A stretch of 64,000 nt of DNA from Steroidobacteraceae bacterium (GTDB taxonomy: Bacteria > Pseudomonadota > Gammaproteobacteria > Steroidobacterales > Steroidobacteraceae). Positions within the stretch are counted from its first letter, which is position 1; each line of letters opens with the position of its first letter. This document shows positions 1-64,000 of the stretch, in pieces. The notes beneath the pieces were generated by a model. That model did not search any database and was not told where the DNA came from. It worked only from the letters and a program-made list of their open reading frames with translations. The stretch lies in NCBI GenBank assembly GCA_027531255.1, contig JAPZRU010000027.1:1-64000 (forward strand). The letters are read 5' to 3'. The position numbers and the translations under genes are program-made.

Positions 1-199
1 GACCGCGATTCGCCTGCTCGGCGACATCGCGGGGGTTAGGCCGACCGCGATTCGCCTGCTCGGCGACATCGCGGGGTAGTTGGCCGACCGCGATCCGCCT
101 GCTCGGCGACATCGCGGGGTAGTTGGCCGACCGCGATTCGCCTGCTCGGCGACATCGCGGGGTGGGACGCCCACTGCGATTCGCCTGCCCGGCGAATGG
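1..199. repeat. Tandem 43-bp hairpin repeats (4 full units plus a degenerate fifth)
   Basis: Units start at 1, 43, 86, 129 and (degenerate) about 172, a 43-bp period. Each full unit contains an imperfect inverted repeat: CCGCGAT then TCGCC, a TGCTC loop, GGCGA, one bulged C and ATCGCGG, so each unit can fold into a roughly 12-bp hairpin. The third unit has a single T to C change in the stem. The fifth unit has lost the outer arms but keeps an inner TTCGCC/GGCGAA stem. The array may begin before the window. It lies just ahead of tRNA-Asp; no coding sequence was recognised. REP/BIME-like function is only a guess. Confidence 0.85.
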
Positions 200-225
200 T
201 GGCGGCGAGGGAAGCAGGTTTCGGC

Positions 226-302
226 GGAGTGGTAGTTCAGCTGGTTAGAATACCGGCCTGTCACGCCGGGGGTCGCGGGTTCGAGTCCCGTCCACTCCGC
301 CA
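226..302 (+). tRNA. tRNA-Asp (anticodon GTC)
   Basis: A 77-nt cloverleaf with acceptor GGAGTGG (226-232) pairing CCACTCC (292-298), discriminator G and encoded CCA at 300-302. The anticodon loop CTGTCAC (258-264) carries GTC at 260-262. The T arm is the usual GGTTCGAGTCC type. The body closely matches enterobacterial tRNA-Asp as remembered. It lies between the hairpin array and ppiD. Confidence 0.97.
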
Positions 303-447
303 TCTACACCGGGGCACGGTGCTTCCCTGAAGCGCCGCAACCCCTGGAACGGGAGCCGGTCCGACGCGGTCGAACGCCGCGGGGCAGGCGACCGCGAACG
401 ACGGCCGCGGCGACCCCGCGGCCGTTTTCACATCCGGGGCAAGAACG

Positions 448-2382
448 ATGCTGCAGTGGATCAACGATCGCATGAAGGTCATCGGCTGGATCTTCATCCT
501 GCCGCTCGCCCTCGTGTTCGCCGTCTGGGGCGTGCACGGCATCGTCGACTTCACGAGCGCGCAGGAGCGCGCGCTCAGCGTCAACGGCGAGCAGGTCGAC
601 GTCCAGCGCCTGCGCCAGGTCTACCAGGAGCAGGTCGCCGAACTGCACCGCTCGTTCCCGGACGAGATCCCGGCCGAACTGACGACCGAGCTCAAGCAGT
701 CGATCGCGGACCAGTTCGTCAACGCGACTCTGCTCGACCAGATGGCGGCCGAGCGCCGCTACGTCGTCAGCGATCAGCAGGTCGTCGATTCGATCCGCAA
801 CCTGCAGGCCTTCCAGGTCAACGGCCAGTTCAACCACGACTCCTACGTCGCGCTGCTGCGCCAGCAGGGCATCGAGCCGGCGGAGTTCGAGGCCCAGCAG
901 CGCCAGGCGCTGCGGGCGCGCCAGTTCGAGGCCGGCCTCGCGCTGTCCTCGTTCGCCACGCCCAGGGAACTCGCCCGCGCCGTGGCGCTGCGCAACGAGC
1001 AGCGCGAGATCGCGTGGGCGGTGGTGCCGGCCGCGCGGTTCCTCGGCACCACGAACCCGACCGAGGCGCAGCTGCAGGCCTGGTACGAGAAGAACCAGGA
1101 CCAGTACCGCACGCCCGAGTCGGTCACGCTGAGCTACGTGCGGCTGCGGCTCGACGACGTGAAGGCCCAGGTGACCGTCGACGAGGCGGGGCTGCGTGCG
1201 TTCTACGACAGCGTCAGCGAGCGCTACCAGGCGGCTGAACAGCGCCGGGCACGCCACATCCTGGTCCAGTCGGGCACCGACGACGCGGCCGCGCAGAAGA
1301 GGGCGCAGGACCTCTACGCGCAGGCGACGCGGCCGGGCGCCGACTTCGCCGCGCTCGCGCGCGCGAACTCGCAGGACGCGGGCTCCGCGCAGCAGGGTGG
1401 CGATCTCGGCTGGGCCGAGAAGAGCTTCTTCGTCGGCCCGTTCGCCGACGCGGTCTGGGCGATGCAGCCGGGCGAGATCCGCGGTCCCGTCAAGACCCAG
1501 TTCGGCTGGCACGTGATCAAGCTGGAAGAGATCCAGGCCGGCCACCAGAAGAGCTTCGAGGAGGCCCGCGCCGAGCTCGAGGACGAATACCGCCGCACGG
1601 AAGCCGAGCGCGTGTTCGGCGAGCGCCAGGAGAGCCTCGACACGCTCGCGTTCGAGAACACCGGCAGCCTCGAGCCCGTCGCGAAGGCGCTGGGCCTCGC
1701 CATCGTCACGGTGCCGAACTTCACGCGTACCGCCGGCGGCGGGGAGTTCACGCAGACGCCCGCGGTCACGCAGGCCGCGTTCTCGGCCGACGTCCTCGCC
1801 GGCCAGAACAGCCCCGCGATCGAGCTGGCGCCCGGCGACGTGCTCGTGCTGCGGGCCGCGGACCACAAGCTACCCCAGCCGCAGCCGCTCGACGCGGTGC
1901 GCGCGCAGGTCGTGGGGGCGGTGCGCGCCGAACTCGCGGCGGAACAGGCGCGGGCCACCGCCACCCGCCTCGCCGAGCAGCTGAAGGGCGGCACCGCCTG
2001 GGACGCGGCGCTGAAGCCGCTCGCGCCGGTTGCGCCGTCGGCGTCGCCGGCGAGCCCGGCCGCGGCGACCGCCGTGCGCTTCCAGCCTGCGAAGTTCTTC
2101 GCGCGCAGCGACATGGGCGTGCCGTCCGAGGTGCTGAACCGCGCGTTCCGCGTCGCCCAGCCGGATCCCGCGAAGCCCGCGATCGACGTCGCGCGGCTGA
2201 TGAACGGCGACTACGCCGCCTTCGCCGTCACGAACGTCAGGAAGGGCGAGGCACCGGCCGAGACCGCGCCGCTCGAGAAGCAGGCGCTGGCCGCGGCCGC
2301 GGCGCGGGCAGACGTCTTCGGCTACGTCGCCGCGATGCGCGACGAGGCAGAGATCAACTTCAACCCGGCGGTGTTCGACTGA
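448..2382 (+). CDS. ppiD: PpiD-type periplasmic folding chaperone / peptidylprolyl isomerase
   Basis: The 644-residue protein has one N-terminal membrane anchor (about residues 11-33, preceded by MLQWINDRMK), then a SurA-like N-terminal chaperone region (about 40-200) and a single parvulin (PpiC) domain at about residues 267-362, recognisable by RARHILV near its start and FGWHVIKLEE at its end. A long C-terminal region follows, as in PpiD of about 620 residues in E. coli. The family is anchored in the inner membrane with its bulk in the periplasm and assists outer-membrane protein folding near the Sec translocon. The ATG at 448 is the only start that keeps the anchor. tRNA-Asp lies upstream; the fabI order downstream matches Pseudomonas as remembered, apart from an inserted VapBC module. 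Confidence 0.93.
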   Translation: MLQWINDRMKVIGWIFILPLALVFAVWGVHGIVDFTSAQERALSVNGEQVDVQRLRQVYQEQVAELHRSFPDEIPAELTTELKQSIADQFVNATLLDQMAAERRYVVSDQQVVDSIRNLQAFQVNGQFNHDSYVALLRQQGIEPAEFEAQQRQALRARQFEAGLALSSFATPRELARAVALRNEQREIAWAVVPAARFLGTTNPTEAQLQAWYEKNQDQYRTPESVTLSYVRLRLDDVKAQVTVDEAGLRAFYDSVSERYQAAEQRRARHILVQSGTDDAAAQKRAQDLYAQATRPGADFAALARANSQDAGSAQQGGDLGWAEKSFFVGPFADAVWAMQPGEIRGPVKTQFGWHVIKLEEIQAGHQKSFEEARAELEDEYRRTEAERVFGERQESLDTLAFENTGSLEPVAKALGLAIVTVPNFTRTAGGGEFTQTPAVTQAAFSADVLAGQNSPAIELAPGDVLVLRAADHKLPQPQPLDAVRAQVVGAVRAELAAEQARATATRLAEQLKGGTAWDAALKPLAPVAPSASPASPAAATAVRFQPAKFFARSDMGVPSEVLNRAFRVAQPDPAKPAIDVARLMNGDYAAFAVTNVRKGEAPAETAPLEKQALAAAAARADVFGYVAAMRDEAEINFNPAVFD

Positions 2383-2415
2383 CGAACCGCCGACGTGCCC
2401 GGTCGCTTCGTGACG

Positions 2416-2826
2416 TCAATGCGGGTCAGGCGCCCAGGCCTCGACCCGCAGTCCCCGGATCCGCGCAAACTCCGATCGGTTGCGCGTGACAAGTACGCAG
2501 TCGAGTTCCGCGGCATGGGCGGCGATCAGCAGGTCCATCGCGCCGACCGGTTTGCCGGCGCGCTCGAGCGCCGCACGGAACGAGCCATACCGGCGGTCGA
2601 CGCCGGGCAGCAGTGGCTCCACCGCGATCGTCCCCAGCAGTGCCTCGATGCGTGCGGATAGCGCCTCCGAGCCCTTCTTGGCCGCCCCGAAGCGCATTTC
2701 GCAGGCGACGATCACGCTCGTGCAGACCTCGTCCGGTGCGTGGCGCGAAACTCTCTGTGCGACGCGGCTGCGGGGGTCTCGTACGAGTTCCGACAGGACG
2801 TTCGTGTCCAGCAGGTAGCGCGCCAC
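2416..2826 (-). CDS. vapC: VapC-type PIN-domain toxin
   Basis: 136 residues with the PIN-domain layout: RYLLDTNVLSEL at the N terminus gives the first acidic residue, CEMRFGAAKK carries the conserved Glu, and MDLLIAAHAAELDCVLVTRN carries the later Asp and the usual core before the C terminus. PIN toxins are Mg-dependent RNases, often cutting tRNA or rRNA, and are held inactive by a VapB partner. The gene lies 9 bp after the antitoxin stop on the same strand, as in a vapBC operon. The pair sits between ppiD and fabI, so it is an insertion in an otherwise conserved housekeeping order. The RNA target cannot be read from the sequence. Confidence 0.9.
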   Translation of the reverse strand: MARYLLDTNVLSELVRDPRSRVAQRVSRHAPDEVCTSVIVACEMRFGAAKKGSEALSARIEALLGTIAVEPLLPGVDRRYGSFRAALERAGKPVGAMDLLIAAHAAELDCVLVTRNRSEFARIRGLRVEAWAPDPH

Positions 2827-2835
2827 GGCGCTGCC

Positions 2836-3069
2836 TCAGAGCTTCACGGGCTCGGGCGGTGGGTCCGAAATCGATTCCAGCCCCGACTCGAGCGGTTCCC
2901 AACTGGCCAGCAGGGCCCCCAGCGACCGTCGCGGTGCCGGCTCGAGGATCAGCCGCGAGCCGTCGCGATGAATGAGCACTTCTTCCCCGGGCAGTTCGAA
3001 CTCCCGGGGGATCCGGACGGCCTGATTGCGGCCGTTGCGAAAGAGGCGGGCGGAGCGACGGGCCTTCAC
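2836..3069 (-). CDS. vapB: VapB-type antitoxin (AbrB/MazE fold)
   Basis: 77 residues, with an N-terminal swapped-hairpin AbrB-like segment (ARLFRNGRNQAVRIPREFEL, then EEVLIHRDG) typical of VapB/MazE DNA-binding antitoxins, and an acidic/proline-rich tail (about 45-77) that would wrap the toxin. The start is GTG at 3069 with no convincing Shine-Dalgarno sequence. Only 13 bp upstream begins a perfect 21-bp-arm palindrome (3083-3126), a good candidate for the operator that the VapBC complex would bind for autorepression. It sits just before vapC in the same direction. Confidence 0.87.
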   Translation of the reverse strand: MKARRSARLFRNGRNQAVRIPREFELPGEEVLIHRDGSRLILEPAPRRSLGALLASWEPLESGLESISDPPPEPVKL

Positions 3070-3082
3070 ACCCGGAGGCTAC

Positions 3083-3126
3083 CCCGTAACGCAGGCCTAT
3101 GCCAAGGCATAGGCCTGCGTTACGGG
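3083..3126. promoter_or_regulatory. Perfect palindrome between fabI and vapBC: likely VapBC operator and/or fabI terminator
   Basis: The arms at 3083-3103 and 3106-3126 are exact reverse complements (21 bp each) around a 2-nt AA centre. Located 14-57 bp upstream of the vapB GTG and 119 bp after the fabI stop on the same strand. There is no T-run on the minus strand after it, so it is not a textbook intrinsic terminator. Its position fits an autoregulatory operator for VapBC. Both roles are inference. Confidence 0.6.
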
Positions 3127-3244
3127 ACCCATTCGCAGGAAATCCGGACCAGGTCCCATCCCGTCGGGTCGGAAATCGCAGGCGATCGAGGAGGGCGCGG
3201 CCGGGCCGCGAGTCGCCCACGAGGGCGCCCGCTCGTCACTGCGA

Positions 3245-4042
3245 TCAGGCGCCGGGCGTATCCCCGAACGCCATCCCCACGGTGCTGTAGCCGCCGTCCA
3301 CGTACAGCACCTCGCCGGTGATGCCGGCCGCGAGTTCCGAGCACAGGAACGCGGCCGCGTTGCCGACGTCCTCCTGCGTCACGTTGCGGCGGATCGGCGC
3401 CACCTTCGCGACCTCGCCCAGCATCTTCCGGAAGCCCGGGATGCCCGCGGCCGCGAGCGTCTTGATCGGCCCGGCCGAGATCGCGTTGACGCGGATGCCC
3501 TGCGGCCCGAGGTCGTAGGCGAGGAAGCGCACGTTCGCCTCGAGGCTGGCCTTCGCGAGACCCATCACGTTGTAGCTCGGGATCGCCTTGACGGCGCCGA
3601 GGTAGGAGAGCGTCAGCAGTGCGCCGGCGCGGCCCTGCATCAGCGGCAGCGCGGCCCGCGCGATCGCGGTCAGGCTGTAGCTCGAGATGTCGTGCGCGAT
3701 GCGGAAGCCCTCGCGCGACGTCGCGGCGGTGAAGCCGCCGGTCAGCGCTTCGCGCGGCGCGAACGCCACGGAATGCACGACCACGTCGAGGCCGTCCCAC
3801 GACTCGCGCAGCTTCGCGAAGGCGCCCTCGATGTCCTCGTCCTTCGTGACGTCCATCTCGTACACGAGCGAGGAGCCGAGCCCCGTCGCGAGCTCCGTCA
3901 CGCGCTCCCTGAAGCGCTCGCCGACGTAGGTGAACGCGAGTTCGGCGCCCTCGCGGCGGAACGCCTCCGCGATGCCGTACGCGATCGAACGGTCGCTGGC
4001 GAGCCCCACGATGAGGGCGCGCTTGCCGGCCAGGAATCCCAT
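3245..4042 (-). CDS. fabI: Enoyl-[acyl-carrier-protein] reductase (NADH)
   Basis: 265 residues, close to the 262 of E. coli FabI. It is a short-chain dehydrogenase-like protein with the divergent FabI nucleotide motif ([13 protein letters not shown] near residue 13) and the FabI catalytic set Tyr147, Tyr157 and Lys164 in [19 protein letters not shown], matching the Tyr-x6-Lys pattern of the family. It reduces trans-2-enoyl-ACP in the last step of fatty-acid elongation in the cytoplasm. The start is ATG at 4042, preceded on the minus strand by GGAAGGGG, a good ribosome-binding site. It follows mltD on the same strand with a 65-bp gap. The reading frame stays open far upstream, but that region is mltD in another frame. 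Confidence 0.96.
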
Positions 4043-4107
4043 GGATCTGCCCCTTCCAGTCGTTGTAATACGAATGCGTGCCGCGACGTCGCGTCGCGAG
4101 GCGCGCG

Positions 4108-5859
4108 TCAGCCGCCGACGTCGCGGCGGCCGTCGATCAACACCACGATCCGCTGTCCCGGCCTGATCGCCGCGTCCGACAGCCGGTTCCATTCCTTCAG
4201 CTGCGCCACGGACACGGCGAACTGCCGCGAGATCCGGTGCAGCGTGTCGCCGCTGCGGACCACGTAGCTCACGCGGCGCGCCGAGTCCGCCGACTTCGCG
4301 GTCCGGGTGCCGGCCTTGCGCGTACCGGCCTCGGCGCCGGAAGTCGACGCGACGCGCGTGCCGCCGCTCGACACCTTCAGCCGCTTGCCGGCCGGCAGCG
4401 TCGCCTGCGGCGACAGCCCGTTGAGCGTCGCGAGCTCGCGCACGCCCATGTCGTTCTTCTTCGCGATCGACCACAGCGTGTCGCCGCGCTTCACCACGTA
4501 CACGCGCGCGCGCTTCTTCGACTGCGCGGCGGCCAGGCTCGCGGGCGACTCGCCCTCGATCACGAGGTTCGCGCGCAGCGGCGCGATCGAGCTGGCCGGC
4601 AGCACGATCTCGTCGCCGACGGTGAGCTTCGTGCTCGTGAGGCCGTTCAGCCGCTTGATCGCGGCGGCCGGCACGTCGCGCGCCTTCGCGAGCGAGGTCA
4701 CCGCGTCGCCGGGCCGCACCACGTGGCGCTCGAGCGGCATGCGCTGCTCGGCGGACAGCCTCGCGATCGCGTCGGCGAACTGCGGCGCGGTCGTGAACGG
4801 CACCAGCAGGTGATGCGGGCCGTCGGGGTCGGTCGCCCAGCGGTTGAACGCGGGGTTGAGCGCGTGCAGCTCGTCTTCCGTCACGCCCGCGAGCCTTGCC
4901 GCGAGCCGCAGGTCGATCTGCGAGCCGACCTCGACGCGCTGGAAGTAGGGCACGTTCGCGATCGGCGCGAAGCCGAGTTCGAAGGCCTCCGGCTCGCCGA
5001 CGACCCGCGCCATCGCGATCAGCTTCGGCACGTAGTTCCGCGTTTCTTCCGGCAGGCGCAGGCTCCAGTAGTCGGTCGGCAGCCCGGCCGCGCGGTTGCG
5101 CTCGATCGCCCGCGACACGCAGCCCTCGCCGCAGTTGTAGGCCGCGAGCGAGAGCCACCAGTCGCCGCCGAACTGCGCGTTCAGCTTCTCGAGGTAGTCG
5201 AGCGCGGCGCGCGTCGAGTCCACGACGTCGCGGCGGCCGTCCTGCCACCAGTTCACGCGCACCTGGTAGAGCGCGGCGGTCGGCGGGATGAACTGCCAGA
5301 GACCGGCGGCACGGGCGCGCGAGTAGGCGTAGGGGTTGTAGGCGCTCTCGACGACCGGGAGCATCGCGAGCTCGAGCGGCATGCCGCGTGCCTCGAGTTC
5401 ACCGACGATGTAGTAGAGGTAGCGCTCGGCGCGCTCGAACACGCGGTCGAGATACTCGGGGCGCGCGGTGTAGAACCGGACCTGCTGGTCGATGCGCGGA
5501 TGCTCGACCTCCGGCAGGCGGTAGCCCGCGCGGATGCGATCGAACAGGTCCTCGTAGTCGGCGCCGCCGACCTGTTCGGGTGGGTTCGGATCCTCGACCA
5601 CGGGCGCCGGCAGCCGACCGGCCCCCACGTCGCCGGCCCGCCGCACCGCCGCGCCACCCGCAGTCGTTGCCGCGCCCGCGGCGGCGCTGCGCTTCGACGG
5701 CACCATCGGCCAGCCGCCGTCCGCCGAACCGCCGCCCACCGTGGCGCAGCCGGCCAGCACCAGGGCCGCAGTGCCCGCGACCAGCCAGCGAGCGGCGAGC
5801 CTCGCGTGCGCCACGACGGCCGCGCGCCTGCGGGCCGGGCTGTCGACCGAGCCCCTCAT
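4108..5859 (-). CDS. mltD: Membrane-bound lytic murein transglycosylase D with three LysM repeats
   Basis: 583 residues. The N terminus carries a lipoprotein signal ending in the lipobox LAGC, so the protein should be an outer-membrane or inner-membrane lipoprotein. The central SLT domain contains [20 protein letters not shown], with the likely catalytic Glu in VES, and AAYNCGEG. Three LysM peptidoglycan-binding repeats follow, starting [21 protein letters not shown] and [12 protein letters not shown]. MltD cleaves glycan strands to 1,6-anhydroMurNAc products. The start chosen is ATG at 5859, which overlaps the gloB stop as ATGA; another in-frame ATG lies at 5877. The gloB-mltD pairing is conserved in gammaproteobacteria. 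Confidence 0.94.
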
Positions 5860-6701
5860 CGGAATTCGTTCTTCCATTGGCGCACCACCGCGAAGGTGTC
5901 CACGTCGTCCGCGAGCGGACGCGCCGCGTGGCGCTCCGCGGCTTCGCGCACGGCGGGCTCGCGCGTGCGCAGGAACGGATTGATGCGGCGCTCGAGCCCG
6001 AGCGAGGAGGGTATGGAGGCTTCGTCGCGCGACCGCAGGTCCGCGACGCGGGCCGCGTACGCCGCGAGTTCCGCGTTGCCCGGCTCCACCGCGAGCGCGA
6101 ACCGCAGGTTCGAGGCGGTGTACTCGTGCGCGCAGTACACGCGGGTGTCCGGCGGCAGCCGGGCGAGACGGTCGAGCGAGGCGAGCATCTGCGCGGGCGT
6201 CCCCTCGAACAGGCGGCCGCAGCCGCCGCTGAACAGCGTGTCGCCGCAGAACAGCGCGCCGTGCCCGACGTAGGCGACGTGCCCGGCCGTGTGGCCCGGC
6301 ACCTCCAGCACGTCGAACGCGAGGCCGAGACCCTCGAGGGTCACGCGGTCCCCGTCGCGGAGCGCCACCGTGCGCCCGGGAATCGACTCCCGGGCCGGAC
6401 CGTAGACTGGCACAGCCGCCCGTTCCGCGAGGTCCGTCACGCCGCCCACGTGGTCCGCGTGGTGGTGGGTGACGAGAATGCAATCGAGCACCAGGCGCTG
6501 CGTCGCCAGCGCCGCCAGCACCGGCCGGGCGTCGCCCGGATCGACGACGGCCACCCGCCCGCGGGCCGACCCGCGACCGTGCGCCAGCCAGAGGTAGTTG
6601 TCCGCGAACGCGCGCACCGCGGTGACCTCGAGCGGTGCGTCGGTGCCGGGTGCGGCTGCGACGCCGAGGACGGAGTGGTGCGGTGCAGCCGAGGTTGACA
6701 T
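5856..6701 (-). CDS. gloB: Hydroxyacylglutathione hydrolase (glyoxalase II)
   Basis: 281 residues of the metallo-beta-lactamase fold with the binuclear metal motif THHHADHVGG, then a His in PGHTAGH and an Asp in CGDTLFSGGCGR, the glyoxalase II hallmark. The C terminus shows the substrate-binding HEYT and NPFLR elements. It hydrolyses S-lactoylglutathione to lactate and glutathione. The start is placed at ATG 6701 (MSTSAAPHH); an upstream in-frame start at 6722 would add seven residues. It is divergent from the yafS-like gene, with a 107-bp shared upstream region, the same arrangement as in E. coli and Pseudomonas as remembered. Confidence 0.95.
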   Translation of the reverse strand: MSTSAAPHHSVLGVAAAPGTDAPLEVTAVRAFADNYLWLAHGRGSARGRVAVVDPGDARPVLAALATQRLVLDCILVTHHHADHVGGVTDLAERAAVPVYGPARESIPGRTVALRDGDRVTLEGLGLAFDVLEVPGHTAGHVAYVGHGALFCGDTLFSGGCGRLFEGTPAQMLASLDRLARLPPDTRVYCAHEYTASNLRFALAVEPGNAELAAYAARVADLRSRDEASIPSSLGLERRINPFLRTREPAVREAAERHAARPLADDVDTFAVVRQWKNEFR

Positions 6702-6808
6702 TGCGTGCGATTTAACCCGCAACTGCCTTGGATTGCTAGCTTTTTCCTCTGCGCGAGGCGCACCTTGCGCGGTGGCCGGCGCGACGGCCGAGCGCTATCC
6801 TGCAGGCC

Positions 6809-7573
6809 ATGCACCCGTTCCCCGACGCGCTGGACGAGTGGCTGGCCTCGCCCCTCGGCCGGGCGCTGCTCGCGCGCGAGCAGGCGCACGTCCGCGAAGC
6901 GCTCGACCGGGTGTTCGGCCAGCAGCTGCTGCAGATCGGCCACTGGGGGCCGCGCGAGGCGTTCCTGCCCCATGCCCGCACGCAGCGACGCGCGCTGGTC
7001 GCCGAGCCGGGCGCGGTGGGCGACTTCGTCAGCCACGCCACCTCGCTGGCGGTGCTGCCGAACTCGATCGACGCGGTGCTGCTGCCGCACACGCTCGAGT
7101 TCGAGCCGGAGCCGCACGAGGTGCTGCGCGAGGTCGAGCGCGTGCTGGTCGGCGATGGCCATCTCGTCGTGCTCGGCTTCGAGCCGTGGAGCGGGTGGTC
7201 GCTGCGGCACTACCTGTCGGACCGTGGGTTCCCACCCGGCCTGCACCATCTGCTGTCGCGCGGCCGCCTGCGCGACTGGCTGCGCCTGCTCGGTTTCGAG
7301 GTGCTGGAAGTCCGGCGCTTCCTGCACACGCTGCCGATCGCGCGGCTGCACGGTGGGCGAGTCGAGCACTACTTCGAGCGGGCGGGTCGTGCGCTGGCGG
7401 GGCAGTTCGGCAGTGCGTACCTGCTGAAGGCGAGGAAACGCGTCTACACGCTTACGCCGATTCGCCCGGTGCGCCGCCGCACGCGCGTCCTGGTCGGCGC
7501 GCTCGAGCCGACCTCGCGGGTGCGGGGGCCGCTGGTGCTGCGCGAGGATCGCGGTCGCTCGCCGAGCGTTTGA
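6809..7573 (+). CDS. SAM-dependent methyltransferase, YafS-like
   Basis: 254 residues. A class I methyltransferase-like core is visible (LLQIGHWGPREA as a diverged glycine-rich loop, DAVLLPHTLEFEPEPHEVLR and LVVLGFEPWS), resembling the UbiE/Methyltransf_11 type. The protein is encoded divergently from gloB and upstream of rnhA, the exact slot of E. coli yafS, whose substrate is not established to my knowledge. The glycine-rich SAM loop is weaker than usual, so substrate and activity cannot be named. The gene is followed after 32 bp by the Xre/RES module that separates it from rnhA. Confidence 0.85.
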   Translation: MHPFPDALDEWLASPLGRALLAREQAHVREALDRVFGQQLLQIGHWGPREAFLPHARTQRRALVAEPGAVGDFVSHATSLAVLPNSIDAVLLPHTLEFEPEPHEVLREVERVLVGDGHLVVLGFEPWSGWSLRHYLSDRGFPPGLHHLLSRGRLRDWLRLLGFEVLEVRRFLHTLPIARLHGGRVEHYFERAGRALAGQFGSAYLLKARKRVYTLTPIRPVRRRTRVLVGALEPTSRVRGPLVLREDRGRSPSV

Positions 7574-7599
7574 CGAGCGGATCGCTGCCGGGGTAATTT
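7570..7599 (+). promoter_or_regulatory. Candidate sigma-70 promoter of the Xre/RES module
   Basis: TTGACG (7570-7575) and TAATTT (7594-7599) are separated by 18 bp and overlap the stop codon of the upstream methyltransferase gene. Transcription would begin at about 7606, the A of the antitoxin ATG, so the message could be leaderless. This is a visual match only. Confidence 0.5.
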
Positions 7600-7605
7600 C
7601 GGATC

Positions 7606-8238
7606 ATGACGAACATCCGAATCAACTCCGTTCGCGAGCCGTTCGTCGCCGCCGCGCTGTACACGAAGGCGGCGCAGTTCCTGCGCCGTGCCGACGCGAT
7701 GGGGCTCGTCGGCGAACCCATCGAGACCCTGGATGCCGGCGCCGTGCAGCAGGTAGTGCGAGCCGTGGCCGAACTCGGCGTCGCGAGGGAGCCGGCGGCG
7801 CGGCTCAGCGTCGGCATGCGCGCCGGCGAGTTGCCGGCGGAGGCCCTGTGGGAGCCGTACCTCGATGCGGCGACGCGGGCGCTCGAAGCTTCGCCCCTTC
7901 CCGAACGCGAACTGCAGAGGCTCGAAGCCACGCTCGGTGCGGACCTGCTCGCCGACCTGCTCGGGGTGGCGCCGGTCTCGCTTGCGCGCTACCTCGGCGG
8001 GCAGCGCCAGACACCCGATGCGGTGGCGGACCGCGCGCACCTGCTCACCGCGCTGGTCGCGGCGCTCGAAGGCACCTACAACGCGTATGGCCTGCGGCGC
8101 TGGTTCGAGCGCCCTCGCTCGGTGCTCGACGGCCGCAGCCCCCGCGAAGTGCTCGCGGGCGAGTGGCAGTCGCATCATCCCGCCGCGGTGCAGGTCCGCG
8201 CGCTCGCGGAATCCCTCGCGGGTTTCGGCGCCACCTGA
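7606..8238 (+). CDS. Xre/MbcA/ParS-type antitoxin of a RES toxin
   Basis: 210 residues, longer than most Xre-RES antitoxins. The C-terminal third has the MbcA/ParS/Xre toxin-binding layout: a helical segment with LGGQRQTPD, then RAHLLTALVAALEGTYNAYG, LRRWFERPRSVLDGRSPREV and LAGEW. The N-terminal half is helical and less typical. Such antitoxins neutralise RES-domain NAD+-degrading toxins and repress their own operon. The toxin follows 20 bp downstream. A promoter-like TTGACG/TAATTT pair ends just before the ATG. Confidence 0.85.
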   Translation: MTNIRINSVREPFVAAALYTKAAQFLRRADAMGLVGEPIETLDAGAVQQVVRAVAELGVAREPAARLSVGMRAGELPAEALWEPYLDAATRALEASPLPERELQRLEATLGADLLADLLGVAPVSLARYLGGQRQTPDAVADRAHLLTALVAALEGTYNAYGLRRWFERPRSVLDGRSPREVLAGEWQSHHPAAVQVRALAESLAGFGAT

Positions 8239-8258
8239 CGCAACCGCGGCATCACCCG

Positions 8259-8873
8259 GTGGCCCTCTACCGCGTCGTCGACGCACGCTTCCCGTTCCTG
8301 TGGTCGGCCGCCGTCGGCCCGCAACAGCCCGCCGCACGCTGGCACGACGCCGGCGAGGGGCCGGTGCAGTACCTCGCGGATACGCCGGTCGGCGCGTGGG
8401 CGGAACTCCTGCGGCACGAGGAAATCCGCGAGCCCGAAGACCTCGCAGGCGTGGTCGCCGTGCTGTGGACCGTGGAGTCGCCGGCCGAGGCTGCCGAGAC
8501 TGAGGCCGACCCGATCGCGCTGCCGGACCTGCCAACAGCCGTACTCGTGGGCGGTCGCGACACCTACGAAGCCTGCCGCGCGGAAGCGCGGCGACTGCGG
8601 GCCCGCGGCATCCGTCGGCTCGTCGCACCGTCGGCCGCGCTGCGGTCCGGTGAGGCCGCCGGCTGGGCCCTCGACGGCGGCGTGCAGGTGCGGTCGTCGC
8701 CCCGCGACGGGCGCGTCCACGTAGTCTTCGGCGAACTCGCCGGCGCGATCGGCTGGCGCGCCGCCGAGGGCGGTGTGTCGCGTGAAGTGCTGGCCGCCGT
8801 GCGGCACTTCGATGCAGCCGATGCAATCGCGCACGGCAGTCTGCCCTCGAAGCCGGAGGCCCCGAGCCCGTGA
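8259..8873 (+). CDS. RES-domain toxin (NAD+-consuming)
   Basis: 204 residues from GTG 8259 ([13 protein letters not shown]). The RES fold is indicated by the N-terminal YRVV, an Arg in [18 protein letters not shown], and the Trp-Ala-Glu of [13 protein letters not shown], giving the Arg, Tyr and Glu set expected in the active site. RES toxins (MbcT, ParT and Res are known members) deplete NAD+ by phosphorolysis or use it for ADP-ribosylation; which one cannot be told here. The C terminus is about 40 residues longer than a minimal RES domain. The stop overlaps the rnhA GTG (GTGA), so the toxin is translationally coupled to rnhA. Confidence 0.84.
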
Positions 8874-9451
8874 CGAGCGACGAACGAATGACCAGCGATG
8901 AACGCGCCAGCAGCGATGAACGCGCCACCGGCGATGAACGCACGACCAGTGCCGTCGAGACTGCGCGCGCCGGCGCAGCCTCGACCGTTGCGCCCGATGC
9001 GCCCCTCACGGCCGTGACGATCTACACCGACGGCGCCTGCCGCGGGAATCCGGGCCCGGGCGGCTGGGGCGCCGTGCTGATCGCGAACGGCCGCGAGAAG
9101 GAACTGTTCGGCGGCGAGCCCGCGACCACCAACAACCGGATGGAACTGCTGGCGGCGATCCGCGCGCTCGAGGCGCTATCGCGTCGCTGCAGGGTGGCGC
9201 TCTACACGGACTCGCAGTACGTGCGGAACGGCATCCGCGAGTGGCTGCCGAACTGGAAGCGCCGCGGCTGGAAGACCGCCGACAAGAAGCCGGTCAAGAA
9301 CCAGGACCTGTGGGAGCGGCTCGACGCGCTGCAGGCCGCGCACGAGGTGGAGTGGCACTGGGTGCGGGGCCACGCCGGGCACGACGGGAACGAGCGGGCG
9401 GACCAGCTGGCGAACCGGGGGATCGACGGGCTCGGAGCATTGCCGAAGTAG
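8870..9451 (+). CDS. rnhA: Ribonuclease HI with a repeat-built N-terminal extension
   Basis: 193 residues against about 155 for E. coli RNase HI. The core starts near residue 47 ([20 protein letters not shown]) and has the catalytic set: Asp in YTDG, Glu in [10 protein letters not shown], Asp in YTDSQYV and the His/Asp of [15 protein letters not shown]. It removes RNA from RNA:DNA hybrids. The first about 25 residues are four near-copies of a six-residue unit, [18 protein letters not shown] and TGDERT, encoded by an 18-nt near-repeat. The GTG at 8870 overlaps the RES stop and has GGAGG about 10 bp upstream; a later GTG near 9016 would give a core-only protein, so the extension needs proof. 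Confidence 0.93.
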
Positions 9452-9481
9452 CCCCCGGGCGGCGCCGCGGCCTCCCCAGCT

Positions 9482-9506
9482 TGCTACACTGTGCTACGCA
9501 TGCTAC
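9482..9506 (+). promoter_or_regulatory. Direct repeats upstream of the Phd-type antitoxin: candidate operator
   Basis: TGCTAC occurs three times (9482-9487, 9492-9497, 9501-9506) with 10- and 9-bp spacing, about one helical turn, so all copies face the same side. TACACT (9485-9490) inside the array could be a -10 element, with the antitoxin ATG at 9517. Phd/YefM antitoxins commonly bind short repeats over their own promoter. The assignment is inference. Confidence 0.5.
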
Positions 9507-9516
9507 GGTCCGCGAC

Positions 9517-9765
9517 ATGAACCGCACGGTTTCCCAGCGAGAGCTCCGCAACGACTCCGGGGCGGTTCTCCGGGAGGTGGAGAGCGGCCGCTCGGTGATC
9601 ATCACCCGCAACGGCACGCCCGTCGCGGAGTTGCGCCCGTTGGGTCCCCGGCGCTTCGTGCCCCGGGAAGCTCTCGCGCAGGCGGCGCGCAGCGCGCCGC
9701 GTATCGACGCAGTGCGCTTTCGTGCCGACGTGGACGCCGTGATCGATCAGGGCGTCGATGCCTGA
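9517..9765 (+). CDS. Phd/YefM-type antitoxin
   Basis: 82 residues. The N-terminal segment VSQRELRNDSGAVLREVESG followed by SVIITRNGTPVAELRPL is the Phd/YefM DNA-binding fold. The C-terminal half, with RFVPREALAQAARSAPRID, would bind the toxin. The coding region overlaps the following PIN toxin by 8 bp. It lies 65 bp after rnhA and just downstream of three TGCTAC repeats. It forms a complete antitoxin-toxin pair between rnhA and dnaQ. Confidence 0.88.
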   Translation: MNRTVSQRELRNDSGAVLREVESGRSVIITRNGTPVAELRPLGPRRFVPREALAQAARSAPRIDAVRFRADVDAVIDQGVDA

Positions 9766-10177
9766 GCCGGCCCGCGGACTGCTCGATACGTCGGTCCTCG
9801 TCGACTTCGACCGCGTCGATCCTGCGGCGCTGCCCGAGTCGAGTGCCATCGCTGCCGTGACGCTGGCGGAACTGGCGGCGGGACCGCACGCCACGAACGA
9901 TCCGGCCGAGCGCGCACGTCGACAGGACCGACTGCAGTGGGCGAGCGCCACGTGGGAGCCGCTGCCCTTCGATGCGGATGCCGCCCGCGCGTACGCGCGC
10001 GTGTACGCGGAGATGCGAGCCAGCGGTCGCACCGCTCGTGCGCGACTCGCCGACCTGCTGATCGCCGCGACCGCCTTGGCGCACGAACTGCCGGTGTACA
10101 CGCGCAACTCCGCGGACTTCGCGCCGCTCGAGCGCCTCGTGTCGGTCGTGTCGGTGAGCGCGACCCGTTCGAGTTGA
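9758..10177 (+). CDS. VapC-type PIN-domain toxin
   Basis: 139 residues with the PIN set: Asp in RGLLDTSVLVDFDRVD, Glu in VTLAELAAGP, Asp in ARLADLLIAATALAHELPVYT and Asp in TRNSADFAPL. The family is a small Mg-dependent RNase neutralised by its partner. It overlaps the Phd-type antitoxin by 8 bp, implying translational coupling. The stop lies 20 bp from the end of the convergent FitB-like toxin gene. The family resembles VapC of mycobacteria and alphaproteobacteria; the target is unknown. Confidence 0.88.
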   Translation: MPEPARGLLDTSVLVDFDRVDPAALPESSAIAAVTLAELAAGPHATNDPAERARRQDRLQWASATWEPLPFDADAARAYARVYAEMRASGRTARARLADLLIAATALAHELPVYTRNSADFAPLERLVSVVSVSATRSS

Positions 10178-10197
10178 AGGGTTGCGCGCCGCGAGCC

Positions 10198-10590
10198 TCA
10201 GCCGAGCAGTTCGATCTGCGCGGCGTGGCCGCCGGCCCGGGCGAGCCGGGCGTCGCTCGTGAGCAGCGGGCAGTCCAGCACTTCAGCCAGCGCAACGTAG
10301 GTCGCGTCGTAGGCGCTGAAGTTCGCCCGCAGTTCCCAGATTCGCGGCAGCAGCGGCAAGTGGTCGTACCGCGCAATCGAGAACGCGGCGAAGTCCGCCA
10401 GCCATCGTTCCGCGCTGGCACCGCCGCCGTTGCGTGCAGCCACACGGCGCAGGGAGTGCACTACCTCGACGTCGATCAGGTGCGGTGCGTGAAGCGTTTC
10501 GTCGGCGAGAAGGGTCCGCTCGAACGCGGCGTCTGCCCTCGGCGTCAGGAACAGCATCTCGAGCAGCGCGCTCGCGTCTATGACGATCAA
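10198..10590 (-). CDS. PIN-domain toxin, FitB/VapC-like
   Basis: 130 residues with Asp in VIDASALLEMLF, Glu in IDVEVVHSLRR, and Asp in FSAYDATYVALAEVLDCPLL and TSDARLARAGG, the usual PIN acidic set. The start is placed at TTG 10590, whose last two bases lie in the TGA stop of the upstream antitoxin (TTGA overlap); no ATG or GTG fits as well. The gene forms a bicistronic module with the antitoxin at 10587-10817. It is convergent with the neighbouring Phd/PIN pair, so two PIN toxins end within 20 bp of each other. Confidence 0.85.
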   Translation of the reverse strand: MIVIDASALLEMLFLTPRADAAFERTLLADETLHAPHLIDVEVVHSLRRVAARNGGGASAERWLADFAAFSIARYDHLPLLPRIWELRANFSAYDATYVALAEVLDCPLLTSDARLARAGGHAAQIELLG

Positions 10591-10817
10591 CGCCCGTATC
10601 GCATCGCCCGGATGATGTCTGCCGGGGACTCCATGAGCGGAAGTGGCCCGCGGGCCTTCAGCCGAGCCACGAGTTCGGTCGGCGTCGGTCGCTCCACCAG
10701 TTTGCGCGCTTCGCGGATCAGGTAGTCCGAGAGGGACAGGCCTTCGAGCGCTGCGCGCGCCTTCAGTTGCCGGTGAAGGGCATCGGGTACGTTCCGGAGC
10801 TGGATCATCTTGGGCAT
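10587..10817 (-). CDS. FitA-like ribbon-helix-helix antitoxin
   Basis: 76 residues. The N terminus MPKMIQLRNVPDALHRQLKA followed by RAALEGLSLSDYLIREARK is the ribbon-helix-helix pattern of FitA/VapB-like antitoxins that start with a beta strand and a plasmid-stability helix pair. The C terminus is shorter and would bind the PIN toxin. The ATG at 10817 was chosen because it starts at the strand and because a perfect 16-bp palindrome lies just upstream; an earlier in-frame start at 10898 would run through that palindrome. The stop overlaps the toxin start. Confidence 0.85.
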   Translation of the reverse strand: MPKMIQLRNVPDALHRQLKARAALEGLSLSDYLIREARKLVERPTPTELVARLKARGPLPLMESPADIIRAMRYGR

Positions 10818-10823
10818 GTGGGA

Positions 10824-10839
10824 AACATGCGCGCATGTT
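10824..10839. promoter_or_regulatory. Perfect 16-bp palindrome upstream of the FitA-like antitoxin: candidate operator
   Basis: AACATGCGCGCATGTT is fully self-complementary and sits 7 bp upstream of the antitoxin start. A further TGCATG lies at about 10842-10848. Ribbon-helix-helix antitoxins such as FitA bind palindromes of this size to repress their operon. The function is inferred from position. Confidence 0.55.
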
Positions 10840-10986
10840 GAGTGCATGTCAACGCTCGAAAGGCGCGAGCGAGCCTGCACGATGCTGGCGGTCTCCACGA
10901 TCTCCTTCGGTTCAGGCCGTCGCCATTCTCCGCCGTCGGGTCGCGATCACCGATGGTCATTGCCGGCGCGATCACCCAGAATTCGC

Positions 10987-11016
10987 CGCACCCGCACCCG
11001 CACCCGCACCCGCACC
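10987..11016 (+). repeat. Five tandem copies of CGCACC directly upstream of dnaQ
   Basis: Five exact CGCACC units occupy 10987-11016, ending 6 bp before the dnaQ ATG. No Shine-Dalgarno sequence is visible in the interval, so the repeat occupies the position of the ribosome-binding site. Six-base units would not change the reading frame but could change spacing. Confidence 0.85.
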
Positions 11017-11022
11017 CAGCCC

Positions 11023-11742
11023 ATGCGCCAGATCATCCTCGACACCGAGACCACCGGCCTCGAGCCCGCGCAGGGCCACCGCGTCATCGAGGTGGGCTGC
11101 GTCGAACTGCTGAACCGCCGGCCCACCGGCCGCACGTTCCACCGCTATCTGAACCCCGACCGCGACATCGACGAGGGCGCGCTGCAGGTCCACGGCATCA
11201 CCCGCGAATTCCTGTCCACGCAGCCGCGCTTCACGGACGTCGCGACGGAGTTCCTCGAGTTCGTCGGCGGCGCGGAACTCGTCATCCACAACGCGGCGTT
11301 CGACATGGGCTTCCTCGAAGCGGAGCTGAAGCGCCTGCCGGGCCCGCCGCCGCCGCTCGCGCAGGTCTGCAGCGTGCTCGACACGCTCGCGCTCGCGCGC
11401 CAGCTGCACCCCGGCCAGCGCAACGGCCTCGACGCGCTGTGCAAGCGCTACGGCGTCGACAACTCGCACCGCGACCTGCACGGTGCGCTGCTCGACGCGA
11501 AGATCCTCTCCGAGGTCTACCTCGCGATGACGGGCGGGCAGGGCGCCCTGACGCTCGGCACGGCCCCGTCCGCCAACGGCGCGAAGGCCACCGGCGCCTC
11601 GGGCCGCCGAGTGCGCGAGCCGGTCGAGATACCGATCGTGCGCGCCAGCGCGGCCGAACTCGACGCCCACGAACGCGCGCTCGACGGCATCGCGAAGGCC
11701 GCGAAGGGCCGGTGCCTGTTCCGGGAACTGCCGAACGCGTAA
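11023..11742 (+). CDS. dnaQ: DNA polymerase III epsilon subunit (3'-5' proofreading exonuclease)
   Basis: 239 residues with all three exonuclease motifs of the DEDD family: Exo I in [10 protein letters not shown], Exo II in [14 protein letters not shown] and Exo III in [14 protein letters not shown], with the catalytic His before the last Asp. It is similar in length to E. coli epsilon (243). The ATG at 11023 starts exactly at [12 protein letters not shown]; upstream codons in the same frame are low-complexity repeat. It completes the rnhA-dnaQ order of the gammaproteobacterial block, although two toxin-antitoxin modules now lie between the two genes. Confidence 0.95.
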
Positions 11743-11771
11743 GCGCTGCCGGCGCCACCTCGCCCGGCGGC

Positions 11772-12435
11772 GCGTTCGTCCGCAACTTCCTGGGGGGGGG
11801 CGCGCCGCGCTGGTACAAGGCGACGATCGTCGGCTTCCTGGCGCTCCGGGCGCTGGCGCTCGGCCTCGTCACCCCCGACGAGGTCTACTGCGCTGTTGTC
11901 CGCGTTCCTCGCGGGCCTCCTGCGCTTGCGCCTGTTCGGCTACGGCCAGCCCCTGCCGCCCACGGTGCGCGAGGTGCTCGAAGACTTCGTCGCGCGCGAA
12001 GCGGCCGGTGCGGCCCCCGAGCATCGCCAGGTGCTGATCGTGCAGGGCGTCGTCGCGGTGCTGCTGCTGCTCGGCCTCGCGCTGCACGCCGCGGGGTGGG
12101 CCTGATCGGCCTCGCCGTGATCGTCGGCGAGATCCACCACCAGCACCTGTTCGTCCCGGTGGTGCACTGGGTGCTGACCCTCGACGGGCGGTTGCAGGCG
12201 CTCGCGGAGGGGCTGATCACGCGGGAGCAGTTCGACCTGCTCGCGGTGGCGGTCAACACCGGCACCAACATCCCGAGCATCGCGACGCCGAACGGGCAGG
12301 CGGCGTTCCTTGTTCCTGCTGACGTCCGCCGTGGCGCCGCTGGTGAGGCTGTCGTACGGGAAGATGTGCTGGATGGCGCTGCCGTGCCTCGTGACGACCA
12401 CTACGACGGGGGCGATTGAGGTCCGGTGGCTGTGA
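11772..12435 (+). pseudogene. nhaB: Remnant of sodium/proton antiporter NhaB with deletions and frameshifts
   Basis: Pieces in three frames match NhaB order as remembered. 11772-11883 reads [15 protein letters not shown] plus a first helix. About 11893-12102 reads [20 protein letters not shown] and ends in a stop after AAGW. 12099-12312 reads GLIGLAVIV, then [20 protein letters not shown] and NGQAAFL. From about 12310 the third frame reads [19 protein letters not shown] and CWMALP to a stop at 12433. Only about 210 of roughly 500 codons remain: some 220 residues after the first helix and two further internal stretches are missing. A run of nine G near 11791 is present. The genomic position after dnaQ agrees with Pseudomonas, where nhaB lies nearby as I recall. 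The locus cannot encode a working antiporter. Confidence 0.85.
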
Positions 12436-12537
12436 GCCAGCCGGCACCGTGACGGATTGCGCGTCGGCGCCGCCCCGCGCCGGGAAGCTCGGCCGCATGG
12501 CATATACTCCCGAGGATCCTCCTGCCACGGTCGCTCC

Positions 12538-13827
<1,290 letters not shown>

Positions 13828-13830
13828 GCC

Positions 13831-14841
13831 ATGAAAATCCTCGTCACCGGCGCCGCCGGGTTCATCGGCCATCACACCTCCGAGCGCCTGCTGGCGCGCG
13901 GCGACGAAGTCGTCGGCCTCGACAACCTGAACGACTACTACGACCCGGCGCTGAAGCTCGCCCGGGTGGAGCGCCTGCAGAAGCACCGGGGCTTCCGCTT
14001 CGTGAAGCTGGACCTGGCGGACCGCGCCGGCGTCCCCGAACTCTTCGCCCGCGAGCGCTTCGACCGCGTGGTGCACCTGGGCGCGCAGGCGGGCGTGCGG
14101 TATTCGCTCCAGAACCCGCTGGCCTACGTCGACAGCAACGTGGTCGGCACCGCCAACATCCTCGAGGGCTGCCGCCATCATGGCGTGCAGCACCTCGTCT
14201 ACGCGTCCACGAGTTCCGTCTACGGCGCGAACACGAAGATGCCGTTCTCGGTCCACCACAACGTGGACCATCCGCTGTCCTTCTATGCCGCGACGAAGAA
14301 GGCCACGGAGCTGATGGCCCACACGTACTCATACCTGTATGGGCTCCCGACCACCGGCCTGCGCTTCTTCACGGTCTACGGCCCGTGGGGCCGGCCGGAC
14401 ATGGCGCTGTTCCTGTTCACGAAGAACATCCTGGCCGGCAAGCCGATCGACGTCTTCAACCACGGTCACCACCGGCGCGACTTCACCTACGTGGACGACA
14501 TCGTCAGCGGCATCGTCGGTGCGCTGGACAACGTGGCCACGCCGTCGGCCGAGTGGAGCGGCGATGCGCCGGACCCGGCGACGAGCCGCGCGCCGTACCG
14601 CCTCTACAACATCGGCAACAACCGGCCGGTGGAGCTGTTGCGCTACATCGAGCTGCTGGAGCAGTACCTCGGCCGCAAGGCCGAGAAGAACCTGCTGCCG
14701 CTGCAGGTGGGCGACGTGCCGGACACCTGGGCGGACATCGACGACCTCGCGCGGGACGTCGGCTATGCGCCGACGACGCCGGTGGAGGAGGGCGTGAAGC
14801 GCTTCGTGGACTGGTATCTCGGCCATTACGGCAAGGGCTGA
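13831..14841 (+). CDS. UDP-glucuronate 4-epimerase
   Basis: 336 residues, an extended short-chain dehydrogenase with [19 protein letters not shown] at the N terminus, Ser/Thr in [11 protein letters not shown] and Tyr/Lys in [13 protein letters not shown]. The wording [13 protein letters not shown] and [20 protein letters not shown] is that of the CapI/LspL UDP-glucuronate 4-epimerases, converting UDP-GlcA to UDP-GalA. This fits the two ugd genes further right. Its start lies 3 bp after the dehydrogenase stop, so the two are probably one transcript. Confidence 0.92.
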
Positions 14842-14863
14842 CGCGGCCGCGCCCTCGACCACC

Positions 14864-14892
14864 TGCCGTGAGCCGCCCGTTCCGGCGATAAT
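14864..14892 (+). promoter_or_regulatory. Possible promoter ahead of pgi
   Basis: GATAAT at 14887-14892 is a good -10 element; the -35 region (TGCCGT at 14864-14869, 17-bp spacing) is weak. It lies in the 143-bp gap between the epimerase and pgi. Visual match only. Confidence 0.3.
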
Positions 14893-14984
14893 CCTTCGCG
14901 CATCGTCGACCCACCGGCGCGCGCCATCCCCCCCCGGGCGCGCCCCGGCCCCGGAAGCCCGGGTCGGCCTCGAAGGAGTCGCCC

Positions 14985-16679
14985 TTGTCGTCCGTCCCGC
15001 TGACCGCCACCGCCGGCAGCCCCGCACCGCTGCCGTTCGCTTCCCACGACCTCTGGCAGTCGCTGCTGAGTCACCGCGACCGCCTGCGCGGCAGCTCGGT
15101 CCGCGCGCTCGCCGCGGCGGATCCCGACCGCTTCGCGCGGCTGTCGGTCGAGGCCGAGGGCCTGCTGCTCGACTACTCCCGCCAGCTGCTCGACGCGCCG
15201 GCGCTCGCCGGCCTGCTCGCGCTCGTCGAGGCTTCGTCCGTGCCCACCGCCATCCAGGAGCTGTTCGAAGGCGCCATCGTCAACGGCACCGAGCAGCGCC
15301 CCGCGCTGCACGTGGCGCTGCGCGAGCTCGGTGTCGGCCCGGGCACCCAGCCGCTCCGGCTCGGCGACTTCGACGTGCGCGCCGCGGTGCGCACCGAGCG
15401 CGCCCGCGCGCGTGCGTTCGCGACCTCGGTCATCTCGGGCAGCCGCAAGGGCGCCACCGGTCAGCGCATCACCGACGTCGTCAACGTCGGCATCGGCGGC
15501 TCGGACCTCGGGCCCGTGATGGCGACCGAGGCGCTGAAGTCCTACGCCAACCCGCGCCTGCGCGTGCACTTCGTCTCGAACCTCGACGGCGTGCAGTTCG
15601 CCGACACGGTTGCCGAGCTCGAGCCCGCGAAGACGCTGTTCGTGATCTGCTCGAAGACCTTCACGACGCTCGAGACGCTGACGAACGCGCGGCTCGCGCG
15701 CCGCTGGATCACCGACAAGCTCGGGCCGAACGCGGTGGCCAAGCACTTCGCGGCCGTGTCCGTGAACCACGCCGCCATGGACGACTTCGGCATCGGCCAC
15801 GACGTCCGGTTCACGATGTGGGACTGGGTCGGCGGGCGCTACTCCCTGTGGTCCGCGATCGGCCTGGCGGTCGAGCTCGCGATCGGCCCCGAGCGCTTCG
15901 AAGAGCTGCTGGCCGGCGGCCACGCGATGGATCGCCACTTCCGCACCGCGCCGCTCGCGCAGAACCTGCCGGTGCTGCTCGGCGTGCTCGGCGTCTGGAA
16001 CCGCAACCTGCTCGGCTGCGATAGCCACGCGGTCCTGCCGTACGACCAGCGGCTCCATCGCTTCCCCGCGTATCTCCAGCAACTGGAGATGGAGAGCACC
16101 GGCAAGCGGGTGCGGCGTGACGGTCGCCCGGTCGAGTGGGACACGGGCCCGGTGATCTGGGGCGAGCCCGGCTCCAACGCGCAGCACTCGTTCTTCCAGC
16201 TGCTGCACCAGGGCACGGCCCGCGTGTCGATGGACTTCCTGCTGCCGGCCACGTCGTCGGTCGGCAACCAGGCGAGCCAGGACCTCGCGGCGGCGAACTG
16301 CCTCGCGCAGGCCGAGGCGTTCGCGAACGGCTACTCCCTCGAGGAGGCGCGCGCCGAGTTGCACGGCAAGCGTCTGGAGCCCTCGCGGGTCGGCGAGCTC
16401 GCGCCCCACAAGGTGCATCCCGGGGACCGCCCGAATTCGATCCTCGCGTTCCAGAAGCTGGACCCCGCGACACTGGGGAAGCTGGTAGCGCTCTACGAGC
16501 ACAAGGTCTACGTGCAGAGCGTGATCTGGGACATCAACCCGTTCGACCAGTGGGGCGTGGAACTGGGGAAGCGGTTGGCGGATCGTTTCGCGCAGGCTGT
16601 GCGCGGAGAGCTGGCGATCGTGGATAATCCCCGGCTCGAAGCGTTGTTCGACCGGCTCGCCGGCTGGCGTAGCCGTTGA
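14985..16679 (+). CDS. pgi: Glucose-6-phosphate isomerase
   Basis: 564 residues with the Pgi signatures GIGGSDLGPVMATEALK and GEPGSNAQHSFFQLLHQGT, the latter carrying the catalytic His region. It interconverts glucose-6-phosphate and fructose-6-phosphate and thus links the hexosamine, mannose and glucose nucleotide-sugar routes in this locus. The start is TTG at 14985, supported by AGGAG at 14974-14978 with 6-bp spacing; no ATG fits. The stop overlaps a possible TTG of the next gene. Placing Pgi in a polysaccharide region supports a local precursor supply role. Confidence 0.94.
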   Translation: MSSVPLTATAGSPAPLPFASHDLWQSLLSHRDRLRGSSVRALAAADPDRFARLSVEAEGLLLDYSRQLLDAPALAGLLALVEASSVPTAIQELFEGAIVNGTEQRPALHVALRELGVGPGTQPLRLGDFDVRAAVRTERARARAFATSVISGSRKGATGQRITDVVNVGIGGSDLGPVMATEALKSYANPRLRVHFVSNLDGVQFADTVAELEPAKTLFVICSKTFTTLETLTNARLARRWITDKLGPNAVAKHFAAVSVNHAAMDDFGIGHDVRFTMWDWVGGRYSLWSAIGLAVELAIGPERFEELLAGGHAMDRHFRTAPLAQNLPVLLGVLGVWNRNLLGCDSHAVLPYDQRLHRFPAYLQQLEMESTGKRVRRDGRPVEWDTGPVIWGEPGSNAQHSFFQLLHQGTARVSMDFLLPATSSVGNQASQDLAAANCLAQAEAFANGYSLEEARAELHGKRLEPSRVGELAPHKVHPGDRPNSILAFQKLDPATLGKLVALYEHKVYVQSVIWDINPFDQWGVELGKRLADRFAQAVRGELAIVDNPRLEALFDRLAGWRSR

Positions 16680-16717
16680 GAGCGTCCGCCCGCCCTGCCC
16701 CGTACCCTGGAGTGCCT

Positions 16718-18184
16718 TTGAGCGGATCCATCCTGCCAGACGGCGTGCGCGCCGCACTGGTGCTCGTTTCGGCCCTCGTTCCGGCTGCAGCGGCGCTCGC
16801 GCAGGCGCTTCCATACCTGCCGGCCGGCGACGTGCGGCTCCGTCACGAGGTCCAGCTGGCCGTAGACGCCGGCCGGATGCCGCTCGGCAGCACGTGGCCT
16901 ATCCCGACGCGGGACGTGCCGGAGCAGGAGCGGGACCGCCTCCGCTCGCAGGTGCAACCGGGCAGCGCTCAGGATGCCGGCTGGTTCGCGAACGGCGCGC
17001 TCGAGCCGACGATGCTCCGGGGCTACGCCGACACGCCGCGCGAGAACGCCGAAGTCGGCGCGCACGCGGGCTGGGCGGCCGGCGACTACGCGGGCGGCGC
17101 GCTCCGCCTCTCTTACGCCGCCGATCCCGAGGACGGCAGGGCGTTCCGGTACGACGATTCGTACCTCGCGTGGCGCTTCGGTAACTGGTGGGCGACGGTC
17201 GGTGCGCAGCAGCGCTGGTGGGGCCCTGGTCACGAGGGCAGCTTGATCCTCTCGAGCAATGCGCGCCCGATGCTGCAGGTCTCGCTGGACCGCGCCGAGG
17301 CGCGGGCGCCGGAGTGGACGTGGCTGAAGTGGGTCGGTCCCTATCGGTGGACGACATTCATGGGCGCGCTCGAGTCCGATCACAGCGGATTCCCGAATCC
17401 GCTGGTCTGGGGCCTGCGCCTGAGCTTCCGGCCGTTCGACGGCGGGCTGGAGGTCGGCCTGTCGCGCACGGCGCAGTGGTGCCGTCCCGGCGTCTGCGAC
17501 CTCAATGCGTTCGGCAACGTGCTGCTGGCGAACGACAACCGCGGCGAGAGCGTTGCGGACGAGGAGGAGCCGGGCAACCAGCTGGCGGGTGCCGATATCC
17601 GGTACCGGCTGCCGATCGAGTTCCCGCTGGCTGCGTACTGGCAGTTCAACGGTGAGAGCATCGACAACGGCAACTACCGGCCCCGGCAGCTGACGCAGCT
17701 GATCGGCTTCGAGACCTGGTCGCGGTCGACCGAGACGGGCGGCTCGTGGCGCGCGTTCGTCGAGTATGCGGGCACCGCCTGCGGCGACATCGGGTTCTCG
17801 GGCGACGAGACCACATTCGGGTGTGCGTACGAGAACGGCGTCTTCACCGACGGGTACCGGTACCGCGGTCGCGTGATCGGGCACTCGGCCGAACGTGATG
17901 CGCGCCTCTACGCTCTTGGCGGCTTGTACGCGGATTCGCACGGGCGCACGTGGGAAATCCGCCTGCGCGGCGGCGAACTGAACCGGGGCGCGACCGCGGC
18001 GCTGTCGCCGAGCAACACCATCGCGCCGCTGGCGACGGATCTTTGGAGTGCGGAGGCGCGGTTGACCGGAGCGCTCGCGGGCCTGCGCTACCGGTTCGGA
18101 ATCGGCATCGACCGGATGGGCGCGGTCGGCTCCTACACCGACGTGAGCGCGCGCGCGTTCGTGTCGATCAGCGCACCCTGGTGA
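16718..18184 (+). CDS. Capsule assembly Wzi family outer-membrane protein, copy 1
   Basis: 488 residues from TTG 16718, which has TGGAG five bases upstream; an earlier in-frame TTG at 16676 overlaps the pgi stop. A signal peptide ends around AAAALAQA. The mature part reads as a beta-barrel with alternating residues and the Wzi-family blocks QRWWGPGHEGSLILSSNARP, GLSRTAQWCRPG, EEPGNQLAGADIRYR and NGVFTDGYRYRGRVIGH. E. coli Wzi is a lectin-like barrel that ties capsule to the cell surface. The neighbouring second copy shares these blocks but differs elsewhere, so this is an old paralog pair. Confidence 0.87.
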   Translation: MSGSILPDGVRAALVLVSALVPAAAALAQALPYLPAGDVRLRHEVQLAVDAGRMPLGSTWPIPTRDVPEQERDRLRSQVQPGSAQDAGWFANGALEPTMLRGYADTPRENAEVGAHAGWAAGDYAGGALRLSYAADPEDGRAFRYDDSYLAWRFGNWWATVGAQQRWWGPGHEGSLILSSNARPMLQVSLDRAEARAPEWTWLKWVGPYRWTTFMGALESDHSGFPNPLVWGLRLSFRPFDGGLEVGLSRTAQWCRPGVCDLNAFGNVLLANDNRGESVADEEEPGNQLAGADIRYRLPIEFPLAAYWQFNGESIDNGNYRPRQLTQLIGFETWSRSTETGGSWRAFVEYAGTACGDIGFSGDETTFGCAYENGVFTDGYRYRGRVIGHSAERDARLYALGGLYADSHGRTWEIRLRGGELNRGATAALSPSNTIAPLATDLWSAEARLTGALAGLRYRFGIGIDRMGAVGSYTDVSARAFVSISAPW

Positions 18185-18215
18185 CGCGCGTCGCCGTGGC
18201 GCGGCACCGCTGAAA

Positions 18216-18244
18216 TTGCGCCGGGCTCGGACGGTCCCTAGAAT
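18216..18244 (+). promoter_or_regulatory. Candidate sigma-70 promoter ahead of the second wzi and the long operon
   Basis: TTGCGC (18216-18221) and TAGAAT (18239-18244) are spaced by 17 bp. The predicted start near 18251 leaves about a 50-nt leader to the GTG at 18303, and rules out the earlier in-frame starts at 18216 and 18243. This is the best promoter match ahead of the long overlapping gene series. Confidence 0.5.
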
Positions 18245-18302
18245 GCGCGACAGTCGGCGACGGGTCGACGGAGTTCATGTCGCATCTAGGGGTCGTTTCG
18301 CC

Positions 18303-19778
18303 GTGCGACTGAGCCTCGTGAGGGGTGGGCTCGCCACCCTCGGCTGGCTGGCCGTCGCGCTGCTGGTGGGCGGCGTGGCTACCGCCGAACCTTGGCTCGC
18401 TCCCGGCGACGTCGGTCTGCGTAGCGACCTGCAACTGCTCGCCGACGAGGGTATCGTCGCGACTCCCCTGACCTCGTGGCCATTGTCGTGGGCCGACATC
18501 TCGCGGGACCTCGAGCGGATCCGGGGAGACGTCCTGCGGACGCCGTCACTGGAAGAGGCCTATGTGCGCGTACGCCGCGAGGCGTTTCGGAACACGCGCG
18601 TCAACGAGGTCGAGTTCGCGGTCGGAGCGAGCGCCGCCGAGTCCCCCGTGCACGTCCGGGGTTTCGAGGACACTCCGAGGGAAGAGGCGGAGATCGCCGG
18701 CACGATCGATTGGACCGGCGCGCGCTTCGCTGCGCGCATCGAGGTTGCCCGCGTGCAGAAACCTGCGGACGACCGGCGTACTCGCCTCGATGGATCTTAC
18801 GTCGGGGTTGTCGCGGGCAACGTGTTGATCTCCGCCGGCTACGTGGAGAAGTGGTGGGGACCGGGCTGGGCGGGGAGCCTGATACTGTCGAGCAATGCTC
18901 GTCCGGTGCCCAGTCTGACGATCGAAAGGAACTACTCCGATCCTTTCGAGTTCGCGGCGCTGCGCTGGCTAGGTCCGTGGCGCGCGAGCTTCCAGGCAGG
19001 CCGACTCGAAGGCTCGCGCGACGACCATCCGCGCGCGCACTTCATGGCGCTGCGCTTGACGGCACGCCCACTGCCGCGGCTCGAGATCGGCGTGTCGCGG
19101 ACTGCGCAGCTGTGCGGCGAAGGACGAGCCTGTACGCTCGGGTCATACTGGGACATGATCGTGGGCAACGACAACGATCAGGCGCTGGGGGAGCAGCCGG
19201 GCAATCAGCTTGCCGGCTTCGACTTTCGCTGGTCGCCGTCGCGGCGCGTGCCCGTGGCCGTGTATGGACAGGCGATCGGCGAGGACGAAGCGGGTTTCCT
19301 GCCGAGCAAGTATCTCGGGCTCGCCGGGCTGGAGTCCTGGGGGCAGGCCGGCCGCTGGAACTGGCGTGGGTATGCGGAGTACGCGCGCACCAGCTGCGAT
19401 TTTTCCCGGCGCGAGCCGCTGCCGGGTTGCGCCTACGAGAGCAGCATATTCACCGACGGCTACCGATATCGCGGCCGAGCGATCGGTCATGCGTGGGATC
19501 GCGACGGCGAGGGCTGGACGGTCGGCGCGGTCGCGACTCGCGGCGCGTGGAGCGCGCACCTTCGCGCCCATCGCGTGGACCTGAACGCCCTCGACGCCGG
19601 AGAAACGCACTCGGTCGCACCCCGACGCGGCACGCTGCGGGGAATCGAGACCGCTGCCTCGCTGGACCTGCACTCGGCCCGCATCCGCGCGGGCATCGGT
19701 TACGACGAAACGTCCGGCTCGCGTGTCGCTGTAGACTCCGGGGCGAAAGCCTTTCTCGAACTTCGCGCCTACCTGTGA
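18303..19778 (+). CDS. Capsule assembly Wzi family outer-membrane protein, copy 2
   Basis: 491 residues from GTG 18303, giving a clean signal peptide (MRLSLVRGG, hydrophobic core, end near GVATA before EPW). The barrel blocks correspond to those of copy 1: KWWGPGWAGSLILSSNARP, ISRTAQ-like VSRTAQLCGEG, EQPGNQLAGFDFRW and SSIFTDGYRYRGRAIGH. The expected role is anchoring or surface assembly of exported polysaccharide. The stop overlaps the GTG of the SLBB protein (GTGA), so the two are translationally coupled. Confidence 0.87.
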   Translation: MRLSLVRGGLATLGWLAVALLVGGVATAEPWLAPGDVGLRSDLQLLADEGIVATPLTSWPLSWADISRDLERIRGDVLRTPSLEEAYVRVRREAFRNTRVNEVEFAVGASAAESPVHVRGFEDTPREEAEIAGTIDWTGARFAARIEVARVQKPADDRRTRLDGSYVGVVAGNVLISAGYVEKWWGPGWAGSLILSSNARPVPSLTIERNYSDPFEFAALRWLGPWRASFQAGRLEGSRDDHPRAHFMALRLTARPLPRLEIGVSRTAQLCGEGRACTLGSYWDMIVGNDNDQALGEQPGNQLAGFDFRWSPSRRVPVAVYGQAIGEDEAGFLPSKYLGLAGLESWGQAGRWNWRGYAEYARTSCDFSRREPLPGCAYESSIFTDGYRYRGRAIGHAWDRDGEGWTVGAVATRGAWSAHLRAHRVDLNALDAGETHSVAPRRGTLRGIETAASLDLHSARIRAGIGYDETSGSRVAVDSGAKAFLELRAYL

Positions 19779-22726
19779 CTCAACCAACCACGCAACTTTC
19801 GTTCGGCTCGCGCCTGATCCAGACCGCGACGTCCCTGCTGCTATCGCTGGTCGTCGCGTCGCCGGCACTCGCGCAGTCGCGCTCGCCGTCGCCGCAGGCT
19901 GAGATGTTCCGCTCGCTGCCCGCGGATCAGCAGCGCGCGATCGCCCGTGAACTGGGGCGGGGTGTTGCCGGTCAGCCTCGGTCTGGCGCGAGCGAGACGC
20001 CGCAGCAGCCCCCGCGCAAGCCGCAGGGCGCGTCACCCGACGGTTCAGGTGCGGACGGCGCGGAGGCGCAGATCGAGTTGGGGCCGCGCCTGCGCGGAGG
20101 CGATACCGTGGTGCTCGACATCTGGATCCGAGACCCGGAGGATCAGGACCGCTATTCGGAACTCGCTGCCGAACGCCGCGAGGAGCGACGGCAGGCGACC
20201 ACGCCCTCGGTCGTGCAGCCGCCCGCAAGTGCCGGCGCTGCGTCGGCCGGCGCGCGACGTACGCCGGAGGAGCGCCGACGCGAGGCCCGCGATCGCGAGC
20301 GGCTCTTCGATCTGGAGCGTTCGCCCAGCCAGATCGAGCGGCTCGAGAAGTTTCGCACTCGCGTGCTGGATGCGAACCCGCTTCGGCTCGACGAGACCGG
20401 TGCGCTGCGCATACCAGGCATCGCGGAGATCCCGCTGGCCGGCCTGACGGAAGACCAGGCGACCAAGCGGCTGGCGAGCGACCCGGCGTTGCGGGACTTC
20501 AGGGTTCTGCTGACGCTGCTGCCGCTGAAGCCACAGGGCCTCGATGCGCTCGAGCGTTTCGGCTACGACCTGTTCTCGTCGCAGGCGTCCACCTTCGCAC
20601 CGGTCACGGACCTCCCCGTGCCGTCCGACTATCGCGTCGGCCCCGGCGACGTGCTGGAGGTGCAACTGCTCGGCGGCGGCGGCGGATCCTACTCGCTCGA
20701 GGTCACCCGGTCCGGTGAAGTGACCATTCCGGATATCGGGCCGGTTGCCGTCGGCGGCATGCGCTTCGAGGACGTCCGCCGGACTATCGAAGCTGCGGTA
20801 TCGCGGCAGCTGATCGGCATGCAGGCCGTCGTCAGCATGGGCGAGCTGCGCACCATCCAGGTGTTCATCGCCGGCGAGGCCGAGCAGCCGGGCGCGTATA
20901 CCGTGAGTGCGCTTTCTACGATCACGTCGGCTCTGTTTTCGGCTGGCGGCGTCAAGGAAATCGGGTCGCTGCGCAAGATTCAGCTGCGGCGCGGCGCGGA
21001 CGTAGTCGCCACGCTGGACATCTACAATCTGCTGCTGCGAGGCGACGCCCGTTCGGACGTGCGGCTGCTGCCGGGCGACGTGATTCTGGTGCCGCCGATC
21101 GGCGCGACGGCGAGCGTCGTCGGCGAGGTACACCGTCCGGCGATCTACGAACTCAAGTCCGAGTCCACCGTCGGCGAATTGCTCGCGCTCGCAGGTGGCG
21201 CGACGGCCGAAGCCGATCCTCGCACCGCCTCGCTCGAGCGCATCGAGGGCAATCGCGAACGCGTGCTCGTGAACGTGGATCTGGCGTCCAGCGCCGGCCG
21301 CGGACAGGCGCTACGCTCGGGCGACATCCTGCGGATCCAGGCCGTGCCGCCCACCGTCGTCAACGCGATCACGGTCACCGGCCATGTGCAGCGGCCGACG
21401 ATGTTCGCCTACCGGACCGGCATGCGCGTGACGGACGTGATCCCCGGCATCAACGAGCTGCGGCCGAACGCCGACCTGCACTATGTGGCCATCCGTCGGG
21501 AGTCGCCCACGGATCGCGCCGTATCCGTCGTTTCGGTCGATCTGGCGGCCGCCTGGAGAGATCCTGCCTCCGATGCGAACCTGCCGCTGCGGCCGCGCGA
21601 CCAGGTGCTGGTGTTCGATCTCGAGGGCGGTCGCGACCGGGCGCTCCAGCCGTGGCTGGCCGATCTCCGGCGGCAGGCAGTTCGCGGCAGGCCGGCGCAG
21701 GTCGTCTCGATCGAGGGGCAGGTCCGTACGCCAGGCGACTACCCGCTGGAACCCGGCATGACGGTCGCGGACCTGATCCGAGCCGGCGGCGGGCTGGGCG
21801 AATCGGCATACGGCGGCGAGGCGGAGATCACCCGGTACGAACTGTCAGATGCGGACGGGCGCCGCGGTCGCACGACTACCGTCGACCTCGCGCGCGTCCT
21901 TGACGGTGACCCCGCCGCCAACATCGAGCTGCGCCCGTACGACTTCATCGTCGTCAAGAACCTGCCCAACTGGGCCGAGCAGGCAACGGTGACGCTCAAG
22001 GGCGAGGTTCGCTTCCCCGGGAGTTACCCGATCGTGCGCGGCGAACGCCTCAGCTCGGTCGTCGCGCGTGCGGGCGGCTTCACTGATATGGCGTTCGTCG
22101 AGGGCAGCGTGTTTACGCGCGTGGAGCTGCGGGAGCGCGAGCGCCGCCAGCTGGAGGCGTTCGCGGACCGTCTGCAGCGCGACATCAGCCTGGCCTCGCT
22201 CGCCGCGATGCAGCGACCGCAAGGGGGCGGTAGCCAGACGGCGCCGGACGCGCTCCTGATCGGCGAGTCGCTGCTGAACCTGCTGCGGGACTCGCGGCCG
22301 GTCGGTCGGCTCGTGATCGACCTCGGAAGCGCTGTGAAGAAGCCACTTGGTCCGCAGGACGTGGTTCTCAAGGACGGCGACGAGATAATGGTGCCCGAGC
22401 GGGCTCAGCAGGTAACCGTGCTCGGCGAAGTACAGGTCGGCACTTCTCACATGTACGATCCGCGGATCGGCGCCGAGGAATACGTCGCCATGAGCGGCGG
22501 CGCTACGCAGAAGGCGGATCGTAGGCGGACGTTCATCGTTCGCGCGAACGGCAGCGTGGCCTCGGGCCGCAGCGGCTGGTTCAGGCACGCGGACGAAGTC
22601 CGCCCCGGCGACACCATCGTCGTCCCGCTCAACGCCGAACGTGTGCCTCCGCTGCCTCTGTGGACCGCAGTCACCACCATCATCTACAACCTCGCCGTCG
22701 CAACGGCGGCGGTCAATTCGTTCTAG
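19775..22726 (+). CDS. Large SLBB-domain polysaccharide export protein
   Basis: 983 residues against about 380 for E. coli Wza. A type I signal peptide ends near ASPALAQ; there is no lipobox Cys. After a charged, low-complexity region (about 40-200) comes the polysaccharide export domain (about 283-360, SDYRVGPGDVLEVQLLG) and then about six SLBB modules beginning near residues 363, 447, 533, 645, 740 and 880, each with a gEV.rPg.Y-like beta-grasp pattern. A short hydrophobic segment near the C terminus (about 962-980, TAVTTIIYNLAVATAAV) could insert in a membrane. It should form the periplasmic and outer-membrane export channel. The start GTG overlaps the wzi stop. Confidence 0.9.
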   Translation: MTQPTTQLSFGSRLIQTATSLLLSLVVASPALAQSRSPSPQAEMFRSLPADQQRAIARELGRGVAGQPRSGASETPQQPPRKPQGASPDGSGADGAEAQIELGPRLRGGDTVVLDIWIRDPEDQDRYSELAAERREERRQATTPSVVQPPASAGAASAGARRTPEERRREARDRERLFDLERSPSQIERLEKFRTRVLDANPLRLDETGALRIPGIAEIPLAGLTEDQATKRLASDPALRDFRVLLTLLPLKPQGLDALERFGYDLFSSQASTFAPVTDLPVPSDYRVGPGDVLEVQLLGGGGGSYSLEVTRSGEVTIPDIGPVAVGGMRFEDVRRTIEAAVSRQLIGMQAVVSMGELRTIQVFIAGEAEQPGAYTVSALSTITSALFSAGGVKEIGSLRKIQLRRGADVVATLDIYNLLLRGDARSDVRLLPGDVILVPPIGATASVVGEVHRPAIYELKSESTVGELLALAGGATAEADPRTASLERIEGNRERVLVNVDLASSAGRGQALRSGDILRIQAVPPTVVNAITVTGHVQRPTMFAYRTGMRVTDVIPGINELRPNADLHYVAIRRESPTDRAVSVVSVDLAAAWRDPASDANLPLRPRDQVLVFDLEGGRDRALQPWLADLRRQAVRGRPAQVVSIEGQVRTPGDYPLEPGMTVADLIRAGGGLGESAYGGEAEITRYELSDADGRRGRTTTVDLARVLDGDPAANIELRPYDFIVVKNLPNWAEQATVTLKGEVRFPGSYPIVRGERLSSVVARAGGFTDMAFVEGSVFTRVELRERERRQLEAFADRLQRDISLASLAAMQRPQGGGSQTAPDALLIGESLLNLLRDSRPVGRLVIDLGSAVKKPLGPQDVVLKDGDEIMVPERAQQVTVLGEVQVGTSHMYDPRIGAEEYVAMSGGATQKADRRRTFIVRANGSVASGRSGWFRHADEVRPGDTIVVPLNAERVPPLPLWTAVTTIIYNLAVATAAVNSF

Positions 22727-22824
22727 CCCTATGCCGGAAGGACCGTGGACCCGATGATCAATGCCGAGTGCAGCGACGCGGCACGCTGGAGGCATCGCCC
22801 CGCCGCCCGCATCCCGCGCGCGAC

Positions 22825-23745
22825 ATGAGCACGCTGCCGGAAGCCGCGGCGGGCGAGCCTACGCCAGGGTCGATGCCCGCCATCTTCGCGCTCGTCCATC
22901 GCGCTCGGGTCGGCGTGATGGCGATTTTCGTCGTCGTTCTCGGTGGAGCGCTCGCCTTCGCGTTGACCTGGCCGAAGACCTACCGCGCCCAGGTCGTGAT
23001 GTCGATCGTGACGCCGGACAGCGGCGGGCTGGGCGGGCTGCTGGGCCAGTTCGGCGGGCTGGCCTCGCTGGCCGGGATTGGCGGGCTGTCGCTGGGCCGT
23101 TCGAACACGACCGAGCCGGTCGCCGTGCTGTCCTCGCGCGAGTTCGCCGCGCGGTTCATCCAGGAAAACGACCTGATGCCCGAACTGTTCCCCCGGAAAT
23201 GGGACGCCGAGGCGAAGCGGTGGAAGAGCGACGACCCGCGGAAGATCCCGACGATCGGCGACGGCGTGAAGAAGTTCACGGGGTCGGTCCGGCGCGTGAA
23301 CCTCGAGGAGGAGACCGGACTGGTGGTCCTGACGGTCGACTGGCGCGATCGCGAGAAGGCGGCGCGCTGGGCGAACTCGATGGTCGCGCGGGCGAACCGT
23401 GAGATGCGCGAGCGCGCCATCGCGGAAGCACAGAAGAGCATCGAGTACCTCAATGCGGAGGCCGCCAAGTCGGACGTGCAGCCGCTGCGCGACGCCATCT
23501 ACCGCGTGGTCGAGATACAGGTGAAGACCATCATGCTGGCGCGGGTGCGCGAGGACTACGCTTTCCGCGTGATTGATCCGGCGATGGTGCCCGATGCCAA
23601 CAAGCACTACTGGCCGCGCGGGTCGATCGTGATGGGCGTCGCGCTGCTGGTGGCGTCCCTGCTGGCTACTCTCTGGGTCTGCGGCACGTATCTCCTGGAT
23701 CGGGTGCGGCAGGGCTATCGGGATTCGGTCGGTCTGCGCAGATGA
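22825..23745 (+). CDS. Wzz/chain-length determinant family protein without kinase domain
   Basis: 306 residues with transmembrane segments at about 29-48 and 268-292 flanking a periplasmic region, the Wzz/PCP layout. Between them are a glycine/leucine-rich stretch (about 66-91) and a helical part. The protein ends soon after the second helix, so no cytoplasmic BY-kinase is fused. Wzz proteins control polymer length with Wzy. The ATG at 22825 starts just before the first helix. The next gene starts with an ATGA overlap. Confidence 0.85.
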   Translation: MSTLPEAAAGEPTPGSMPAIFALVHRARVGVMAIFVVVLGGALAFALTWPKTYRAQVVMSIVTPDSGGLGGLLGQFGGLASLAGIGGLSLGRSNTTEPVAVLSSREFAARFIQENDLMPELFPRKWDAEAKRWKSDDPRKIPTIGDGVKKFTGSVRRVNLEEETGLVVLTVDWRDREKAARWANSMVARANREMRERAIAEAQKSIEYLNAEAAKSDVQPLRDAIYRVVEIQVKTIMLARVREDYAFRVIDPAMVPDANKHYWPRGSIVMGVALLVASLLATLWVCGTYLLDRVRQGYRDSVGLRR

Positions 23746-25070
23746 ACGCGGCGCCCGAGGCGGGTCGCGGCCGCAGCGACGCGCTCGCGGTGCTCGTCGC
23801 GCAGGTCGGGATGCTGGCGGCCAGCCTGGCAGTGCAGGCGCTGCTTGCCTGGAAGCTGCTGCCGGCGGGGCGGGGCGAATACGCCGTGCTCGCCGCGGTC
23901 GGCACGTTGCTTCCCACGCTGTGCGCGATCGGTCTCGATCGCGCGATCCAGTACCAGTTGATGTCGGGCAAGATCCCGCTTTCCGTCGCGCTCGGGTCGC
24001 TCGGCCTGCTCGTGCCGGTCGCCGCCGGCGGTGCAATCGTGCTGCTGGTTGCGGCGGGTGCCGCGGGAGTGCCCACCACGCCGCCCGACGACGCCGGCTG
24101 GTGGCTCACGGCCGTGCTGCTGATCGTCGGCAGCCTCGCGCACACGGTGGCCCTGCGCCTGCACATCGCCGTGCGCGCGTACCGCCGGTATCTGTACGCC
24201 AACCTGCTGCAGTCGCTGGTCAGCGTGGGTGCGTTGCTGCTGGTCTTGGCGGCGTTCGACGGTGGCTTCGTGCTTGCGGCTCTGGCGCTCGCGCTGAGCT
24301 ACCTGTGCGCGGCGGCGCTCTCCGTCCGCTGGCTGGTCGGGGACGCCGGCGGGTCGTATGGCCTACTGGCGCCGGAGCGCCGCCGCGAGGCGTTCGGTTT
24401 CGGCGTGCGCTTCTATCCCACGCTCGTCGGGCACGCGGTGGACTTCAACGCCGGAACGCTGGTCCTCGCCGCCATGGCGACCTCCTCGGAGGTGGGCATC
24501 TACGCCGCGCTGTCGGCGCTGATGCTCAAGTTCCTGATCGTGGCGCAGGCGCTGCAGGAGGCACTCCTGCCGCGTGTGGCTGCGGACTCCATCGGCATCC
24601 CCGCGATAGTCGCGCAGATGGCACGGCTCGCGGTCGTCGCGACGTTCGTGGCGGTCGCCGTGTTCCTCGCAGCGGGCGAATGGATCGTCGCGCTCCTCCT
24701 GTCGCCGGCGTTCGTCGCAGGCGTTTCGGTGGCGTGGTGGCTCGCGCCGGGCATCGTCGCGCACGCCGCGTCGACGGTGCTTATGCCGCACTTCGAAGGC
24801 AGGGGAATGCCGGGCGTGGTATCGCTCGCCACCTGGGTCGGCCTCGTCGTCAACGTCGCGAGCCTGCTGGTGCTGTACCCGCGGATGGGTGTCGCGGGCG
24901 CGGGCCTCGCGATGACGATCGGCCTGTTTGTGCGCCTGCTGATCCTGCTGTTCAGGTTCCGCAACTCCTCCGGTACCTCGTTCTGCGAGGTCCTCGTGCC
25001 GCGCCGCGGCGACGCGGTGCTCGCGTGGACGGCCGTGCAGTCGTTGCTGCGGAAGGCGCGAACCGCATGA
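23742..25070 (+). CDS. Oligosaccharide flippase, Wzx/MATE-like family
   Basis: 442 residues, almost entirely hydrophobic with 12 or so predicted transmembrane segments and no catalytic motif, as in Wzx/polysaccharide transporter (MOP superfamily) proteins. It begins with a polar MNAAPEAGRGRSD and ends with a basic tail. It would flip undecaprenyl-linked repeat units to the periplasm. It is placed between wzz and the first amidotransferase and starts by overlapping the wzz stop as ATGA. Confidence 0.86.
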   Translation: MNAAPEAGRGRSDALAVLVAQVGMLAASLAVQALLAWKLLPAGRGEYAVLAAVGTLLPTLCAIGLDRAIQYQLMSGKIPLSVALGSLGLLVPVAAGGAIVLLVAAGAAGVPTTPPDDAGWWLTAVLLIVGSLAHTVALRLHIAVRAYRRYLYANLLQSLVSVGALLLVLAAFDGGFVLAALALALSYLCAAALSVRWLVGDAGGSYGLLAPERRREAFGFGVRFYPTLVGHAVDFNAGTLVLAAMATSSEVGIYAALSALMLKFLIVAQALQEALLPRVAADSIGIPAIVAQMARLAVVATFVAVAVFLAAGEWIVALLLSPAFVAGVSVAWWLAPGIVAHAASTVLMPHFEGRGMPGVVSLATWVGLVVNVASLLVLYPRMGVAGAGLAMTIGLFVRLLILLFRFRNSSGTSFCEVLVPRRGDAVLAWTAVQSLLRKARTA

Positions 25071-25102
25071 CGTCGCGGCACGCGCCCGTGGAGCGCCCCT
25101 AG

Positions 25103-26998
25103 ATGTGCGGCCTTGCCGGTCTGCTGACTGGCGCCGCCGCGGCCGGGCGCGCCGGCGAACTGCCGCGCATCGCGGTGGCGATGGGCCTCGCGCTCCGCCA
25201 CCGCGGTCCCGATGCCGGCAACGAGTGGCACGTCGCCGACGAGCCGGTCGCGCTCGCGCACCGGCGGCTGTCGATCCTCGACCTCTCTCCCGCCGGTGCG
25301 CAGCCGATGGTCTCGCATTGCGGGCGCTACGTGCTCGCCTACAACGGCGAGATCTTCAACTTCAAAGACGTTCGCGCGGCAGTGGAGGGGGCTCGCGGCC
25401 CGGTGCCGTGGCGCGGCCACTCGGACACCGAGATCCTGCTCGAGGCGATCGCAACCTTGGGACTCGAGCGGGCGGTGACTCTCTGCAACGGGATGTTCGC
25501 GCTCGCCGTCTGGGACCGCCGCGAACGAGTGCTGTCGCTGGCACGCGATCGTCTCGGAAAGAAGCCTTTGTACTACGGGCTGCTCGGCGGGGACTTCGTG
25601 TTCGGGTCGGAAGTCGTGGCACTGCGCGCGCATCCGGGCTGGCGCTTCGAGCCGGACCGCACGGCCCTGGCGTCCTACCTGCGCATGGGATACGTGCCGG
25701 AGCCGCTGACCGGTTTCGCAGGGCTGCGGAAGCTCGCATCGGGTTCGATTCTCGTGCTGCGTCCCGCGGACGTTGCGGCGGGGCGAATTCCGTCGCCGTG
25801 TCCGTTCTGGCGTGCGGACGAACTCGTGTCCGAACGGGAACCGTCTGATCCGGGCCGCCTCGAGGCCGTGATTGCCGGCGCGGTGGCGGACCGGCTCGTC
25901 GCCGACGTCCCGGTCGGGGCGTTCCTGTCCGGAGGCGTGGACTCGACGATCGTCACGGCGCTGATGAAGCGGCTCACCGGCTCCGTACGGACGTTCACGA
26001 TCGGCTTTGACGACAGCCCGACGAGCGAGTCCCGTCACGCCGCCGCGGTCGCACGGCACCTCGGCACGGATCACGAGGAACTACTGCTGACACCCGAGCA
26101 GGCGGCGGACCTCGTGCCCCGCGTGGCTGCCGCATACGATGAGCCGTTCGCCGACTCGTCGTCGATCCCGACCTGGCTCGTCTCGGGGCTTGCCGCCCGT
26201 CACGTCAAGGTCGTCCTCGCGGGCGACGGAGCGGACGAGATGTTCGGCGGTTACACGCGCTACGCTGCGAACGCCCGACTCTGGAACTGGCGCTCGCGGA
26301 TCCCGGCAGCGCTCCGCGCCGCAGCAGGAGCAGTGGCCGCGGGTGCGCTGGCGACGCCGGCCGCTGGCCGCTACGCGAGCGTCGCCGCGGCGCTGGTCGC
26401 CCCGGATGCCCGGGAGTTCTACCGCCGTCGCACGTCCTTCTTCCTCGATCCCGCTCGGTTGCTGCCCGGGGTCGTCGAACCCGTGGCGGCGCGACTCGTC
26501 AGCGCGGCGTCGCCGGCGGCGATCGAGCGGCAGATGATGTACCTGGACGTGCTCACGTACCTGCCGGACGACATCCTTGCCAAGGTGGATCGCGCCAGCA
26601 TGGCGCACGGCCTGGAAGTGCGCTCGCCGTTCCTGGACGACCGCGTCGTCGAATTCGCGTGGGGGCTGCCGGACGCCGCGGTCACCGGTGCGGCCGGCGG
26701 CAAGCGACTGCTGAAGGACCTGCTGTACCGGCTCGTGCCGCGCGAACTCGTCGACCGGCCGAAGACGGGCTTCGGCTTCCCGATCGAGCACTGGCTCCGC
26801 GGGCGCATGCGGCCGTGGGCGGAGGACACCCTGTTCGGTACGGCGGCGCTCGATGCGGCGGGCTGCGACCGCGCCGCCGTGCGGTCGGTCTGGGCGGGAC
26901 TGTTGGCCGGCAGGATGCGGCTAGCGGGTGGCGTCTGGAACCTGCTGATGCTCGCCGCGTGGCTGCAGCGGAACGCGGAGGTGCCCCGTGGCGACTGA
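25103..26998 (+). CDS. Asparagine synthase-like glutamine amidotransferase, copy 1
   Basis: 631 residues. The N-terminal class II glutaminase domain starts MCGLAGLL, with the nucleophile Cys2, then RHRGPDAG and YNGEIFNF. The synthetase domain has the ATP-binding FLSGGVDSTIV, AGDGADEMFGGYTRY and LAKVDRASMAHGLEVRSPFL. Such AsnB-like proteins in polysaccharide loci, for example WbpS of P. aeruginosa O6, amidate uronic acids rather than make free asparagine. It is the first of three such genes in this locus. The start is ATG 25103, with a 32-bp gap after the flippase. Confidence 0.88.
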   Translation: MCGLAGLLTGAAAAGRAGELPRIAVAMGLALRHRGPDAGNEWHVADEPVALAHRRLSILDLSPAGAQPMVSHCGRYVLAYNGEIFNFKDVRAAVEGARGPVPWRGHSDTEILLEAIATLGLERAVTLCNGMFALAVWDRRERVLSLARDRLGKKPLYYGLLGGDFVFGSEVVALRAHPGWRFEPDRTALASYLRMGYVPEPLTGFAGLRKLASGSILVLRPADVAAGRIPSPCPFWRADELVSEREPSDPGRLEAVIAGAVADRLVADVPVGAFLSGGVDSTIVTALMKRLTGSVRTFTIGFDDSPTSESRHAAAVARHLGTDHEELLLTPEQAADLVPRVAAAYDEPFADSSSIPTWLVSGLAARHVKVVLAGDGADEMFGGYTRYAANARLWNWRSRIPAALRAAAGAVAAGALATPAAGRYASVAAALVAPDAREFYRRRTSFFLDPARLLPGVVEPVAARLVSAASPAAIERQMMYLDVLTYLPDDILAKVDRASMAHGLEVRSPFLDDRVVEFAWGLPDAAVTGAAGGKRLLKDLLYRLVPRELVDRPKTGFGFPIEHWLRGRMRPWAEDTLFGTAALDAAGCDRAAVRSVWAGLLAGRMRLAGGVWNLLMLAAWLQRNAEVPRGD

Positions 26999-28232
26999 GG
27001 CGCCCGGGACCAGTGACGCCGCGGCGGGCGGCGCCGAGCGCGCGGTTCGCGTCGCCACGCGGATCGTGTTCCTGCTGTTCGCCGGCAGCATCGCCGCGGA
27101 GTACTCGCTCGTTCTGCCGGGGCTGGGGTCCATCACGCGCATCCTCGGTGCGCTCCTGTTGATGCTGGTTGCGGTCGACGTGCTGGGAGGACGGACGCTG
27201 CGACGCCCGCACGTGGCGTTCGCGCTGCTCACCGCGTTCGTGGCGTGGTCGCTTGCCTCGCTGGTCTGGAGCGCCGAGCCCGCGCAGACGCTCGGTCGGG
27301 CGACGACCTATGCGCAATTGCTCGTGATGAGTTGGATCGTCTGGGAGTACGTCCGGACGGAACGGGACTTCGCGCTGGTCCTGCAGTTGTTCGTGCTCGG
27401 TGCACTGTTCGTCGCCGCCGTCACGATCCGCGAGTTCAACCTGATCAATCTCGCGGGACTCGTGATCACGGACCTGCGCGTCTCGGCGTTCGGCGCGAAC
27501 CCGAACGAACTCGGCCTGACGATGGCGATCGCCGTCCCGGTCTCGCTGTACCTGGTCCGGCAGGAGCCGCGCGGGCTCGCGCTGCTGATCAATGGCACCT
27601 ATCTCGTGGTGGGGCCGGTCGCCGTGATCCTGACGGCGTCGCGCAGCGCCGCCGTCGCGCTCGGCATCGCGTTCCTCGCGATGCTCGTGATGCTGCGGGA
27701 CGCGCGCGCGGGCACGAAGGTCCTCGTCGGCACCAGCCTCGGGGCCGTCGGAGCGATCGGCCTGTCGCTGATCCCGGCATACACCTGGGAGCGCATCGCG
27801 TCGATCGGCGCGAAGCTGCAGCGGATGGACTTCAACAATCGCGCGGCGAACTGGCGCGCCGGACTGGAGGCGTTCGCCGAGCAGCCGTTCCTCGGCGTCG
27901 GCGCCGGCGCGTTCCAGGGCGCGTCCTCGCACCTGATCATGGTGCCGCGGAGTTCGCACAGCACGTGGCTGGGCGTGCTCGTGGAGACCGGACTGGTCGG
28001 CGCCGTCCTGTGGTTCGGCGCGATCGCGATGGCGCTGCTGGGTCTACGGCACGTCACGCCGTCCGTGCGGCGACTCCTGCTGGCAATGATCGTGCCGATG
28101 ATGGTCGGCATGCTCGTCACGGGCTGGGACCACCGGAAGGTGCCGTGGTTCGTGTTCACGCTGGCGCTCGTCGCCGCGGAACTCGCGCGGCGCGCGGGGG
28201 CGCGCGCGGCTCGTGGGGTCCGCGAACCGTGA
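26988..28232 (+). CDS. O-antigen ligase/polymerase (Wzy-like) membrane protein
   Basis: 414 residues, about 11 transmembrane segments and a periplasmic loop with FLGVGAGAFQGASSHLIM and RSSHSTWLGVLVETGLVG, the Wzy_C-type pattern of O-antigen polymerases and ligases. The likely role is polymerisation of lipid-linked repeat units in the periplasm. The GTG start at 26988 overlaps the amidotransferase by 11 bp and the stop overlaps the next GTG (GTGA). Whether it polymerises or ligates cannot be decided from sequence. Confidence 0.83.
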   Translation: MATEAPGTSDAAAGGAERAVRVATRIVFLLFAGSIAAEYSLVLPGLGSITRILGALLLMLVAVDVLGGRTLRRPHVAFALLTAFVAWSLASLVWSAEPAQTLGRATTYAQLLVMSWIVWEYVRTERDFALVLQLFVLGALFVAAVTIREFNLINLAGLVITDLRVSAFGANPNELGLTMAIAVPVSLYLVRQEPRGLALLINGTYLVVGPVAVILTASRSAAVALGIAFLAMLVMLRDARAGTKVLVGTSLGAVGAIGLSLIPAYTWERIASIGAKLQRMDFNNRAANWRAGLEAFAEQPFLGVGAGAFQGASSHLIMVPRSSHSTWLGVLVETGLVGAVLWFGAIAMALLGLRHVTPSVRRLLLAMIVPMMVGMLVTGWDHRKVPWFVFTLALVAAELARRAGARAARGVREP

Positions 28233-29359
28233 GCGTGCTCCTGGTGATCGATCACTTCGGCTCCGGTGGCGCGCAACGCCAGCTCGTCGCGCTCGCTGTC
28301 GGGCTCGCCAAGCGCGGCCATCACGTCGAGTGCATTTCGTACCACGCGGGCTACGACTTCTTCCGGCCCGCACTGGCGGCCGCCGGCGTGGCCGTCCACG
28401 TCGTGCCGAAGCGCGGACGCCTGGGCGCGAACGTCGTCGCGGCGATTCGCCGCAGGCTGGTCGCCGGGCGGTTCCGGGCGATCGTCGCGTTCATGGAGAC
28501 GCCCAGCGTCTACGCCGAGCTTGCCTCCGCGGGATTGCCGGTGCGCGTGATCGTCTCCGAGCGGGTGGACCCGCTGGGCGCGACGTATACGCCAATGCTG
28601 CGAGCGCGCGCGCTGCTGCACCGCAGAGCGGATGCCGTGGTGGCGAATTCCGCGACGTCCCGCGACATCTGGACGGAGCTGTTCCCCGGTCTGGCGTCGC
28701 GCTTCTGCGTGATCAGGAACGGCGTCGACCTCGCGCACTTCGCTCCCGCGCCGGCGCCGTCGAGCGACTCGCCGCTGCGACTCGTGGCCGTCGGGACCGT
28801 GGTCGAGCGCAAGAACGCGCACGGACTCGCCGAGGCGCTGGCTGTGCTGCGTGCGCGCGGGCTTCCGCTGCCGGTCGTGACGTGGGTGGGCAAGACCGAG
28901 CCGGGCCAGGCCACGGCTGCGTATCGCGCACGACTGGATCGGCAGCTGGCAGAGGACGGCCTGGAGCAGCACTGGGTCTGGGCGGGTGAACAGCGCGACG
29001 TACGTCCGTACATCGAGGCCGCGCACGCGCTCATCCATCCCTCGTTCCGCGAGGGCCTGTCGAACGCGGTCTGCGAGGCGTTTGCCTGCGCCCGGCCGGC
29101 CATCGCGGCGGCCGTGGGCGACACCACGTGGATGCTCGGTGGCGAGCGCCGCGGCACGGGCTTCGACCCTCTCGACGTGCCTTCGATCGCCGATGCGCTG
29201 CAGCGGTTCGCGGCGCTCGGTCCGGACGAGCGCCGCGCCCGCGGCGCGGCGGCACGCGCGTTCGCCGAGAAGGAACTGGGCTTCGAGCGTTTCGTCGAGC
29301 GCTTCGAGGCGCTGCTGGTCGGTTGCGCTACTCCGCGGCCGGCGCAGGAGGCGGGTTGA
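28229..29359 (+). CDS. Glycosyltransferase family 4 protein, copy 1
   Basis: 376 residues with two Rossmann-like halves. The N terminus has LLVIDHFGSGGAQRQLVALA, typical of GT4 retaining transferases, and the C half has VGTVVERKNAHGLAEAL and HPSFREGLSNAVCEAFACARP, the E-x7-E motif region. It should add a sugar from a nucleotide donor to the lipid-linked repeat unit. GTG at 28229 overlaps the Wzy stop. It is followed by the second amidotransferase at a TGATG junction. Confidence 0.9.
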   Translation: MSVLLVIDHFGSGGAQRQLVALAVGLAKRGHHVECISYHAGYDFFRPALAAAGVAVHVVPKRGRLGANVVAAIRRRLVAGRFRAIVAFMETPSVYAELASAGLPVRVIVSERVDPLGATYTPMLRARALLHRRADAVVANSATSRDIWTELFPGLASRFCVIRNGVDLAHFAPAPAPSSDSPLRLVAVGTVVERKNAHGLAEALAVLRARGLPLPVVTWVGKTEPGQATAAYRARLDRQLAEDGLEQHWVWAGEQRDVRPYIEAAHALIHPSFREGLSNAVCEAFACARPAIAAAVGDTTWMLGGERRGTGFDPLDVPSIADALQRFAALGPDERRARGAAARAFAEKELGFERFVERFEALLVGCATPRPAQEAG

Positions 29360-31227
29360 TGTGTGGCTTCTGCGGGGTCCTCGGTACCGGCCCCGATGAC
29401 GCGCGCGGCGAGACGGTGGCGCGCATGACGGCGACGCTCGTGCACCGGGGTCCCGACGCCGGCGCGACCTTCGTCGGTCCCGGCATTGCGCTCGGCCATC
29501 GCCGTCTCAGCATCCTGGATCTCTCGCCGGCGGGCGCCCAGCCGATGCGTCTCGCGTCCGGCGTGACGATCGCCTACAACGGCGAGGTCTACAACTTCCT
29601 CGATCTGCGCCGCGAGCTCGAGATGGCGGGCCGTGTCTTTCGCGGCCACTCCGACACGGAAGTGATCCTCAACGCGTACGACGAGTGGGGGCTCGACGGG
29701 CTGCGGCGGCTCGAGGGCATATTCGCGTTCGGGCTCTGGGATCCGCGGCACGAACGCCTCGTCCTGATGCGCGATCGGCTGGGCGTGAAGCCGCTGTTCC
29801 ACGCACGGTCCACGCACGGCCTCGCGTTCGGCTCGGAGATCAAGGCGGTGCTCGCCGCCGGCGGCGTGGACCGTGCGATCGACCGGCAGTCGTTCCACGA
29901 GTACCTGTGGTTCGGGAATGCCTTCGAGGACCGCACGATGTACTCGGCGGTCCGTGCAGTTCCGCCGGGGCACTGGCTGATCGCGGAGCGAGGCGCGGTT
30001 CGCGTCGAGGCCTGGTGGCGGATCGAGGATTGGCTGGGCCCGCCGGCAGTCGCGACGTACGACGAGGGCGTGCACGCCGTCCGCGCGGCGGTCGACGCGG
30101 CCGTGACGCGGCAGCTGGTCGCGGACGTGCCCGTCGGCATCTTCCTCAGCGGCGGAGTGGACTCGTCGGCGATCGCCGCGACGGCCGCCCGCCACGCGTC
30201 GACGCGGCTGTCGAGTTACTCCGTCGGCTTCGATTTCGACCGCGGCGTGAACGAGCTGCCGACCGCGAGGGGACTCGCCGAGTCGCTCGGCTTCGATCAC
30301 CACGAACTCCACGTCGGCGGCGCGGACCTCCCGGACGTCATTGTTGCGCTCGTACGCGCGCACGACGAGCCGTTCGCCGACGCGGCCAACCTGCCCCTGT
30401 TCCTGCTCGCGCGCGGCCTCGAGCGTGCGGTGAAGGTCGTGCTGCAGGGCGACGGAGGCGACGAGATGTTCGCGGGCTACCGCCGTTACGCGGTGCTGCG
30501 GCATGCGCGCGCGTGGTCCGCGTGGCCCGCCGCCGCGACCGCGCTGCTGCGCCGGGCCGGCCGCCGCGGCGAGCGCATCGCGCGGATGGCCGCGGCGGTG
30601 GGCTCGCGCGAGGCCGCGCAACGCATGGCGCTGCTGCTCACGGTCGAGACGACTTGGGATCCACCGTCCGCGCTGCTGTCCCCGGAAGTTCGCGCCGGTC
30701 TGGAGGGGGAGACGGATCCTTTCCTGGCCTATCGCGCGTGTGCCCGGCGCTTCGCCGCCCACGAGCCGGTGCAGCAGATGCTGTTGACCGACATCCATCT
30801 GCAGCTGCCGTCGCAGTTCCTCGCCAAGGTGGATCGCGCGACGATGGCGCAGGGACTCGAAGCACGGGTGCCGCTGCTCGACGAGCGCGTCGCGCAGCTG
30901 GCCGTCGGGCTGCCTTCCGCGTGGAAGGTGAGCGGCACGGAGAAGAAGCGGGTGCTTCGGGACGCGATGCGCGACAGGGTGCCGGCCCGGATCCTCGATG
31001 GGCCCAAGACGGGGTTCGGCGTGCCCTACGAGCACTGGCTGCGAACCTCGCTCCACGGCTTCGCCCGCGACGCGATACTGTCGCCGGCCTTCCTGCAGCG
31101 TTTCGGTTTCGACGCTGCGCGCGTCGCCGCCGCGCTCGACGACCACCGCTCGGGGCGCCGGGAACGCGGCTTCATGCTCTGGAAGCTCCTGCAGCTCGCC
31201 CTGTGGGCGCGTGAGTGCGCACGGTGA
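29359..31227 (+). CDS. Asparagine synthase-like glutamine amidotransferase, copy 2
   Basis: 622 residues. Begins MCGFCGVLG, giving Cys2, followed by VHRGPDAG, YNGEVYNF, FLSGGVDSSAIAA, QGDGGDEMFAGYRRY and AKVDRATMAQGLEARVPLL, so both the glutaminase and the adenylating domains look intact. An AGGAGG ribosome-binding site lies 7 bp ahead of the ATG at 29359, which overlaps the GT stop. It differs widely from copies 1 and 3 outside the motifs, so it is not a recent tandem duplicate. Expected role: ATP-dependent amidation of a carboxylate in the polysaccharide or its precursor. Confidence 0.88.
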   Translation: MCGFCGVLGTGPDDARGETVARMTATLVHRGPDAGATFVGPGIALGHRRLSILDLSPAGAQPMRLASGVTIAYNGEVYNFLDLRRELEMAGRVFRGHSDTEVILNAYDEWGLDGLRRLEGIFAFGLWDPRHERLVLMRDRLGVKPLFHARSTHGLAFGSEIKAVLAAGGVDRAIDRQSFHEYLWFGNAFEDRTMYSAVRAVPPGHWLIAERGAVRVEAWWRIEDWLGPPAVATYDEGVHAVRAAVDAAVTRQLVADVPVGIFLSGGVDSSAIAATAARHASTRLSSYSVGFDFDRGVNELPTARGLAESLGFDHHELHVGGADLPDVIVALVRAHDEPFADAANLPLFLLARGLERAVKVVLQGDGGDEMFAGYRRYAVLRHARAWSAWPAAATALLRRAGRRGERIARMAAAVGSREAAQRMALLLTVETTWDPPSALLSPEVRAGLEGETDPFLAYRACARRFAAHEPVQQMLLTDIHLQLPSQFLAKVDRATMAQGLEARVPLLDERVAQLAVGLPSAWKVSGTEKKRVLRDAMRDRVPARILDGPKTGFGVPYEHWLRTSLHGFARDAILSPAFLQRFGFDAARVAAALDDHRSGRRERGFMLWKLLQLALWARECAR

Positions 31228-32357
31228 ACGACCGGATTCCGGTGATCTTCGTCGGTGCGTTCCGCGACGCTACCGGCGACGGCGGGTTCGGCGGCCAGAT
31301 GTATGCGTGCCGCAGCCTGGTCGACAGCGGTATCGGTGCATACGTCCGCTGGCTGCCGATCGACTCGACGATGGTGTCGGTTCCGCCGCCGTCGCTGGCC
31401 GTCCGCGGGCTCGCGGCCGCGCGCCGGGTGTGGTCGCTGCTCGGCGCGATGCTCCGCGAGCCGCGAGCGCGGGTGCTCGTGTTCGCCGGCGACGGGCCGA
31501 GCTTCGTGGAGAAGGGAACGATGATCCTGCTCGCCCGGTGCTTCGGGCGACACGCCGTTCTGTGTCCGCGCTCCGGTATCCTGCTCGACGACCTGCGCCG
31601 GTCGGCGTTCTTCCGCCGATTCGTGCCGACGGTGCTGCGCGCGGCCTCCGGCGTGCTGTGCCAGAGCAGTCAGTGGGCGGCGACCTTTCGGGACGTGGCA
31701 GCGCTGGATCCCTCGCGCCTGCACGTCGTGCCCAACTGGCTGCGCTGCGACGACTACGCCGCCCTCGCCGCGACGCGAACCCGTGTCCGGTCCGCGCGTA
31801 CGTTCCTCTACCTCGGCTGGATCGAGGACTTCAAGGGCATCTTCGACCTGATCGACGCCGTAGACGCTCGTCGCGATGCCCTCGCCGAGGCCCGCTTTCT
31901 CGTATGCGGCTCCGGTTCCAGGCTCAGCGAGGCCCTGCAGCGCATCCAGCGGCTGGGGCTCGAGTCTCGCTTCGAGTTCCGCGGGTGGGTGGGCGGCGAA
32001 GCGAAGCGTGCAGCGTTGACCGAAGCGGACATGCTGGTGCTACCGTCGCGTCGCGAGGGGATGCCGAACGCGGTGCTCGAAGCGATGGCCAGCGGCATGC
32101 CGGTGATCGCCACCGCGGTGGGAGGAGTGCCCGACGTCGTGCGCGACGGCGTGAACGGCCTGGTAGTGCCGCCTGCGGACCCGCCTGCGCTCGGTCGAGC
32201 GCTGGTGCGGTGCTTGTCGCCCGACGCGGACGTTGCGAGCTGGGGCCTTGAAGCACTTCGGACGGTCCGGAATAATCACGATGTGGATGCAGCGTGGCCC
32301 CGGGTGCTGCGCGCATTGGACATCGAGGCGACCGACCCGCGTGCCTCGGCGAACTGA
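31224..32357 (+). CDS. Glycosyltransferase family 4 protein, copy 2
   Basis: 377 residues. The N terminus PVIFVGAFRDATGDGGFGG and the C-half motifs FLYLGWIEDFKGIFDLID and LPSRREGMPNAVLEAMASGM mark a GT4 retaining glycosyltransferase, with the catalytic Glu pair in REGMPNAVLEAM. Start GTG 31224 was preferred because it overlaps the amidotransferase stop (GTGA), as at most junctions here; another GTG lies at 31215. The following methyltransferase begins 34 bp later. Confidence 0.89.
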   Translation: MNDRIPVIFVGAFRDATGDGGFGGQMYACRSLVDSGIGAYVRWLPIDSTMVSVPPPSLAVRGLAAARRVWSLLGAMLREPRARVLVFAGDGPSFVEKGTMILLARCFGRHAVLCPRSGILLDDLRRSAFFRRFVPTVLRAASGVLCQSSQWAATFRDVAALDPSRLHVVPNWLRCDDYAALAATRTRVRSARTFLYLGWIEDFKGIFDLIDAVDARRDALAEARFLVCGSGSRLSEALQRIQRLGLESRFEFRGWVGGEAKRAALTEADMLVLPSRREGMPNAVLEAMASGMPVIATAVGGVPDVVRDGVNGLVVPPADPPALGRALVRCLSPDADVASWGLEALRTVRNNHDVDAAWPRVLRALDIEATDPRASAN

Positions 32358-32391
32358 AGGCCGACCGTCCGCAGGACGCCCCGAGGACCCC

Positions 32392-33357
32392 TTGCACACT
32401 TCTTCGCTTCCCGCCCTGTGCTGTCCGCAGCACGGCCAGCCGCTCGTCGCACGCGGCGCGGAGCTCGAGTGCCCCTCCGGTTGCCGTCATGCGATCCGGG
32501 ACGGCATTCCGCGATTCGTCGCCAACGACGCTTACGCGTCCGCGTTCGGGTTGCAGTGGCTCCGCTACCAGAAGACCCAGCTCGACTCCTATTCCCGCGT
32601 GCCCGTTTCGGCCCGCCGCCTCGAGCGCTGCTTCGGCCCAGCGGCGTGGTCGGCGCTGCGTGGCGCCCGCGTGCTCGAGGCGGGTTGTGGCGCCGGCCGG
32701 TTCACCGAGGTGCTGCTCGGGCAGGGCGCGGCGGTCGCGTCGATCGACCTCAGCGAGGCGGTCGTGGCCAACGCGCGCAACTTCCCCGTGGGCGAGCGCC
32801 ACGTGATCGCGCAGGCTGACATCTTCGCGCTGCCGTTCGCGCCCGGGCAGTTCGATGCCGTGATGTGCATCGGCGTGCTCCAGCACACGCCCTCGCCCGA
32901 GCAGGCGATCGCCGCACTGGCCCGCCAGGTCAGGCCGGGCGGCTGGCTCGTGATCGACCACTATGCGTATACGCTGTCCTGGTACACGAAGACGGCGCCG
33001 CTGTTCCGCGCGTTCCTGCGGCGCATGAGCCCCGAACGCGGGCTGCGAGCGACGGAGGCGATCGTGGAGGCGTTCCTGCCGATGCACCGCGCCGTGCGGA
33101 GTTCGCGCGTCGGCCAGGCGCTCGTGAGTCGCGTCTCGCCGGTCATCTGCTTCTACCAGGCGCTGCCGGAACTGGACGACCGGCTGCAGGAGGAGTGGGC
33201 CTTCCTCGACACGCACGACTCTCTGACCGACTGGTACAAGCACTTCCGTACTGCCGGCCAGCTCCGGCGCTGCCTCGTCGAGCTCGGTCTCGACGATATC
33301 TGGGCCGAGGACCGCGGCTCGAACGTCGAGGCGCGCGGCCGCCGCCCGTCCAACTGA
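32392..33357 (+). CDS. Class I SAM-dependent methyltransferase with N-terminal Cys-rich segment
   Basis: 321 residues. The SAM loop is VLEAGCGAGRFTEVLLGQGA, followed by SIDLSEAVV and FDAVMCIGVLQHTPSPEQA, a Methyltransf_11 pattern. The first 30 residues contain CCPQHG and CPSGC, a Trm112-like zinc-ribbon spacing. The TTG at 32392 has GAGGA just upstream; no ATG is available near. Between GT4-2 and amidotransferase 3, it likely methylates a sugar of the repeat unit, but the acceptor is not evident. Confidence 0.84.
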   Translation: MHTSSLPALCCPQHGQPLVARGAELECPSGCRHAIRDGIPRFVANDAYASAFGLQWLRYQKTQLDSYSRVPVSARRLERCFGPAAWSALRGARVLEAGCGAGRFTEVLLGQGAAVASIDLSEAVVANARNFPVGERHVIAQADIFALPFAPGQFDAVMCIGVLQHTPSPEQAIAALARQVRPGGWLVIDHYAYTLSWYTKTAPLFRAFLRRMSPERGLRATEAIVEAFLPMHRAVRSSRVGQALVSRVSPVICFYQALPELDDRLQEEWAFLDTHDSLTDWYKHFRTAGQLRRCLVELGLDDIWAEDRGSNVEARGRRPSN

Positions 33358-33370
33358 CGCGCGGCTGCCC

Positions 33371-35296
33371 GTGTGCGGCATCGCTGGATTCGCGGGGACG
33401 GGGGACGGCGCGCTGCTGGAGCGCATGGCCGCGTCCCTCGGCCATCGCGGCCCGGACGACACGGGCACGTGGCTCTCGCCCGACCGCCGGGTCGGCTTCG
33501 CGCATCGCCGTCTGTCCATCCTCGATCTGTCGCCGCGTGGCCACCAGCCGATGTGGGACGCGGGCGGCCGCGCGGTCGTGTGCTACAACGGCGAGATCTA
33601 TAACTTCGCCGAGCTGCGCGACGAGCTCGAGGCGCGTAACTGGTCCTTCGACAGCACCTCGGATACGGAGGTGCTGCTGAAGGGCTACCTCGAGTACGGC
33701 CCCGGGTTCGTCGAACGCCTGAACGGCATCTTCGCCTTCGCGATCTTCGATCTGCAGCGGCGCGAGCTGTTCCTGGCGCGCGACCATCTGGGGGTCAAGC
33801 CGCTGTATCTCGCGGAAGTGCCCGGTGCGGTGCTGTTCGCGAGCGAACTGAAGGCGCTGCTGCTGGATCCGCGCGTGCCTCGCGACCTCGCTCCGACGGC
33901 GCTGCTCCGCTACCTCACGTTCCTGTGGTCGCCGGGGACCGCCACGCCGTTGCGCGCGGTGCGACGCGTCGAGCCGGGAACCGCGCTCGTGGTGACCGAC
34001 GGGCGCATCGCGCGCGAGTGGACGTACTACCGTCCGCGCTTCGGCGGCGTCGCCCCGAGTACGCTCGAGGAATGCGTCGCCGGCGTGGCGGACCGGCTCC
34101 GCACCGCCGTGCATCGGCAGATGGTGTCGGACGTGCCGGTCGGCGCGTTCCTGTCGGGCGGACTGGACTCCAGCGCCGTGGTCGCGTTCGCGCGCGAGCG
34201 CGCCGGCGAGCGCGGCCTCGACTGCTTCACCATCGCGCCGGACGGGGCTGCGATGACCTCCGACGGGATGGCTGAGGACCTGCCGTACGCGAAGCGCGTC
34301 GCGCAGCACCTGGGCGTGCGGCTCCACTCCATTCCCGTGCGCGCCGACGTCGTGCGTCACCTCGGGCGCGTCGTCTATCACCTGGACGAGCCGCAAGCGG
34401 ATCCCGCCGCGATCAACGTCATGCTGATCGCCGGCCTCGCACGGGAGCACGGCATCAAGGTGCTGCTCTCCGGAGGGGGCGGGGACGACCTGTTCACCGG
34501 GTACCGACGCCACTTGGCGTTCGAGGCGGAGAAGTACTGGTCCTGGCTGCCGTCCCCCGTTCGACGCGCTGCCGCTGCGCTGACCGGCGGGTTGCCGGTG
34601 TCGGTGCCGCTGCTGCGGCGGATCCGCAAGTCGATGCAATACGCCGGGGCCGCGCCGGACGCGCGCCTCTGCGGCTATTTCCACTGGGCCGCGCCGAGCG
34701 TGGCGGCGAGCCTGCTGGTGGCGGCTCCGGATCCGACGCGCGCCGACGAGCCGCTGCTCGCGGCGCTCGCCGCCGCGGATCCCGCAGCTCGCGGCCTCGA
34801 CCGCATGCTGCTGCTGGAGCAGCGGTTCTTCCTGTCGGATCACAATCTCCTCTACACCGACAAGCTCTCGATGGCGCATGGCGTGGAAGCGCGGGTGCCG
34901 TTCCTCGATCTGGACCTGGTGGCCTACGCGAACTCGCTGCCGCCCGCCGTGAAGCAGCGCCACGGGGTCGGCAAGTGGGTTCTGAAGCGCGCGATGGAAC
35001 CGTACCTTCCGCGCGACGTCATCTATCGGCCGAAGACGGGCTTCGGCGCGCCGCTGCGCCAGTGGGTCCGACGCGATCTCGTGACCACGATCGACGAAGT
35101 GCTGTCGCCTGCGGCGCTCGCGCGTCGCGGCGTGTTCGAGCCGCGGAACGCCCGTGCCCTGATCGAGGCCGATCGCGCCGGTGCGATCGACGCCTCGTAC
35201 ACCGTATTCGCCATGCTCGGGATCGAGCTGTGGGCGAGGACCTTCCTCGATCCACCTCAGCCGACGATGCTCGAGGAACTGCCGGGGTTCTCATGA
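33371..35296 (+). CDS. Asparagine synthase-like glutamine amidotransferase, copy 3
   Basis: 641 residues from GTG 33371. MCGIAGFAG supplies Cys2; then GHRGPDDTG, YNGEIYNF, AFLSGGLDSSAVV, LSGGGGDDLFTGYRRH and YTDKLSMAHGVEARVPFLD. The ATP loop has Leu in SGGLDS instead of the SGGVDS of the other two, and the DGADE-type motif is GGGGDD, so this copy is the most diverged. It still looks like a full-length amidotransferase. The stop overlaps the bi-domain oxidoreductase ATG (ATGA). Confidence 0.87.
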   Translation: MCGIAGFAGTGDGALLERMAASLGHRGPDDTGTWLSPDRRVGFAHRRLSILDLSPRGHQPMWDAGGRAVVCYNGEIYNFAELRDELEARNWSFDSTSDTEVLLKGYLEYGPGFVERLNGIFAFAIFDLQRRELFLARDHLGVKPLYLAEVPGAVLFASELKALLLDPRVPRDLAPTALLRYLTFLWSPGTATPLRAVRRVEPGTALVVTDGRIAREWTYYRPRFGGVAPSTLEECVAGVADRLRTAVHRQMVSDVPVGAFLSGGLDSSAVVAFARERAGERGLDCFTIAPDGAAMTSDGMAEDLPYAKRVAQHLGVRLHSIPVRADVVRHLGRVVYHLDEPQADPAAINVMLIAGLAREHGIKVLLSGGGGDDLFTGYRRHLAFEAEKYWSWLPSPVRRAAAALTGGLPVSVPLLRRIRKSMQYAGAAPDARLCGYFHWAAPSVAASLLVAAPDPTRADEPLLAALAAADPAARGLDRMLLLEQRFFLSDHNLLYTDKLSMAHGVEARVPFLDLDLVAYANSLPPAVKQRHGVGKWVLKRAMEPYLPRDVIYRPKTGFGAPLRQWVRRDLVTTIDEVLSPAALARRGVFEPRNARALIEADRAGAIDASYTVFAMLGIELWARTFLDPPQPTMLEELPGFS

Positions 35297-37422
35297 AGCA
35301 GGTGCTCCAGGATCTCAAGACGGGCGCGACGCTGGTCGTGGACGCGCCCGCGCCCGTGCCGGGGCCGAACGAGGTGCTGATCGCGACGCGCGCGAGCCTG
35401 CTGTCGGCCGGGACCGAGCGGATGCTGCTGGAGTTCGGCCGCTCGGGGCTGATCGACAAGGCGCGCCAGCAGCCCGACAAGGTCCGCCAGGTGCTCGACA
35501 AGATCCGCACCGACGGACTGTTCGAGACGCTCGGCGCGGTGCGCGCGAAGCTGGATCAGCCGCTGCCGATGGGCTACTGCAACGCCGGCGTGGTCGTCGC
35601 GCGCGGTACGGCCGTCACCGAGTTCGAGGTCGGACAGCGCGTCGTCTCCAACGGCCCGCACGCCGAGCTGGTGCGCGTGTCCCGCAACCTCTGCGCGCGC
35701 ATCCCGGACGGCGTACCCGACGACGAGGCCTCGTTCACGGTGCTCGGGGCCATCGCGCTGCAGGGCCTGCGGCTCGCGGCGCCGACGCTCGGCGAGACCT
35801 TCGTCGTCTCCGGCCTGGGGCTGATCGGCCTGACGGCCGTCCAGCTGCTGCGCGCCAACGGGTGCCGGGTGGTCGGCCTGGATTTCGATCCCGCGCGGCT
35901 CGAACTCGCGCGCCGCTTCGGCGCACGCACCGTCGCGCTCGGCGACGGCGTCGATCCCGTGCAGGAAGTGCTGCGCGCCACCGACGGGCGCGGCGCCGAC
36001 GGCGTGCTGGTCGCGGCATCGACCGCCAGCAGCGACCCGGTGCGCCAGGCGGCGCAGATGTCGCGCAAGCGCGGGCGCATCGTGCTGCTCGGCGTCACCG
36101 GGCTCGAACTCTCGCGAGCAGATTTCTACGAGAAGGAACTCACGTTCCAAGTGTCCTGTTCGTACGGGCCGGGTCGCTACGATCCCGCGTACGAGGAGCG
36201 CGGGCAGGATTACCCGCTCGGATTCGTGCGGTGGACCCAGCAGCGGAATTTCGCCGCCGTGCTCGACGCCATCGCGGAGCGGCGGCTGGACGTCCGGCCG
36301 ATGCTGACGCACCGCTTCCCGATCGCCGACGCCGGTGCCGCGTACGATGCGCTGGCGTCCGACCGCAACGCACTGGGGATCGTGCTGGAGTACCCGGCAT
36401 CCGGGCCCGCGCCACAGGAGCGCAGCGTCGCCGTCGCGTCGCGCCCGATCGACCCCGCGCAGCCGGTGCTCGCGGCGATCGGCGGCGGCAACTACGCCTC
36501 CCGGGTGCTGCTGCCGGCGTTCCAGGCGGCGGGCTTCGACCTGCACACGCTGGTCACGACCGGATCCGCCCAGACGGTCCCGACCGCCGGCAAGCTCGGA
36601 TTCCGGCGCGCCGCGACGGACGTGGCCGAGGCGCTCGGCGAGTCGGCCGTGTCGCTGATCGCGATCGCGACTCGGCACGACACGCACGCGGACCTCGCGA
36701 TCGCCGCGCTGCGCAGCGGCAAGCACGTGTTCGTCGAGAAGCCGCTCGTCACGACGCGCGAGCAGCTGGCCGCGCTCGAGCGAACGCTGGCGGAACTCGG
36801 CCCCGCGGCGCCGTCGCTGACGGTCGGGTTCAACCGCCGCTTCGCGCCGCACGTCCAGCGCGCGCGGACGCTGCTCGCTCGGCGCTCGGGGCCGCGCGCG
36901 TTCGTATACACCGTCAACGCCGGCGCGATTCCCGCCGAGCACTGGACGCAGGACCCGCGCAAGGGCGGGGGGAGGCTGGTCGGCGAGGGCTGCCACTTCA
37001 TCGATCTGCTGCGTTTCCTGGCGGACGCGCCGATCGCGCGCGCCCAGGCGCTCGCGCTCGAGGAGCCTGCGCGCCGCGGGGTGCCGCCCGACACCTTCGG
37101 CATCCAGCTCGCGTTCGCCGACGGCTCGCTCGGTACGATCCAGTACTTCGCGAACGGGGCGCGCTCCTTCCCGAAGGAGCGTCTCGAGATCTTCGCGGGC
37201 GGCGGCGTGCTCAGGATCGACAACTTCCGCCGCTTCGAGGCGTTCGCCTGGCCGGGTGCGTCGAACGACCGGCTCTGGAGCCAGGACAAGGGCCAGTCGC
37301 AGATGGCCGCCGCGCTTCGCGACGCGATCGTCGCGGGCGGCGCGCCGCCGATCCCGCTCGACCAGATCCTGGAAGTGGCGCGCGTGACTCTCGACTGCGC
37401 GGAGCAGGTCGGCACGGCATGA
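35293..37422 (+). CDS. Bi-domain oxidoreductase: zinc-type alcohol dehydrogenase fused to Gfo/Idh/MocA
   Basis: 709 residues. The first about 370 residues are a medium-chain dehydrogenase with NAD loop VSGLGLIGLTAVQLLRANGC and an ASTASSDPVRQA segment. From about 400 the second half has AAIGGGNYASRVLLPAFQAA, HVFVEKPLVTT and a substrate region GAIPAEHWTQDPRKGGGR, typical of Gfo/Idh/MocA sugar oxidoreductases. Such fusions occur in polysaccharide loci, usually beside a heparinase-like gene as here, but the reaction is not established to my knowledge; modification of a uronic or keto sugar is possible. ATG 35293 overlaps the upstream stop. Confidence 0.87.
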   Translation: MKQVLQDLKTGATLVVDAPAPVPGPNEVLIATRASLLSAGTERMLLEFGRSGLIDKARQQPDKVRQVLDKIRTDGLFETLGAVRAKLDQPLPMGYCNAGVVVARGTAVTEFEVGQRVVSNGPHAELVRVSRNLCARIPDGVPDDEASFTVLGAIALQGLRLAAPTLGETFVVSGLGLIGLTAVQLLRANGCRVVGLDFDPARLELARRFGARTVALGDGVDPVQEVLRATDGRGADGVLVAASTASSDPVRQAAQMSRKRGRIVLLGVTGLELSRADFYEKELTFQVSCSYGPGRYDPAYEERGQDYPLGFVRWTQQRNFAAVLDAIAERRLDVRPMLTHRFPIADAGAAYDALASDRNALGIVLEYPASGPAPQERSVAVASRPIDPAQPVLAAIGGGNYASRVLLPAFQAAGFDLHTLVTTGSAQTVPTAGKLGFRRAATDVAEALGESAVSLIAIATRHDTHADLAIAALRSGKHVFVEKPLVTTREQLAALERTLAELGPAAPSLTVGFNRRFAPHVQRARTLLARRSGPRAFVYTVNAGAIPAEHWTQDPRKGGGRLVGEGCHFIDLLRFLADAPIARAQALALEEPARRGVPPDTFGIQLAFADGSLGTIQYFANGARSFPKERLEIFAGGGVLRIDNFRRFEAFAWPGASNDRLWSQDKGQSQMAAALRDAIVAGGAPPIPLDQILEVARVTLDCAEQVGTA

Positions 37423-39089
37423 AGGCCGCGGTTCCCGTGGAGGCGCCGCTGTTCGAACGCGCGGCGCGATTGTGGCGTACGGCCTGCCACCTTCGCCCGG
37501 TCCAGGTGTGGAACCGGGTATCCCGCCGGCTGGTGCATGGCGTGCGTTCCGACGTGTCCGCGGTCGTGCTGGAGCTGCCGCGCGGCCCGTGGGCGACGCC
37601 CGTGGCCGCGCCGTCCGTGCTGGTGGCGCCCGGCCGGGTCCGCATCCACGAGGTCGAGCGCGACATCGCCGGCGCCGACGACTGGCTCGCTCCGGACATG
37701 GCGGCGCTGTGGCGTTATCACCTGCACTATTTCGACGAGCTCGGCGCACCTGCGGACGCGCGTCGCGTCGAGTGGCAGTCCGCGCTAATGGAGCGCTGGA
37801 TTCGCGAGAATCCTCCGGGCCGCGCACCCGCATGGGACCCGTACCCTGTTTCGCTGCGCACGGTGAACTGGCTGAAGTGGGCGTTGGCGGGCCACCGGCT
37901 GAGTCCGGCGGCGGTGGCGAGCCTCGCGTTGCAGGCGGGCTGGCTCGAGCGGCGGCTGGAGTTTCACCTGCTCGCGAACCACCTGTTCGAGAACGCCAAG
38001 GCACTGTGGTTCGCGGGCGCGTGCATGCGCGGCGATGCGGCATCGCGCTGGCTGCGACGCGGGCGCGCGCTCGCGCTCGACGAGTTGCGGGAGCAGGTGC
38101 TCGCGGACGGCGGGCACTTCGAGCGCAGCCCCATGTACCACGCCCGGATGCTGGAGAACGTGCTCGACCTGGCGAACGTGGAGCGCGCGTGCGGGCGGGA
38201 GCCGCCGGTCGAGCTGCGCGACGCGGCCGCGCGCATGCTGGCCTGGCTGGAGACGATGTCGCATCCGGACGGCGGATTCGCGCTGCTGAACGACGCGGCG
38301 GCGGAGCAGGCGCCCGCACTCGCGGAACTGCGCGACTATGCGCGTGCCCTCGGCGTGGCGCTGCCGCCGGTCCCGGGGAGCCGCTGGCTCGCGGACAGCG
38401 GCTACGTGCGCCTCGAGGGCGGCCCGTGGGTCGCGATCGCGGACCTCGCTCCGGTCGGTCCCGACTACCAGCCGGGGCACGCGCACGCCGACACGCTGAC
38501 CTTCGAGGCGTCGCTGCGCGGGCGCCGCCTGGTCGTGGACACCGGCACGTCCACCTACGAGCCGGGCGCCCGGCGCAGCCACGAGCGCAGCACTGCCGCG
38601 CACAACGTGCTCGCGGTCCAGGGCGTGAACTCGTCCGAGGTCTGGGCTGGCTTCCGCGTGGGGCGCCGCGCCCGGGTCGTGGAGGCCGAGACGCGACTCG
38701 ACGGGCCGTCGCCGTGGGCCGCAGGCGCGCACGACGGCTATCTGCAGCAGCGCGTCGCGGGCCTGTGCCGTCGTCGCTGGCAGATCGATTCGGACGTGCT
38801 GCGCGTCGAGGATCGGCTCGACGGCGTCGGCGAGGGCAGCGTCGAGTGGCTGCTGCACCTGCACCCCTCGGTGCAGGTGCAGCCCGCCGGACCCGCGCGG
38901 TTCCGGCTCGAACGCGACGGTCGCGCGGTGGCCATGTTCACCGGAGACCCGGCGCTATGCTGGTTCGCGCAAGCCTCGACGTATCATCCGCGCTTCGGCG
39001 TGTCGGAGCCGAACTGGCGGATCCGGGGCGAGGGGCGGGTCGCGCTGCCGGCCCGTTTCCGCTGCGAGCTCTCCGCAACGAACGATTGA
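37419..39089 (+). CDS. Heparinase II/III-like protein without signal peptide
   Basis: 556 residues. An N-terminal alpha/alpha-barrel-like part (WLKWALAG, HLLANHLFENAKALWFAG, FERSPMYHARMLENVLDL) is followed by a beta-sandwich with QPGHAHADTLTFEASLRGR and VDTGTSTYEPG, the heparinase II/III signature. Known members are uronate lyases that are usually exported, but the N terminus here (MKAAVPVEAPLFERAARLW) has no signal peptide, so an intracellular role is suggested. It always sits next to the bi-domain oxidoreductase in loci I remember. ATG 37419 overlaps the upstream stop (ATGA). Confidence 0.83.
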   Translation: MKAAVPVEAPLFERAARLWRTACHLRPVQVWNRVSRRLVHGVRSDVSAVVLELPRGPWATPVAAPSVLVAPGRVRIHEVERDIAGADDWLAPDMAALWRYHLHYFDELGAPADARRVEWQSALMERWIRENPPGRAPAWDPYPVSLRTVNWLKWALAGHRLSPAAVASLALQAGWLERRLEFHLLANHLFENAKALWFAGACMRGDAASRWLRRGRALALDELREQVLADGGHFERSPMYHARMLENVLDLANVERACGREPPVELRDAAARMLAWLETMSHPDGGFALLNDAAAEQAPALAELRDYARALGVALPPVPGSRWLADSGYVRLEGGPWVAIADLAPVGPDYQPGHAHADTLTFEASLRGRRLVVDTGTSTYEPGARRSHERSTAAHNVLAVQGVNSSEVWAGFRVGRRARVVEAETRLDGPSPWAAGAHDGYLQQRVAGLCRRRWQIDSDVLRVEDRLDGVGEGSVEWLLHLHPSVQVQPAGPARFRLERDGRAVAMFTGDPALCWFAQASTYHPRFGVSEPNWRIRGEGRVALPARFRCELSATND

Positions 39090-39096
39090 GGCCGGC

Positions 39097-40335
39097 GTGC
39101 ACGTACTCTTCCTGACCGAGAACTTCCCGCCCGAGGTGAACGCGTCCGCGACGCGCGTCTACGAACGCGGCGTCTACTGGGTGAACGCCGGCCACGACGT
39201 GACGGTCGTGACCTGCTTCCCCAATTTCCCGCAGGGCCGCCTCTATGCGGGCTGGAAGCAGCGGCCGTGGTCCGAGGAGCGCGTCGACGGCATCCGGGTG
39301 ATCCGCCTGCCGACGTACGTCGCGCGCAACGAGGGCTTCCTGCGTCGCACGCTCGACTTCGTCTCGTTCATGTGCGTCGCGGCGCTCGCGACGCCGCGGC
39401 TGCCGCGGCCCGACGTCGTGGTCGCGACCTCGCCCCAGTTCTTCGCCGCGGTCGGCGGCTGGCTGGTCGCGGCGCTGAAGCGGCGGCCGTTCGTGTTCGA
39501 GCTCGGCGACCTCTGGCCGGCTTCGATCCGCGCCGTCGGCGCGATGCGCGAGAGCGTGGTGCTGGACTGGCTGGAGAAGCTCGAACTGTTCCTCTACCGC
39601 CGCTCGGCCGCGGTCGTCGCGCTGACCCGGCCCTTTAAGGCCGATCTGGTTCGTCGGGGCATCGACCCCGCGAAGATCGCGGTCGTGATGAACGGCGTGG
39701 ACCTGCCGCGATACTCGCCGCGTCCGAAGGATCCGGGCGTTCTCGCGCGACACGGCCTCGAGGGCAGGTTCGTCGTGGGTTACGTGGGTACGCACGGGCT
39801 CGCGCACGATCTCGGCAACGTGCTCGAGGCGGCGGAGCGGCTCCGCGACGTGCCGCAGGCGCGCCTGCTGTTCGTCGGCGACGGCGCGGCGAAGCCGCAG
39901 CTGGTGGAGCAGGCGAGAGTGCGCGGGCTCGGGAACGTCGTGTTCGTCGACCCGCAGCCTAAGGAGAGCATGCCGGCCTACTGGAGCGTGTGCGACGTCG
40001 CGCTCGTGCACCTGAAGAACGATCCGGTCTTCGCGGAAGTGATCCCGTCGAAGATGTTCGAGGCGATGGCGATGGGCCTGCCGCTGATCATGGTCGCGCC
40101 GCCCGGTGAAGCGACCGCCATCGTCCAGCACGACGGATCAGGCTTGGTGGTGCCTGCAGGTGATCCGGAGTCGCTCGCGGCGGCGATCCGTCGACTCGCG
40201 GCGGATCCCGCGCTGCGCGGCGCGCTCGCGCAGGCCGCGGAGAGAGCGGCACCGCGCTACACGCGCCGGCGACAGGCCGAGCAGATGATGACCGCGCTGG
40301 AGCGCGCCGCCCGTCGCTTGCCGGTGGAGCCATGA
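39097..40335 (+). CDS. Glycosyltransferase family 4 protein, copy 3 (WbuB-like)
   Basis: 412 residues starting at GTG 39097. The N terminus HVLFLTENFPPEVNASATRV and FVFELGDLWPASIRAVGAM are the WbuB-like GT4 pattern, and the C half has GYVGTHGLAHDLGNVLEAAE and EVIPSKMFEAMAMGLP. WbuB enzymes transfer FucNAc-type sugars in E. coli O26, so this may act directly after the QuiNAc/FucNAc-priming enzyme encoded just downstream. The stop overlaps the SDR gene ATG. Confidence 0.89.
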   Translation: MHVLFLTENFPPEVNASATRVYERGVYWVNAGHDVTVVTCFPNFPQGRLYAGWKQRPWSEERVDGIRVIRLPTYVARNEGFLRRTLDFVSFMCVAALATPRLPRPDVVVATSPQFFAAVGGWLVAALKRRPFVFELGDLWPASIRAVGAMRESVVLDWLEKLELFLYRRSAAVVALTRPFKADLVRRGIDPAKIAVVMNGVDLPRYSPRPKDPGVLARHGLEGRFVVGYVGTHGLAHDLGNVLEAAERLRDVPQARLLFVGDGAAKPQLVEQARVRGLGNVVFVDPQPKESMPAYWSVCDVALVHLKNDPVFAEVIPSKMFEAMAMGLPLIMVAPPGEATAIVQHDGSGLVVPAGDPESLAAAIRRLAADPALRGALAQAAERAAPRYTRRRQAEQMMTALERAARRLPVEP

Positions 40336-41267
40336 GCGGACCCGTACTCGTCACCGGCGCGTCCGGTTTCGTCGGGCGGGCGCTTGTCGAGCGAATGTGC
40401 CGCGAGCGGGTCGTCGTGGCGACAAGCCGCGACCGAGCGCAGGTCGCGGCGGATGCGAAGTGGGTGCCGTCCCCCGATTTCGAGCTGGGCACACTCGGGC
40501 TACCGCTCGGAGAGGTGGGTGCTGTCGTGCATCTCGCCGCGATTGCCCACGTCCCCGCGGGTGCTTCAGACCGGGCGCGCCGTCGCGTGATGCGCGTGAA
40601 TGCGGAGGCGCCGGTCGAGTTCGCGCGGCGCGCGGCGGCGGCCGGCGTGCGGCGGTTCGTGTTCCTCAGCAGCGTGAAGGCGCTCGGCGAGCGCTCATCG
40701 GCGCCGCTGCGGCCGGACGCGCCGGCGGCGCCGGAGGACCTTTACGGCGAGGCGAAGCTCGCCGCCGAGCGCGGCCTGACGGCGGTGGCGCGAGATACCG
40801 GACTGGAGGTGGTGATCGTCCGTGCGCCGTTGGTCTATGGTCCGGGAGTCAAGGCGAACTTCGCGCAGCTGGTGCGTTGGGTGGCCTGCGGGCGTCCGCT
40901 TCCCCTTGGCGCCGCCCGGAATCGCCGCAGTCTCGTGAGCGTCTGGAACCTCGTTGATGCGCTCGCTTTGTGCTGCGACTCTCCGGCCGCGGCGGGCGGC
41001 GCGTGGCACGTCACCGACGGTCGGTCCCTGTCCACGCGCGAACTGGTGGAGGCGATCGGACGGGCCGCCGGCGTCCGGCCGCGACTGTGGGACGTCCCGC
41101 CGTCGCTGGTGCGAGCCGCGCTCGCTCTGTGCGGCCGGGGTGCGATGGCGCGGCGGCTGTTCGACTCGCTCGAACTGGACGACTCGGCCACGCTTGCGCA
41201 ACTTTCCTGGCGGCCTCCGACCAGCGTGGACGACGCTCTCGCGCGAACCGTGAGATCGCTCGCGTGA
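40332..41267 (+). CDS. NAD-dependent sugar epimerase/reductase, WbpV-like
   Basis: 311 residues, an extended SDR with VTGASGFVGRALVERM and Ser/Tyr/Lys set in FLSSVKALGERS and LYGEAKLAAERGL. Next-door WbpL-like and WbpM-like genes make this resemble the P. aeruginosa O6 set in which WbpV reduces UDP-4-keto-6-deoxy-GlcNAc to UDP-QuiNAc. A UDP-FucNAc product is the alternative. ATG 40332 and the stop both overlap neighbours (ATGA, GTGA). Confidence 0.85.
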   Translation: MSGPVLVTGASGFVGRALVERMCRERVVVATSRDRAQVAADAKWVPSPDFELGTLGLPLGEVGAVVHLAAIAHVPAGASDRARRRVMRVNAEAPVEFARRAAAAGVRRFVFLSSVKALGERSSAPLRPDAPAAPEDLYGEAKLAAERGLTAVARDTGLEVVIVRAPLVYGPGVKANFAQLVRWVACGRPLPLGAARNRRSLVSVWNLVDALALCCDSPAAAGGAWHVTDGRSLSTRELVEAIGRAAGVRPRLWDVPPSLVRAALALCGRGAMARRLFDSLELDDSATLAQLSWRPPTSVDDALARTVRSLA

Positions 41268-42283
41268 GTACGTGGCTCGCGGCGACCGGCGCGTTCCTGG
41301 CCACGATCGCGCTGACCGGGCTGGTCCGCCGGTACGCTCTCCATCGCGGCATGCTCGACGTGCCGAACGCGCGGAGTTCGCACACGGTCCCGACACCGCG
41401 TGGCGGAGGTGTCGCTATCGTTGCCGTCGCGCTTTTCGCTGCAGCGATGTCGTACGCGCGTGAGGAGTCGGCTGCATTGATTGCGGTTGCTTGGTTCGCG
41501 GGAGGGGGTACGATCGCGCTCGTCGGCTACCTCGACGACCGCCGCGGGATCGCACCGGCGCTGCGGTTCCTGGTGCATCTGGCTGCTGGAGTGCTGGTCG
41601 TCGTCGCCGTCGGCGGCCTGCCGCGGATTCCTTGGGGTGATGCGACGGTTCATCTCGCCGCGACCGGCTGGGTCATCGGCGTGCTGGCGGTCGTCTGGTC
41701 GATCAACCTGTTCAACTTCATGGACGGCATCGACGGCCTCGCTGCGGCCCAGGCCGCGTTCGTCTGCGTCGCCGGGGCCGCGCTTAGCCTGCTGGGGGGC
41801 GCGGAGGTCCGACTCACGATGCCCTTGGTCGTGGCCGGCTGTGCGCTCGGATTCCTGTTCTGGAACTGGGCGCCGGCCCGCATCTTCATGGGCGACGCCG
41901 GCAGCGGGTTCCTCGGCTTCGCGCTGGCGCTCGTCGCGCTCGACCTGGCACGCGGTGGAGGACCTTCGCTCTGGGTGTGGCTGATACTGCACGGCACTTT
42001 CGTGGTCGACGCGACCGTGACGCTGGTCACGAGACTGCGCGACGGCGACCGTGTCTGGGAGGCGCACCGGAAGCACGCCTATCAGCGTCTCGCTCGGGCG
42101 TGGCGATCGCACGCGCGAGTGAGCGCTACGTACGCCGCCGTGAACGTCGCGTGGCTGTTGCCGTGGGCGCTGGTCGCGACGCTGCGCCCGGGCAGCGGGG
42201 CGTGGGTCGCTGCGGTCGCGCTGACTCCGCTGGTAGTGTCGGCGCTGTGGCTGGGGGCCGGGCGCACCGGCGATATCCGTTGA
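41264..42283 (+). CDS. Undecaprenyl-phosphate N-acetylhexosamine-1-phosphate transferase, WbpL/WecA-like
   Basis: 339 residues, about 10 transmembrane segments. Motifs of the MraY/WecA family are present: RSSHTVPTPRGGG, LVGYLDDRRGI, NLFNFMDGIDGLAA and FMGDAGSGFLGF, with the catalytic Asp residues in DDRRG and DGIDG; HRKHAYQRL lies in the sugar-recognition loop. It would start the repeat unit by putting a HexNAc-1-phosphate on undecaprenyl phosphate, plausibly QuiNAc or FucNAc given the flanking genes. GTG start overlaps the SDR stop. Confidence 0.9.
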   Translation: MSTWLAATGAFLATIALTGLVRRYALHRGMLDVPNARSSHTVPTPRGGGVAIVAVALFAAAMSYAREESAALIAVAWFAGGGTIALVGYLDDRRGIAPALRFLVHLAAGVLVVVAVGGLPRIPWGDATVHLAATGWVIGVLAVVWSINLFNFMDGIDGLAAAQAAFVCVAGAALSLLGGAEVRLTMPLVVAGCALGFLFWNWAPARIFMGDAGSGFLGFALALVALDLARGGGPSLWVWLILHGTFVVDATVTLVTRLRDGDRVWEAHRKHAYQRLARAWRSHARVSATYAAVNVAWLLPWALVATLRPGSGAWVAAVALTPLVVSALWLGAGRTGDIR

Positions 42284-42306
42284 ACGAACTGGAGTGCGTC
42301 GAGACG

Positions 42307-43107
42307 ATGGACAAGGCAGGCCAGCAGTACTGGGACCGGCACTGGGAGTCGATCCCGCAGTCCGAGTTCAAGCCGGACGGCGGCCGGCTCAGGGACAGCG
42401 GCGACGCGGCGCTCGCTGGGCTGATCAGACGCGCATTCGAGCCGCTGCCGAAGGGAGCGGAGATCGTCGAGGCGGGCGCCGCGGATTCGACGATCCTGCC
42501 CTGGATCGTGAGGACGCTCGGTGCATCCGGCACCGGGCTTGACTACTCTGAAGCGGGCTGCGAGCGTTTCCGGCGTCGCCTTGCCGCGTGCAGCGTCCCG
42601 GCCGAGGTTGTCTGCTGCGACGTCTTCGCGCCCGGAGACGGGTTGCGCGGGCGGTTCGATGGGGCGCTCTCGATGGGCCTCGTCGAGCACTTCACGGATA
42701 CGGTCGCCGTCGTGGGCGCGCTGGGCGCCCTGCTGCGGCCCGGGGGCCGACTGCTCACGCTGATTCCCAACATGCGTGGCTCGGTCGGGGCATTGCAACG
42801 CGCGGTTGCGCCGTCCGTTTACCGGGTGCATGTGCCGCTCTCGGCGCACGATCTTGCCGCCGCGCACGCGGCCGCCGGCCTCCGGGTCGTCGACAGTGGC
42901 TACCTTCAGCCGATGGGGTTCTCGGTCGTGAACTTCAACGAGCCGAGCGCGTCTCGAGTCGGCTACTGGATGCGCCGCTTGGCCGTCGCCGGCCTCGCTC
43001 GCATTTCCTGGGCGTCCTGGTGGATCGACCGGCACGCGCGGCTGCCGCGGTCGGTGCTGTTCTCGCCGTGGGCCTACTGTGTTGCGGAACGCCCCGTCGC
43101 GAAGTGA
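42307..43107 (+). CDS. Class I SAM-dependent methyltransferase
   Basis: 266 residues. The loop IVEAGAADSTILPWIV is a variant SAM site; SIGLVEHFTDT-like LSMGLVEHFTDTVAVVGALG and LLRPGGRLLTLIPNMRG follow. It begins at ATG 42307 (MDKAGQQYWDRHWES); an earlier TTG at 42280 would overlap the WbpL stop as TTGA, matching the coupling pattern here, so the true start is uncertain. The acceptor is unknown; methylation of a sugar in the repeat unit is likely from context. Confidence 0.8.
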   Translation: MDKAGQQYWDRHWESIPQSEFKPDGGRLRDSGDAALAGLIRRAFEPLPKGAEIVEAGAADSTILPWIVRTLGASGTGLDYSEAGCERFRRRLAACSVPAEVVCCDVFAPGDGLRGRFDGALSMGLVEHFTDTVAVVGALGALLRPGGRLLTLIPNMRGSVGALQRAVAPSVYRVHVPLSAHDLAAAHAAAGLRVVDSGYLQPMGFSVVNFNEPSASRVGYWMRRLAVAGLARISWASWWIDRHARLPRSVLFSPWAYCVAERPVAK

Positions 43108-43117
43108 GGAAGGGCCG

Positions 43118-44209
43118 ATGAGAATCCATCTCGTGGCGGCCGCCCGGCCGAACTTCATGAAGATCGCGCCGCTGTATCACGCGATCAGGAGGCAGTCCGG
43201 CTGGGTGCCGGTGCTCATCCACACTGGACAACACTACGACGCGAACATGTCGGAGGCGTTCTTCCGCGATCTGAGACTGCCGCGTCCCGATCACCACCTT
43301 GAGGTCGGCAGCGGCACGCATGCCGAGCAGACGGGTGGCGTGATGATGGCCTACGAGCGCGTGGCGGTCGCGGACCGCCCGACCTGCATTGTTGTGGTCG
43401 GCGACGTCAACTCGACGGTCGCATGCGCGTTGGTCGGTGCGAAGGCGCGCATCCCGGTCGTTCACCTCGAGGCGGGCCTGCGAAGCCGCGACCGATCGAT
43501 GCCGGAGGAAATCAATCGGCTCGCCACCGACGCCATATCGGACGTGCTCTGGACGCCCTCCGGGGATGCCGACGAGAACCTCCTCAACGAGGGCGTTTCG
43601 CGCGAGCGCATCGAACTCGTCGGCAACGTAATGATCGACAGCTACGAGATGCTGCGTACCGAGATCGAGCGCGACGCTACGCCCAGCGCGCTCGGCTTGC
43701 TTCAAGGGCGCTACGCGGTCGTCACGCTGCATCGTCCGTCCAACGTCGACCGTGCCGAGTCGCTCGGTCAGCTCGTGGAAGAGCTGCAGTGGGCGGCAGC
43801 GCGCCTGCCGATCGTGTTCCCGCTGCACCCGCGGACGCGCTCACGCCTGCAGGCGTTCGGCCTGATGGATCGGCTGCGCAGCGCGCCCGGCGTCACGCTC
43901 TGCGATCCCCTCGGTTACGTGCAGTTCATGAGCGTGGTGTGTGGTGCGAAGGGAGTGATCACCGACTCGGGCGGCGTGCAGGAGGAAACGACGTATCTCG
44001 GCATTCCTTGCCTTACTCTGCGCGACAACACGGAGCGTCCCGTGACTGTAAGCCTCGGCACGAATCGCCTCGTGCGGCTCGATGCATTCCGCGACGCGGT
44101 GACCGTACTAGTCTCCGGGGGCTGGCCGGTCGGCACGGTTCCGCCGCTTTGGGATGGGCATACTGCGCAGCGCTGCGTGAACAGCCTGCAACGCAGGTTC
44201 GGCGGCTGA
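43118..44209 (+). CDS. wecB: UDP-N-acetylglucosamine 2-epimerase (non-hydrolysing)
   Basis: 363 residues with family motifs HTGQHYDANMSEAFF, VVGDVNSTVACAL, VVHLEAGLRSRDRSMPEEIN and ITDSGGVQEETTYLGIPCLT. It converts UDP-GlcNAc to UDP-ManNAc. An AGGAAGG site lies just upstream of ATG 43118. It is the last gene before a hairpin and a new promoter, so it probably ends the long operon. UDP-ManNAc could feed the TviB/WbpO-like dehydrogenase or a distinct one elsewhere. Confidence 0.93.
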   Translation: MRIHLVAAARPNFMKIAPLYHAIRRQSGWVPVLIHTGQHYDANMSEAFFRDLRLPRPDHHLEVGSGTHAEQTGGVMMAYERVAVADRPTCIVVVGDVNSTVACALVGAKARIPVVHLEAGLRSRDRSMPEEINRLATDAISDVLWTPSGDADENLLNEGVSRERIELVGNVMIDSYEMLRTEIERDATPSALGLLQGRYAVVTLHRPSNVDRAESLGQLVEELQWAAARLPIVFPLHPRTRSRLQAFGLMDRLRSAPGVTLCDPLGYVQFMSVVCGAKGVITDSGGVQEETTYLGIPCLTLRDNTERPVTVSLGTNRLVRLDAFRDAVTVLVSGGWPVGTVPPLWDGHTAQRCVNSLQRRFGG

Positions 44210-44212
44210 GCA

Positions 44213-44231
44213 GACCGCTGCGGCAGCGGTC
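44213..44231 (+). terminator. Hairpin after wecB, possible transcription terminator
   Basis: GACCGCTG (44213-44220) and CAGCGGTC (44224-44231) form a perfect 8-bp stem with a CGG loop, 3 bp after the wecB stop. No T-run follows, so termination strength is uncertain. Confidence 0.4.
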
Positions 44232-44238
44232 CCAAGGT

Positions 44239-44267
44239 ATTCTATTGGCCAAACGCGGCGCTATAAT
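44239..44267 (+). promoter_or_regulatory. Promoter ahead of the WbpM-like gene
   Basis: A perfect -10 TATAAT at 44262-44267 with a weak -35 TATTCT at 44239-44244 (17-bp spacing). Transcription would start near 44275, leaving about a 105-nt leader before ATG 44379. It directly follows the wecB hairpin. Confidence 0.5.
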
Positions 44268-44378
44268 CAGATGTGGCGGCGGTGCGTAGGGCGCCGCTGT
44301 CGCCGATTTGCGACGGTTCGTCCCGAGTGGCCGCGGCTGCCGGCGGGGCGCCACGTAATCAGCCGACCAAGACAAACG

Positions 44379-46379
44379 ATGCCACTCCAGCAGACCCACA
44401 CGACCTCTCGCTGGCGTTCATCGATCCTCGGACTCCCCAGACAGACCAAGCGTCTCGTGATGCTCACCGCCGATGCGGTGGCGATACCGATCGTGATGGC
44501 CACGGCGCTGGCGTTGAAGTCGGGCACGTTGCCGCCTGTCGGTCCGACCGGGCTGGCGCTGCTGCTTGCGACCGTGTTCAGCATCCCGCTGTTCGCACGT
44601 TTCGGGCTCTACCGTGCCGTGATCCGGTTCCTCGCGCCGCGCGCGACACTCGCGATCGCCGGCGCGGTCACGCTTTCCGTGCTCGCACTCGCGGTCGCCG
44701 TCGCGGCTGGCTACCTCGCGGGAGTCCCCTACACGGCCTTGGTGATCTACGGCGCCCTGCTGCTCCTTTACGTGGGCGCGAGCCGCATGTTTCTGCGCTG
44801 GGCCCTGCTCGCCGGAGGCGGTACCCGCGTCGTCATCTACGGTGCAGGCGAGGCTGGCGCCGAACTCGCCGCCGCGCTCACCGCATCGCAACAGTTCACT
44901 CCGGTGGCGTTCGTCGACGACAATCGCGCGCTGCGCGGCGCGATCATCAGCGGCGTCGCTGTCCACGAGCCGGCGCGTCTGCCGGAACTGCTCGCGGATC
45001 TCGGCGTGAGGCGCGTGCTGCTCGCGATGCCGGTGCTGTCGCGTCGCCGCCGCCGCGAGATCCTCGCCCAGCTCGAGCCACTCGGCGTCCACGTGCAGAC
45101 TATGCCGGGCATCGCCGACCTGGTGGCCGGCAACGCCCGTGTCGACGAAGTGCACGACGTCGACACCGCCGACCTGCTCGGCCGCGATCCGGTGCCCCCG
45201 AACCAGCAGCTCCTCGAGACCTGCATCCGGGGCAAGACCGTGATGGTGACAGGCGCCGGCGGCTCCATCGGTTCCGAACTCTGCCGGCAGATCCTGCGGC
45301 TCGAACCGCGGCGGCTGTTGCTGCTCGAGATGTCCGAGCTCGCGCTCTACAACGTTGAGCGCGAGCTGCGGGTGATGCTCGACCGCGAAGGCTTGGCAGC
45401 CGAACTCGTGGCGCTGCTTGGCAACGCGCACCATAAGTACCGGGTACGCGAGATACTTCAGACCTTCGGCGTCGAGACCGTGTATCACGCAGCCGCGTAC
45501 AAGCATGTCCCGATCGTCGAGCAGAACATCATCGAAGGACTGCACAACAACGTCATCAGCACGTGGCATGCGGCGGAGGCGGCGCTCGAGTGCAAGGTTG
45601 AGACGTTTGTGCTGATCTCCACCGACAAGGCGGTCAATCCGACCAACGTCATGGGGGCGACCAAGCGCTTTGCGGAGATCGTCCTTCAGGGTCTGCAACA
45701 GCGGGCCGCTAGTACGCGCTTCTGCATGGTCCGTTTCGGAAACGTTCTGGAGTCGTCTGGTTCAGTCGTTCCGCTGTTTCGGGAGCAGATCAAGCGTGGC
45801 GGCCCGATCACGGTTACGCACCCGGACGTCATTCGCTATTTCATGACGATTCCGGAAGCCGCGCAGCTCGTCATTCAGGCGGGCGCGATGGCGAGGGGCG
45901 GGGACGTGTTCGTCCTTGACATGGGCAAGCCGATTCGCATCGCCGATCTCGCGCGACGCATGGTGCAGTTGTCCGGCCTGACGGTGCGCGACGAGAACCA
46001 TCCGGACGGCGACATCGAGATCCGGTTCACGGGACTTCGTCCGGCCGAGAAGCTGTTCGAGGAACTGCTCATCGGCAAGAACGTGACGGGCACGGAGCAC
46101 CCGATGATCCTGCGCGCGGTCGAGCACGCGCTCAGCTGGGAAGAAGTACAGCGCCTGCTGGAGGACCTGGGCACCGCGATGCGTCGATTCGACTGTCGCG
46201 CCGCGAGGGACCTTCTGGAGCGTGCGGTTCATGAGTACAAGCCGAGTCTCGATATCCAGGACCTCGTCTGGGTGCGGAGCGCCCCCCTTGTACCGGTCGG
46301 CACGCTGGCCACCGTCGTCGCGCTGGAGTCGAAGGTCGCCGATCTGAGCTCCCGGCGGTCCCGTCATCCGCCTAGCTAG
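44379..46379 (+). CDS. Membrane-bound UDP-GlcNAc 4,6-dehydratase, WbpM/CapD-like
   Basis: 666 residues. The N-terminal four or so transmembrane helices are followed by a first NAD-like fold (VVIYGAGEAGAELAAAL) and a catalytic Rossmann domain (VMVTGAGGSIGSELCRQIL). The active-site segment STDKAVNPTNVMGATKR has Met where most SDRs have Tyr, the Ser-Met-Lys triad known for WbpM. It makes UDP-4-keto-6-deoxy-GlcNAc. ATG 44379 precedes the first helix; upstream of it the reading frame continues but is not needed. A promoter with TATAAT lies ahead. Confidence 0.9.
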   Translation: MPLQQTHTTSRWRSSILGLPRQTKRLVMLTADAVAIPIVMATALALKSGTLPPVGPTGLALLLATVFSIPLFARFGLYRAVIRFLAPRATLAIAGAVTLSVLALAVAVAAGYLAGVPYTALVIYGALLLLYVGASRMFLRWALLAGGGTRVVIYGAGEAGAELAAALTASQQFTPVAFVDDNRALRGAIISGVAVHEPARLPELLADLGVRRVLLAMPVLSRRRRREILAQLEPLGVHVQTMPGIADLVAGNARVDEVHDVDTADLLGRDPVPPNQQLLETCIRGKTVMVTGAGGSIGSELCRQILRLEPRRLLLLEMSELALYNVERELRVMLDREGLAAELVALLGNAHHKYRVREILQTFGVETVYHAAAYKHVPIVEQNIIEGLHNNVISTWHAAEAALECKVETFVLISTDKAVNPTNVMGATKRFAEIVLQGLQQRAASTRFCMVRFGNVLESSGSVVPLFREQIKRGGPITVTHPDVIRYFMTIPEAAQLVIQAGAMARGGDVFVLDMGKPIRIADLARRMVQLSGLTVRDENHPDGDIEIRFTGLRPAEKLFEELLIGKNVTGTEHPMILRAVEHALSWEEVQRLLEDLGTAMRRFDCRAARDLLERAVHEYKPSLDIQDLVWVRSAPLVPVGTLATVVALESKVADLSSRRSRHPPS

Positions 46380-46451
46380 ACCACTCCGGGACCGACGGAG
46401 TAGCCTGACGGGCGCTCAGCCTGTGGCTCGCGGAGGGTTTCCAGTTCCGCC

Positions 46452-47786
46452 ATGCGCATCACCATCTTCGGCTCCGGCTACGTCGGTCTCGTCACGGGTG
46501 CCTGTCTCGCGGACGCCGGCAACCACGTGCTCTGCGTGGACGTCGATCCCCGCAAGATCGACATGCTCAATCGCGGCGAAGTACCCATCCACGAACCTGG
46601 CCTCGACGACCTGATCCAGCGCAACGCCGCCAAGGGCAGGCTGAAATTCACGCTGGACGCCGCCGAGGGCGTGCAGCACGGCCTGTTCCAGATGATCGCC
46701 GTGGGCACTCCGCCGGACGAAGACGGTTCGGCCGACCTGCGCTACGTGCTGGCCGTCGCGCGAACCATCGCGACGCACATGAGCGAATACAAGGTGGTGA
46801 TCACGAAGTCGACCGTGCCGGTCGGCACTGCCGACAAGGTGCGCGCCGCCATCGTCGAGACGCTCGCCGGGCGCGGCGTCGACGTCGAGTACGACGTGGT
46901 GTCGAACCCGGAGTTCCTGAAGGAGGGCGCCGCGATCGGCGACTTCATGCGCCCCGATCGCGTCATCGTCGGCACCGACAACCCGCGCGTGACCGAGTTG
47001 ATGCGCGCGCTGTACGAGCCGTTCACGCGCAGCCGCGATCGGCTGATCGCCATGGACATCCGGTCCGCGGAACTCACCAAGTACGCCGCCAATGCCATGC
47101 TGGCGACCAAGATCTCGTTCATGAACGAGATCGCGAATCTCGCCGAGCGTGTCGGCGCGGACGTCGAGAAGGTCCGCGTCGGCATCGGCTCGGACCCGCG
47201 CATCGGCTACGGCTTCATCTACCCGGGCGTGGGCTACGGCGGGTCCTGCTTCCCGAAGGACGTCCAGGCGCTCGTCCGTTCGGCTCGCCAGGCCGGCTAC
47301 ACGCCGGAGGTTCTCGACGCGGTGGAGGCGGTGAACGCTCGCCAAAAGCGCGTGCTGTTCGAAAAGATCCGCTCGCACTTCGAGGGCGAGTTGCGGGGGC
47401 GCACCTTTGCCCTGTGGGGGCTGGCCTTCAAGCCGAATACGGACGACATGCGCGAGGCGCCGAGCCGTGTGTTGATTGAAGCGCTGTGGGGCGCCGGTGC
47501 GTCGGTGCGCGCGTACGATCCCGTCGCGATGAACGAGGTGCGTCGAATCTACGGTGAGCGCCCGGATCTCGTGCTGTGCGACAGCATGGAGGCAGCGCTC
47601 ACGGGAGCCGATGCGCTGGCGATCGTCACCGAATGGCAGGAGTTCCGCAGCCCCGACTTCGACGGCATCCGCGCGGCGCTGGGTGCACCGGTCATCTTCG
47701 ACGGTCGCAATCTCTACGACCCGACGCTGCTCGCGCGTTTCGGATTCACCTACTACGCCATCGGGCGCGGCGCGCGCATCGGCTAG
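46452..47786 (+). CDS. ugd: UDP-glucose 6-dehydrogenase, copy 1
   Basis: 444 residues of the Ugd/TuaD type: [18 protein letters not shown] at the N terminus, [33 protein letters not shown], and catalytic Cys266 in [14 protein letters not shown]. It oxidises UDP-glucose to UDP-glucuronate, the substrate of the GAE epimerase at the left of the locus. A second copy at 53376-54710 is about 90 percent identical by eye. Start is ATG 46452, 72 bp after the WbpM-like stop. Confidence 0.94.
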
Positions 47787-47898
47787 CTCCGCGGGGCGCA
47801 CCGGGTCCGCAGGCTGCGAGATGTGAAGCCCCTTCCGGGTTCCAGCAACCCCCTGAGGTAGACTCCGTCCCTCAACGAGCACGTCCCCCGGTCCGATC

Positions 47899-49323
47899 AT
47901 GCTCACCCCCGTCATCCTCTCCGGCGGCTCCGGCACGCGCCTCTGGCCGCTGTCCCGCGAGCTCTACCCGAAGCAGTTCCTGCCGCTGGTGGGGCGGTCC
48001 ACGATGCTGCAGGACACCGTGCGCCGCCTCGCCGGGCTCGGGGCCACGGGTCCCGTCGTGGTCTGCAACGAGCACCACCGGTTCATCGTCGCGGAGCAGT
48101 TGCGACAGATCGGCAGCCCGGCCGGCGCGATCGTGCTCGAACCGATCGGTCGCAACACCGCGCCGGCCGTCGCGGTCGCGGCGCTCACGGCGCTGAAGCT
48201 GCGCGCCGGCACGGACGACCCGCTGCTGCTCGTGATGCCCGCGGACCACCTGGTCCGCGACGTGTCCGCCTTCCACGCGGCCGTGCAGGCCGGCATCGGC
48301 GCCGCTCGGGCCGGCAAGCTGGTGACTTTCGGCGTCGTTCCCACGCATCCGGAGACCGGCTTCGGGTACATCCGTCGCGGAGCGGGGCAGGGGCCCGCGT
48401 TCCCGATCTCCCAGTTCGTCGAAAAGCCGAACGCCGAGCGCGCCGCGCAGTACCTCGCCTCCGGCGAGTACCTGTGGAACAGCGGCATGTTCCTGTTCGG
48501 CGCGGGCCGGTACCTGCAGGAGTTGAAGCAGTTCGCGCCCTCGATGCTCGAGGCCTGCGAAAAGGCGCTCGCCGCCGCCGGCTCGGATCTCGACTTCCTG
48601 CGCCTGCCGAAGGACGTGTTCGCAGCGTGCCCCAGCGACTCCATCGACTACGCGGTGATGGAGAAGACGCAGGACGCCGTGGTCGTGCCGCTCGACGCCG
48701 GTTGGAGCGACGTGGGTTCCTGGTCCGCCCTGCACGACAGCCTGGACGGCGACGCGAACGGCAACGTGACGCACGGCGACACGCTGCTTGAGGACACCAG
48801 GGGTTGCTACGTGCACTCGTCGCAGCGCCTGGTCGCCACGGTCGGTCTCGAGGACCACGTGGTCGTCGAGACCAAGGACGCCGTGCTGGTCGCGCCGAAG
48901 GGCCGCGTGCAGGACGTCAAGAACCTCGTCGCGAAGCTGAAGGCGCAGGGCCGCAGCGAGACGGCACTGCACCGCGAGGTCTATCGGCCCTGGGGCTACT
49001 ACGACAGCGTCGACGAAGGCGATCGCTTCCAGGTGAAGCGCCTGTGCGTGAAGCCGGGCGCGACGCTGAGCCTGCAGATGCACCACCACCGGGCCGAACA
49101 CTGGATCGTGGTGTCGGGCACGGCGAAGATCACCTGCAACGACAAGGTGTTCCTGCTCTCGGAGAACGAGAGCACGTACATCCCGATCGGCGCGACGCAT
49201 CGCATCGAGAACCCGGGCAAGGTGCCTCTGCACATCATCGAGGTGCAGTCGGGCAGCTACCTCGGCGAGGACGACATCGTCCGCTTCGAGGACAGCTACG
49301 GCCGGAAGGGCACGACGGGCTGA
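47899..49323 (+). CDS. manC: Mannose-1-phosphate guanylyltransferase / mannose-6-phosphate isomerase
   Basis: 474 residues, bifunctional ManC/AlgA type. N-terminal pyrophosphorylase signature [20 protein letters not shown], then [15 protein letters not shown] and [14 protein letters not shown]. The C-terminal cupin has [19 protein letters not shown] and [18 protein letters not shown], the isomerase-type domain. It makes GDP-mannose with the AlgC-type mutase encoded downstream. ATG 47899 is the natural start. No GDP-sugar-modifying enzyme is encoded in the window, so mannose itself or a product made elsewhere is used. Confidence 0.94.
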
Positions 49324-49750
49324 AGAAATCTCTGGCCTGCGCCGACCGCACTCGACCGCAGGCCTGGCGCCGATCGTAGCCGCGGTCGCGTCGGGTTCCG
49401 ACGTCGTGTCGTGCTTTCGCGGCTGAGTCGCGGCTGCACAGACTTCAGGGAACTTCTCGCCAGGTCGCGCGTCGAGCGTCGCCAGGCGGCGACAGTGCTG
49501 CGTCCGGCAGTTCGATTCGCCCTGAATTTCCAGGTGATTACTGCCCGCCGTGAACTTCGTCACGCTCGCGACGAGTCTCGCGCGCGCGTGTCGTGAACTG
49601 CGTGCGCGCGCACAGATCCGAGCACTCGCGCCCAGCGCGCCATCAATGTTTCGCTAAACGAGCCGAAGTCTCGATGCTCTGACGGCGGAAACCATGTCCC
49701 GCGCGGATCCGGTACCCGCCCCCCGGTGCAACTCTCGGGCGACCAGGCTC
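49324..49750. other. 427-bp intergenic region between manC and the Ig-repeat lipoprotein gene
   Basis: No convincing gene. The 8-bp inverted repeat GGCCTGCG (49334-49341) / CGCAGGCC (49357-49364) just after manC may be a weak terminator without a T-run. An in-frame ATG at 49694 could extend the following lipoprotein but would precede its natural signal peptide. No clear promoter was found. Confidence 0.5.
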
Positions 49751-51577
49751 ATGTTCGACGCGAAGCGCTCCAGCGACCACACGACCAGGCTCGCGCTTCG
49801 TGCGCTCTGCGCACCGCTGCTGGTGCTCCTGCTTCACGGCTGCGCCGGCGGCGGCACCGAGCAATCCAGTGCGGCTGTCGGGGGCGCTGCCTCGTCGGCA
49901 CCCGTCAGCGGTGCCGCAGTGTCGTCCGCGCAGGCGAATCGGCCGCCGGTGATCGCGGGCAACGGCGCCGCGACGATCACGGCCGGCCAGGCCTACGACT
50001 TCACGCCGAACGCGTCGGACCCCGACGGAAACGCGCTCAGCTTCTCGGCACCGCAGCGTCCCGCGTGGACCACCTTCGATTCGACCACCGGGCGGCTGCA
50101 AGGGACGCCGCAGGCGAGCGACCTCGGCGTGCACCCGGTCACGCTCACGGTCTCCGACGGTCAGACGCAGAGCTCCATCGCGTTCCTGCTGACGGTCGAG
50201 CGTGCGCCCAACCGCGCGCCCGAGATCGGCGGGAACGGCGCGGCAGCCGTGCTGGTGGGGCAGTCCTACTCGTTCACGCCGACCGCTTCCGACCCCGAGG
50301 GCGCCGTGCTGTCGTTCTCGGCGGAGGGCCTGCCGGCGTGGCTGTCCCTCGACCCCGCGCGCGGCACGGTGGCGGGTACGCCGGGTGCCGGCGACGTCGG
50401 TTCCGTCACGATCACGCTGAGCGCGAGCGACGGTTCGCTGCGCGCCTCGATCTCGTTCGTGGTAACGGTGGGCACTTCGGTCGCGCCGCCCGCGGTGCCG
50501 ACCAACCGGCCGCCGACGCTAGTCGGTCACGGCGGCGCCACGGTCACCACCGGCCAGGCCTATCTCTACGTGCCGATCGCGGCCGACCCGGACGGTGACC
50601 GGTTGACGTTCGCCATCGCCGGGCGGCCCGCCTGGGCGTCTTTCGATCCCGCGACCGGCCGTCTCGAGGGACGCCCCGGTAGCGGCGATGCGGGTACGTC
50701 CACCGTGACGATCTCGGTCAGCGACGGTCGGGCGAGTGCTGCCACGTCGTTTGCGATCGCCGTGCTGCAGGGGAATCGCGCGCCGACGATCTCGGGCAGC
50801 GGCGGACGTACGCTCGTGGTCGGCCAGGCGTACGCCTTCACACCGACGGCGTCGGACCCCGACGGCGATCCGCTCACCTTCTCGGCGAGCGGCGTGCCGG
50901 CGTGGCTGAGTTTCGACGTGCGCACCGGCGCGCTCTCCGGGACGCCGGCTGCCGGCGACGTTGGTACGAGCGCGATCACGATCACGGCCAACGACGGCCG
51001 GCAGCAGGCTTCGCTGGCGTTCGCCGTGACGGTCACCGCCGAGAACCGCCCGCCCACGCTGACCGGCAACGCGGCCGCTACCGTGATGGTCGGCGCCGCC
51101 TACGCGTTCACGCCGACGGCGAGCGATCCGGACGGCGACCGCCTGACGTTCACGGCGGCGGGCCGGCCCGCGTGGATGACGCTGGACGCCGCCACGGGCG
51201 CCCTCGGGGGCACGCCCGGTGCCGAGCACGTGGGCAGCTCGAGCGTCACGCTGACCGTCAGCGACGGCGGCCGCCAGACGTCGCTGACGTTCACGGTCAC
51301 GGTGGTGCAGGCGGCCAACGGCCGCGCGACCGTGACTTGGGAGGCGCCGACCCAGCGCACCGACGGCACGCCGTTGACGAACCTCGCGGGTTTCCGCGTC
51401 TACTACGGCCGGCAGCCAGGCTCGCTCACGCAGCGCGTCGACGTGAGCAATCCGACGGTGACCACCGTGGTCGTCGAGAACCTGACCGCCGGCACCTGGC
51501 ACTTCGCCGCCACGGCGGTGGACGCGAACGGCGTCGAGAGCGACCTCTCGGGCAGCGCCTCCAAGACGATCCTGTAG
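49751..51577 (+). CDS. Putative surface lipoprotein with five Ig-like (cadherin/He_PIG-like) repeats and a C-terminal FN3-like domain
   Basis: 608 residues from ATG 49751, with a basic N terminus, a hydrophobic core and lipobox-like LLLHGC. After a Ser/Ala-rich linker come five repeats of about 90 residues starting NRPPVIAGN, NRAPEIGGN, NRPPTLVGH, NRAPTISGS and NRPPTLTGN, each with a YxFTPxASDPDGDxLxF motif, PAW and GTPxxxDVG. The last 90 residues (TVTWEAPTQRTDGTPLTN, YYGRQPGSLT, WHFAATAVDANGVES) resemble fibronectin type III. Such repeats occur in secreted adhesins. The gene sits between manC and the phosphomutase gene, an unusual neighbour for nucleotide-sugar enzymes. Confidence 0.85.
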   Translation: MFDAKRSSDHTTRLALRALCAPLLVLLLHGCAGGGTEQSSAAVGGAASSAPVSGAAVSSAQANRPPVIAGNGAATITAGQAYDFTPNASDPDGNALSFSAPQRPAWTTFDSTTGRLQGTPQASDLGVHPVTLTVSDGQTQSSIAFLLTVERAPNRAPEIGGNGAAAVLVGQSYSFTPTASDPEGAVLSFSAEGLPAWLSLDPARGTVAGTPGAGDVGSVTITLSASDGSLRASISFVVTVGTSVAPPAVPTNRPPTLVGHGGATVTTGQAYLYVPIAADPDGDRLTFAIAGRPAWASFDPATGRLEGRPGSGDAGTSTVTISVSDGRASAATSFAIAVLQGNRAPTISGSGGRTLVVGQAYAFTPTASDPDGDPLTFSASGVPAWLSFDVRTGALSGTPAAGDVGTSAITITANDGRQQASLAFAVTVTAENRPPTLTGNAAATVMVGAAYAFTPTASDPDGDRLTFTAAGRPAWMTLDAATGALGGTPGAEHVGSSSVTLTVSDGGRQTSLTFTVTVVQAANGRATVTWEAPTQRTDGTPLTNLAGFRVYYGRQPGSLTQRVDVSNPTVTTVVVENLTAGTWHFAATAVDANGVESDLSGSASKTIL

Positions 51578-51680
51578 CCGGCGGCGCAACGCCGGCCGCG
51601 CATTTTCCCCGCGATGCCCGCGAGTGAACTCGGCATCCCGCCCGGGTAAGCTCGCGGCTTTCCAGGCCGAAGGGCGACCC

Positions 51681-53060
51681 ATGACGTCGAGCCAGATCAC
51701 CTGCTTCAAGGCCTACGACCTCCGCGGCCGCATTCCGGGCGAACTGAACACCGACGTCGCGTACCGCGTCGCGCGGGCCTACGCGGAGTTCCTGAAGCCG
51801 CGGCGCATCGTCGTCGGGCGCGACATCCGCCTGTCGAGCCTGGAGCTCGCGCAGGCCGTGATGCGCGGACTCTGCGACTCCGGCGTGGACGTCGCCGACA
51901 TCGGCCTCTGCGGCACCGAGGGCGTCTACTTCGCGACCCCGGCGCTGGGCGCGGACGGCGGCATCATGGTGACCGCCAGCCACAACCCGCCGGACTACAA
52001 CGGGATGAAGTTCGTGCGCGAGGGCTCGCGACCGATCTCCGGGGACACGGGCCTCAAGGACATCCGGCGCATCGCGGAGCACGACCACTACACGCCGCCC
52101 GAGAACCCGGGCCGCGTCGAGTCGGCGGACGTGATGCAGCGCTACCTCGACCACCTGCTGTCGTACGTGGACCGCCCGAAGCTGAAGAAGCTGAAGATCG
52201 TCTGCAACGCCGGCAACGGCGGGGCGGGGCTCATCGTCGACCGGCTCGAGCCGCACCTGCCGTTCGAGTGGGTGAAGGTCTTCCACGAGCCGGACGGCAC
52301 GTTCCCGAACGGCGTGCCCAACCCGATGCTGGAGCAGAACCGCGCGCCGGTGATCGAGGCGGTCAAGCGCGAGAAGGCCGACATCGGCATCGCGTGGGAC
52401 GGCGACTACGACCGCTGCTTCTTCTTCGACGAGCAAGGCACGTTCATCGAGGGCTACTACATCGTCGGCCTGCTGGCCTCGTACTTCCTGAAGCGCGTGC
52501 CGGGCGGCAAGATCGTCCACGACCCGCGCCTGACCTGGAACACGCTCGACATCGTGAAGAGCCACGGCGGCACGCCGGTGCTCTCGAAGTCGGGCCACGC
52601 GTTCATCAAGCAGGTGATGCGGGAGAGCGACGCCGTCTACGGCGGCGAGATGAGCGCGCACCACTATTTCCGGGACTTCGCCTACTGCGACACGGGAATG
52701 GTGCCGTGGCTGGTGCTGGCGCAGATCCTGTGCGAGACGGGCAAGCCTCTTTCGGAGCTGGTGGGCGAGCGCATCGCCAGGTTCCCGGCCAGCGGCGAGA
52801 TCAACCGTCGCATGCCGGACGCCAAGGCGGCGATCGCGGCGGTCCAGGCGAAGTACGAGAAAGGGGCGAGCAGCATCGACTTCACGGACGGGCTGTCGAT
52901 GGAGTTCGACCGCTGGCGCCTGAACCTGCGCTCGTCGAACACGGAGCCGCTGATCCGCCTGAACGTCGAGAGCCGGGGCGACGAGGCGCTGATGCGCGAG
53001 AAGACCGACGAGGTGCTGTCGCTGCTCGGCTCGATGGGGGCGGTGGCGGCGGATCACTGA
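51681..53060 (+). CDS. Phosphomannomutase / phosphoglucomutase (AlgC/ManB-like)
   Basis: 459 residues of the alpha-phosphohexomutase family. Catalytic Ser100 lies in TASHNPPDYNGMK, the metal loop is WDGDYDRCFFFDEQG, the sugar loop GGEMSAHHYFRDFAYCDTGM and the phosphate loop RSSNTEPLIRLNVESR, all matching AlgC. It links Man-6-P/Man-1-P and Glc-6-P/Glc-1-P, feeding ManC, Ugd and other routes. Start ATG 51681; another in-frame start at 51624 lies in the region before the gene without support. Confidence 0.93.
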   Translation: MTSSQITCFKAYDLRGRIPGELNTDVAYRVARAYAEFLKPRRIVVGRDIRLSSLELAQAVMRGLCDSGVDVADIGLCGTEGVYFATPALGADGGIMVTASHNPPDYNGMKFVREGSRPISGDTGLKDIRRIAEHDHYTPPENPGRVESADVMQRYLDHLLSYVDRPKLKKLKIVCNAGNGGAGLIVDRLEPHLPFEWVKVFHEPDGTFPNGVPNPMLEQNRAPVIEAVKREKADIGIAWDGDYDRCFFFDEQGTFIEGYYIVGLLASYFLKRVPGGKIVHDPRLTWNTLDIVKSHGGTPVLSKSGHAFIKQVMRESDAVYGGEMSAHHYFRDFAYCDTGMVPWLVLAQILCETGKPLSELVGERIARFPASGEINRRMPDAKAAIAAVQAKYEKGASSIDFTDGLSMEFDRWRLNLRSSNTEPLIRLNVESRGDEALMREKTDEVLSLLGSMGAVAADH

Positions 53061-53064
53061 GCGT

Positions 53065-53280
53065 CGCCGCGTCGTTCTGGACGTACTCACCTACGCCGGC
53101 AACCTCGAGAGCCTGGCCGTGGTCCGGGACCGCAACCGCTTCGTGCAGGGCGCCGTCTGCGATGCCGCGCTCGTGGAGCAGCGGTTCGCGTGCGATCCAG
53201 CGCTCGCGCAGCGCTTCCCGAACTGCCCGGCCGCGCAGGGCCGCGCGGTGCGCGAGCTGGTCACGTTCGTGACCGAGGCC
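53065..53280 (+). pseudogene. rmlB: Internally deleted remnant of dTDP-glucose 4,6-dehydratase (rmlB/rfbB)
   Basis: Directly after the phosphomutase stop the frame from 53065 reads [20 protein letters not shown] then [20 protein letters not shown], the N-terminal part of RmlB after its first strand. From about 53200 the same frame reads [20 protein letters not shown], resembling the C-terminal part of RmlB; roughly 230 residues in between are missing. No NAD-binding start or catalytic region remains, so no function is expected. It ends about 95 bp before ugd copy 2. Confidence 0.75.
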
Positions 53281-53375
53281 CGGGAGAGGCTTCCCATTCG
53301 CGAACTCCGTCCTTTACCGGCTTCCGAGCCAGGCCGTACGCTCTGCCGCCTTTCCAGTCCAGGACCTGCTGTTCC

Positions 53376-54710
53376 ATGCGCATCACGATCTTCGGCTCCG
53401 GCTACGTCGGTCTCGTCACCGGTGCCTGCCTCGCCGACGCCGGCAACCACGTGGTCTGCGTGGACGTGGACCCCGGCAAGATCGAGAAGCTGAACCGCGG
53501 CGAGGTGCCGATCCACGAGCCGGGGCTCGACGACCTGATCCAGCGCAACGCCGCCAAGGGCCGCCTCAAGTTCACCCTGGACGCCGCCGAGGGCGTCAAT
53601 CACGGCCTGTTCCAGATGATCGCGGTCGGCACGCCGCCGGATGAGGACGGCTCGGCGGACCTGCGCTACGTGCTCTTGGTCGCGAAGACCATCGCGACCC
53701 ACATGAACGACTACAAGGTCGTGATCACGAAGTCCACCGTGCCGGTGGGCACGGCCGACAAGGTGCGTGCGGCGCTCGCCGAGACGCTCTCGCAGCGGGG
53801 TACCGAGGTCGAGTACGACGTGGTCTCGAACCCCGAGTTCCTGAAGGAGGGCGCCGCGATCGGCGATTTCATGCGTCCGGACCGCGTGATCGTCGGTACC
53901 GACAACCCGCGTGTCACCGAGCTGATGCGCGCGCTGTACGAACCGTTCACGCGCAGCCGCGACCGCCTGATCGCGATGGACATTCGCTCGGCGGAGCTGA
54001 CGAAGTACGCCGCGAACGCGATGCTCGCGACCAAGATCAGCTTCATGAACGAGATCGCGAATCTCGCGGAGCGCCTCGGGGCCGACGTGGAGAAGGTGCG
54101 TGTCGGCATCGGCTCGGACCCGCGCATCGGCTACGGATTCATCTACCCAGGCGTAGGCTACGGTGGTTCCTGCTTCCCGAAGGACGTGCAGGCGCTGGCC
54201 CGCTCGGCGCGACAGGCGGGCTATGCGCCGGAGATCCTCGACGCCGTAGAGGCCGTCAACGCGCGGCAGAAGCAGGTGCTGTTCGCCAAGATCCAGCGCC
54301 ACTTCGGCGGCGAGTTGAACGGCCGCACGATCGCGCTGTGGGGTCTCGCGTTCAAGCCGAATACGGACGACATGCGCGAGGCGCCGAGCCGAGTGCTGAT
54401 GGAGGCACTCTGGAAGGCCGGTGCGAACGTACGGGCGTACGACCCGGTCGCGATGGACGAGGTGCGTCGCATCTACGGGTCGCGCCCGCACCTCGTGCTT
54501 TGTGACAGCATGGAAGGCGCGGTGCAGGGGGCCGACGCGCTGGCCATCGTCACCGAGTGGCAGGAGTTCCGCAGCCCCGACTTCGACGGCATCCGGGCGG
54601 CGCTGAAGGCGCCGGTGATCTTCGACGGCCGCAACCTCTACGACCCGGCGCTGATGGGCCGGTTCGGGTTCGTCTACTACGCGATCGGGCGGGGTGCGCG
54701 AGCGGGATAA
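53376..54710 (+). CDS. ugd: UDP-glucose 6-dehydrogenase, copy 2
   Basis: 444 residues. Same motifs as copy 1, with catalytic Cys266 in [14 protein letters not shown], and about 45 substitutions between the two by eye. All visible catalytic residues are kept. The two copies are in the same orientation, 5.6 kb apart from stop to start, with manC, the lipoprotein and the phosphomutase between them. The start ATG 53376 lies just after the rmlB remnant. It is the last gene of the polysaccharide region. Confidence 0.93.
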
Positions 54711-54720
54711 GGTCGCATCG

Positions 54721-54734
54721 CGCCGGGCCCGGCG
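54721..54734. terminator. GC-rich palindrome between convergent ugd2 and GGDEF gene
   Basis: CGCCGGGCCCGGCG is perfectly palindromic and lies in the 29-bp gap between convergent genes, so it could act as a bidirectional terminator. No strong T-run was seen on either strand. Confidence 0.35.
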
Positions 54735-54739
54735 TCTCC

Positions 54740-55648
54740 TCAGGCGTGGGCGGTCTTCGCCGCCACGCCCGGCGCCGCCTCGCCGCCGCGCAGCGCGCGC
54801 CGACGGTCGTAGAGCGTCGCGGTCGCGCGCTCGACCAGGCCTTCCGCGTTCATGCCGGTGAACGGCGCGCTGGCCCAGCCGAGCCCGAACGTCACCGGCC
54901 AGTCGTTCGCCGCCGCCCAGGTGCTCAGGGACTCCGCCAGCTTCTGCGCCACGACCGGCGCCGCTTCGGCGCTGGTGGCGCGCAGCAGCACCGCGAACTC
55001 GTCGCCCTGCAGCCGCGCGACCAGGTCCGTGCGCCGCAGGCGCTCGCTCAACTCCGCCGCCACGCCCTTCAGCAGGGCGTCGCCCGCCGCGTGCCCGCGC
55101 GTCGCGTTCACGTGGCGCAGCCGCTCGACGTCGATGCAGAGCACCGTGGTGTCGCCGCCGAAGCGATCCTGGCGCGCGAGTTCGGTGTCCACCGCGACCA
55201 GGAACGAGGCGCGGTTGTAGAGGCCGGTCAGCGAGTCCACGTGGGTGACGTGCCGCAGCAGCTCGCGGTGCGCCCGCACTTCGCCCGCGAACCAGCCCGC
55301 GGCGCCGAGCAGCAGGCCCGTCGCGACGACGTTCCAGAGCACGAGGCCCTCGGCGCTCGGGGCCGCGAACGGCCAGTCCACGAGCAGCCCCGCAACGGTC
55401 GCGGCCGCCGCCGCGTGCAGACCCGCGCGGTGCCCGAGCAGCCAGCCGAGTCCGACGACCGCCGGCACGTAGAGGAAGCCGGTGGCGAGTTCGCGACCCG
55501 CATAGTGGTCCGCGGTGGCCGCGGCGACCACCAGCACGGCCGCCAGCAGGTACGCGAGCGAGGCCGGCGTCTGCTCGAGGCGCTGGAGGCGCTCCGAGGC
55601 CACGGGAACGGCGAACTGCGGGCGGGTAGAGGCAGGGGGGGTACTCAC
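54740..55648 (-). CDS. Membrane-associated GGDEF-domain protein (putative diguanylate cyclase)
   Basis: 302 residues from GTG 55648. Four or five transmembrane helices occupy the first about 125 residues, followed by a GGDEF domain from about 133, with DSLTGLYNR at its start and ATRGHAAGD in the middle. The active-site motif reads RLQGDEF, with Gln in place of the first Gly, and RRTD five residues before it fits the inhibitory I-site. Metal and base-contacting Asp residues look mostly kept. It probably makes or senses cyclic-di-GMP, which commonly controls polysaccharide production. The degenerate first Gly makes activity uncertain. An upstream start at 55750 would add 34 basic residues. Confidence 0.82.
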   Translation of the reverse strand: MSTPPASTRPQFAVPVASERLQRLEQTPASLAYLLAAVLVVAAATADHYAGRELATGFLYVPAVVGLGWLLGHRAGLHAAAAATVAGLLVDWPFAAPSAEGLVLWNVVATGLLLGAAGWFAGEVRAHRELLRHVTHVDSLTGLYNRASFLVAVDTELARQDRFGGDTTVLCIDVERLRHVNATRGHAAGDALLKGVAAELSERLRRTDLVARLQGDEFAVLLRATSAEAAPVVAQKLAESLSTWAAANDWPVTFGLGWASAPFTGMNAEGLVERATATLYDRRRALRGGEAAPGVAAKTAHA

Positions 55649-55756
55649 GCGGGCGATTCTCGGAGCGCTCCGAGGCGGCCACAAGCACGCCCGTCGCGTT
55701 TGTGAAGGCTGCCGCAAGCGCTGCGGATGGGCGCGCAACCGCTGCGGCAAATCCCA

Positions 55757-55786
55757 CTGTCAATGAGATTCATTCTCATCTAGGAT
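55757..55786 (+). promoter_or_regulatory. Fur box overlapping the feoA promoter
   Basis: ATGAGA (55763-55768), 5 bp, TCTCAT (55774-55779) form the core of a Fur box (55762-55780). It lies between CTGTCA (55757-55762) as a -35-like and TAGGAT (55781-55786) as a -10-like element. The feoA GTG is at 55815. Iron-replete Fur would repress ferrous-iron uptake here. Confidence 0.75.
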
Positions 55787-55814
55787 CTGGGACAGCCTTC
55801 GCCTCGAGACCTCC

Positions 55815-56165
55815 GTGTCCACCGCCACCGACTCCGTCACCCGGGAGCTGGCCACCGGCCTGGCGCTCGTGACCCCCGAGACCGCCATCGAGACTCCCGA
55901 CGCCCGACCCGCGCGGCCTCTGAGCGAACTACCGCTGCACACCGACGCGCGCGTCGTCGCGCTGCTGCCCCCGGACGAACCCCACGATCCCGAGATCCTC
56001 GCGCGCCTCGGTGAGCTCGGGTTCCTGCCCGGCGAGCCCGTACGCATCCTCGCGCGCGGCCTGTTCGGCGACCCGCTCGCGGTGCGGGTCGGCACCGGCA
56101 CCTTCGCGCTGCGGCGTGGCGAGGCGCGCTGCGTGCAGGTGCGGCCCGAGGGCGCGACGCGGTGA
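55815..56165 (+). CDS. feoA: Ferrous iron transport protein A
   Basis: 116 residues from GTG 55815. The C-terminal 75 residues are a small SH3-like FeoA domain (RLGELGFLPGEPVRILAR, DPLAVRVGTGTFALRRGEA). The first about 40 residues (MSTATDSVTRELATGLALV) are an extension beyond the typical 75-80 residue FeoA. FeoA supports FeoB in cytoplasmic ferrous-iron uptake. Its stop overlaps the feoB GTG (GTGA). A Fur box lies just upstream. Confidence 0.9.
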   Translation: MSTATDSVTRELATGLALVTPETAIETPDARPARPLSELPLHTDARVVALLPPDEPHDPEILARLGELGFLPGEPVRILARGLFGDPLAVRVGTGTFALRRGEARCVQVRPEGATR

Positions 56166-58141
56166 ACGCCACCGTCTACGGCGGGCCCGGTGCGCCCGCG
56201 GCGGAGCCGTCGAACGCGAACGCGGCGAACGGCACGCCGCTGATCGCGCTGGTCGGCAACCCGAACTGCGGCAAGACCGCGCTGTTCAACCTGCTGACCG
56301 GCAGCCGCGCGAAGATCGCGAATTACGCCGGCGTCACCGTCGAGCGGAAGGAGGGCAGCCTCGTCACGCCGCGGGGCCGGCGCGTGCGCGTGCTCGACCT
56401 GCCGGGCGCCTACAGCCTGCGCCCGCGCACGCCGGACGAACGCATCACCTGCGACCTCGTGCTCGGGCGCCTGGCGGGCGAGGCGATGCCGGACCTGGTC
56501 GTCAGCGTGGTCGACGCCACCAACCTGCGCCGGCACCTGCGCATGGTGCTGCCGCTGAAGCGGCTTGGGCACCGCGTCGTCGTCGCGCTCAACATGGTGG
56601 ACCTCGCGAAGCGGCGCGGGCTGAAGCTCGACGCGCAGGCGCTGTCGCGCGAACTCGGGCTGCCGGTCGTCGAGACCGTCGGCATCAGGGCCGGCGGCGC
56701 GAAGGCGCTGGTGGATCTGCTCGACGAATGGGGACGTGCCGCCCTCGCGGCCGCCGAGGGCGCGTCTGCGGCGAGTGCGACGCCACCGGGAGTGACGCCC
56801 TTGCTCGCCGAGCCCGGCTACGTCGAGCAGCTCGACGCCGAGGGCATCGCGCAGGACCACGCCGAGGTGGACCGCGTGCTCCGTCGCCTCGGCCTCGACG
56901 GCGTGCCGCACGAGACGCCGAGCGACCGCATCGACCGCGTCGTGCTGCACCCCGTCGTGGGGCCGCTGATCCTCGCGGCGACGCTGTTCCTGATGTTCCA
57001 GGCCGTGTTCGCGTGGGCCGCGCCGCTGATGGACGGCATCGAGACCGCGATGGCTTGGCTCGCCGCCGGCGTGAGCGCGGTCGTGCCCGCGGGGCCGCTG
57101 CAGAGCCTGCTCGTCGACGGCGTGATCGCCGGCGCCGGCGGCGTGCTCGTGTTCCTGCCGCAGATCGTGCTGCTGTTCGCGTTCATCCTCGTGCTCGAGG
57201 ACTCGGGGTATCTCCCGCGCGCCGCGTTCCTGCTCGATCGGCTGATGGGCGGCGTCGGGTTGTCCGGGCGCTCGTTCATCCCGCTGCTGTCGAGCTTCGC
57301 GTGCGCGATCCCCGGCATCATGGCCACGCGCACGATCCCGAACGCGCGCGACCGGCTCGTCACGATCATGATCGCGCCGCTGATGACCTGCTCCGCTCGG
57401 CTGCCGGTGTACGCGCTGCTGATCGCCGCGTTCGTGCCGGCGCAACCGGTGTGGGGCGGGGTGCAGTTGCAGGGGCTCGTGCTGTTCGTGCTGTATGCGG
57501 CGGGCGTGGTCAGCGCGTTCGCCGTGGCGTGGGTGCTGAAGCGCTTCGGCCTGCGCGGGGCGATCCACCCGCTGCAGATGGAGCTGCCGACGTATCACTG
57601 GCCGTCACTTCGGAACCTGCGCATCGGGCTCACGCAGCGCGCGGAGATCTTCCTGCGGCGCGTGGGCGGCATCATCCTGGCGCTGACGGTGATCCTGTGG
57701 TTCCTGAGCTCGTTCCCGGCGCCGCCGCCGGGCGCGACGGGCGCGCCGATCGAGTACAGCCTGGCCGGGCAGATGGGCAAGGCGCTGGCGGTGGTGTTCG
57801 AGCCCATTGGATTCAACTGGCAGATCTCGATCGCGCTGGTGCCCGGGCTCGCGGCGCGCGAGGTGGCGGTGGGGGCGCTCGGCACGGTGTACGCGCTCTC
57901 GGCCGTGGACGATGCAGGGACGCAGCTCGCGCCGATCATCGCGGCCACCTGGGGCCTGCCGACCGCGTTCGCGCTGCTGGCGTGGTACGTGTTCGCGCCG
58001 CAGTGCCTGAGCACGCTGGCCGTGGTGAAGCGCGAGACGAACGGGTGGCGGTATCCGCTGATCATGGCCGCGTACCTGTTCCTGCTGGCGTACGTGGCGG
58101 CGGGTGCGACGTACTACATCAGTCGATGGGCCCTCGCGTGA
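56162..58141 (+). CDS. feoB: Ferrous iron transporter FeoB
   Basis: 659 residues. The N-terminal G domain begins GNPNCGKTALFNLLTG, then DLPGAYSL and LNMVDLAKRRG (G4). A transmembrane part of 8 or more helices follows, with the gate motifs GRSFIPLLSSFACAIPGI and MIAPLMTCSARLPVY. It is shorter than E. coli FeoB (773), as in many other bacteria. GTP hydrolysis drives or gates ferrous-iron uptake through the inner membrane. GTG 56162 overlaps the feoA stop. Confidence 0.95.
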   Translation: MNATVYGGPGAPAAEPSNANAANGTPLIALVGNPNCGKTALFNLLTGSRAKIANYAGVTVERKEGSLVTPRGRRVRVLDLPGAYSLRPRTPDERITCDLVLGRLAGEAMPDLVVSVVDATNLRRHLRMVLPLKRLGHRVVVALNMVDLAKRRGLKLDAQALSRELGLPVVETVGIRAGGAKALVDLLDEWGRAALAAAEGASAASATPPGVTPLLAEPGYVEQLDAEGIAQDHAEVDRVLRRLGLDGVPHETPSDRIDRVVLHPVVGPLILAATLFLMFQAVFAWAAPLMDGIETAMAWLAAGVSAVVPAGPLQSLLVDGVIAGAGGVLVFLPQIVLLFAFILVLEDSGYLPRAAFLLDRLMGGVGLSGRSFIPLLSSFACAIPGIMATRTIPNARDRLVTIMIAPLMTCSARLPVYALLIAAFVPAQPVWGGVQLQGLVLFVLYAAGVVSAFAVAWVLKRFGLRGAIHPLQMELPTYHWPSLRNLRIGLTQRAEIFLRRVGGIILALTVILWFLSSFPAPPPGATGAPIEYSLAGQMGKALAVVFEPIGFNWQISIALVPGLAAREVAVGALGTVYALSAVDDAGTQLAPIIAATWGLPTAFALLAWYVFAPQCLSTLAVVKRETNGWRYPLIMAAYLFLLAYVAAGATYYISRWALA

Positions 58142-58151
58142 GGGCGCGATC

Positions 58152-58451
58152 GTGACGATCAACGCGCTGACGCAGTGGTCGCTGGTGGGTATCGCGGTGC
58201 TGTTCGCCGCGGGTCACGCACTCACAGTGCTGATGCCGCGGGCGTGGCGTGCAAGGCTGGCGCGCCGGCTGAGGGCGCGCGGGGTGGCGGAGTTGGCGAG
58301 AGGCTTCGAGCGGGGTAGCGGGTGCGACGCGTGCACGGCGCGGGTGGCGCGCCCGCCCGCGGACTCCGCGCGGAAAACCGTGAATTCGATCACGTCGGAG
58401 AACCCTGCAACACGCAGCTCGCCGCGCGAGGGTCGTGACGTAAACCCCTGA
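58152..58451 (+). CDS. Small membrane protein following feoB (DUF6587-like)
   Basis: 99 residues from GTG 58152. A single N-terminal transmembrane segment (SLVGIAVLFAAGHALTVLM) is followed by a basic stretch and a GCDACTA motif. Small proteins with this layout follow feoB in several proteobacteria as I recall; a FeoC-like or iron-binding function is only a guess. The remaining 45 residues are hydrophilic and low in conserved features. It is separated from feoB by 10 bp and probably shares its transcript. Confidence 0.65.
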   Translation: MTINALTQWSLVGIAVLFAAGHALTVLMPRAWRARLARRLRARGVAELARGFERGSGCDACTARVARPPADSARKTVNSITSENPATRSSPREGRDVNP

Positions 58452-58470
58452 TGCTCCGGGGCGTTGTCTC

Positions 58471-58487
58471 GCTGCACGGGGGCTGCA
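58471..58487 (+). promoter_or_regulatory. Degenerate sigma-54-like site ahead of the broken PEP-CTERM-like gene
   Basis: GCTGCACGGGGGCTGCA resembles the -24/-12 consensus but has TG instead of GG in the -24 box. It is 29 bp upstream of ATG 58516. It may be a decayed counterpart of the better site for the intact PEP-CTERM gene. Low-confidence visual match. Confidence 0.25.
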
Positions 58488-58515
58488 TCGTCCGCTGCAA
58501 AGGCCCCGAGGGGCC

Positions 58516-58970
58516 ATGGAGCAGACGATGGATCGCCTGCTCGCCGCCAGCATCCTGTTCGACTGTTCTGCCACCGCCCACGCGGGTTTCGTCGCCATCG
58601 ACACGGTGAAGACGCTGCCTTCGGGCACGCACACCGACGTCTCGGCCAAGACCGTCGATATCGTCGCGGGCAACCAGTTCCGGGGCGCGCTCGACACGCT
58701 CGGCGTGAAGAAGCACACGCACGGCGTCTCGCTCGCCGTGGACGGGCCCGGCACGATCGACTTCTACTACTTCGGTCAGGAAGCGGGCTTCCGGAACAAG
58801 TTCTGAGCCAAGGGCACCGGCGGTACCGCCGCGTCCTACGACACCGGGGTCACGCCGAACGTGCAGAACTTCTTCGGGCCCAGCCACCCGGCGTCGTTCG
58901 GGTCGATCACCGTGACCGGCGGCGCGACGATTACACAGGCGCCGACCTGCCGTTCCGCGTGCGCCGTTGC
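58516..58970 (+). pseudogene. Interrupted PEP-CTERM-like exported protein gene
   Basis: The ATG at 58516 starts a 96-residue frame with a signal-peptide-like N terminus ending in ATAHAG, then FVAIDTVKTL, DFYYFGQEAGF and a TGA at 58804. The same frame continues after the stop for a further about 55 codons of sensible sequence (TGVTPNVQNFF, PASFGSITVTGGA); near 58920 a frame change picks up DDYTGADLPFRV. No PEP-CTERM tail follows; the region runs into the terminator of the opposite gene. Family assignment rests on layout and neighbourhood, not on a motif, so it is uncertain. A sequencing error could also explain the stop. Confidence 0.55.
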
Positions 58971-58978
58971 GCGCGGAC

Positions 58979-59013
58979 AAAGAAAAAGGGCGTCGTGCCG
59001 AAGCACGACGCCC
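58979..59013 (-). terminator. Intrinsic terminator of the PEP-CTERM gene
   Basis: On the minus strand GGGCGTCGTGC pairs perfectly with GCACGACGCCC (11 bp) around a 4-base loop, followed by TTTTTCTTT. The hairpin (58988-59013) begins 21 bp after the stop of the PEP-CTERM gene. This is the clearest rho-independent terminator in the window. Confidence 0.9.
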
Positions 59014-59034
59014 TCGAGTCGCTGAGCGATCGAC

Positions 59035-59778
59035 TCAGGCGGCCTTACGGCGACGGCGCAGCGCGCCGGCGGCCAGCAGGCCCGCGCCCAGGAGGCCGAG
59101 CGTCGCCGGCTCGGGCACCTCGGCGATCACGATGTCGTCGATGCCCCAGCCGTCGTTCCGGACCTTATCGGTCGAGAAGATTAGGTCGTTGAGCACCACA
59201 CCCTCGTTGAGCGCAAGGCCCACAAAGAACACCCGACCGTTCGGCAGCGGCGACGGGAAGGTATGCAGGAGGCTCGAGAACGACACCAGCATTTCCTGGC
59301 CGGTCGCGCGCAGCGTCATCTTCGCAGCGACGTCGTTGACGTCGGTCAGGAAGAAGCCGATGTGCGAGAACTCGTTGCCGCCGGCGTTCACGCTCCACGT
59401 GACCGTACGGTAGTCGTACGAGTCGAGCCAGTTGCTGCCACCGGTCGTCGTGTTGAAACGGCCCAAGAACCCGGTGGGCGAAATGCCCAGACCATCGGAG
59501 AACTGACCCGCGTCGGACGCGGTGAACGTGCCGACGTTGGTGCTGAACGACATCCCGCGGTTACCCGCGGCGAACGACCCGCCCTCGAAGTCCTCCGAGA
59601 CGACCGGCACCAGCTCGTTGGCGGCGAACCAGGCGGCGGCATCGGCCTTCACCGTCGCGAGGTTGGCCTGGGACTGGGGAGCGGAAACGTAGACACTGAT
59701 GGGCGCCGCGTAGGCGGCGCTGGCAGCGCCGACCGAGACGGCGACGGCGGCGGCCACCGCGACGACTGCATTGCGCAT
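59035..59778 (-). CDS. PEP-CTERM sorting-domain exported protein
   Basis: 247 residues. A signal peptide ends near AAYAAP, and the C terminus is a canonical PEP-CTERM tail: VPEPATLGLLGAG, a hydrophobic helix and RRRRKAA. In such systems an exosortase recognises the PEP motif and processes the protein on its way to the surface or extracellular matrix. The middle (SEDFEGGSFA, NEFSHIGFFLTDV) resembles carbohydrate-binding-like PEP-CTERM proteins without a named function. ATG 59778 has AAGGGA upstream. It has its own sigma-54-type promoter and a strong terminator, so it is monocistronic. No exosortase gene lies in the window. Confidence 0.9.
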   Translation of the reverse strand: MRNAVVAVAAAVAVSVGAASAAYAAPISVYVSAPQSQANLATVKADAAAWFAANELVPVVSEDFEGGSFAAGNRGMSFSTNVGTFTASDAGQFSDGLGISPTGFLGRFNTTTGGSNWLDSYDYRTVTWSVNAGGNEFSHIGFFLTDVNDVAAKMTLRATGQEMLVSFSSLLHTFPSPLPNGRVFFVGLALNEGVVLNDLIFSTDKVRNDGWGIDDIVIAEVPEPATLGLLGAGLLAAGALRRRRKAA

Positions 59779-59836
59779 GGTTGGAATTCCCTTTTGGCTG
59801 AAAAACGTCGGACTGACCGACACCCAGCGAACTACA

Positions 59837-59853
59837 ACCAAGTTTCGTGCCAG
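59837..59853 (-). promoter_or_regulatory. Sigma-54 (RpoN) promoter of the PEP-CTERM gene
   Basis: On the minus strand CTGGCACGAAACTTGGT matches the -24/-12 consensus TGGCACG-N4-TTGC except for the last C. Its -12 end is about 60 bp upstream of ATG 59778. PEP-CTERM genes in XrtA-type systems are known to be controlled by PrsK/PrsR with RpoN in some bacteria. Confidence 0.7.
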
Positions 59854-60035
59854 CCAAGCTCACGTCTTTAAGATCAGATACTTGGACGCGGTCGGCGCAA
59901 ACGCCGGCGCGCAACTGTAAAGCTTGTCGACACGGGTGCGGCCGAACGGCGGTGGCCGGGCGTGCCGCCTGCCGGGGCCGCCGGGAGGGCTGATGGCGGG
60001 GGGCGAGGGTCCAGCCCGGCGGCGTATTGGGAAGT

Positions 60036-60110
60036 TGGTGGGCGGTACAGGGCTTGAACCTGTGACCCCTGCCGTGTGAAAGCAGTGCTCTACCGCTGAG
60101 CTAACCGCCC
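60036..60110 (-). tRNA. tRNA-Val (anticodon CAC)
   Basis: On the minus strand 60110-60036 folds as a 75-nt tRNA: acceptor GGGCGGT/ACCGCCC, D arm GCTC/GAGC, anticodon stem CTGCT/GGCAG with loop TTCACAC (anticodon CAC), T arm ACAGG/CCTGT, discriminator A and encoded CCA. CAC reads Val codon GTG. Confidence 0.93.
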
Positions 60111-60257
60111 GACCGTGTGCCCCATGGGGGCCGAGACAGGAGCGCGGATGATACGGATCGGGGCCGCGTCGATCAACGACCGGCGGCCGTCCAACCGGCC
60201 CCGGCGCCGCTTACGGGGCCGGTTACACTTCGCACTCCTTCCCCGATCCAGGCGACC

Positions 60258-61655
60258 ATGACCGTCCGCACGCGCTTCGCTCCCAGCCCCACGGGGATGC
60301 TCCACATCGGCGGTGTGCGCACCGCGCTGTTCTGCTGGCTCTACGCGCGCAGGCACGGCGGCACCTTCATCCTGCGCATCGAGGACACCGACCGGGAGCG
60401 CTCCACCGACGAAGCGATCCAGGTGATCATCGACGGCATGGACTGGCTCGGCCTGAAGCCGGACGAGGGGCCCGTCTTCCAGACCAAGCGCTACGACCGC
60501 TACCGGGAGGTCATCGGGCAACTCCTCGCCTCGGGCCACGCCTATCACTGCTGGTGCACCAAGGAAGAGCTCGACCAGATGCGGGCCGAACAGCAGGCCC
60601 GCAAGGAGAAGCCCCGCTACGACGGGCGCTGCCGTCACGGGCGTGCGCTGCGGGAGGGGATCACGCCGGTGGTGCGCTTCAGGAACCCCACCGAGGGCTC
60701 GGTTGTGGTGCGCGACGTCGTGCACGGGCCGATCGAGTTCCAGAACGCGGAACTCGACGACCTGATCATCCTGCGCTCGGACGGCAACCCCACCTACAAT
60801 TTCTGCGTGGCGGTGGACGACTGGGACATGCGGATCACCCACGTGATCCGCGGCGACGACCACATCAACAACACGCCGCGGCAGCTCAACATGCTGCAGG
60901 CGATGGGGGCCGAGCCGCCCGTCTACGCCCACCTGCCGATGATCCTCGGCCCGGACGGCACGAAACTGTCGAAGCGCCACGGCGCCGTGTCGGTGCTCGA
61001 GTACCGGAACGCGGGCTTCCTGCCGGAGGCACTCTTGAACTACCTCGGGCGTCTCGGCTGGTCGCACGGCGACCAGGAGATCTTCAGCCTCGAGGAAATG
61101 ACCCGGCTGTTTGACCTCGACGACGTCAACAAGTCGGCGTCCGCATTGAACCCGGACAAACTGGCCTGGACCAACCAGCAGCACATGATGAAGCGGCCGG
61201 GCGCGGCGCTCGCGCCGCTGCTCGCGGAGCGGTTGCAGGCGCTCGGCGTGGACACGGCCGGCGTGGACCTCGCCGCGATCGCGGACGCCCAGAAGGAGCG
61301 GGCGAAGACGTTGCTCGAAATGGCCGAGAACAGCCGCTTCTTCTTCGCGGACCCGCAGGCCTACGACCCGAAGGCGGCCGCGAAGAACCTGACGGCGGAG
61401 ACGGCGCCGGTGCTGGAGCGCGTGCGGGCGGTGCTCGACTCGCTCGAGGCCTGGGGCGCCGCGGGTATCCACGCCGCGCTCGAGGCGCTGGCCGCCGAAC
61501 TCGGCGTCGGCCTCGGCAAGGTCGCCCAACCCGTGCGCGTCGCATTGGCGGGGGGACCGGTCTCGCCGCCGATCGACGCCACCGTCGCGATCCTCGGGCG
61601 CGAAACGGTGCTGCGCCGGCTCGATCGTGCGCTCGGGGTGGCCCGAAGCGGTTGA
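60258..61655 (+). CDS. gltX: Glutamyl-tRNA synthetase
   Basis: 465 residues, a class I synthetase with RFAPSPTGMLHIGGVRTAL (HIGH-type), then ILRIEDTDRERS, GDDHINNTPRQ and TKLSKRHGA (KMSKS-type). It charges tRNA-Glu, which is encoded 157 bp downstream of its stop. ATG 60258 gives the standard N terminus MTVRTRFAPSPTG; an upstream in-frame start would run through the promoter region. A gltX next to tRNA-Ala and tRNA-Glu is also found in Pseudomonas as remembered. Confidence 0.96.
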   Translation: MTVRTRFAPSPTGMLHIGGVRTALFCWLYARRHGGTFILRIEDTDRERSTDEAIQVIIDGMDWLGLKPDEGPVFQTKRYDRYREVIGQLLASGHAYHCWCTKEELDQMRAEQQARKEKPRYDGRCRHGRALREGITPVVRFRNPTEGSVVVRDVVHGPIEFQNAELDDLIILRSDGNPTYNFCVAVDDWDMRITHVIRGDDHINNTPRQLNMLQAMGAEPPVYAHLPMILGPDGTKLSKRHGAVSVLEYRNAGFLPEALLNYLGRLGWSHGDQEIFSLEEMTRLFDLDDVNKSASALNPDKLAWTNQQHMMKRPGAALAPLLAERLQALGVDTAGVDLAAIADAQKERAKTLLEMAENSRFFFADPQAYDPKAAAKNLTAETAPVLERVRAVLDSLEAWGAAGIHAALEALAAELGVGLGKVAQPVRVALAGGPVSPPIDATVAILGRETVLRRLDRALGVARSG

Positions 61656-61696
61656 CACCCCCGTGGCCCCACCCCAAACTCTAGAGCTACCCGCGT

Positions 61697-61772
<76 letters not shown>

Positions 61773-61811
61773 CGCTCCTGAACCCGACCACCCTGGTCGG
61801 GTGCGCGCCTC

Positions 61812-61887
61812 GTCCCCATCGTCTAGAGGCCTAGGACATTACCCTTTCAAGGTAACGACACGGGTTCGAATCCCGTTGGGGACGCCA
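61812..61887 (+). tRNA. tRNA-Glu (anticodon TTC)
   Basis: 76 nt with acceptor GTCCCCA/TGGGGAC, discriminator G, encoded CCA, and anticodon loop CTTTCAA carrying TTC. It is 39 bp after tRNA-Ala and probably cotranscribed with it. GltX, which charges it, is encoded upstream. Confidence 0.96.
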
Positions 61888-62167
61888 CTTCCGGCCACTG
61901 CCGATCCACCGAGCGCGAGCCGGTCCGGCCACCCTGCGTGCGTCGGACCCGCTGCCACGACTCGCGGGTGCCGTGGGTGAACCGCGTCACACTTCAGCCG
62001 ACACTCGCAGCGGCGGCGGCAAGCGCCGCCGGGAACGGCGTTAACATTCGATGTTCGGCGTCCCACGCACGACCCGGTCATAACGTGATGGCCGTTGCGG
62101 CGCTCGCCTGCGCACTCGTGCGAGCCTAGATCGTGGGTCCGGGTTGATCGTCACCGACGGGTAGAGC

Positions 62168-63754
62168 ATGGAAACGCTGGTCGACCAGTTGATGCAGGTG
62201 CTGAGGGGAATCTGGCGTTTCCGCTGGTATTCGCTGATCACCGCCTGGGTCGTGTTCCTGGTCGGCAGCGTCGCCATCCTGGCGATACCGAACAGCTACC
62301 AGGCGCAGGCCCGCGTCTACATCGACGCCCGCACGCCGCTGCGGCCGCTGCTCGAGGGCATCGCGGTCGAGACCGACGTCGCCTCGCAGATCGACTACGT
62401 GCGCCAGGTGCTGCTCAGCGGCCCGCAGCTCGCGAAGGTGGCCGCCGAGACCGACCTTGCGCTCGGCGCGACCAGCGCCGGGGAACTGCAGGCGCTGGTC
62501 GAGGAACTGCAGAACTCGATCAAAATCGAGGCGGCGGCGTCGCGCGGCCGGGGCGTGCAGAACAGCCTCTACACCATTTCCTACGAGCACACGGAACCGC
62601 GGAAGGCGCGGGACGTGGTCAAGAACCTTCTCGACGCCTTCGTCGAGGATACGCTGGGTTCCAAGCGCACGGGCACCGAGACGGCGCAGCGGTTCCTGCG
62701 CGAGCAGATCGCCGACTACGAGGCGCGGCTGCAGGCGGCGGAGCAGCGGCTCGCCGATTTCCGGCGCCGCAACGTGGGCGTCGTGCCGGGGGCCGAGGGC
62801 GGCTACTTCGCGCGGCTGCAGACCGAGACCACGGAGCTCAACCGCGTGCGCACGGCGCTCGGGGTCGCGATGAAGCGCCGGGACGAACTGCAGCGGCAGC
62901 TGCGCGGCGAGCAGATCGCCGCCGCCTCGGCCACGGCCGGCAGCGCGTCGGCACCGGCGACCGAAACCGGCCTGCGTCTCGCCGAAACCAACGCGCGCCT
63001 CGCGCAGTTGCAGTTGCGCTTCACGGACCGTCACCCGGAAGTCATCGCCCTCCAGGAAACCCAGCGCCAGCTGATCGAGCGCCAGCAGCAGGAGATCGAA
63101 GCCCTGCGCCAGGGGCGCCCGCCGGCCGCGGGCCTGCCGGGCCTCAGCACGAGCCCGGTGTACCAGACCATCCAGATGCAGCTGAACCAGGCGGAGGTCG
63201 ACATCGCGTCGCTGCGCGGCGAGGTGGCGGACCGCGAAGCGCGCGTGTCCATGCTGGAGCGGCAGATGAACGTCGCGCCGGAGGTGGAGGCCGAGCTCGC
63301 CAGGCTGAACCGCGATTACGGCGTGACCCAGGAGCAGTACCAGGCGCTGGTGCGCCGTCTCGAGTCCGCGCGGCTCTCGGAAGACGCCGACGAAACCGGC
63401 GTCGTGCGGTTCGATGTGATCGATCCACCGACGGTCGGCGCGCAGCCCGTGTCGCCGGACCGGCCGCGGCTGCTGCTCGCCCTCTGCGCGGCGGCGGTGC
63501 TGATCGGCGCCGGGGTCGGCTACCTGCTGCAGCAGATCCGGCCCGTCTACGAACACCCCAGCGAGGTCGGCAGCTCGCTCGGGCTGCCGGTGCTCGGCGT
63601 CGTGACGCTGAACCTCTCGGAGGCAAGGTTGCTGGAGTTGCGCCGACAGAACCTGGTCTTCTCCGCCGCCGCGGCGGTGCTCGCCCTCGCGTTCGTGCTG
63701 ACGCTGTCGCTGCAGAGCCACGGCGCCGCCTTCGTCCGCAAGCTCCTTTTCTGA
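62168..63754 (+). CDS. XrtA-system-type polysaccharide chain-length determinant (Wzz/EpsF-like)
   Basis: 528 residues. An N-terminal Wzz-like segment (ALAQ-free start METLVDQLMQVLRG, transmembrane about 24-43) is followed by a long coiled-coil region rich in Glu/Arg/Gln (about 170-400) and C-terminal transmembrane segments near 436-458 and 499-518. A Pro-rich stretch DPPTVGAQPVSPDRPR precedes the second helix, as in PCP proteins that pair with a separate kinase. The next gene starts as an autokinase. This resembles the chain-length gene of exosortase-associated EPS loci. It opens a second polysaccharide system, distinct from the locus at 12.5-54.7 kb. ATG 62168. Confidence 0.83.
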   Translation: METLVDQLMQVLRGIWRFRWYSLITAWVVFLVGSVAILAIPNSYQAQARVYIDARTPLRPLLEGIAVETDVASQIDYVRQVLLSGPQLAKVAAETDLALGATSAGELQALVEELQNSIKIEAAASRGRGVQNSLYTISYEHTEPRKARDVVKNLLDAFVEDTLGSKRTGTETAQRFLREQIADYEARLQAAEQRLADFRRRNVGVVPGAEGGYFARLQTETTELNRVRTALGVAMKRRDELQRQLRGEQIAAASATAGSASAPATETGLRLAETNARLAQLQLRFTDRHPEVIALQETQRQLIERQQQEIEALRQGRPPAAGLPGLSTSPVYQTIQMQLNQAEVDIASLRGEVADREARVSMLERQMNVAPEVEAELARLNRDYGVTQEQYQALVRRLESARLSEDADETGVVRFDVIDPPTVGAQPVSPDRPRLLLALCAAAVLIGAGVGYLLQQIRPVYEHPSEVGSSLGLPVLGVVTLNLSEARLLELRRQNLVFSAAAAVLALAFVLTLSLQSHGAAFVRKLLF

Positions 63755-63764
63755 GGATCCGCGC

Positions 63765-64000
63765 ATGAGCTTCGTCCAGAAGGCGATCGAGAAGCTGCAG
63801 AGCCAGACGAAGCAGCCGGCCGTCCAGGCCTCGACCCGCGCGCCCGCCGCGAGCGCCGAACCGGCGATCGCCGTGGTTCCCGAGCCGCCGAAGCCGCGCG
63901 CGCCGTTCCAGCCGAAGCAGACGATCGCGCTGAACCGCTCGGCGCTGGTGCGCTCCGGCCTGCTGCCTGACGCGGCCGCCAGCCGGCGCGTCGCGGAGCA
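63765..64000 (+). CDS. Tyrosine-protein kinase of the XrtA-type EPS locus (N-terminal fragment)
   Basis: The first 78 codons from ATG 63765 are visible: MSFVQKAIEKLQSQTKQP, then an Ala/Pro-rich linker, and a start of a structured part (QTIALNRSALVRSGLLPD). This matches the N terminus of XrtA-associated tyrosine autokinases encoded after the chain-length protein. The kinase Walker motifs lie beyond the window, so the call rests on position and N-terminal style. It starts 10 bp after the upstream stop. Confidence 0.65.
   Translation, partial: MSFVQKAIEKLQSQTKQPAVQASTRAPAASAEPAIAVVPEPPKPRAPFQPKQTIALNRSALVRSGLLPDAAASRRVAE

Follow-up and report, generated by a model that had tools for sequence, protein, structure and literature searches.

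Gene content and organization of the operon

In the window, i.e. the whole stretch of 64,000 nucleotides that was analyzed, three full-length genes for AsnB-type amidotransferases are present as open frames within one tight polysaccharide operon on the plus strand. Between positions 23742 and 42283, adjacent genes overlap or sit at most about 35 bases apart. The first amidotransferase gene, AsnB1 (25103..26998), is followed by a gene for a putative O-antigen-ligase/polymerase-like membrane protein (26988..28232), termed wzy-like based on its position and a weak match to TIGR03097 (50 bits, under the cut-off of 188). Next are the GT4 glycosyltransferase gene gtA (28229..29359; start uncertain), AsnB2 (29359..31227; ATG start, with TTG at 29356 as alternative), a second GT4 gene, gtB (31215..32357; the start may be at 31224), the SAM methyltransferase-like gene mt1 (32341..33357; methyltransferase matches under cut-off, start uncertain) and AsnB3 (33371..35296; GTG start). 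The predicted interleaving of three AsnB-like amidotransferases with glycosyltransferases, in exactly this order, was thus borne out by open frames, domains and spacing.

Downstream of AsnB3, domain matches identify a bi-domain oxidoreductase with zinc dehydrogenase and Gfo/Idh/MocA parts (biox; 35293..37422), a heparinase II/III-like protein (hep; 37419..39089) and a third GT4 glycosyltransferase (gtC; 39097..40335). The structure predicted for hep has a heparinase/alginate-lyase fold, with a middling model (pLDDT 69, pTM 0.75, 162 of 556 residues below 50); for biox the prediction was of low quality (pLDDT 60, pTM 0.47). An NAD-dependent epimerase/reductase, recognized by profile matches (40332..41267), and a PF00953 polyprenyl-phosphate sugar-1-phosphate transferase, the initiating enzyme (Pfam; 41264..42283), complete the tightly spaced stretch.

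Upstream, 16676..25070 on the plus strand holds two Wzi-like genes (PF14052 twice), a Wza-like exporter (SLBB/Poly_export) and putative wzz and wzx genes, the latter two assigned by position and hydrophobicity only, as wzx had no match in the NCBIfam or Pfam profile search and wzz none in Pfam. With the Wzi/Wza export genes and the PF00953 transferase, the locus has the export and initiation genes of a Wzx/Wzy-dependent one, its Wzx and Wzy being putative. Also on the plus strand are genes for a UDP-GlcNAc 6-dehydrogenase of the TviB/WbpO type yielding UDP-HexNAcA (12457..13827; NF011729 634 > 592), an NAD epimerase resembling UDP-glucuronate 4-epimerase (13831..14841; no model over its cut-off, the specificity being our interpretation), a WecB-type UDP-GlcNAc 2-epimerase (43118..44209; TIGR00236 283 > 210), a nucleotide-sugar dehydratase (44271..46379; PF02719) interpreted as PglF/WbpM type, and the UDP-glucose 6-dehydrogenase Ugd yielding UDP-GlcA (46452..47786; TIGR03026 464 > 190, TuaD model 483 < 700); a second Ugd gene lies near 53370-54710. 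The Ugd, epimerase and HexNAcA dehydrogenase genes invoked in the original prediction are therefore present, but 10-18 kb outside the amidotransferase block. They should supply UDP-GlcA and UDP-HexNAcA, and at this distance may feed other polymers.

Three separate lineages of amidotransferases

All three proteins matched the Pfam domains GATase_6/7 and Asn_synthase well over cut-off and passed the broad model TIGR01536 (423, 441 and 443 for AsnB1, AsnB2 and AsnB3; cut-off 267). In the alignment to E. coli AsnB, the N-terminal Cys (Cys2) and the glutaminase residues Arg, Asn, Glu and Asp, the key residues of AsnB-type glutaminases, are kept. The SGGxDS loop is likewise retained, as is the synthetase lysine, Lys449 in E. 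coli and Lys466 in the human enzyme. This residue (Lys-466 in human numbering) is conserved and essential in AS-B (PMC6748925). AsnB1-3 are hence AsnB-type glutamine-dependent amidotransferases, composed of a class II glutaminase and an ATP-pyrophosphatase synthetase, and the expectation that they are diverged while keeping Cys2 and the ATP-loop residues agrees with alignment and tree. The narrower models were rejected, all three scores lying under the cut-off for asparagine synthetase B (NF006949; 233.8, 280.1 and 301.7 vs 499), the XrtA/PEP-CTERM amidotransferase (TIGR03108; 456.1, 471.0 and 452.2 vs 816.9), the N-acetylglutaminylglutamine (NAGGN) amidotransferase (TIGR03104; 320.8, 397.1 and 371.4 vs 570.1) and the lasso-peptide cyclase (NF033535; 138.1, 213.6 and 230.2 vs 525).

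The aspartate pocket of asparagine synthetase was mapped by alignment using the human numbering of PMC6748925. At the positions of Glu364/Asp367/Glu368, AsnB1 and AsnB2 carry D/D/E, a conservative Glu-to-Asp change only, and AsnB3 carries G/D/D, so that none of the three reproduces the acidic pocket of asparagine synthetase B in full; the human variants E364A and E364Q are inactive (PMC6748925).

Pairwise identity among the three proteins is 37-39%. The phylogeny used a selection of the PF00733 matches, from 8 loci and 20 regions. Removed beforehand were duplicates, those copies in L002-L004 that are the window's own, the matches of L006-L008 (L007 and L008 by name, L006 because none of its open frames had the loop pattern) and a partial AsnB of L021 at 9881. 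In the resulting 65-row tree, AsnB1 belongs to a 10-row clade with WbqG of E. coli O121 (support 100/99), to which it is about 40% identical, and AsnB2 and AsnB3 fall outside it, in clades of 14 rows (100/100) and 5 rows (100/99), respectively. A single clade of AsnB1-3 was rejected by the AU test (p-AU 7.8e-8), which together with the tree rules out a recent tandem duplication. Each lineage has its own residues on the acceptor side: an Asp at the Glu364 position in 10/10 rows of the WbqG clade, the loop QGDGGDEM in 14/14 rows of the AsnB2 clade, and no acid at the Glu364 position in all ten AsnB3-type rows, i.e. the five of the tree and five proteins from other genomes of the class that were assigned to this type by BLAST search alone and entered in the alignment. 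The AsnB2 and AsnB3 signatures are common to members across phyla. We know of no row with a tested function in these two clades. The suggested comparison with exosortase-linked amidotransferases gave a divided result, as all three proteins are far under the TIGR03108 cut-off but the AsnB1 clade includes the AsnB gene near the exosortase of the host genome.

Class-wide searches for AsnB2, AsnB3 relatives and biox scored the best three candidates per genome, and the counts are therefore lower bounds. Among the matches listed, biox lies within about 1.1 kb of AsnB3 relatives in all five other genomes of the class that have such relatives, and in a separate locus set it is near an AsnB3-type gene in 3/5 loci. 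A heparinase-like gene often accompanies the pair. A gtB-like GT4 gene follows AsnB2 in 8/13 related loci. At least by this best-three count, AsnB2 was found in 0/368 other class genomes at E <= 1e-150, and plasmids held no AsnB2 relatives at E <= 1e-100.

The notion that a cluster of three such genes is exceptional in itself was weakened. In four of 58 relatives (G014, G033, G035, G039), a stretch of about 13 kb contains three PF00733 matches (E <= 1e-40); since one match in each is without the initial Cys-Gly motif, these triplets are of another kind. A Planctomycetota locus (L015) has three AsnB-type genes within 9.3 kb, all with Cys-Gly motif.

Proposed amidation reactions and alternative explanations

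The best reading of these data is that AsnB1-3 form uronamides. We favor, with modest confidence, a Wzx/Wzy-type surface-polysaccharide operon core whose three amidotransferases, from three old lineages, most likely amidate uronic-acid residues, each with its own acceptor preference. Glutamine would be hydrolysed and the ammonia channelled to the second active site, where the carboxylate would be adenylated with ATP before the amide is formed. We infer that the acceptors are uronates (most likely HexNAcA-, GlcA- or GalA-type residues) that are amidated while still nucleotide sugars or lipid-linked, and that they differ among the three enzymes. AsnB1 would work like WbqG, and the most likely target of AsnB3 is the sugar on which the neighbouring biox and heparinase-like protein act.

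Of the original interpretation, the data support diverged enzymes of separate lineages with intact catalytic residues and different acceptor-side signatures, in a window with donor genes; AsnB1 groups with WbqG. One enzyme per uronic acid, as originally suggested, is a plausible conjecture. A match between gene number and the number of amidated residues found no support, because the Bordetella b-Cool locus lists a single such gene and its product has two GalNAcAN residues (PMC12407052). The three enzymes might also all make uronamides with overlapping substrates, or only one or two might act on this polymer, so that the gene count would be due to genes gained at a polysaccharide hot spot and not to three different sugars. 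Besides b-Cool, published EPS regions with two (Zoogloea; PMC9012009) or three (Rubrivivax, annotated wbpS; PMC3684757) AsnB-type genes fit this explanation, as do the transposon hits in two of the three Rubrivivax genes, a phenotype being described for RGS1_10407. We judge it unlikely, as the acceptor-loop signatures are separate and kept within each clade across phyla, and the AsnB3 lineage is tied to biox.

Quite improbable, in our estimate, is that one or more of the enzymes, most likely AsnB3, amidates a carboxyl other than the uronic-acid C6, e.g. that of a substituent of amino-acid or lactyl/pyruvyl type, or that of an uncommon acidic sugar made by biox and hep. The AsnB3 neighbourhood could relate to a non-uronate sugar. 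AsnB3-type rows lack the acid at the Glu364 position that AsnB1, AsnB2 and asparagine synthetases carry, and their genes are associated with the biox fusion. However, the predicted heparinase/alginate-lyase fold in the same module points to uronate chemistry.

It is highly improbable that AsnB1-3 lie in the operon by coincidence and serve for asparagine synthesis or for diaminopimelate amidation in peptidoglycan. They do pass TIGR01536, named asparagine synthase, and some AsnB proteins amidate diaminopimelate according to PMC8554201 (the tree included no such protein). Against such roles stand the low NF006949 scores, the D, D and G in place of Glu364, the glycosyltransferase neighbours and the 20/58 relatives, some with incomplete genomes, without a PF00733 match at E <= 1e-40. 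A role in asparagine synthesis is unlikely because GatB is present (582 > 315), the genome profile search found no AsnRS over cut-off, and the five strong AsnB-type genes of the host genome apparently all lie within polysaccharide loci; at 95.6% genome completeness the absence of AsnRS is not certain.

Returning to the uronamide reading, amidation takes away the negative charge of a uronic acid, and it may determine if the sugar is taken up as a substrate by the glycosyltransferase that follows, as PMC6025236 presumes from an H. pullorum wbpS mutant. The further suggestion of a possibly charge-neutral polymer found no support. With enzymes of three lineages side by side, the operon lends itself to probing what determines acceptor choice in a family broadly named asparagine synthase. 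The lead worth pursuing is AsnB3 with its dehydrogenase and heparinase neighbours, a module which recurs in several bacterial families and predicts a sugar pathway. Tentatively, AsnB3 might represent a class of sugar amidotransferases not described before. Together with biox and hep, the latter possibly epimerizing a lipid-linked uronate at C5, it would give an amidated sugar new to surface polysaccharides; AsnB1 and AsnB2 also contributing, the polymer would then carry three chemically different sugar amides. In open-licence papers, we found no three-lineage operon or biox-hep module beyond multi-gene EPS regions, which is weak evidence of absence; PMC9850573 and PMC4784049 brought no decisive information.

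Comparison with known systems

The P. aeruginosa O6 locus has a WbpS/WbpO/WbpM/WbpL kit with one amidotransferase. In locus content, it resembles the operon described here by its HexNAc dehydrogenase, WbpM-type dehydratase, PF00953 initiating transferase and AsnB-type enzyme among glycosyltransferases, and differs in having one amidotransferase instead of three. The E. coli O121 O-antigen locus shares TviB, an epimerase, wzx, wzy, an AsnB-type gene adjoining wzy and two GT4 genes, but it has one amidotransferase, and no biox or heparinase-like gene is among the 23 features of the stretch examined. Its WbqG is needed for the uronamide, as stated in PMC7468200 citing King 2010. Deletion of wbpS in P. 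gingivalis abolished the uronamide (PMC7468200), and a wbpS knockout in H. pullorum gave a truncated glycan; a WbpO-WbpP-WbpS route is described in the same source (PMC6025236).

The assumption that such loci usually hold one amidotransferase gene suits E. coli O121 and b-Cool but fails for the EPS regions mentioned above, and several AsnB genes per polysaccharide region are already published. In the Rubrivivax gelatinosus psc1/Thauera MZ1T EPS region, likened here by annotation, PEP-CTERM-associated genes also occur, but the wbpS genes lie apart from one another, between locus tags 10407 and 10435 in a region of 75 kb; disruption of RGS1_10407 altered colony morphology and aggregation (PMC3684757). 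For the XrtA/PEP-CTERM amidotransferase, TIGR03108 is the top-scoring NCBIfam model for each of AsnB1-3, at 452-471 against 816.9. The b-Cool locus shares UDP-GlcNAcA/GalNAcA genes, the asparagine-synthase gene BB0880 and five putative glycosyltransferases, but, as described, has nine genes and yields an oligosaccharide with two GalNAcAN, inferred by mass and NMR, and one GalNAcA (PMC12407052). Single-enzyme versions are known, and the operon with three clearly different AsnB-type enzymes is a variant on them.

Operon layout and donor genes

A probable polysaccharide operon of the window contains three genes for AsnB-type glutamine amidotransferases, AsnB1 (25103-26998), AsnB2 (29359-31227) and AsnB3 (33371-35296), whose GATase_6/7 and Asn_synthase scores are all far over the Pfam cut-offs and which also pass the cut-off of the broad AsnB-family model TIGR01536. 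As originally predicted, the cysteine and the ATP loop (SGGxDS/T) are kept in all three according to the alignment, as are the glutaminase residues and the synthetase lysine, and the order AsnB1, wzy-like, GT4, AsnB2, GT4, methyltransferase, AsnB3 was borne out. Since adjacent genes between 23742 and 42283 overlap or lie at most about 35 bases apart, this region is likely one operon. Two Wzi-like genes and a Wza-like exporter are located 5′ of the AsnB block, while a zinc-dehydrogenase/Gfo-Idh fusion gene (biox, 35293-37422), a heparinase II/III-like gene (hep, 37419-39089), a third GT4, an epimerase/reductase, a PF00953 initiating transferase, a second methyltransferase, WecB, a PglF/WbpM-type dehydratase and Ugd are located 3′. 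A tandem pair of Wzi-like (PF14052) genes is found at 16676-18184 and 18216-19778.

Donor genes in the window comprise a TviB/WbpO-type UDP-GlcNAc dehydrogenase (score 634, cut-off 592), an epimerase (13831-14841), two Ugd and WecB. UDP-GlcA and UDP-HexNAcA should therefore be at hand and, given our reading of 13831-14841, UDP-GalA too. The Ugd, epimerase and HexNAcA dehydrogenase named at the outset are present, but at distances of 10-18 kb from the AsnB block. Only WecB and one Ugd follow the operon, and the donor genes may feed other polymers. The two Ugd copies (46452-47786 and about 53370-54710) are near-identical, with 403 of 446 aligned positions the same.

Between manC-like and phosphomannomutase-like genes, 49694-51577 encodes a large protein made up of putative Ig-domain (He_PIG) repeats. 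The rightmost part of the window may hold the start of a second polysaccharide locus, of the exosortase type: 59035-59841 (minus strand) encodes a protein that ends in a sorting tail judged PEP-CTERM-like by eye, with no hit to NCBIfam at 1e-30, and 62168-63754 (plus strand) is a chain-length gene of the XrtA system (TIGR03007, 456 against a cut-off of 279).

Lineages and acceptor-side loops

The predicted divergence of the three proteins was confirmed by pairwise identities of 37-39% and by separate clades in an IQ-TREE phylogeny of 65 rows, in which the branching order among most clades is weakly supported. The AsnB1 clade (100/99; 10 rows) includes WbqG, the uronamide-linked protein of E. 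coli O121, and a protein from contig C40 of the same genome; AsnB1 alone groups with this reported uronamide enzyme, as AsnB2 and AsnB3 belong to other clades. The AsnB2 clade (100/100; 14 rows) covers Pseudomonadota, Gemmatimonadota, Planctomycetota, Acidobacteriota and Saprospiraceae, the AsnB3 clade (100/99; 5 rows) the first three of these. A single clade of AsnB1-3 was rejected (p-AU 7.8e-8).

The acceptor-side loop is clade-specific in the alignment. At the position of Glu364 of human asparagine synthetase, fixed by alignment, Asp is found in 10/10 rows of the WbqG clade, the loop reads QGDGGDEM in 14/14 rows of the AsnB2 clade, and A, G, M or T replaces the acid in all ten AsnB3-type rows (five from the tree and five, 43-51% identical, placed by search only). 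Both E364A and E364Q are reported to inactivate the human enzyme (PMC6748925); the Asp of AsnB1 and AsnB2 is merely a conservative change at that residue. Seven AsnB-type proteins of relatives, encoded close to Cys-containing ones, lack the initial Cys-Gly motif; they form one 7-row clade (100/100) and are probably glutaminase-dead.

Asparagine supply and conserved neighbours

At 95.6% completeness, the genome has five strong PF00733 matches, namely AsnB1-3 and one gene each on contigs C40 and C29; the sixth-best reaches only E 1.1e-11. The C40 gene adjoins glycosyltransferase-like genes scoring below the cut-offs of curated models and lies about 9 kb from the sole exosortase match of the genome. 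Neighbours of the C29 gene include an XrtA chain-length gene that passes its cut-off, an XrtA-type tyrosine-kinase-like gene that does not (211, cut-off 231), a nucleotide-sugar dehydrogenase and a GT4; another He_PIG protein is encoded close by (L063:2508-3425). GatB was found, and the best AsnRS match in the genome (91.5) is far under the cut-off of 342.6; the probable route to asparagine is therefore tRNA-dependent. As, in addition, 20 of 58 relatives, some of these 20 incomplete, gave no PF00733 match at E ≤ 1e-40, AsnB1-3 are unlikely to serve as asparagine synthetases.

A GT4 resembling gtB (31215-32357) directly follows AsnB2 in 8/13 related loci, and in five (L012, L013, L015, L020 and L021, the last with a partial match where its contig ends) an AsnB3-type gene lies at most 4.4 kb downstream of AsnB2. 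In three of these five, L012, L013 and L020, biox comes after the AsnB3-type gene within 0.9 kb; L015 gave no biox match, and the L021 sequence ends there. Among 369 class genomes, with up to three candidates scored per genome and counts thus being lower bounds, six including our own matched AsnB3 at E ≤ 1e-140 and at least 31, own included, contain biox. In all five other genomes with an AsnB3 match, from five different families, biox lies within about 1.1 kb after the AsnB3-type gene, followed by a hep-like match in four (the sequence of the fifth ends). The chance of 5/5 falling among the other 30/368 biox genomes is 2.6e-6, assuming independent genomes, which they are not fully. Within 1.5-kb flanks, some of them cut, of 30 biox loci, AsnB3 was the best query for a match in seven (window included; on the opposite side of biox in two) and hep-like matches occurred in 14. 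Hence, the biox-hep pair often occurs without AsnB3, while AsnB3-type genes are mostly beside biox. The pair recurs in the class, at times with WecB; a search of the open-licence literature returned no paper on it.

Hep resembles heparinase III in sequence (E 1.3e-7), which is also the top match of its middling-quality model, followed by alginate lyases and others; human dermatan-sulfate epimerase 1 ranks 27th. Asn187, Tyr240 and His354/His356, which align with catalytic residues of heparinase III, are unchanged across five homologues. Inspection by eye showed no signal peptide, so hep could possibly act in the cytoplasm on a nucleotide- or lipid-linked sugar.

Predicted function and published precedent

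Family, context and the dispensability of an asparagine synthetase together support well the prediction that AsnB1-3 amidate carboxyl groups in glycan assembly. Lineage, loop signature and neighbours favour distinct acceptors, which supports, short of proof, the idea that each would serve a different acid. The step from several genes to several amidated residues was not upheld, since the number of genes does not give the number of residues, and a charge-neutral polymer found no support.

Amidation itself is already known; what is new is the presence of three lineages, all intact, within a single 10-kb block, as well as the AsnB3-biox-hep module. WbqG is reported as necessary for the E. coli O121 uronamide (PMC7468200, citing King 2010), and wbpS deletion in P. 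gingivalis as abolishing a uronamide (PMC7468200). In H. pullorum, a wbpS knockout is described as cutting the glycan down to a disaccharide, the second sugar of which is named differently in results and discussion (PMC6025236). Two asparagine synthetase genes are reported in Zoogloea and Aquincola clusters (PMC9012009), and three wbpS genes in Rubrivivax psc1, with transposon insertions marked in two (PMC3684757). The nine-gene Bordetella b-Cool locus is described with a single asparagine-synthase gene for a product of two GalNAcAN and one GalNAcA (PMC12407052), whereas the operon studied here carries three AsnB-type genes.
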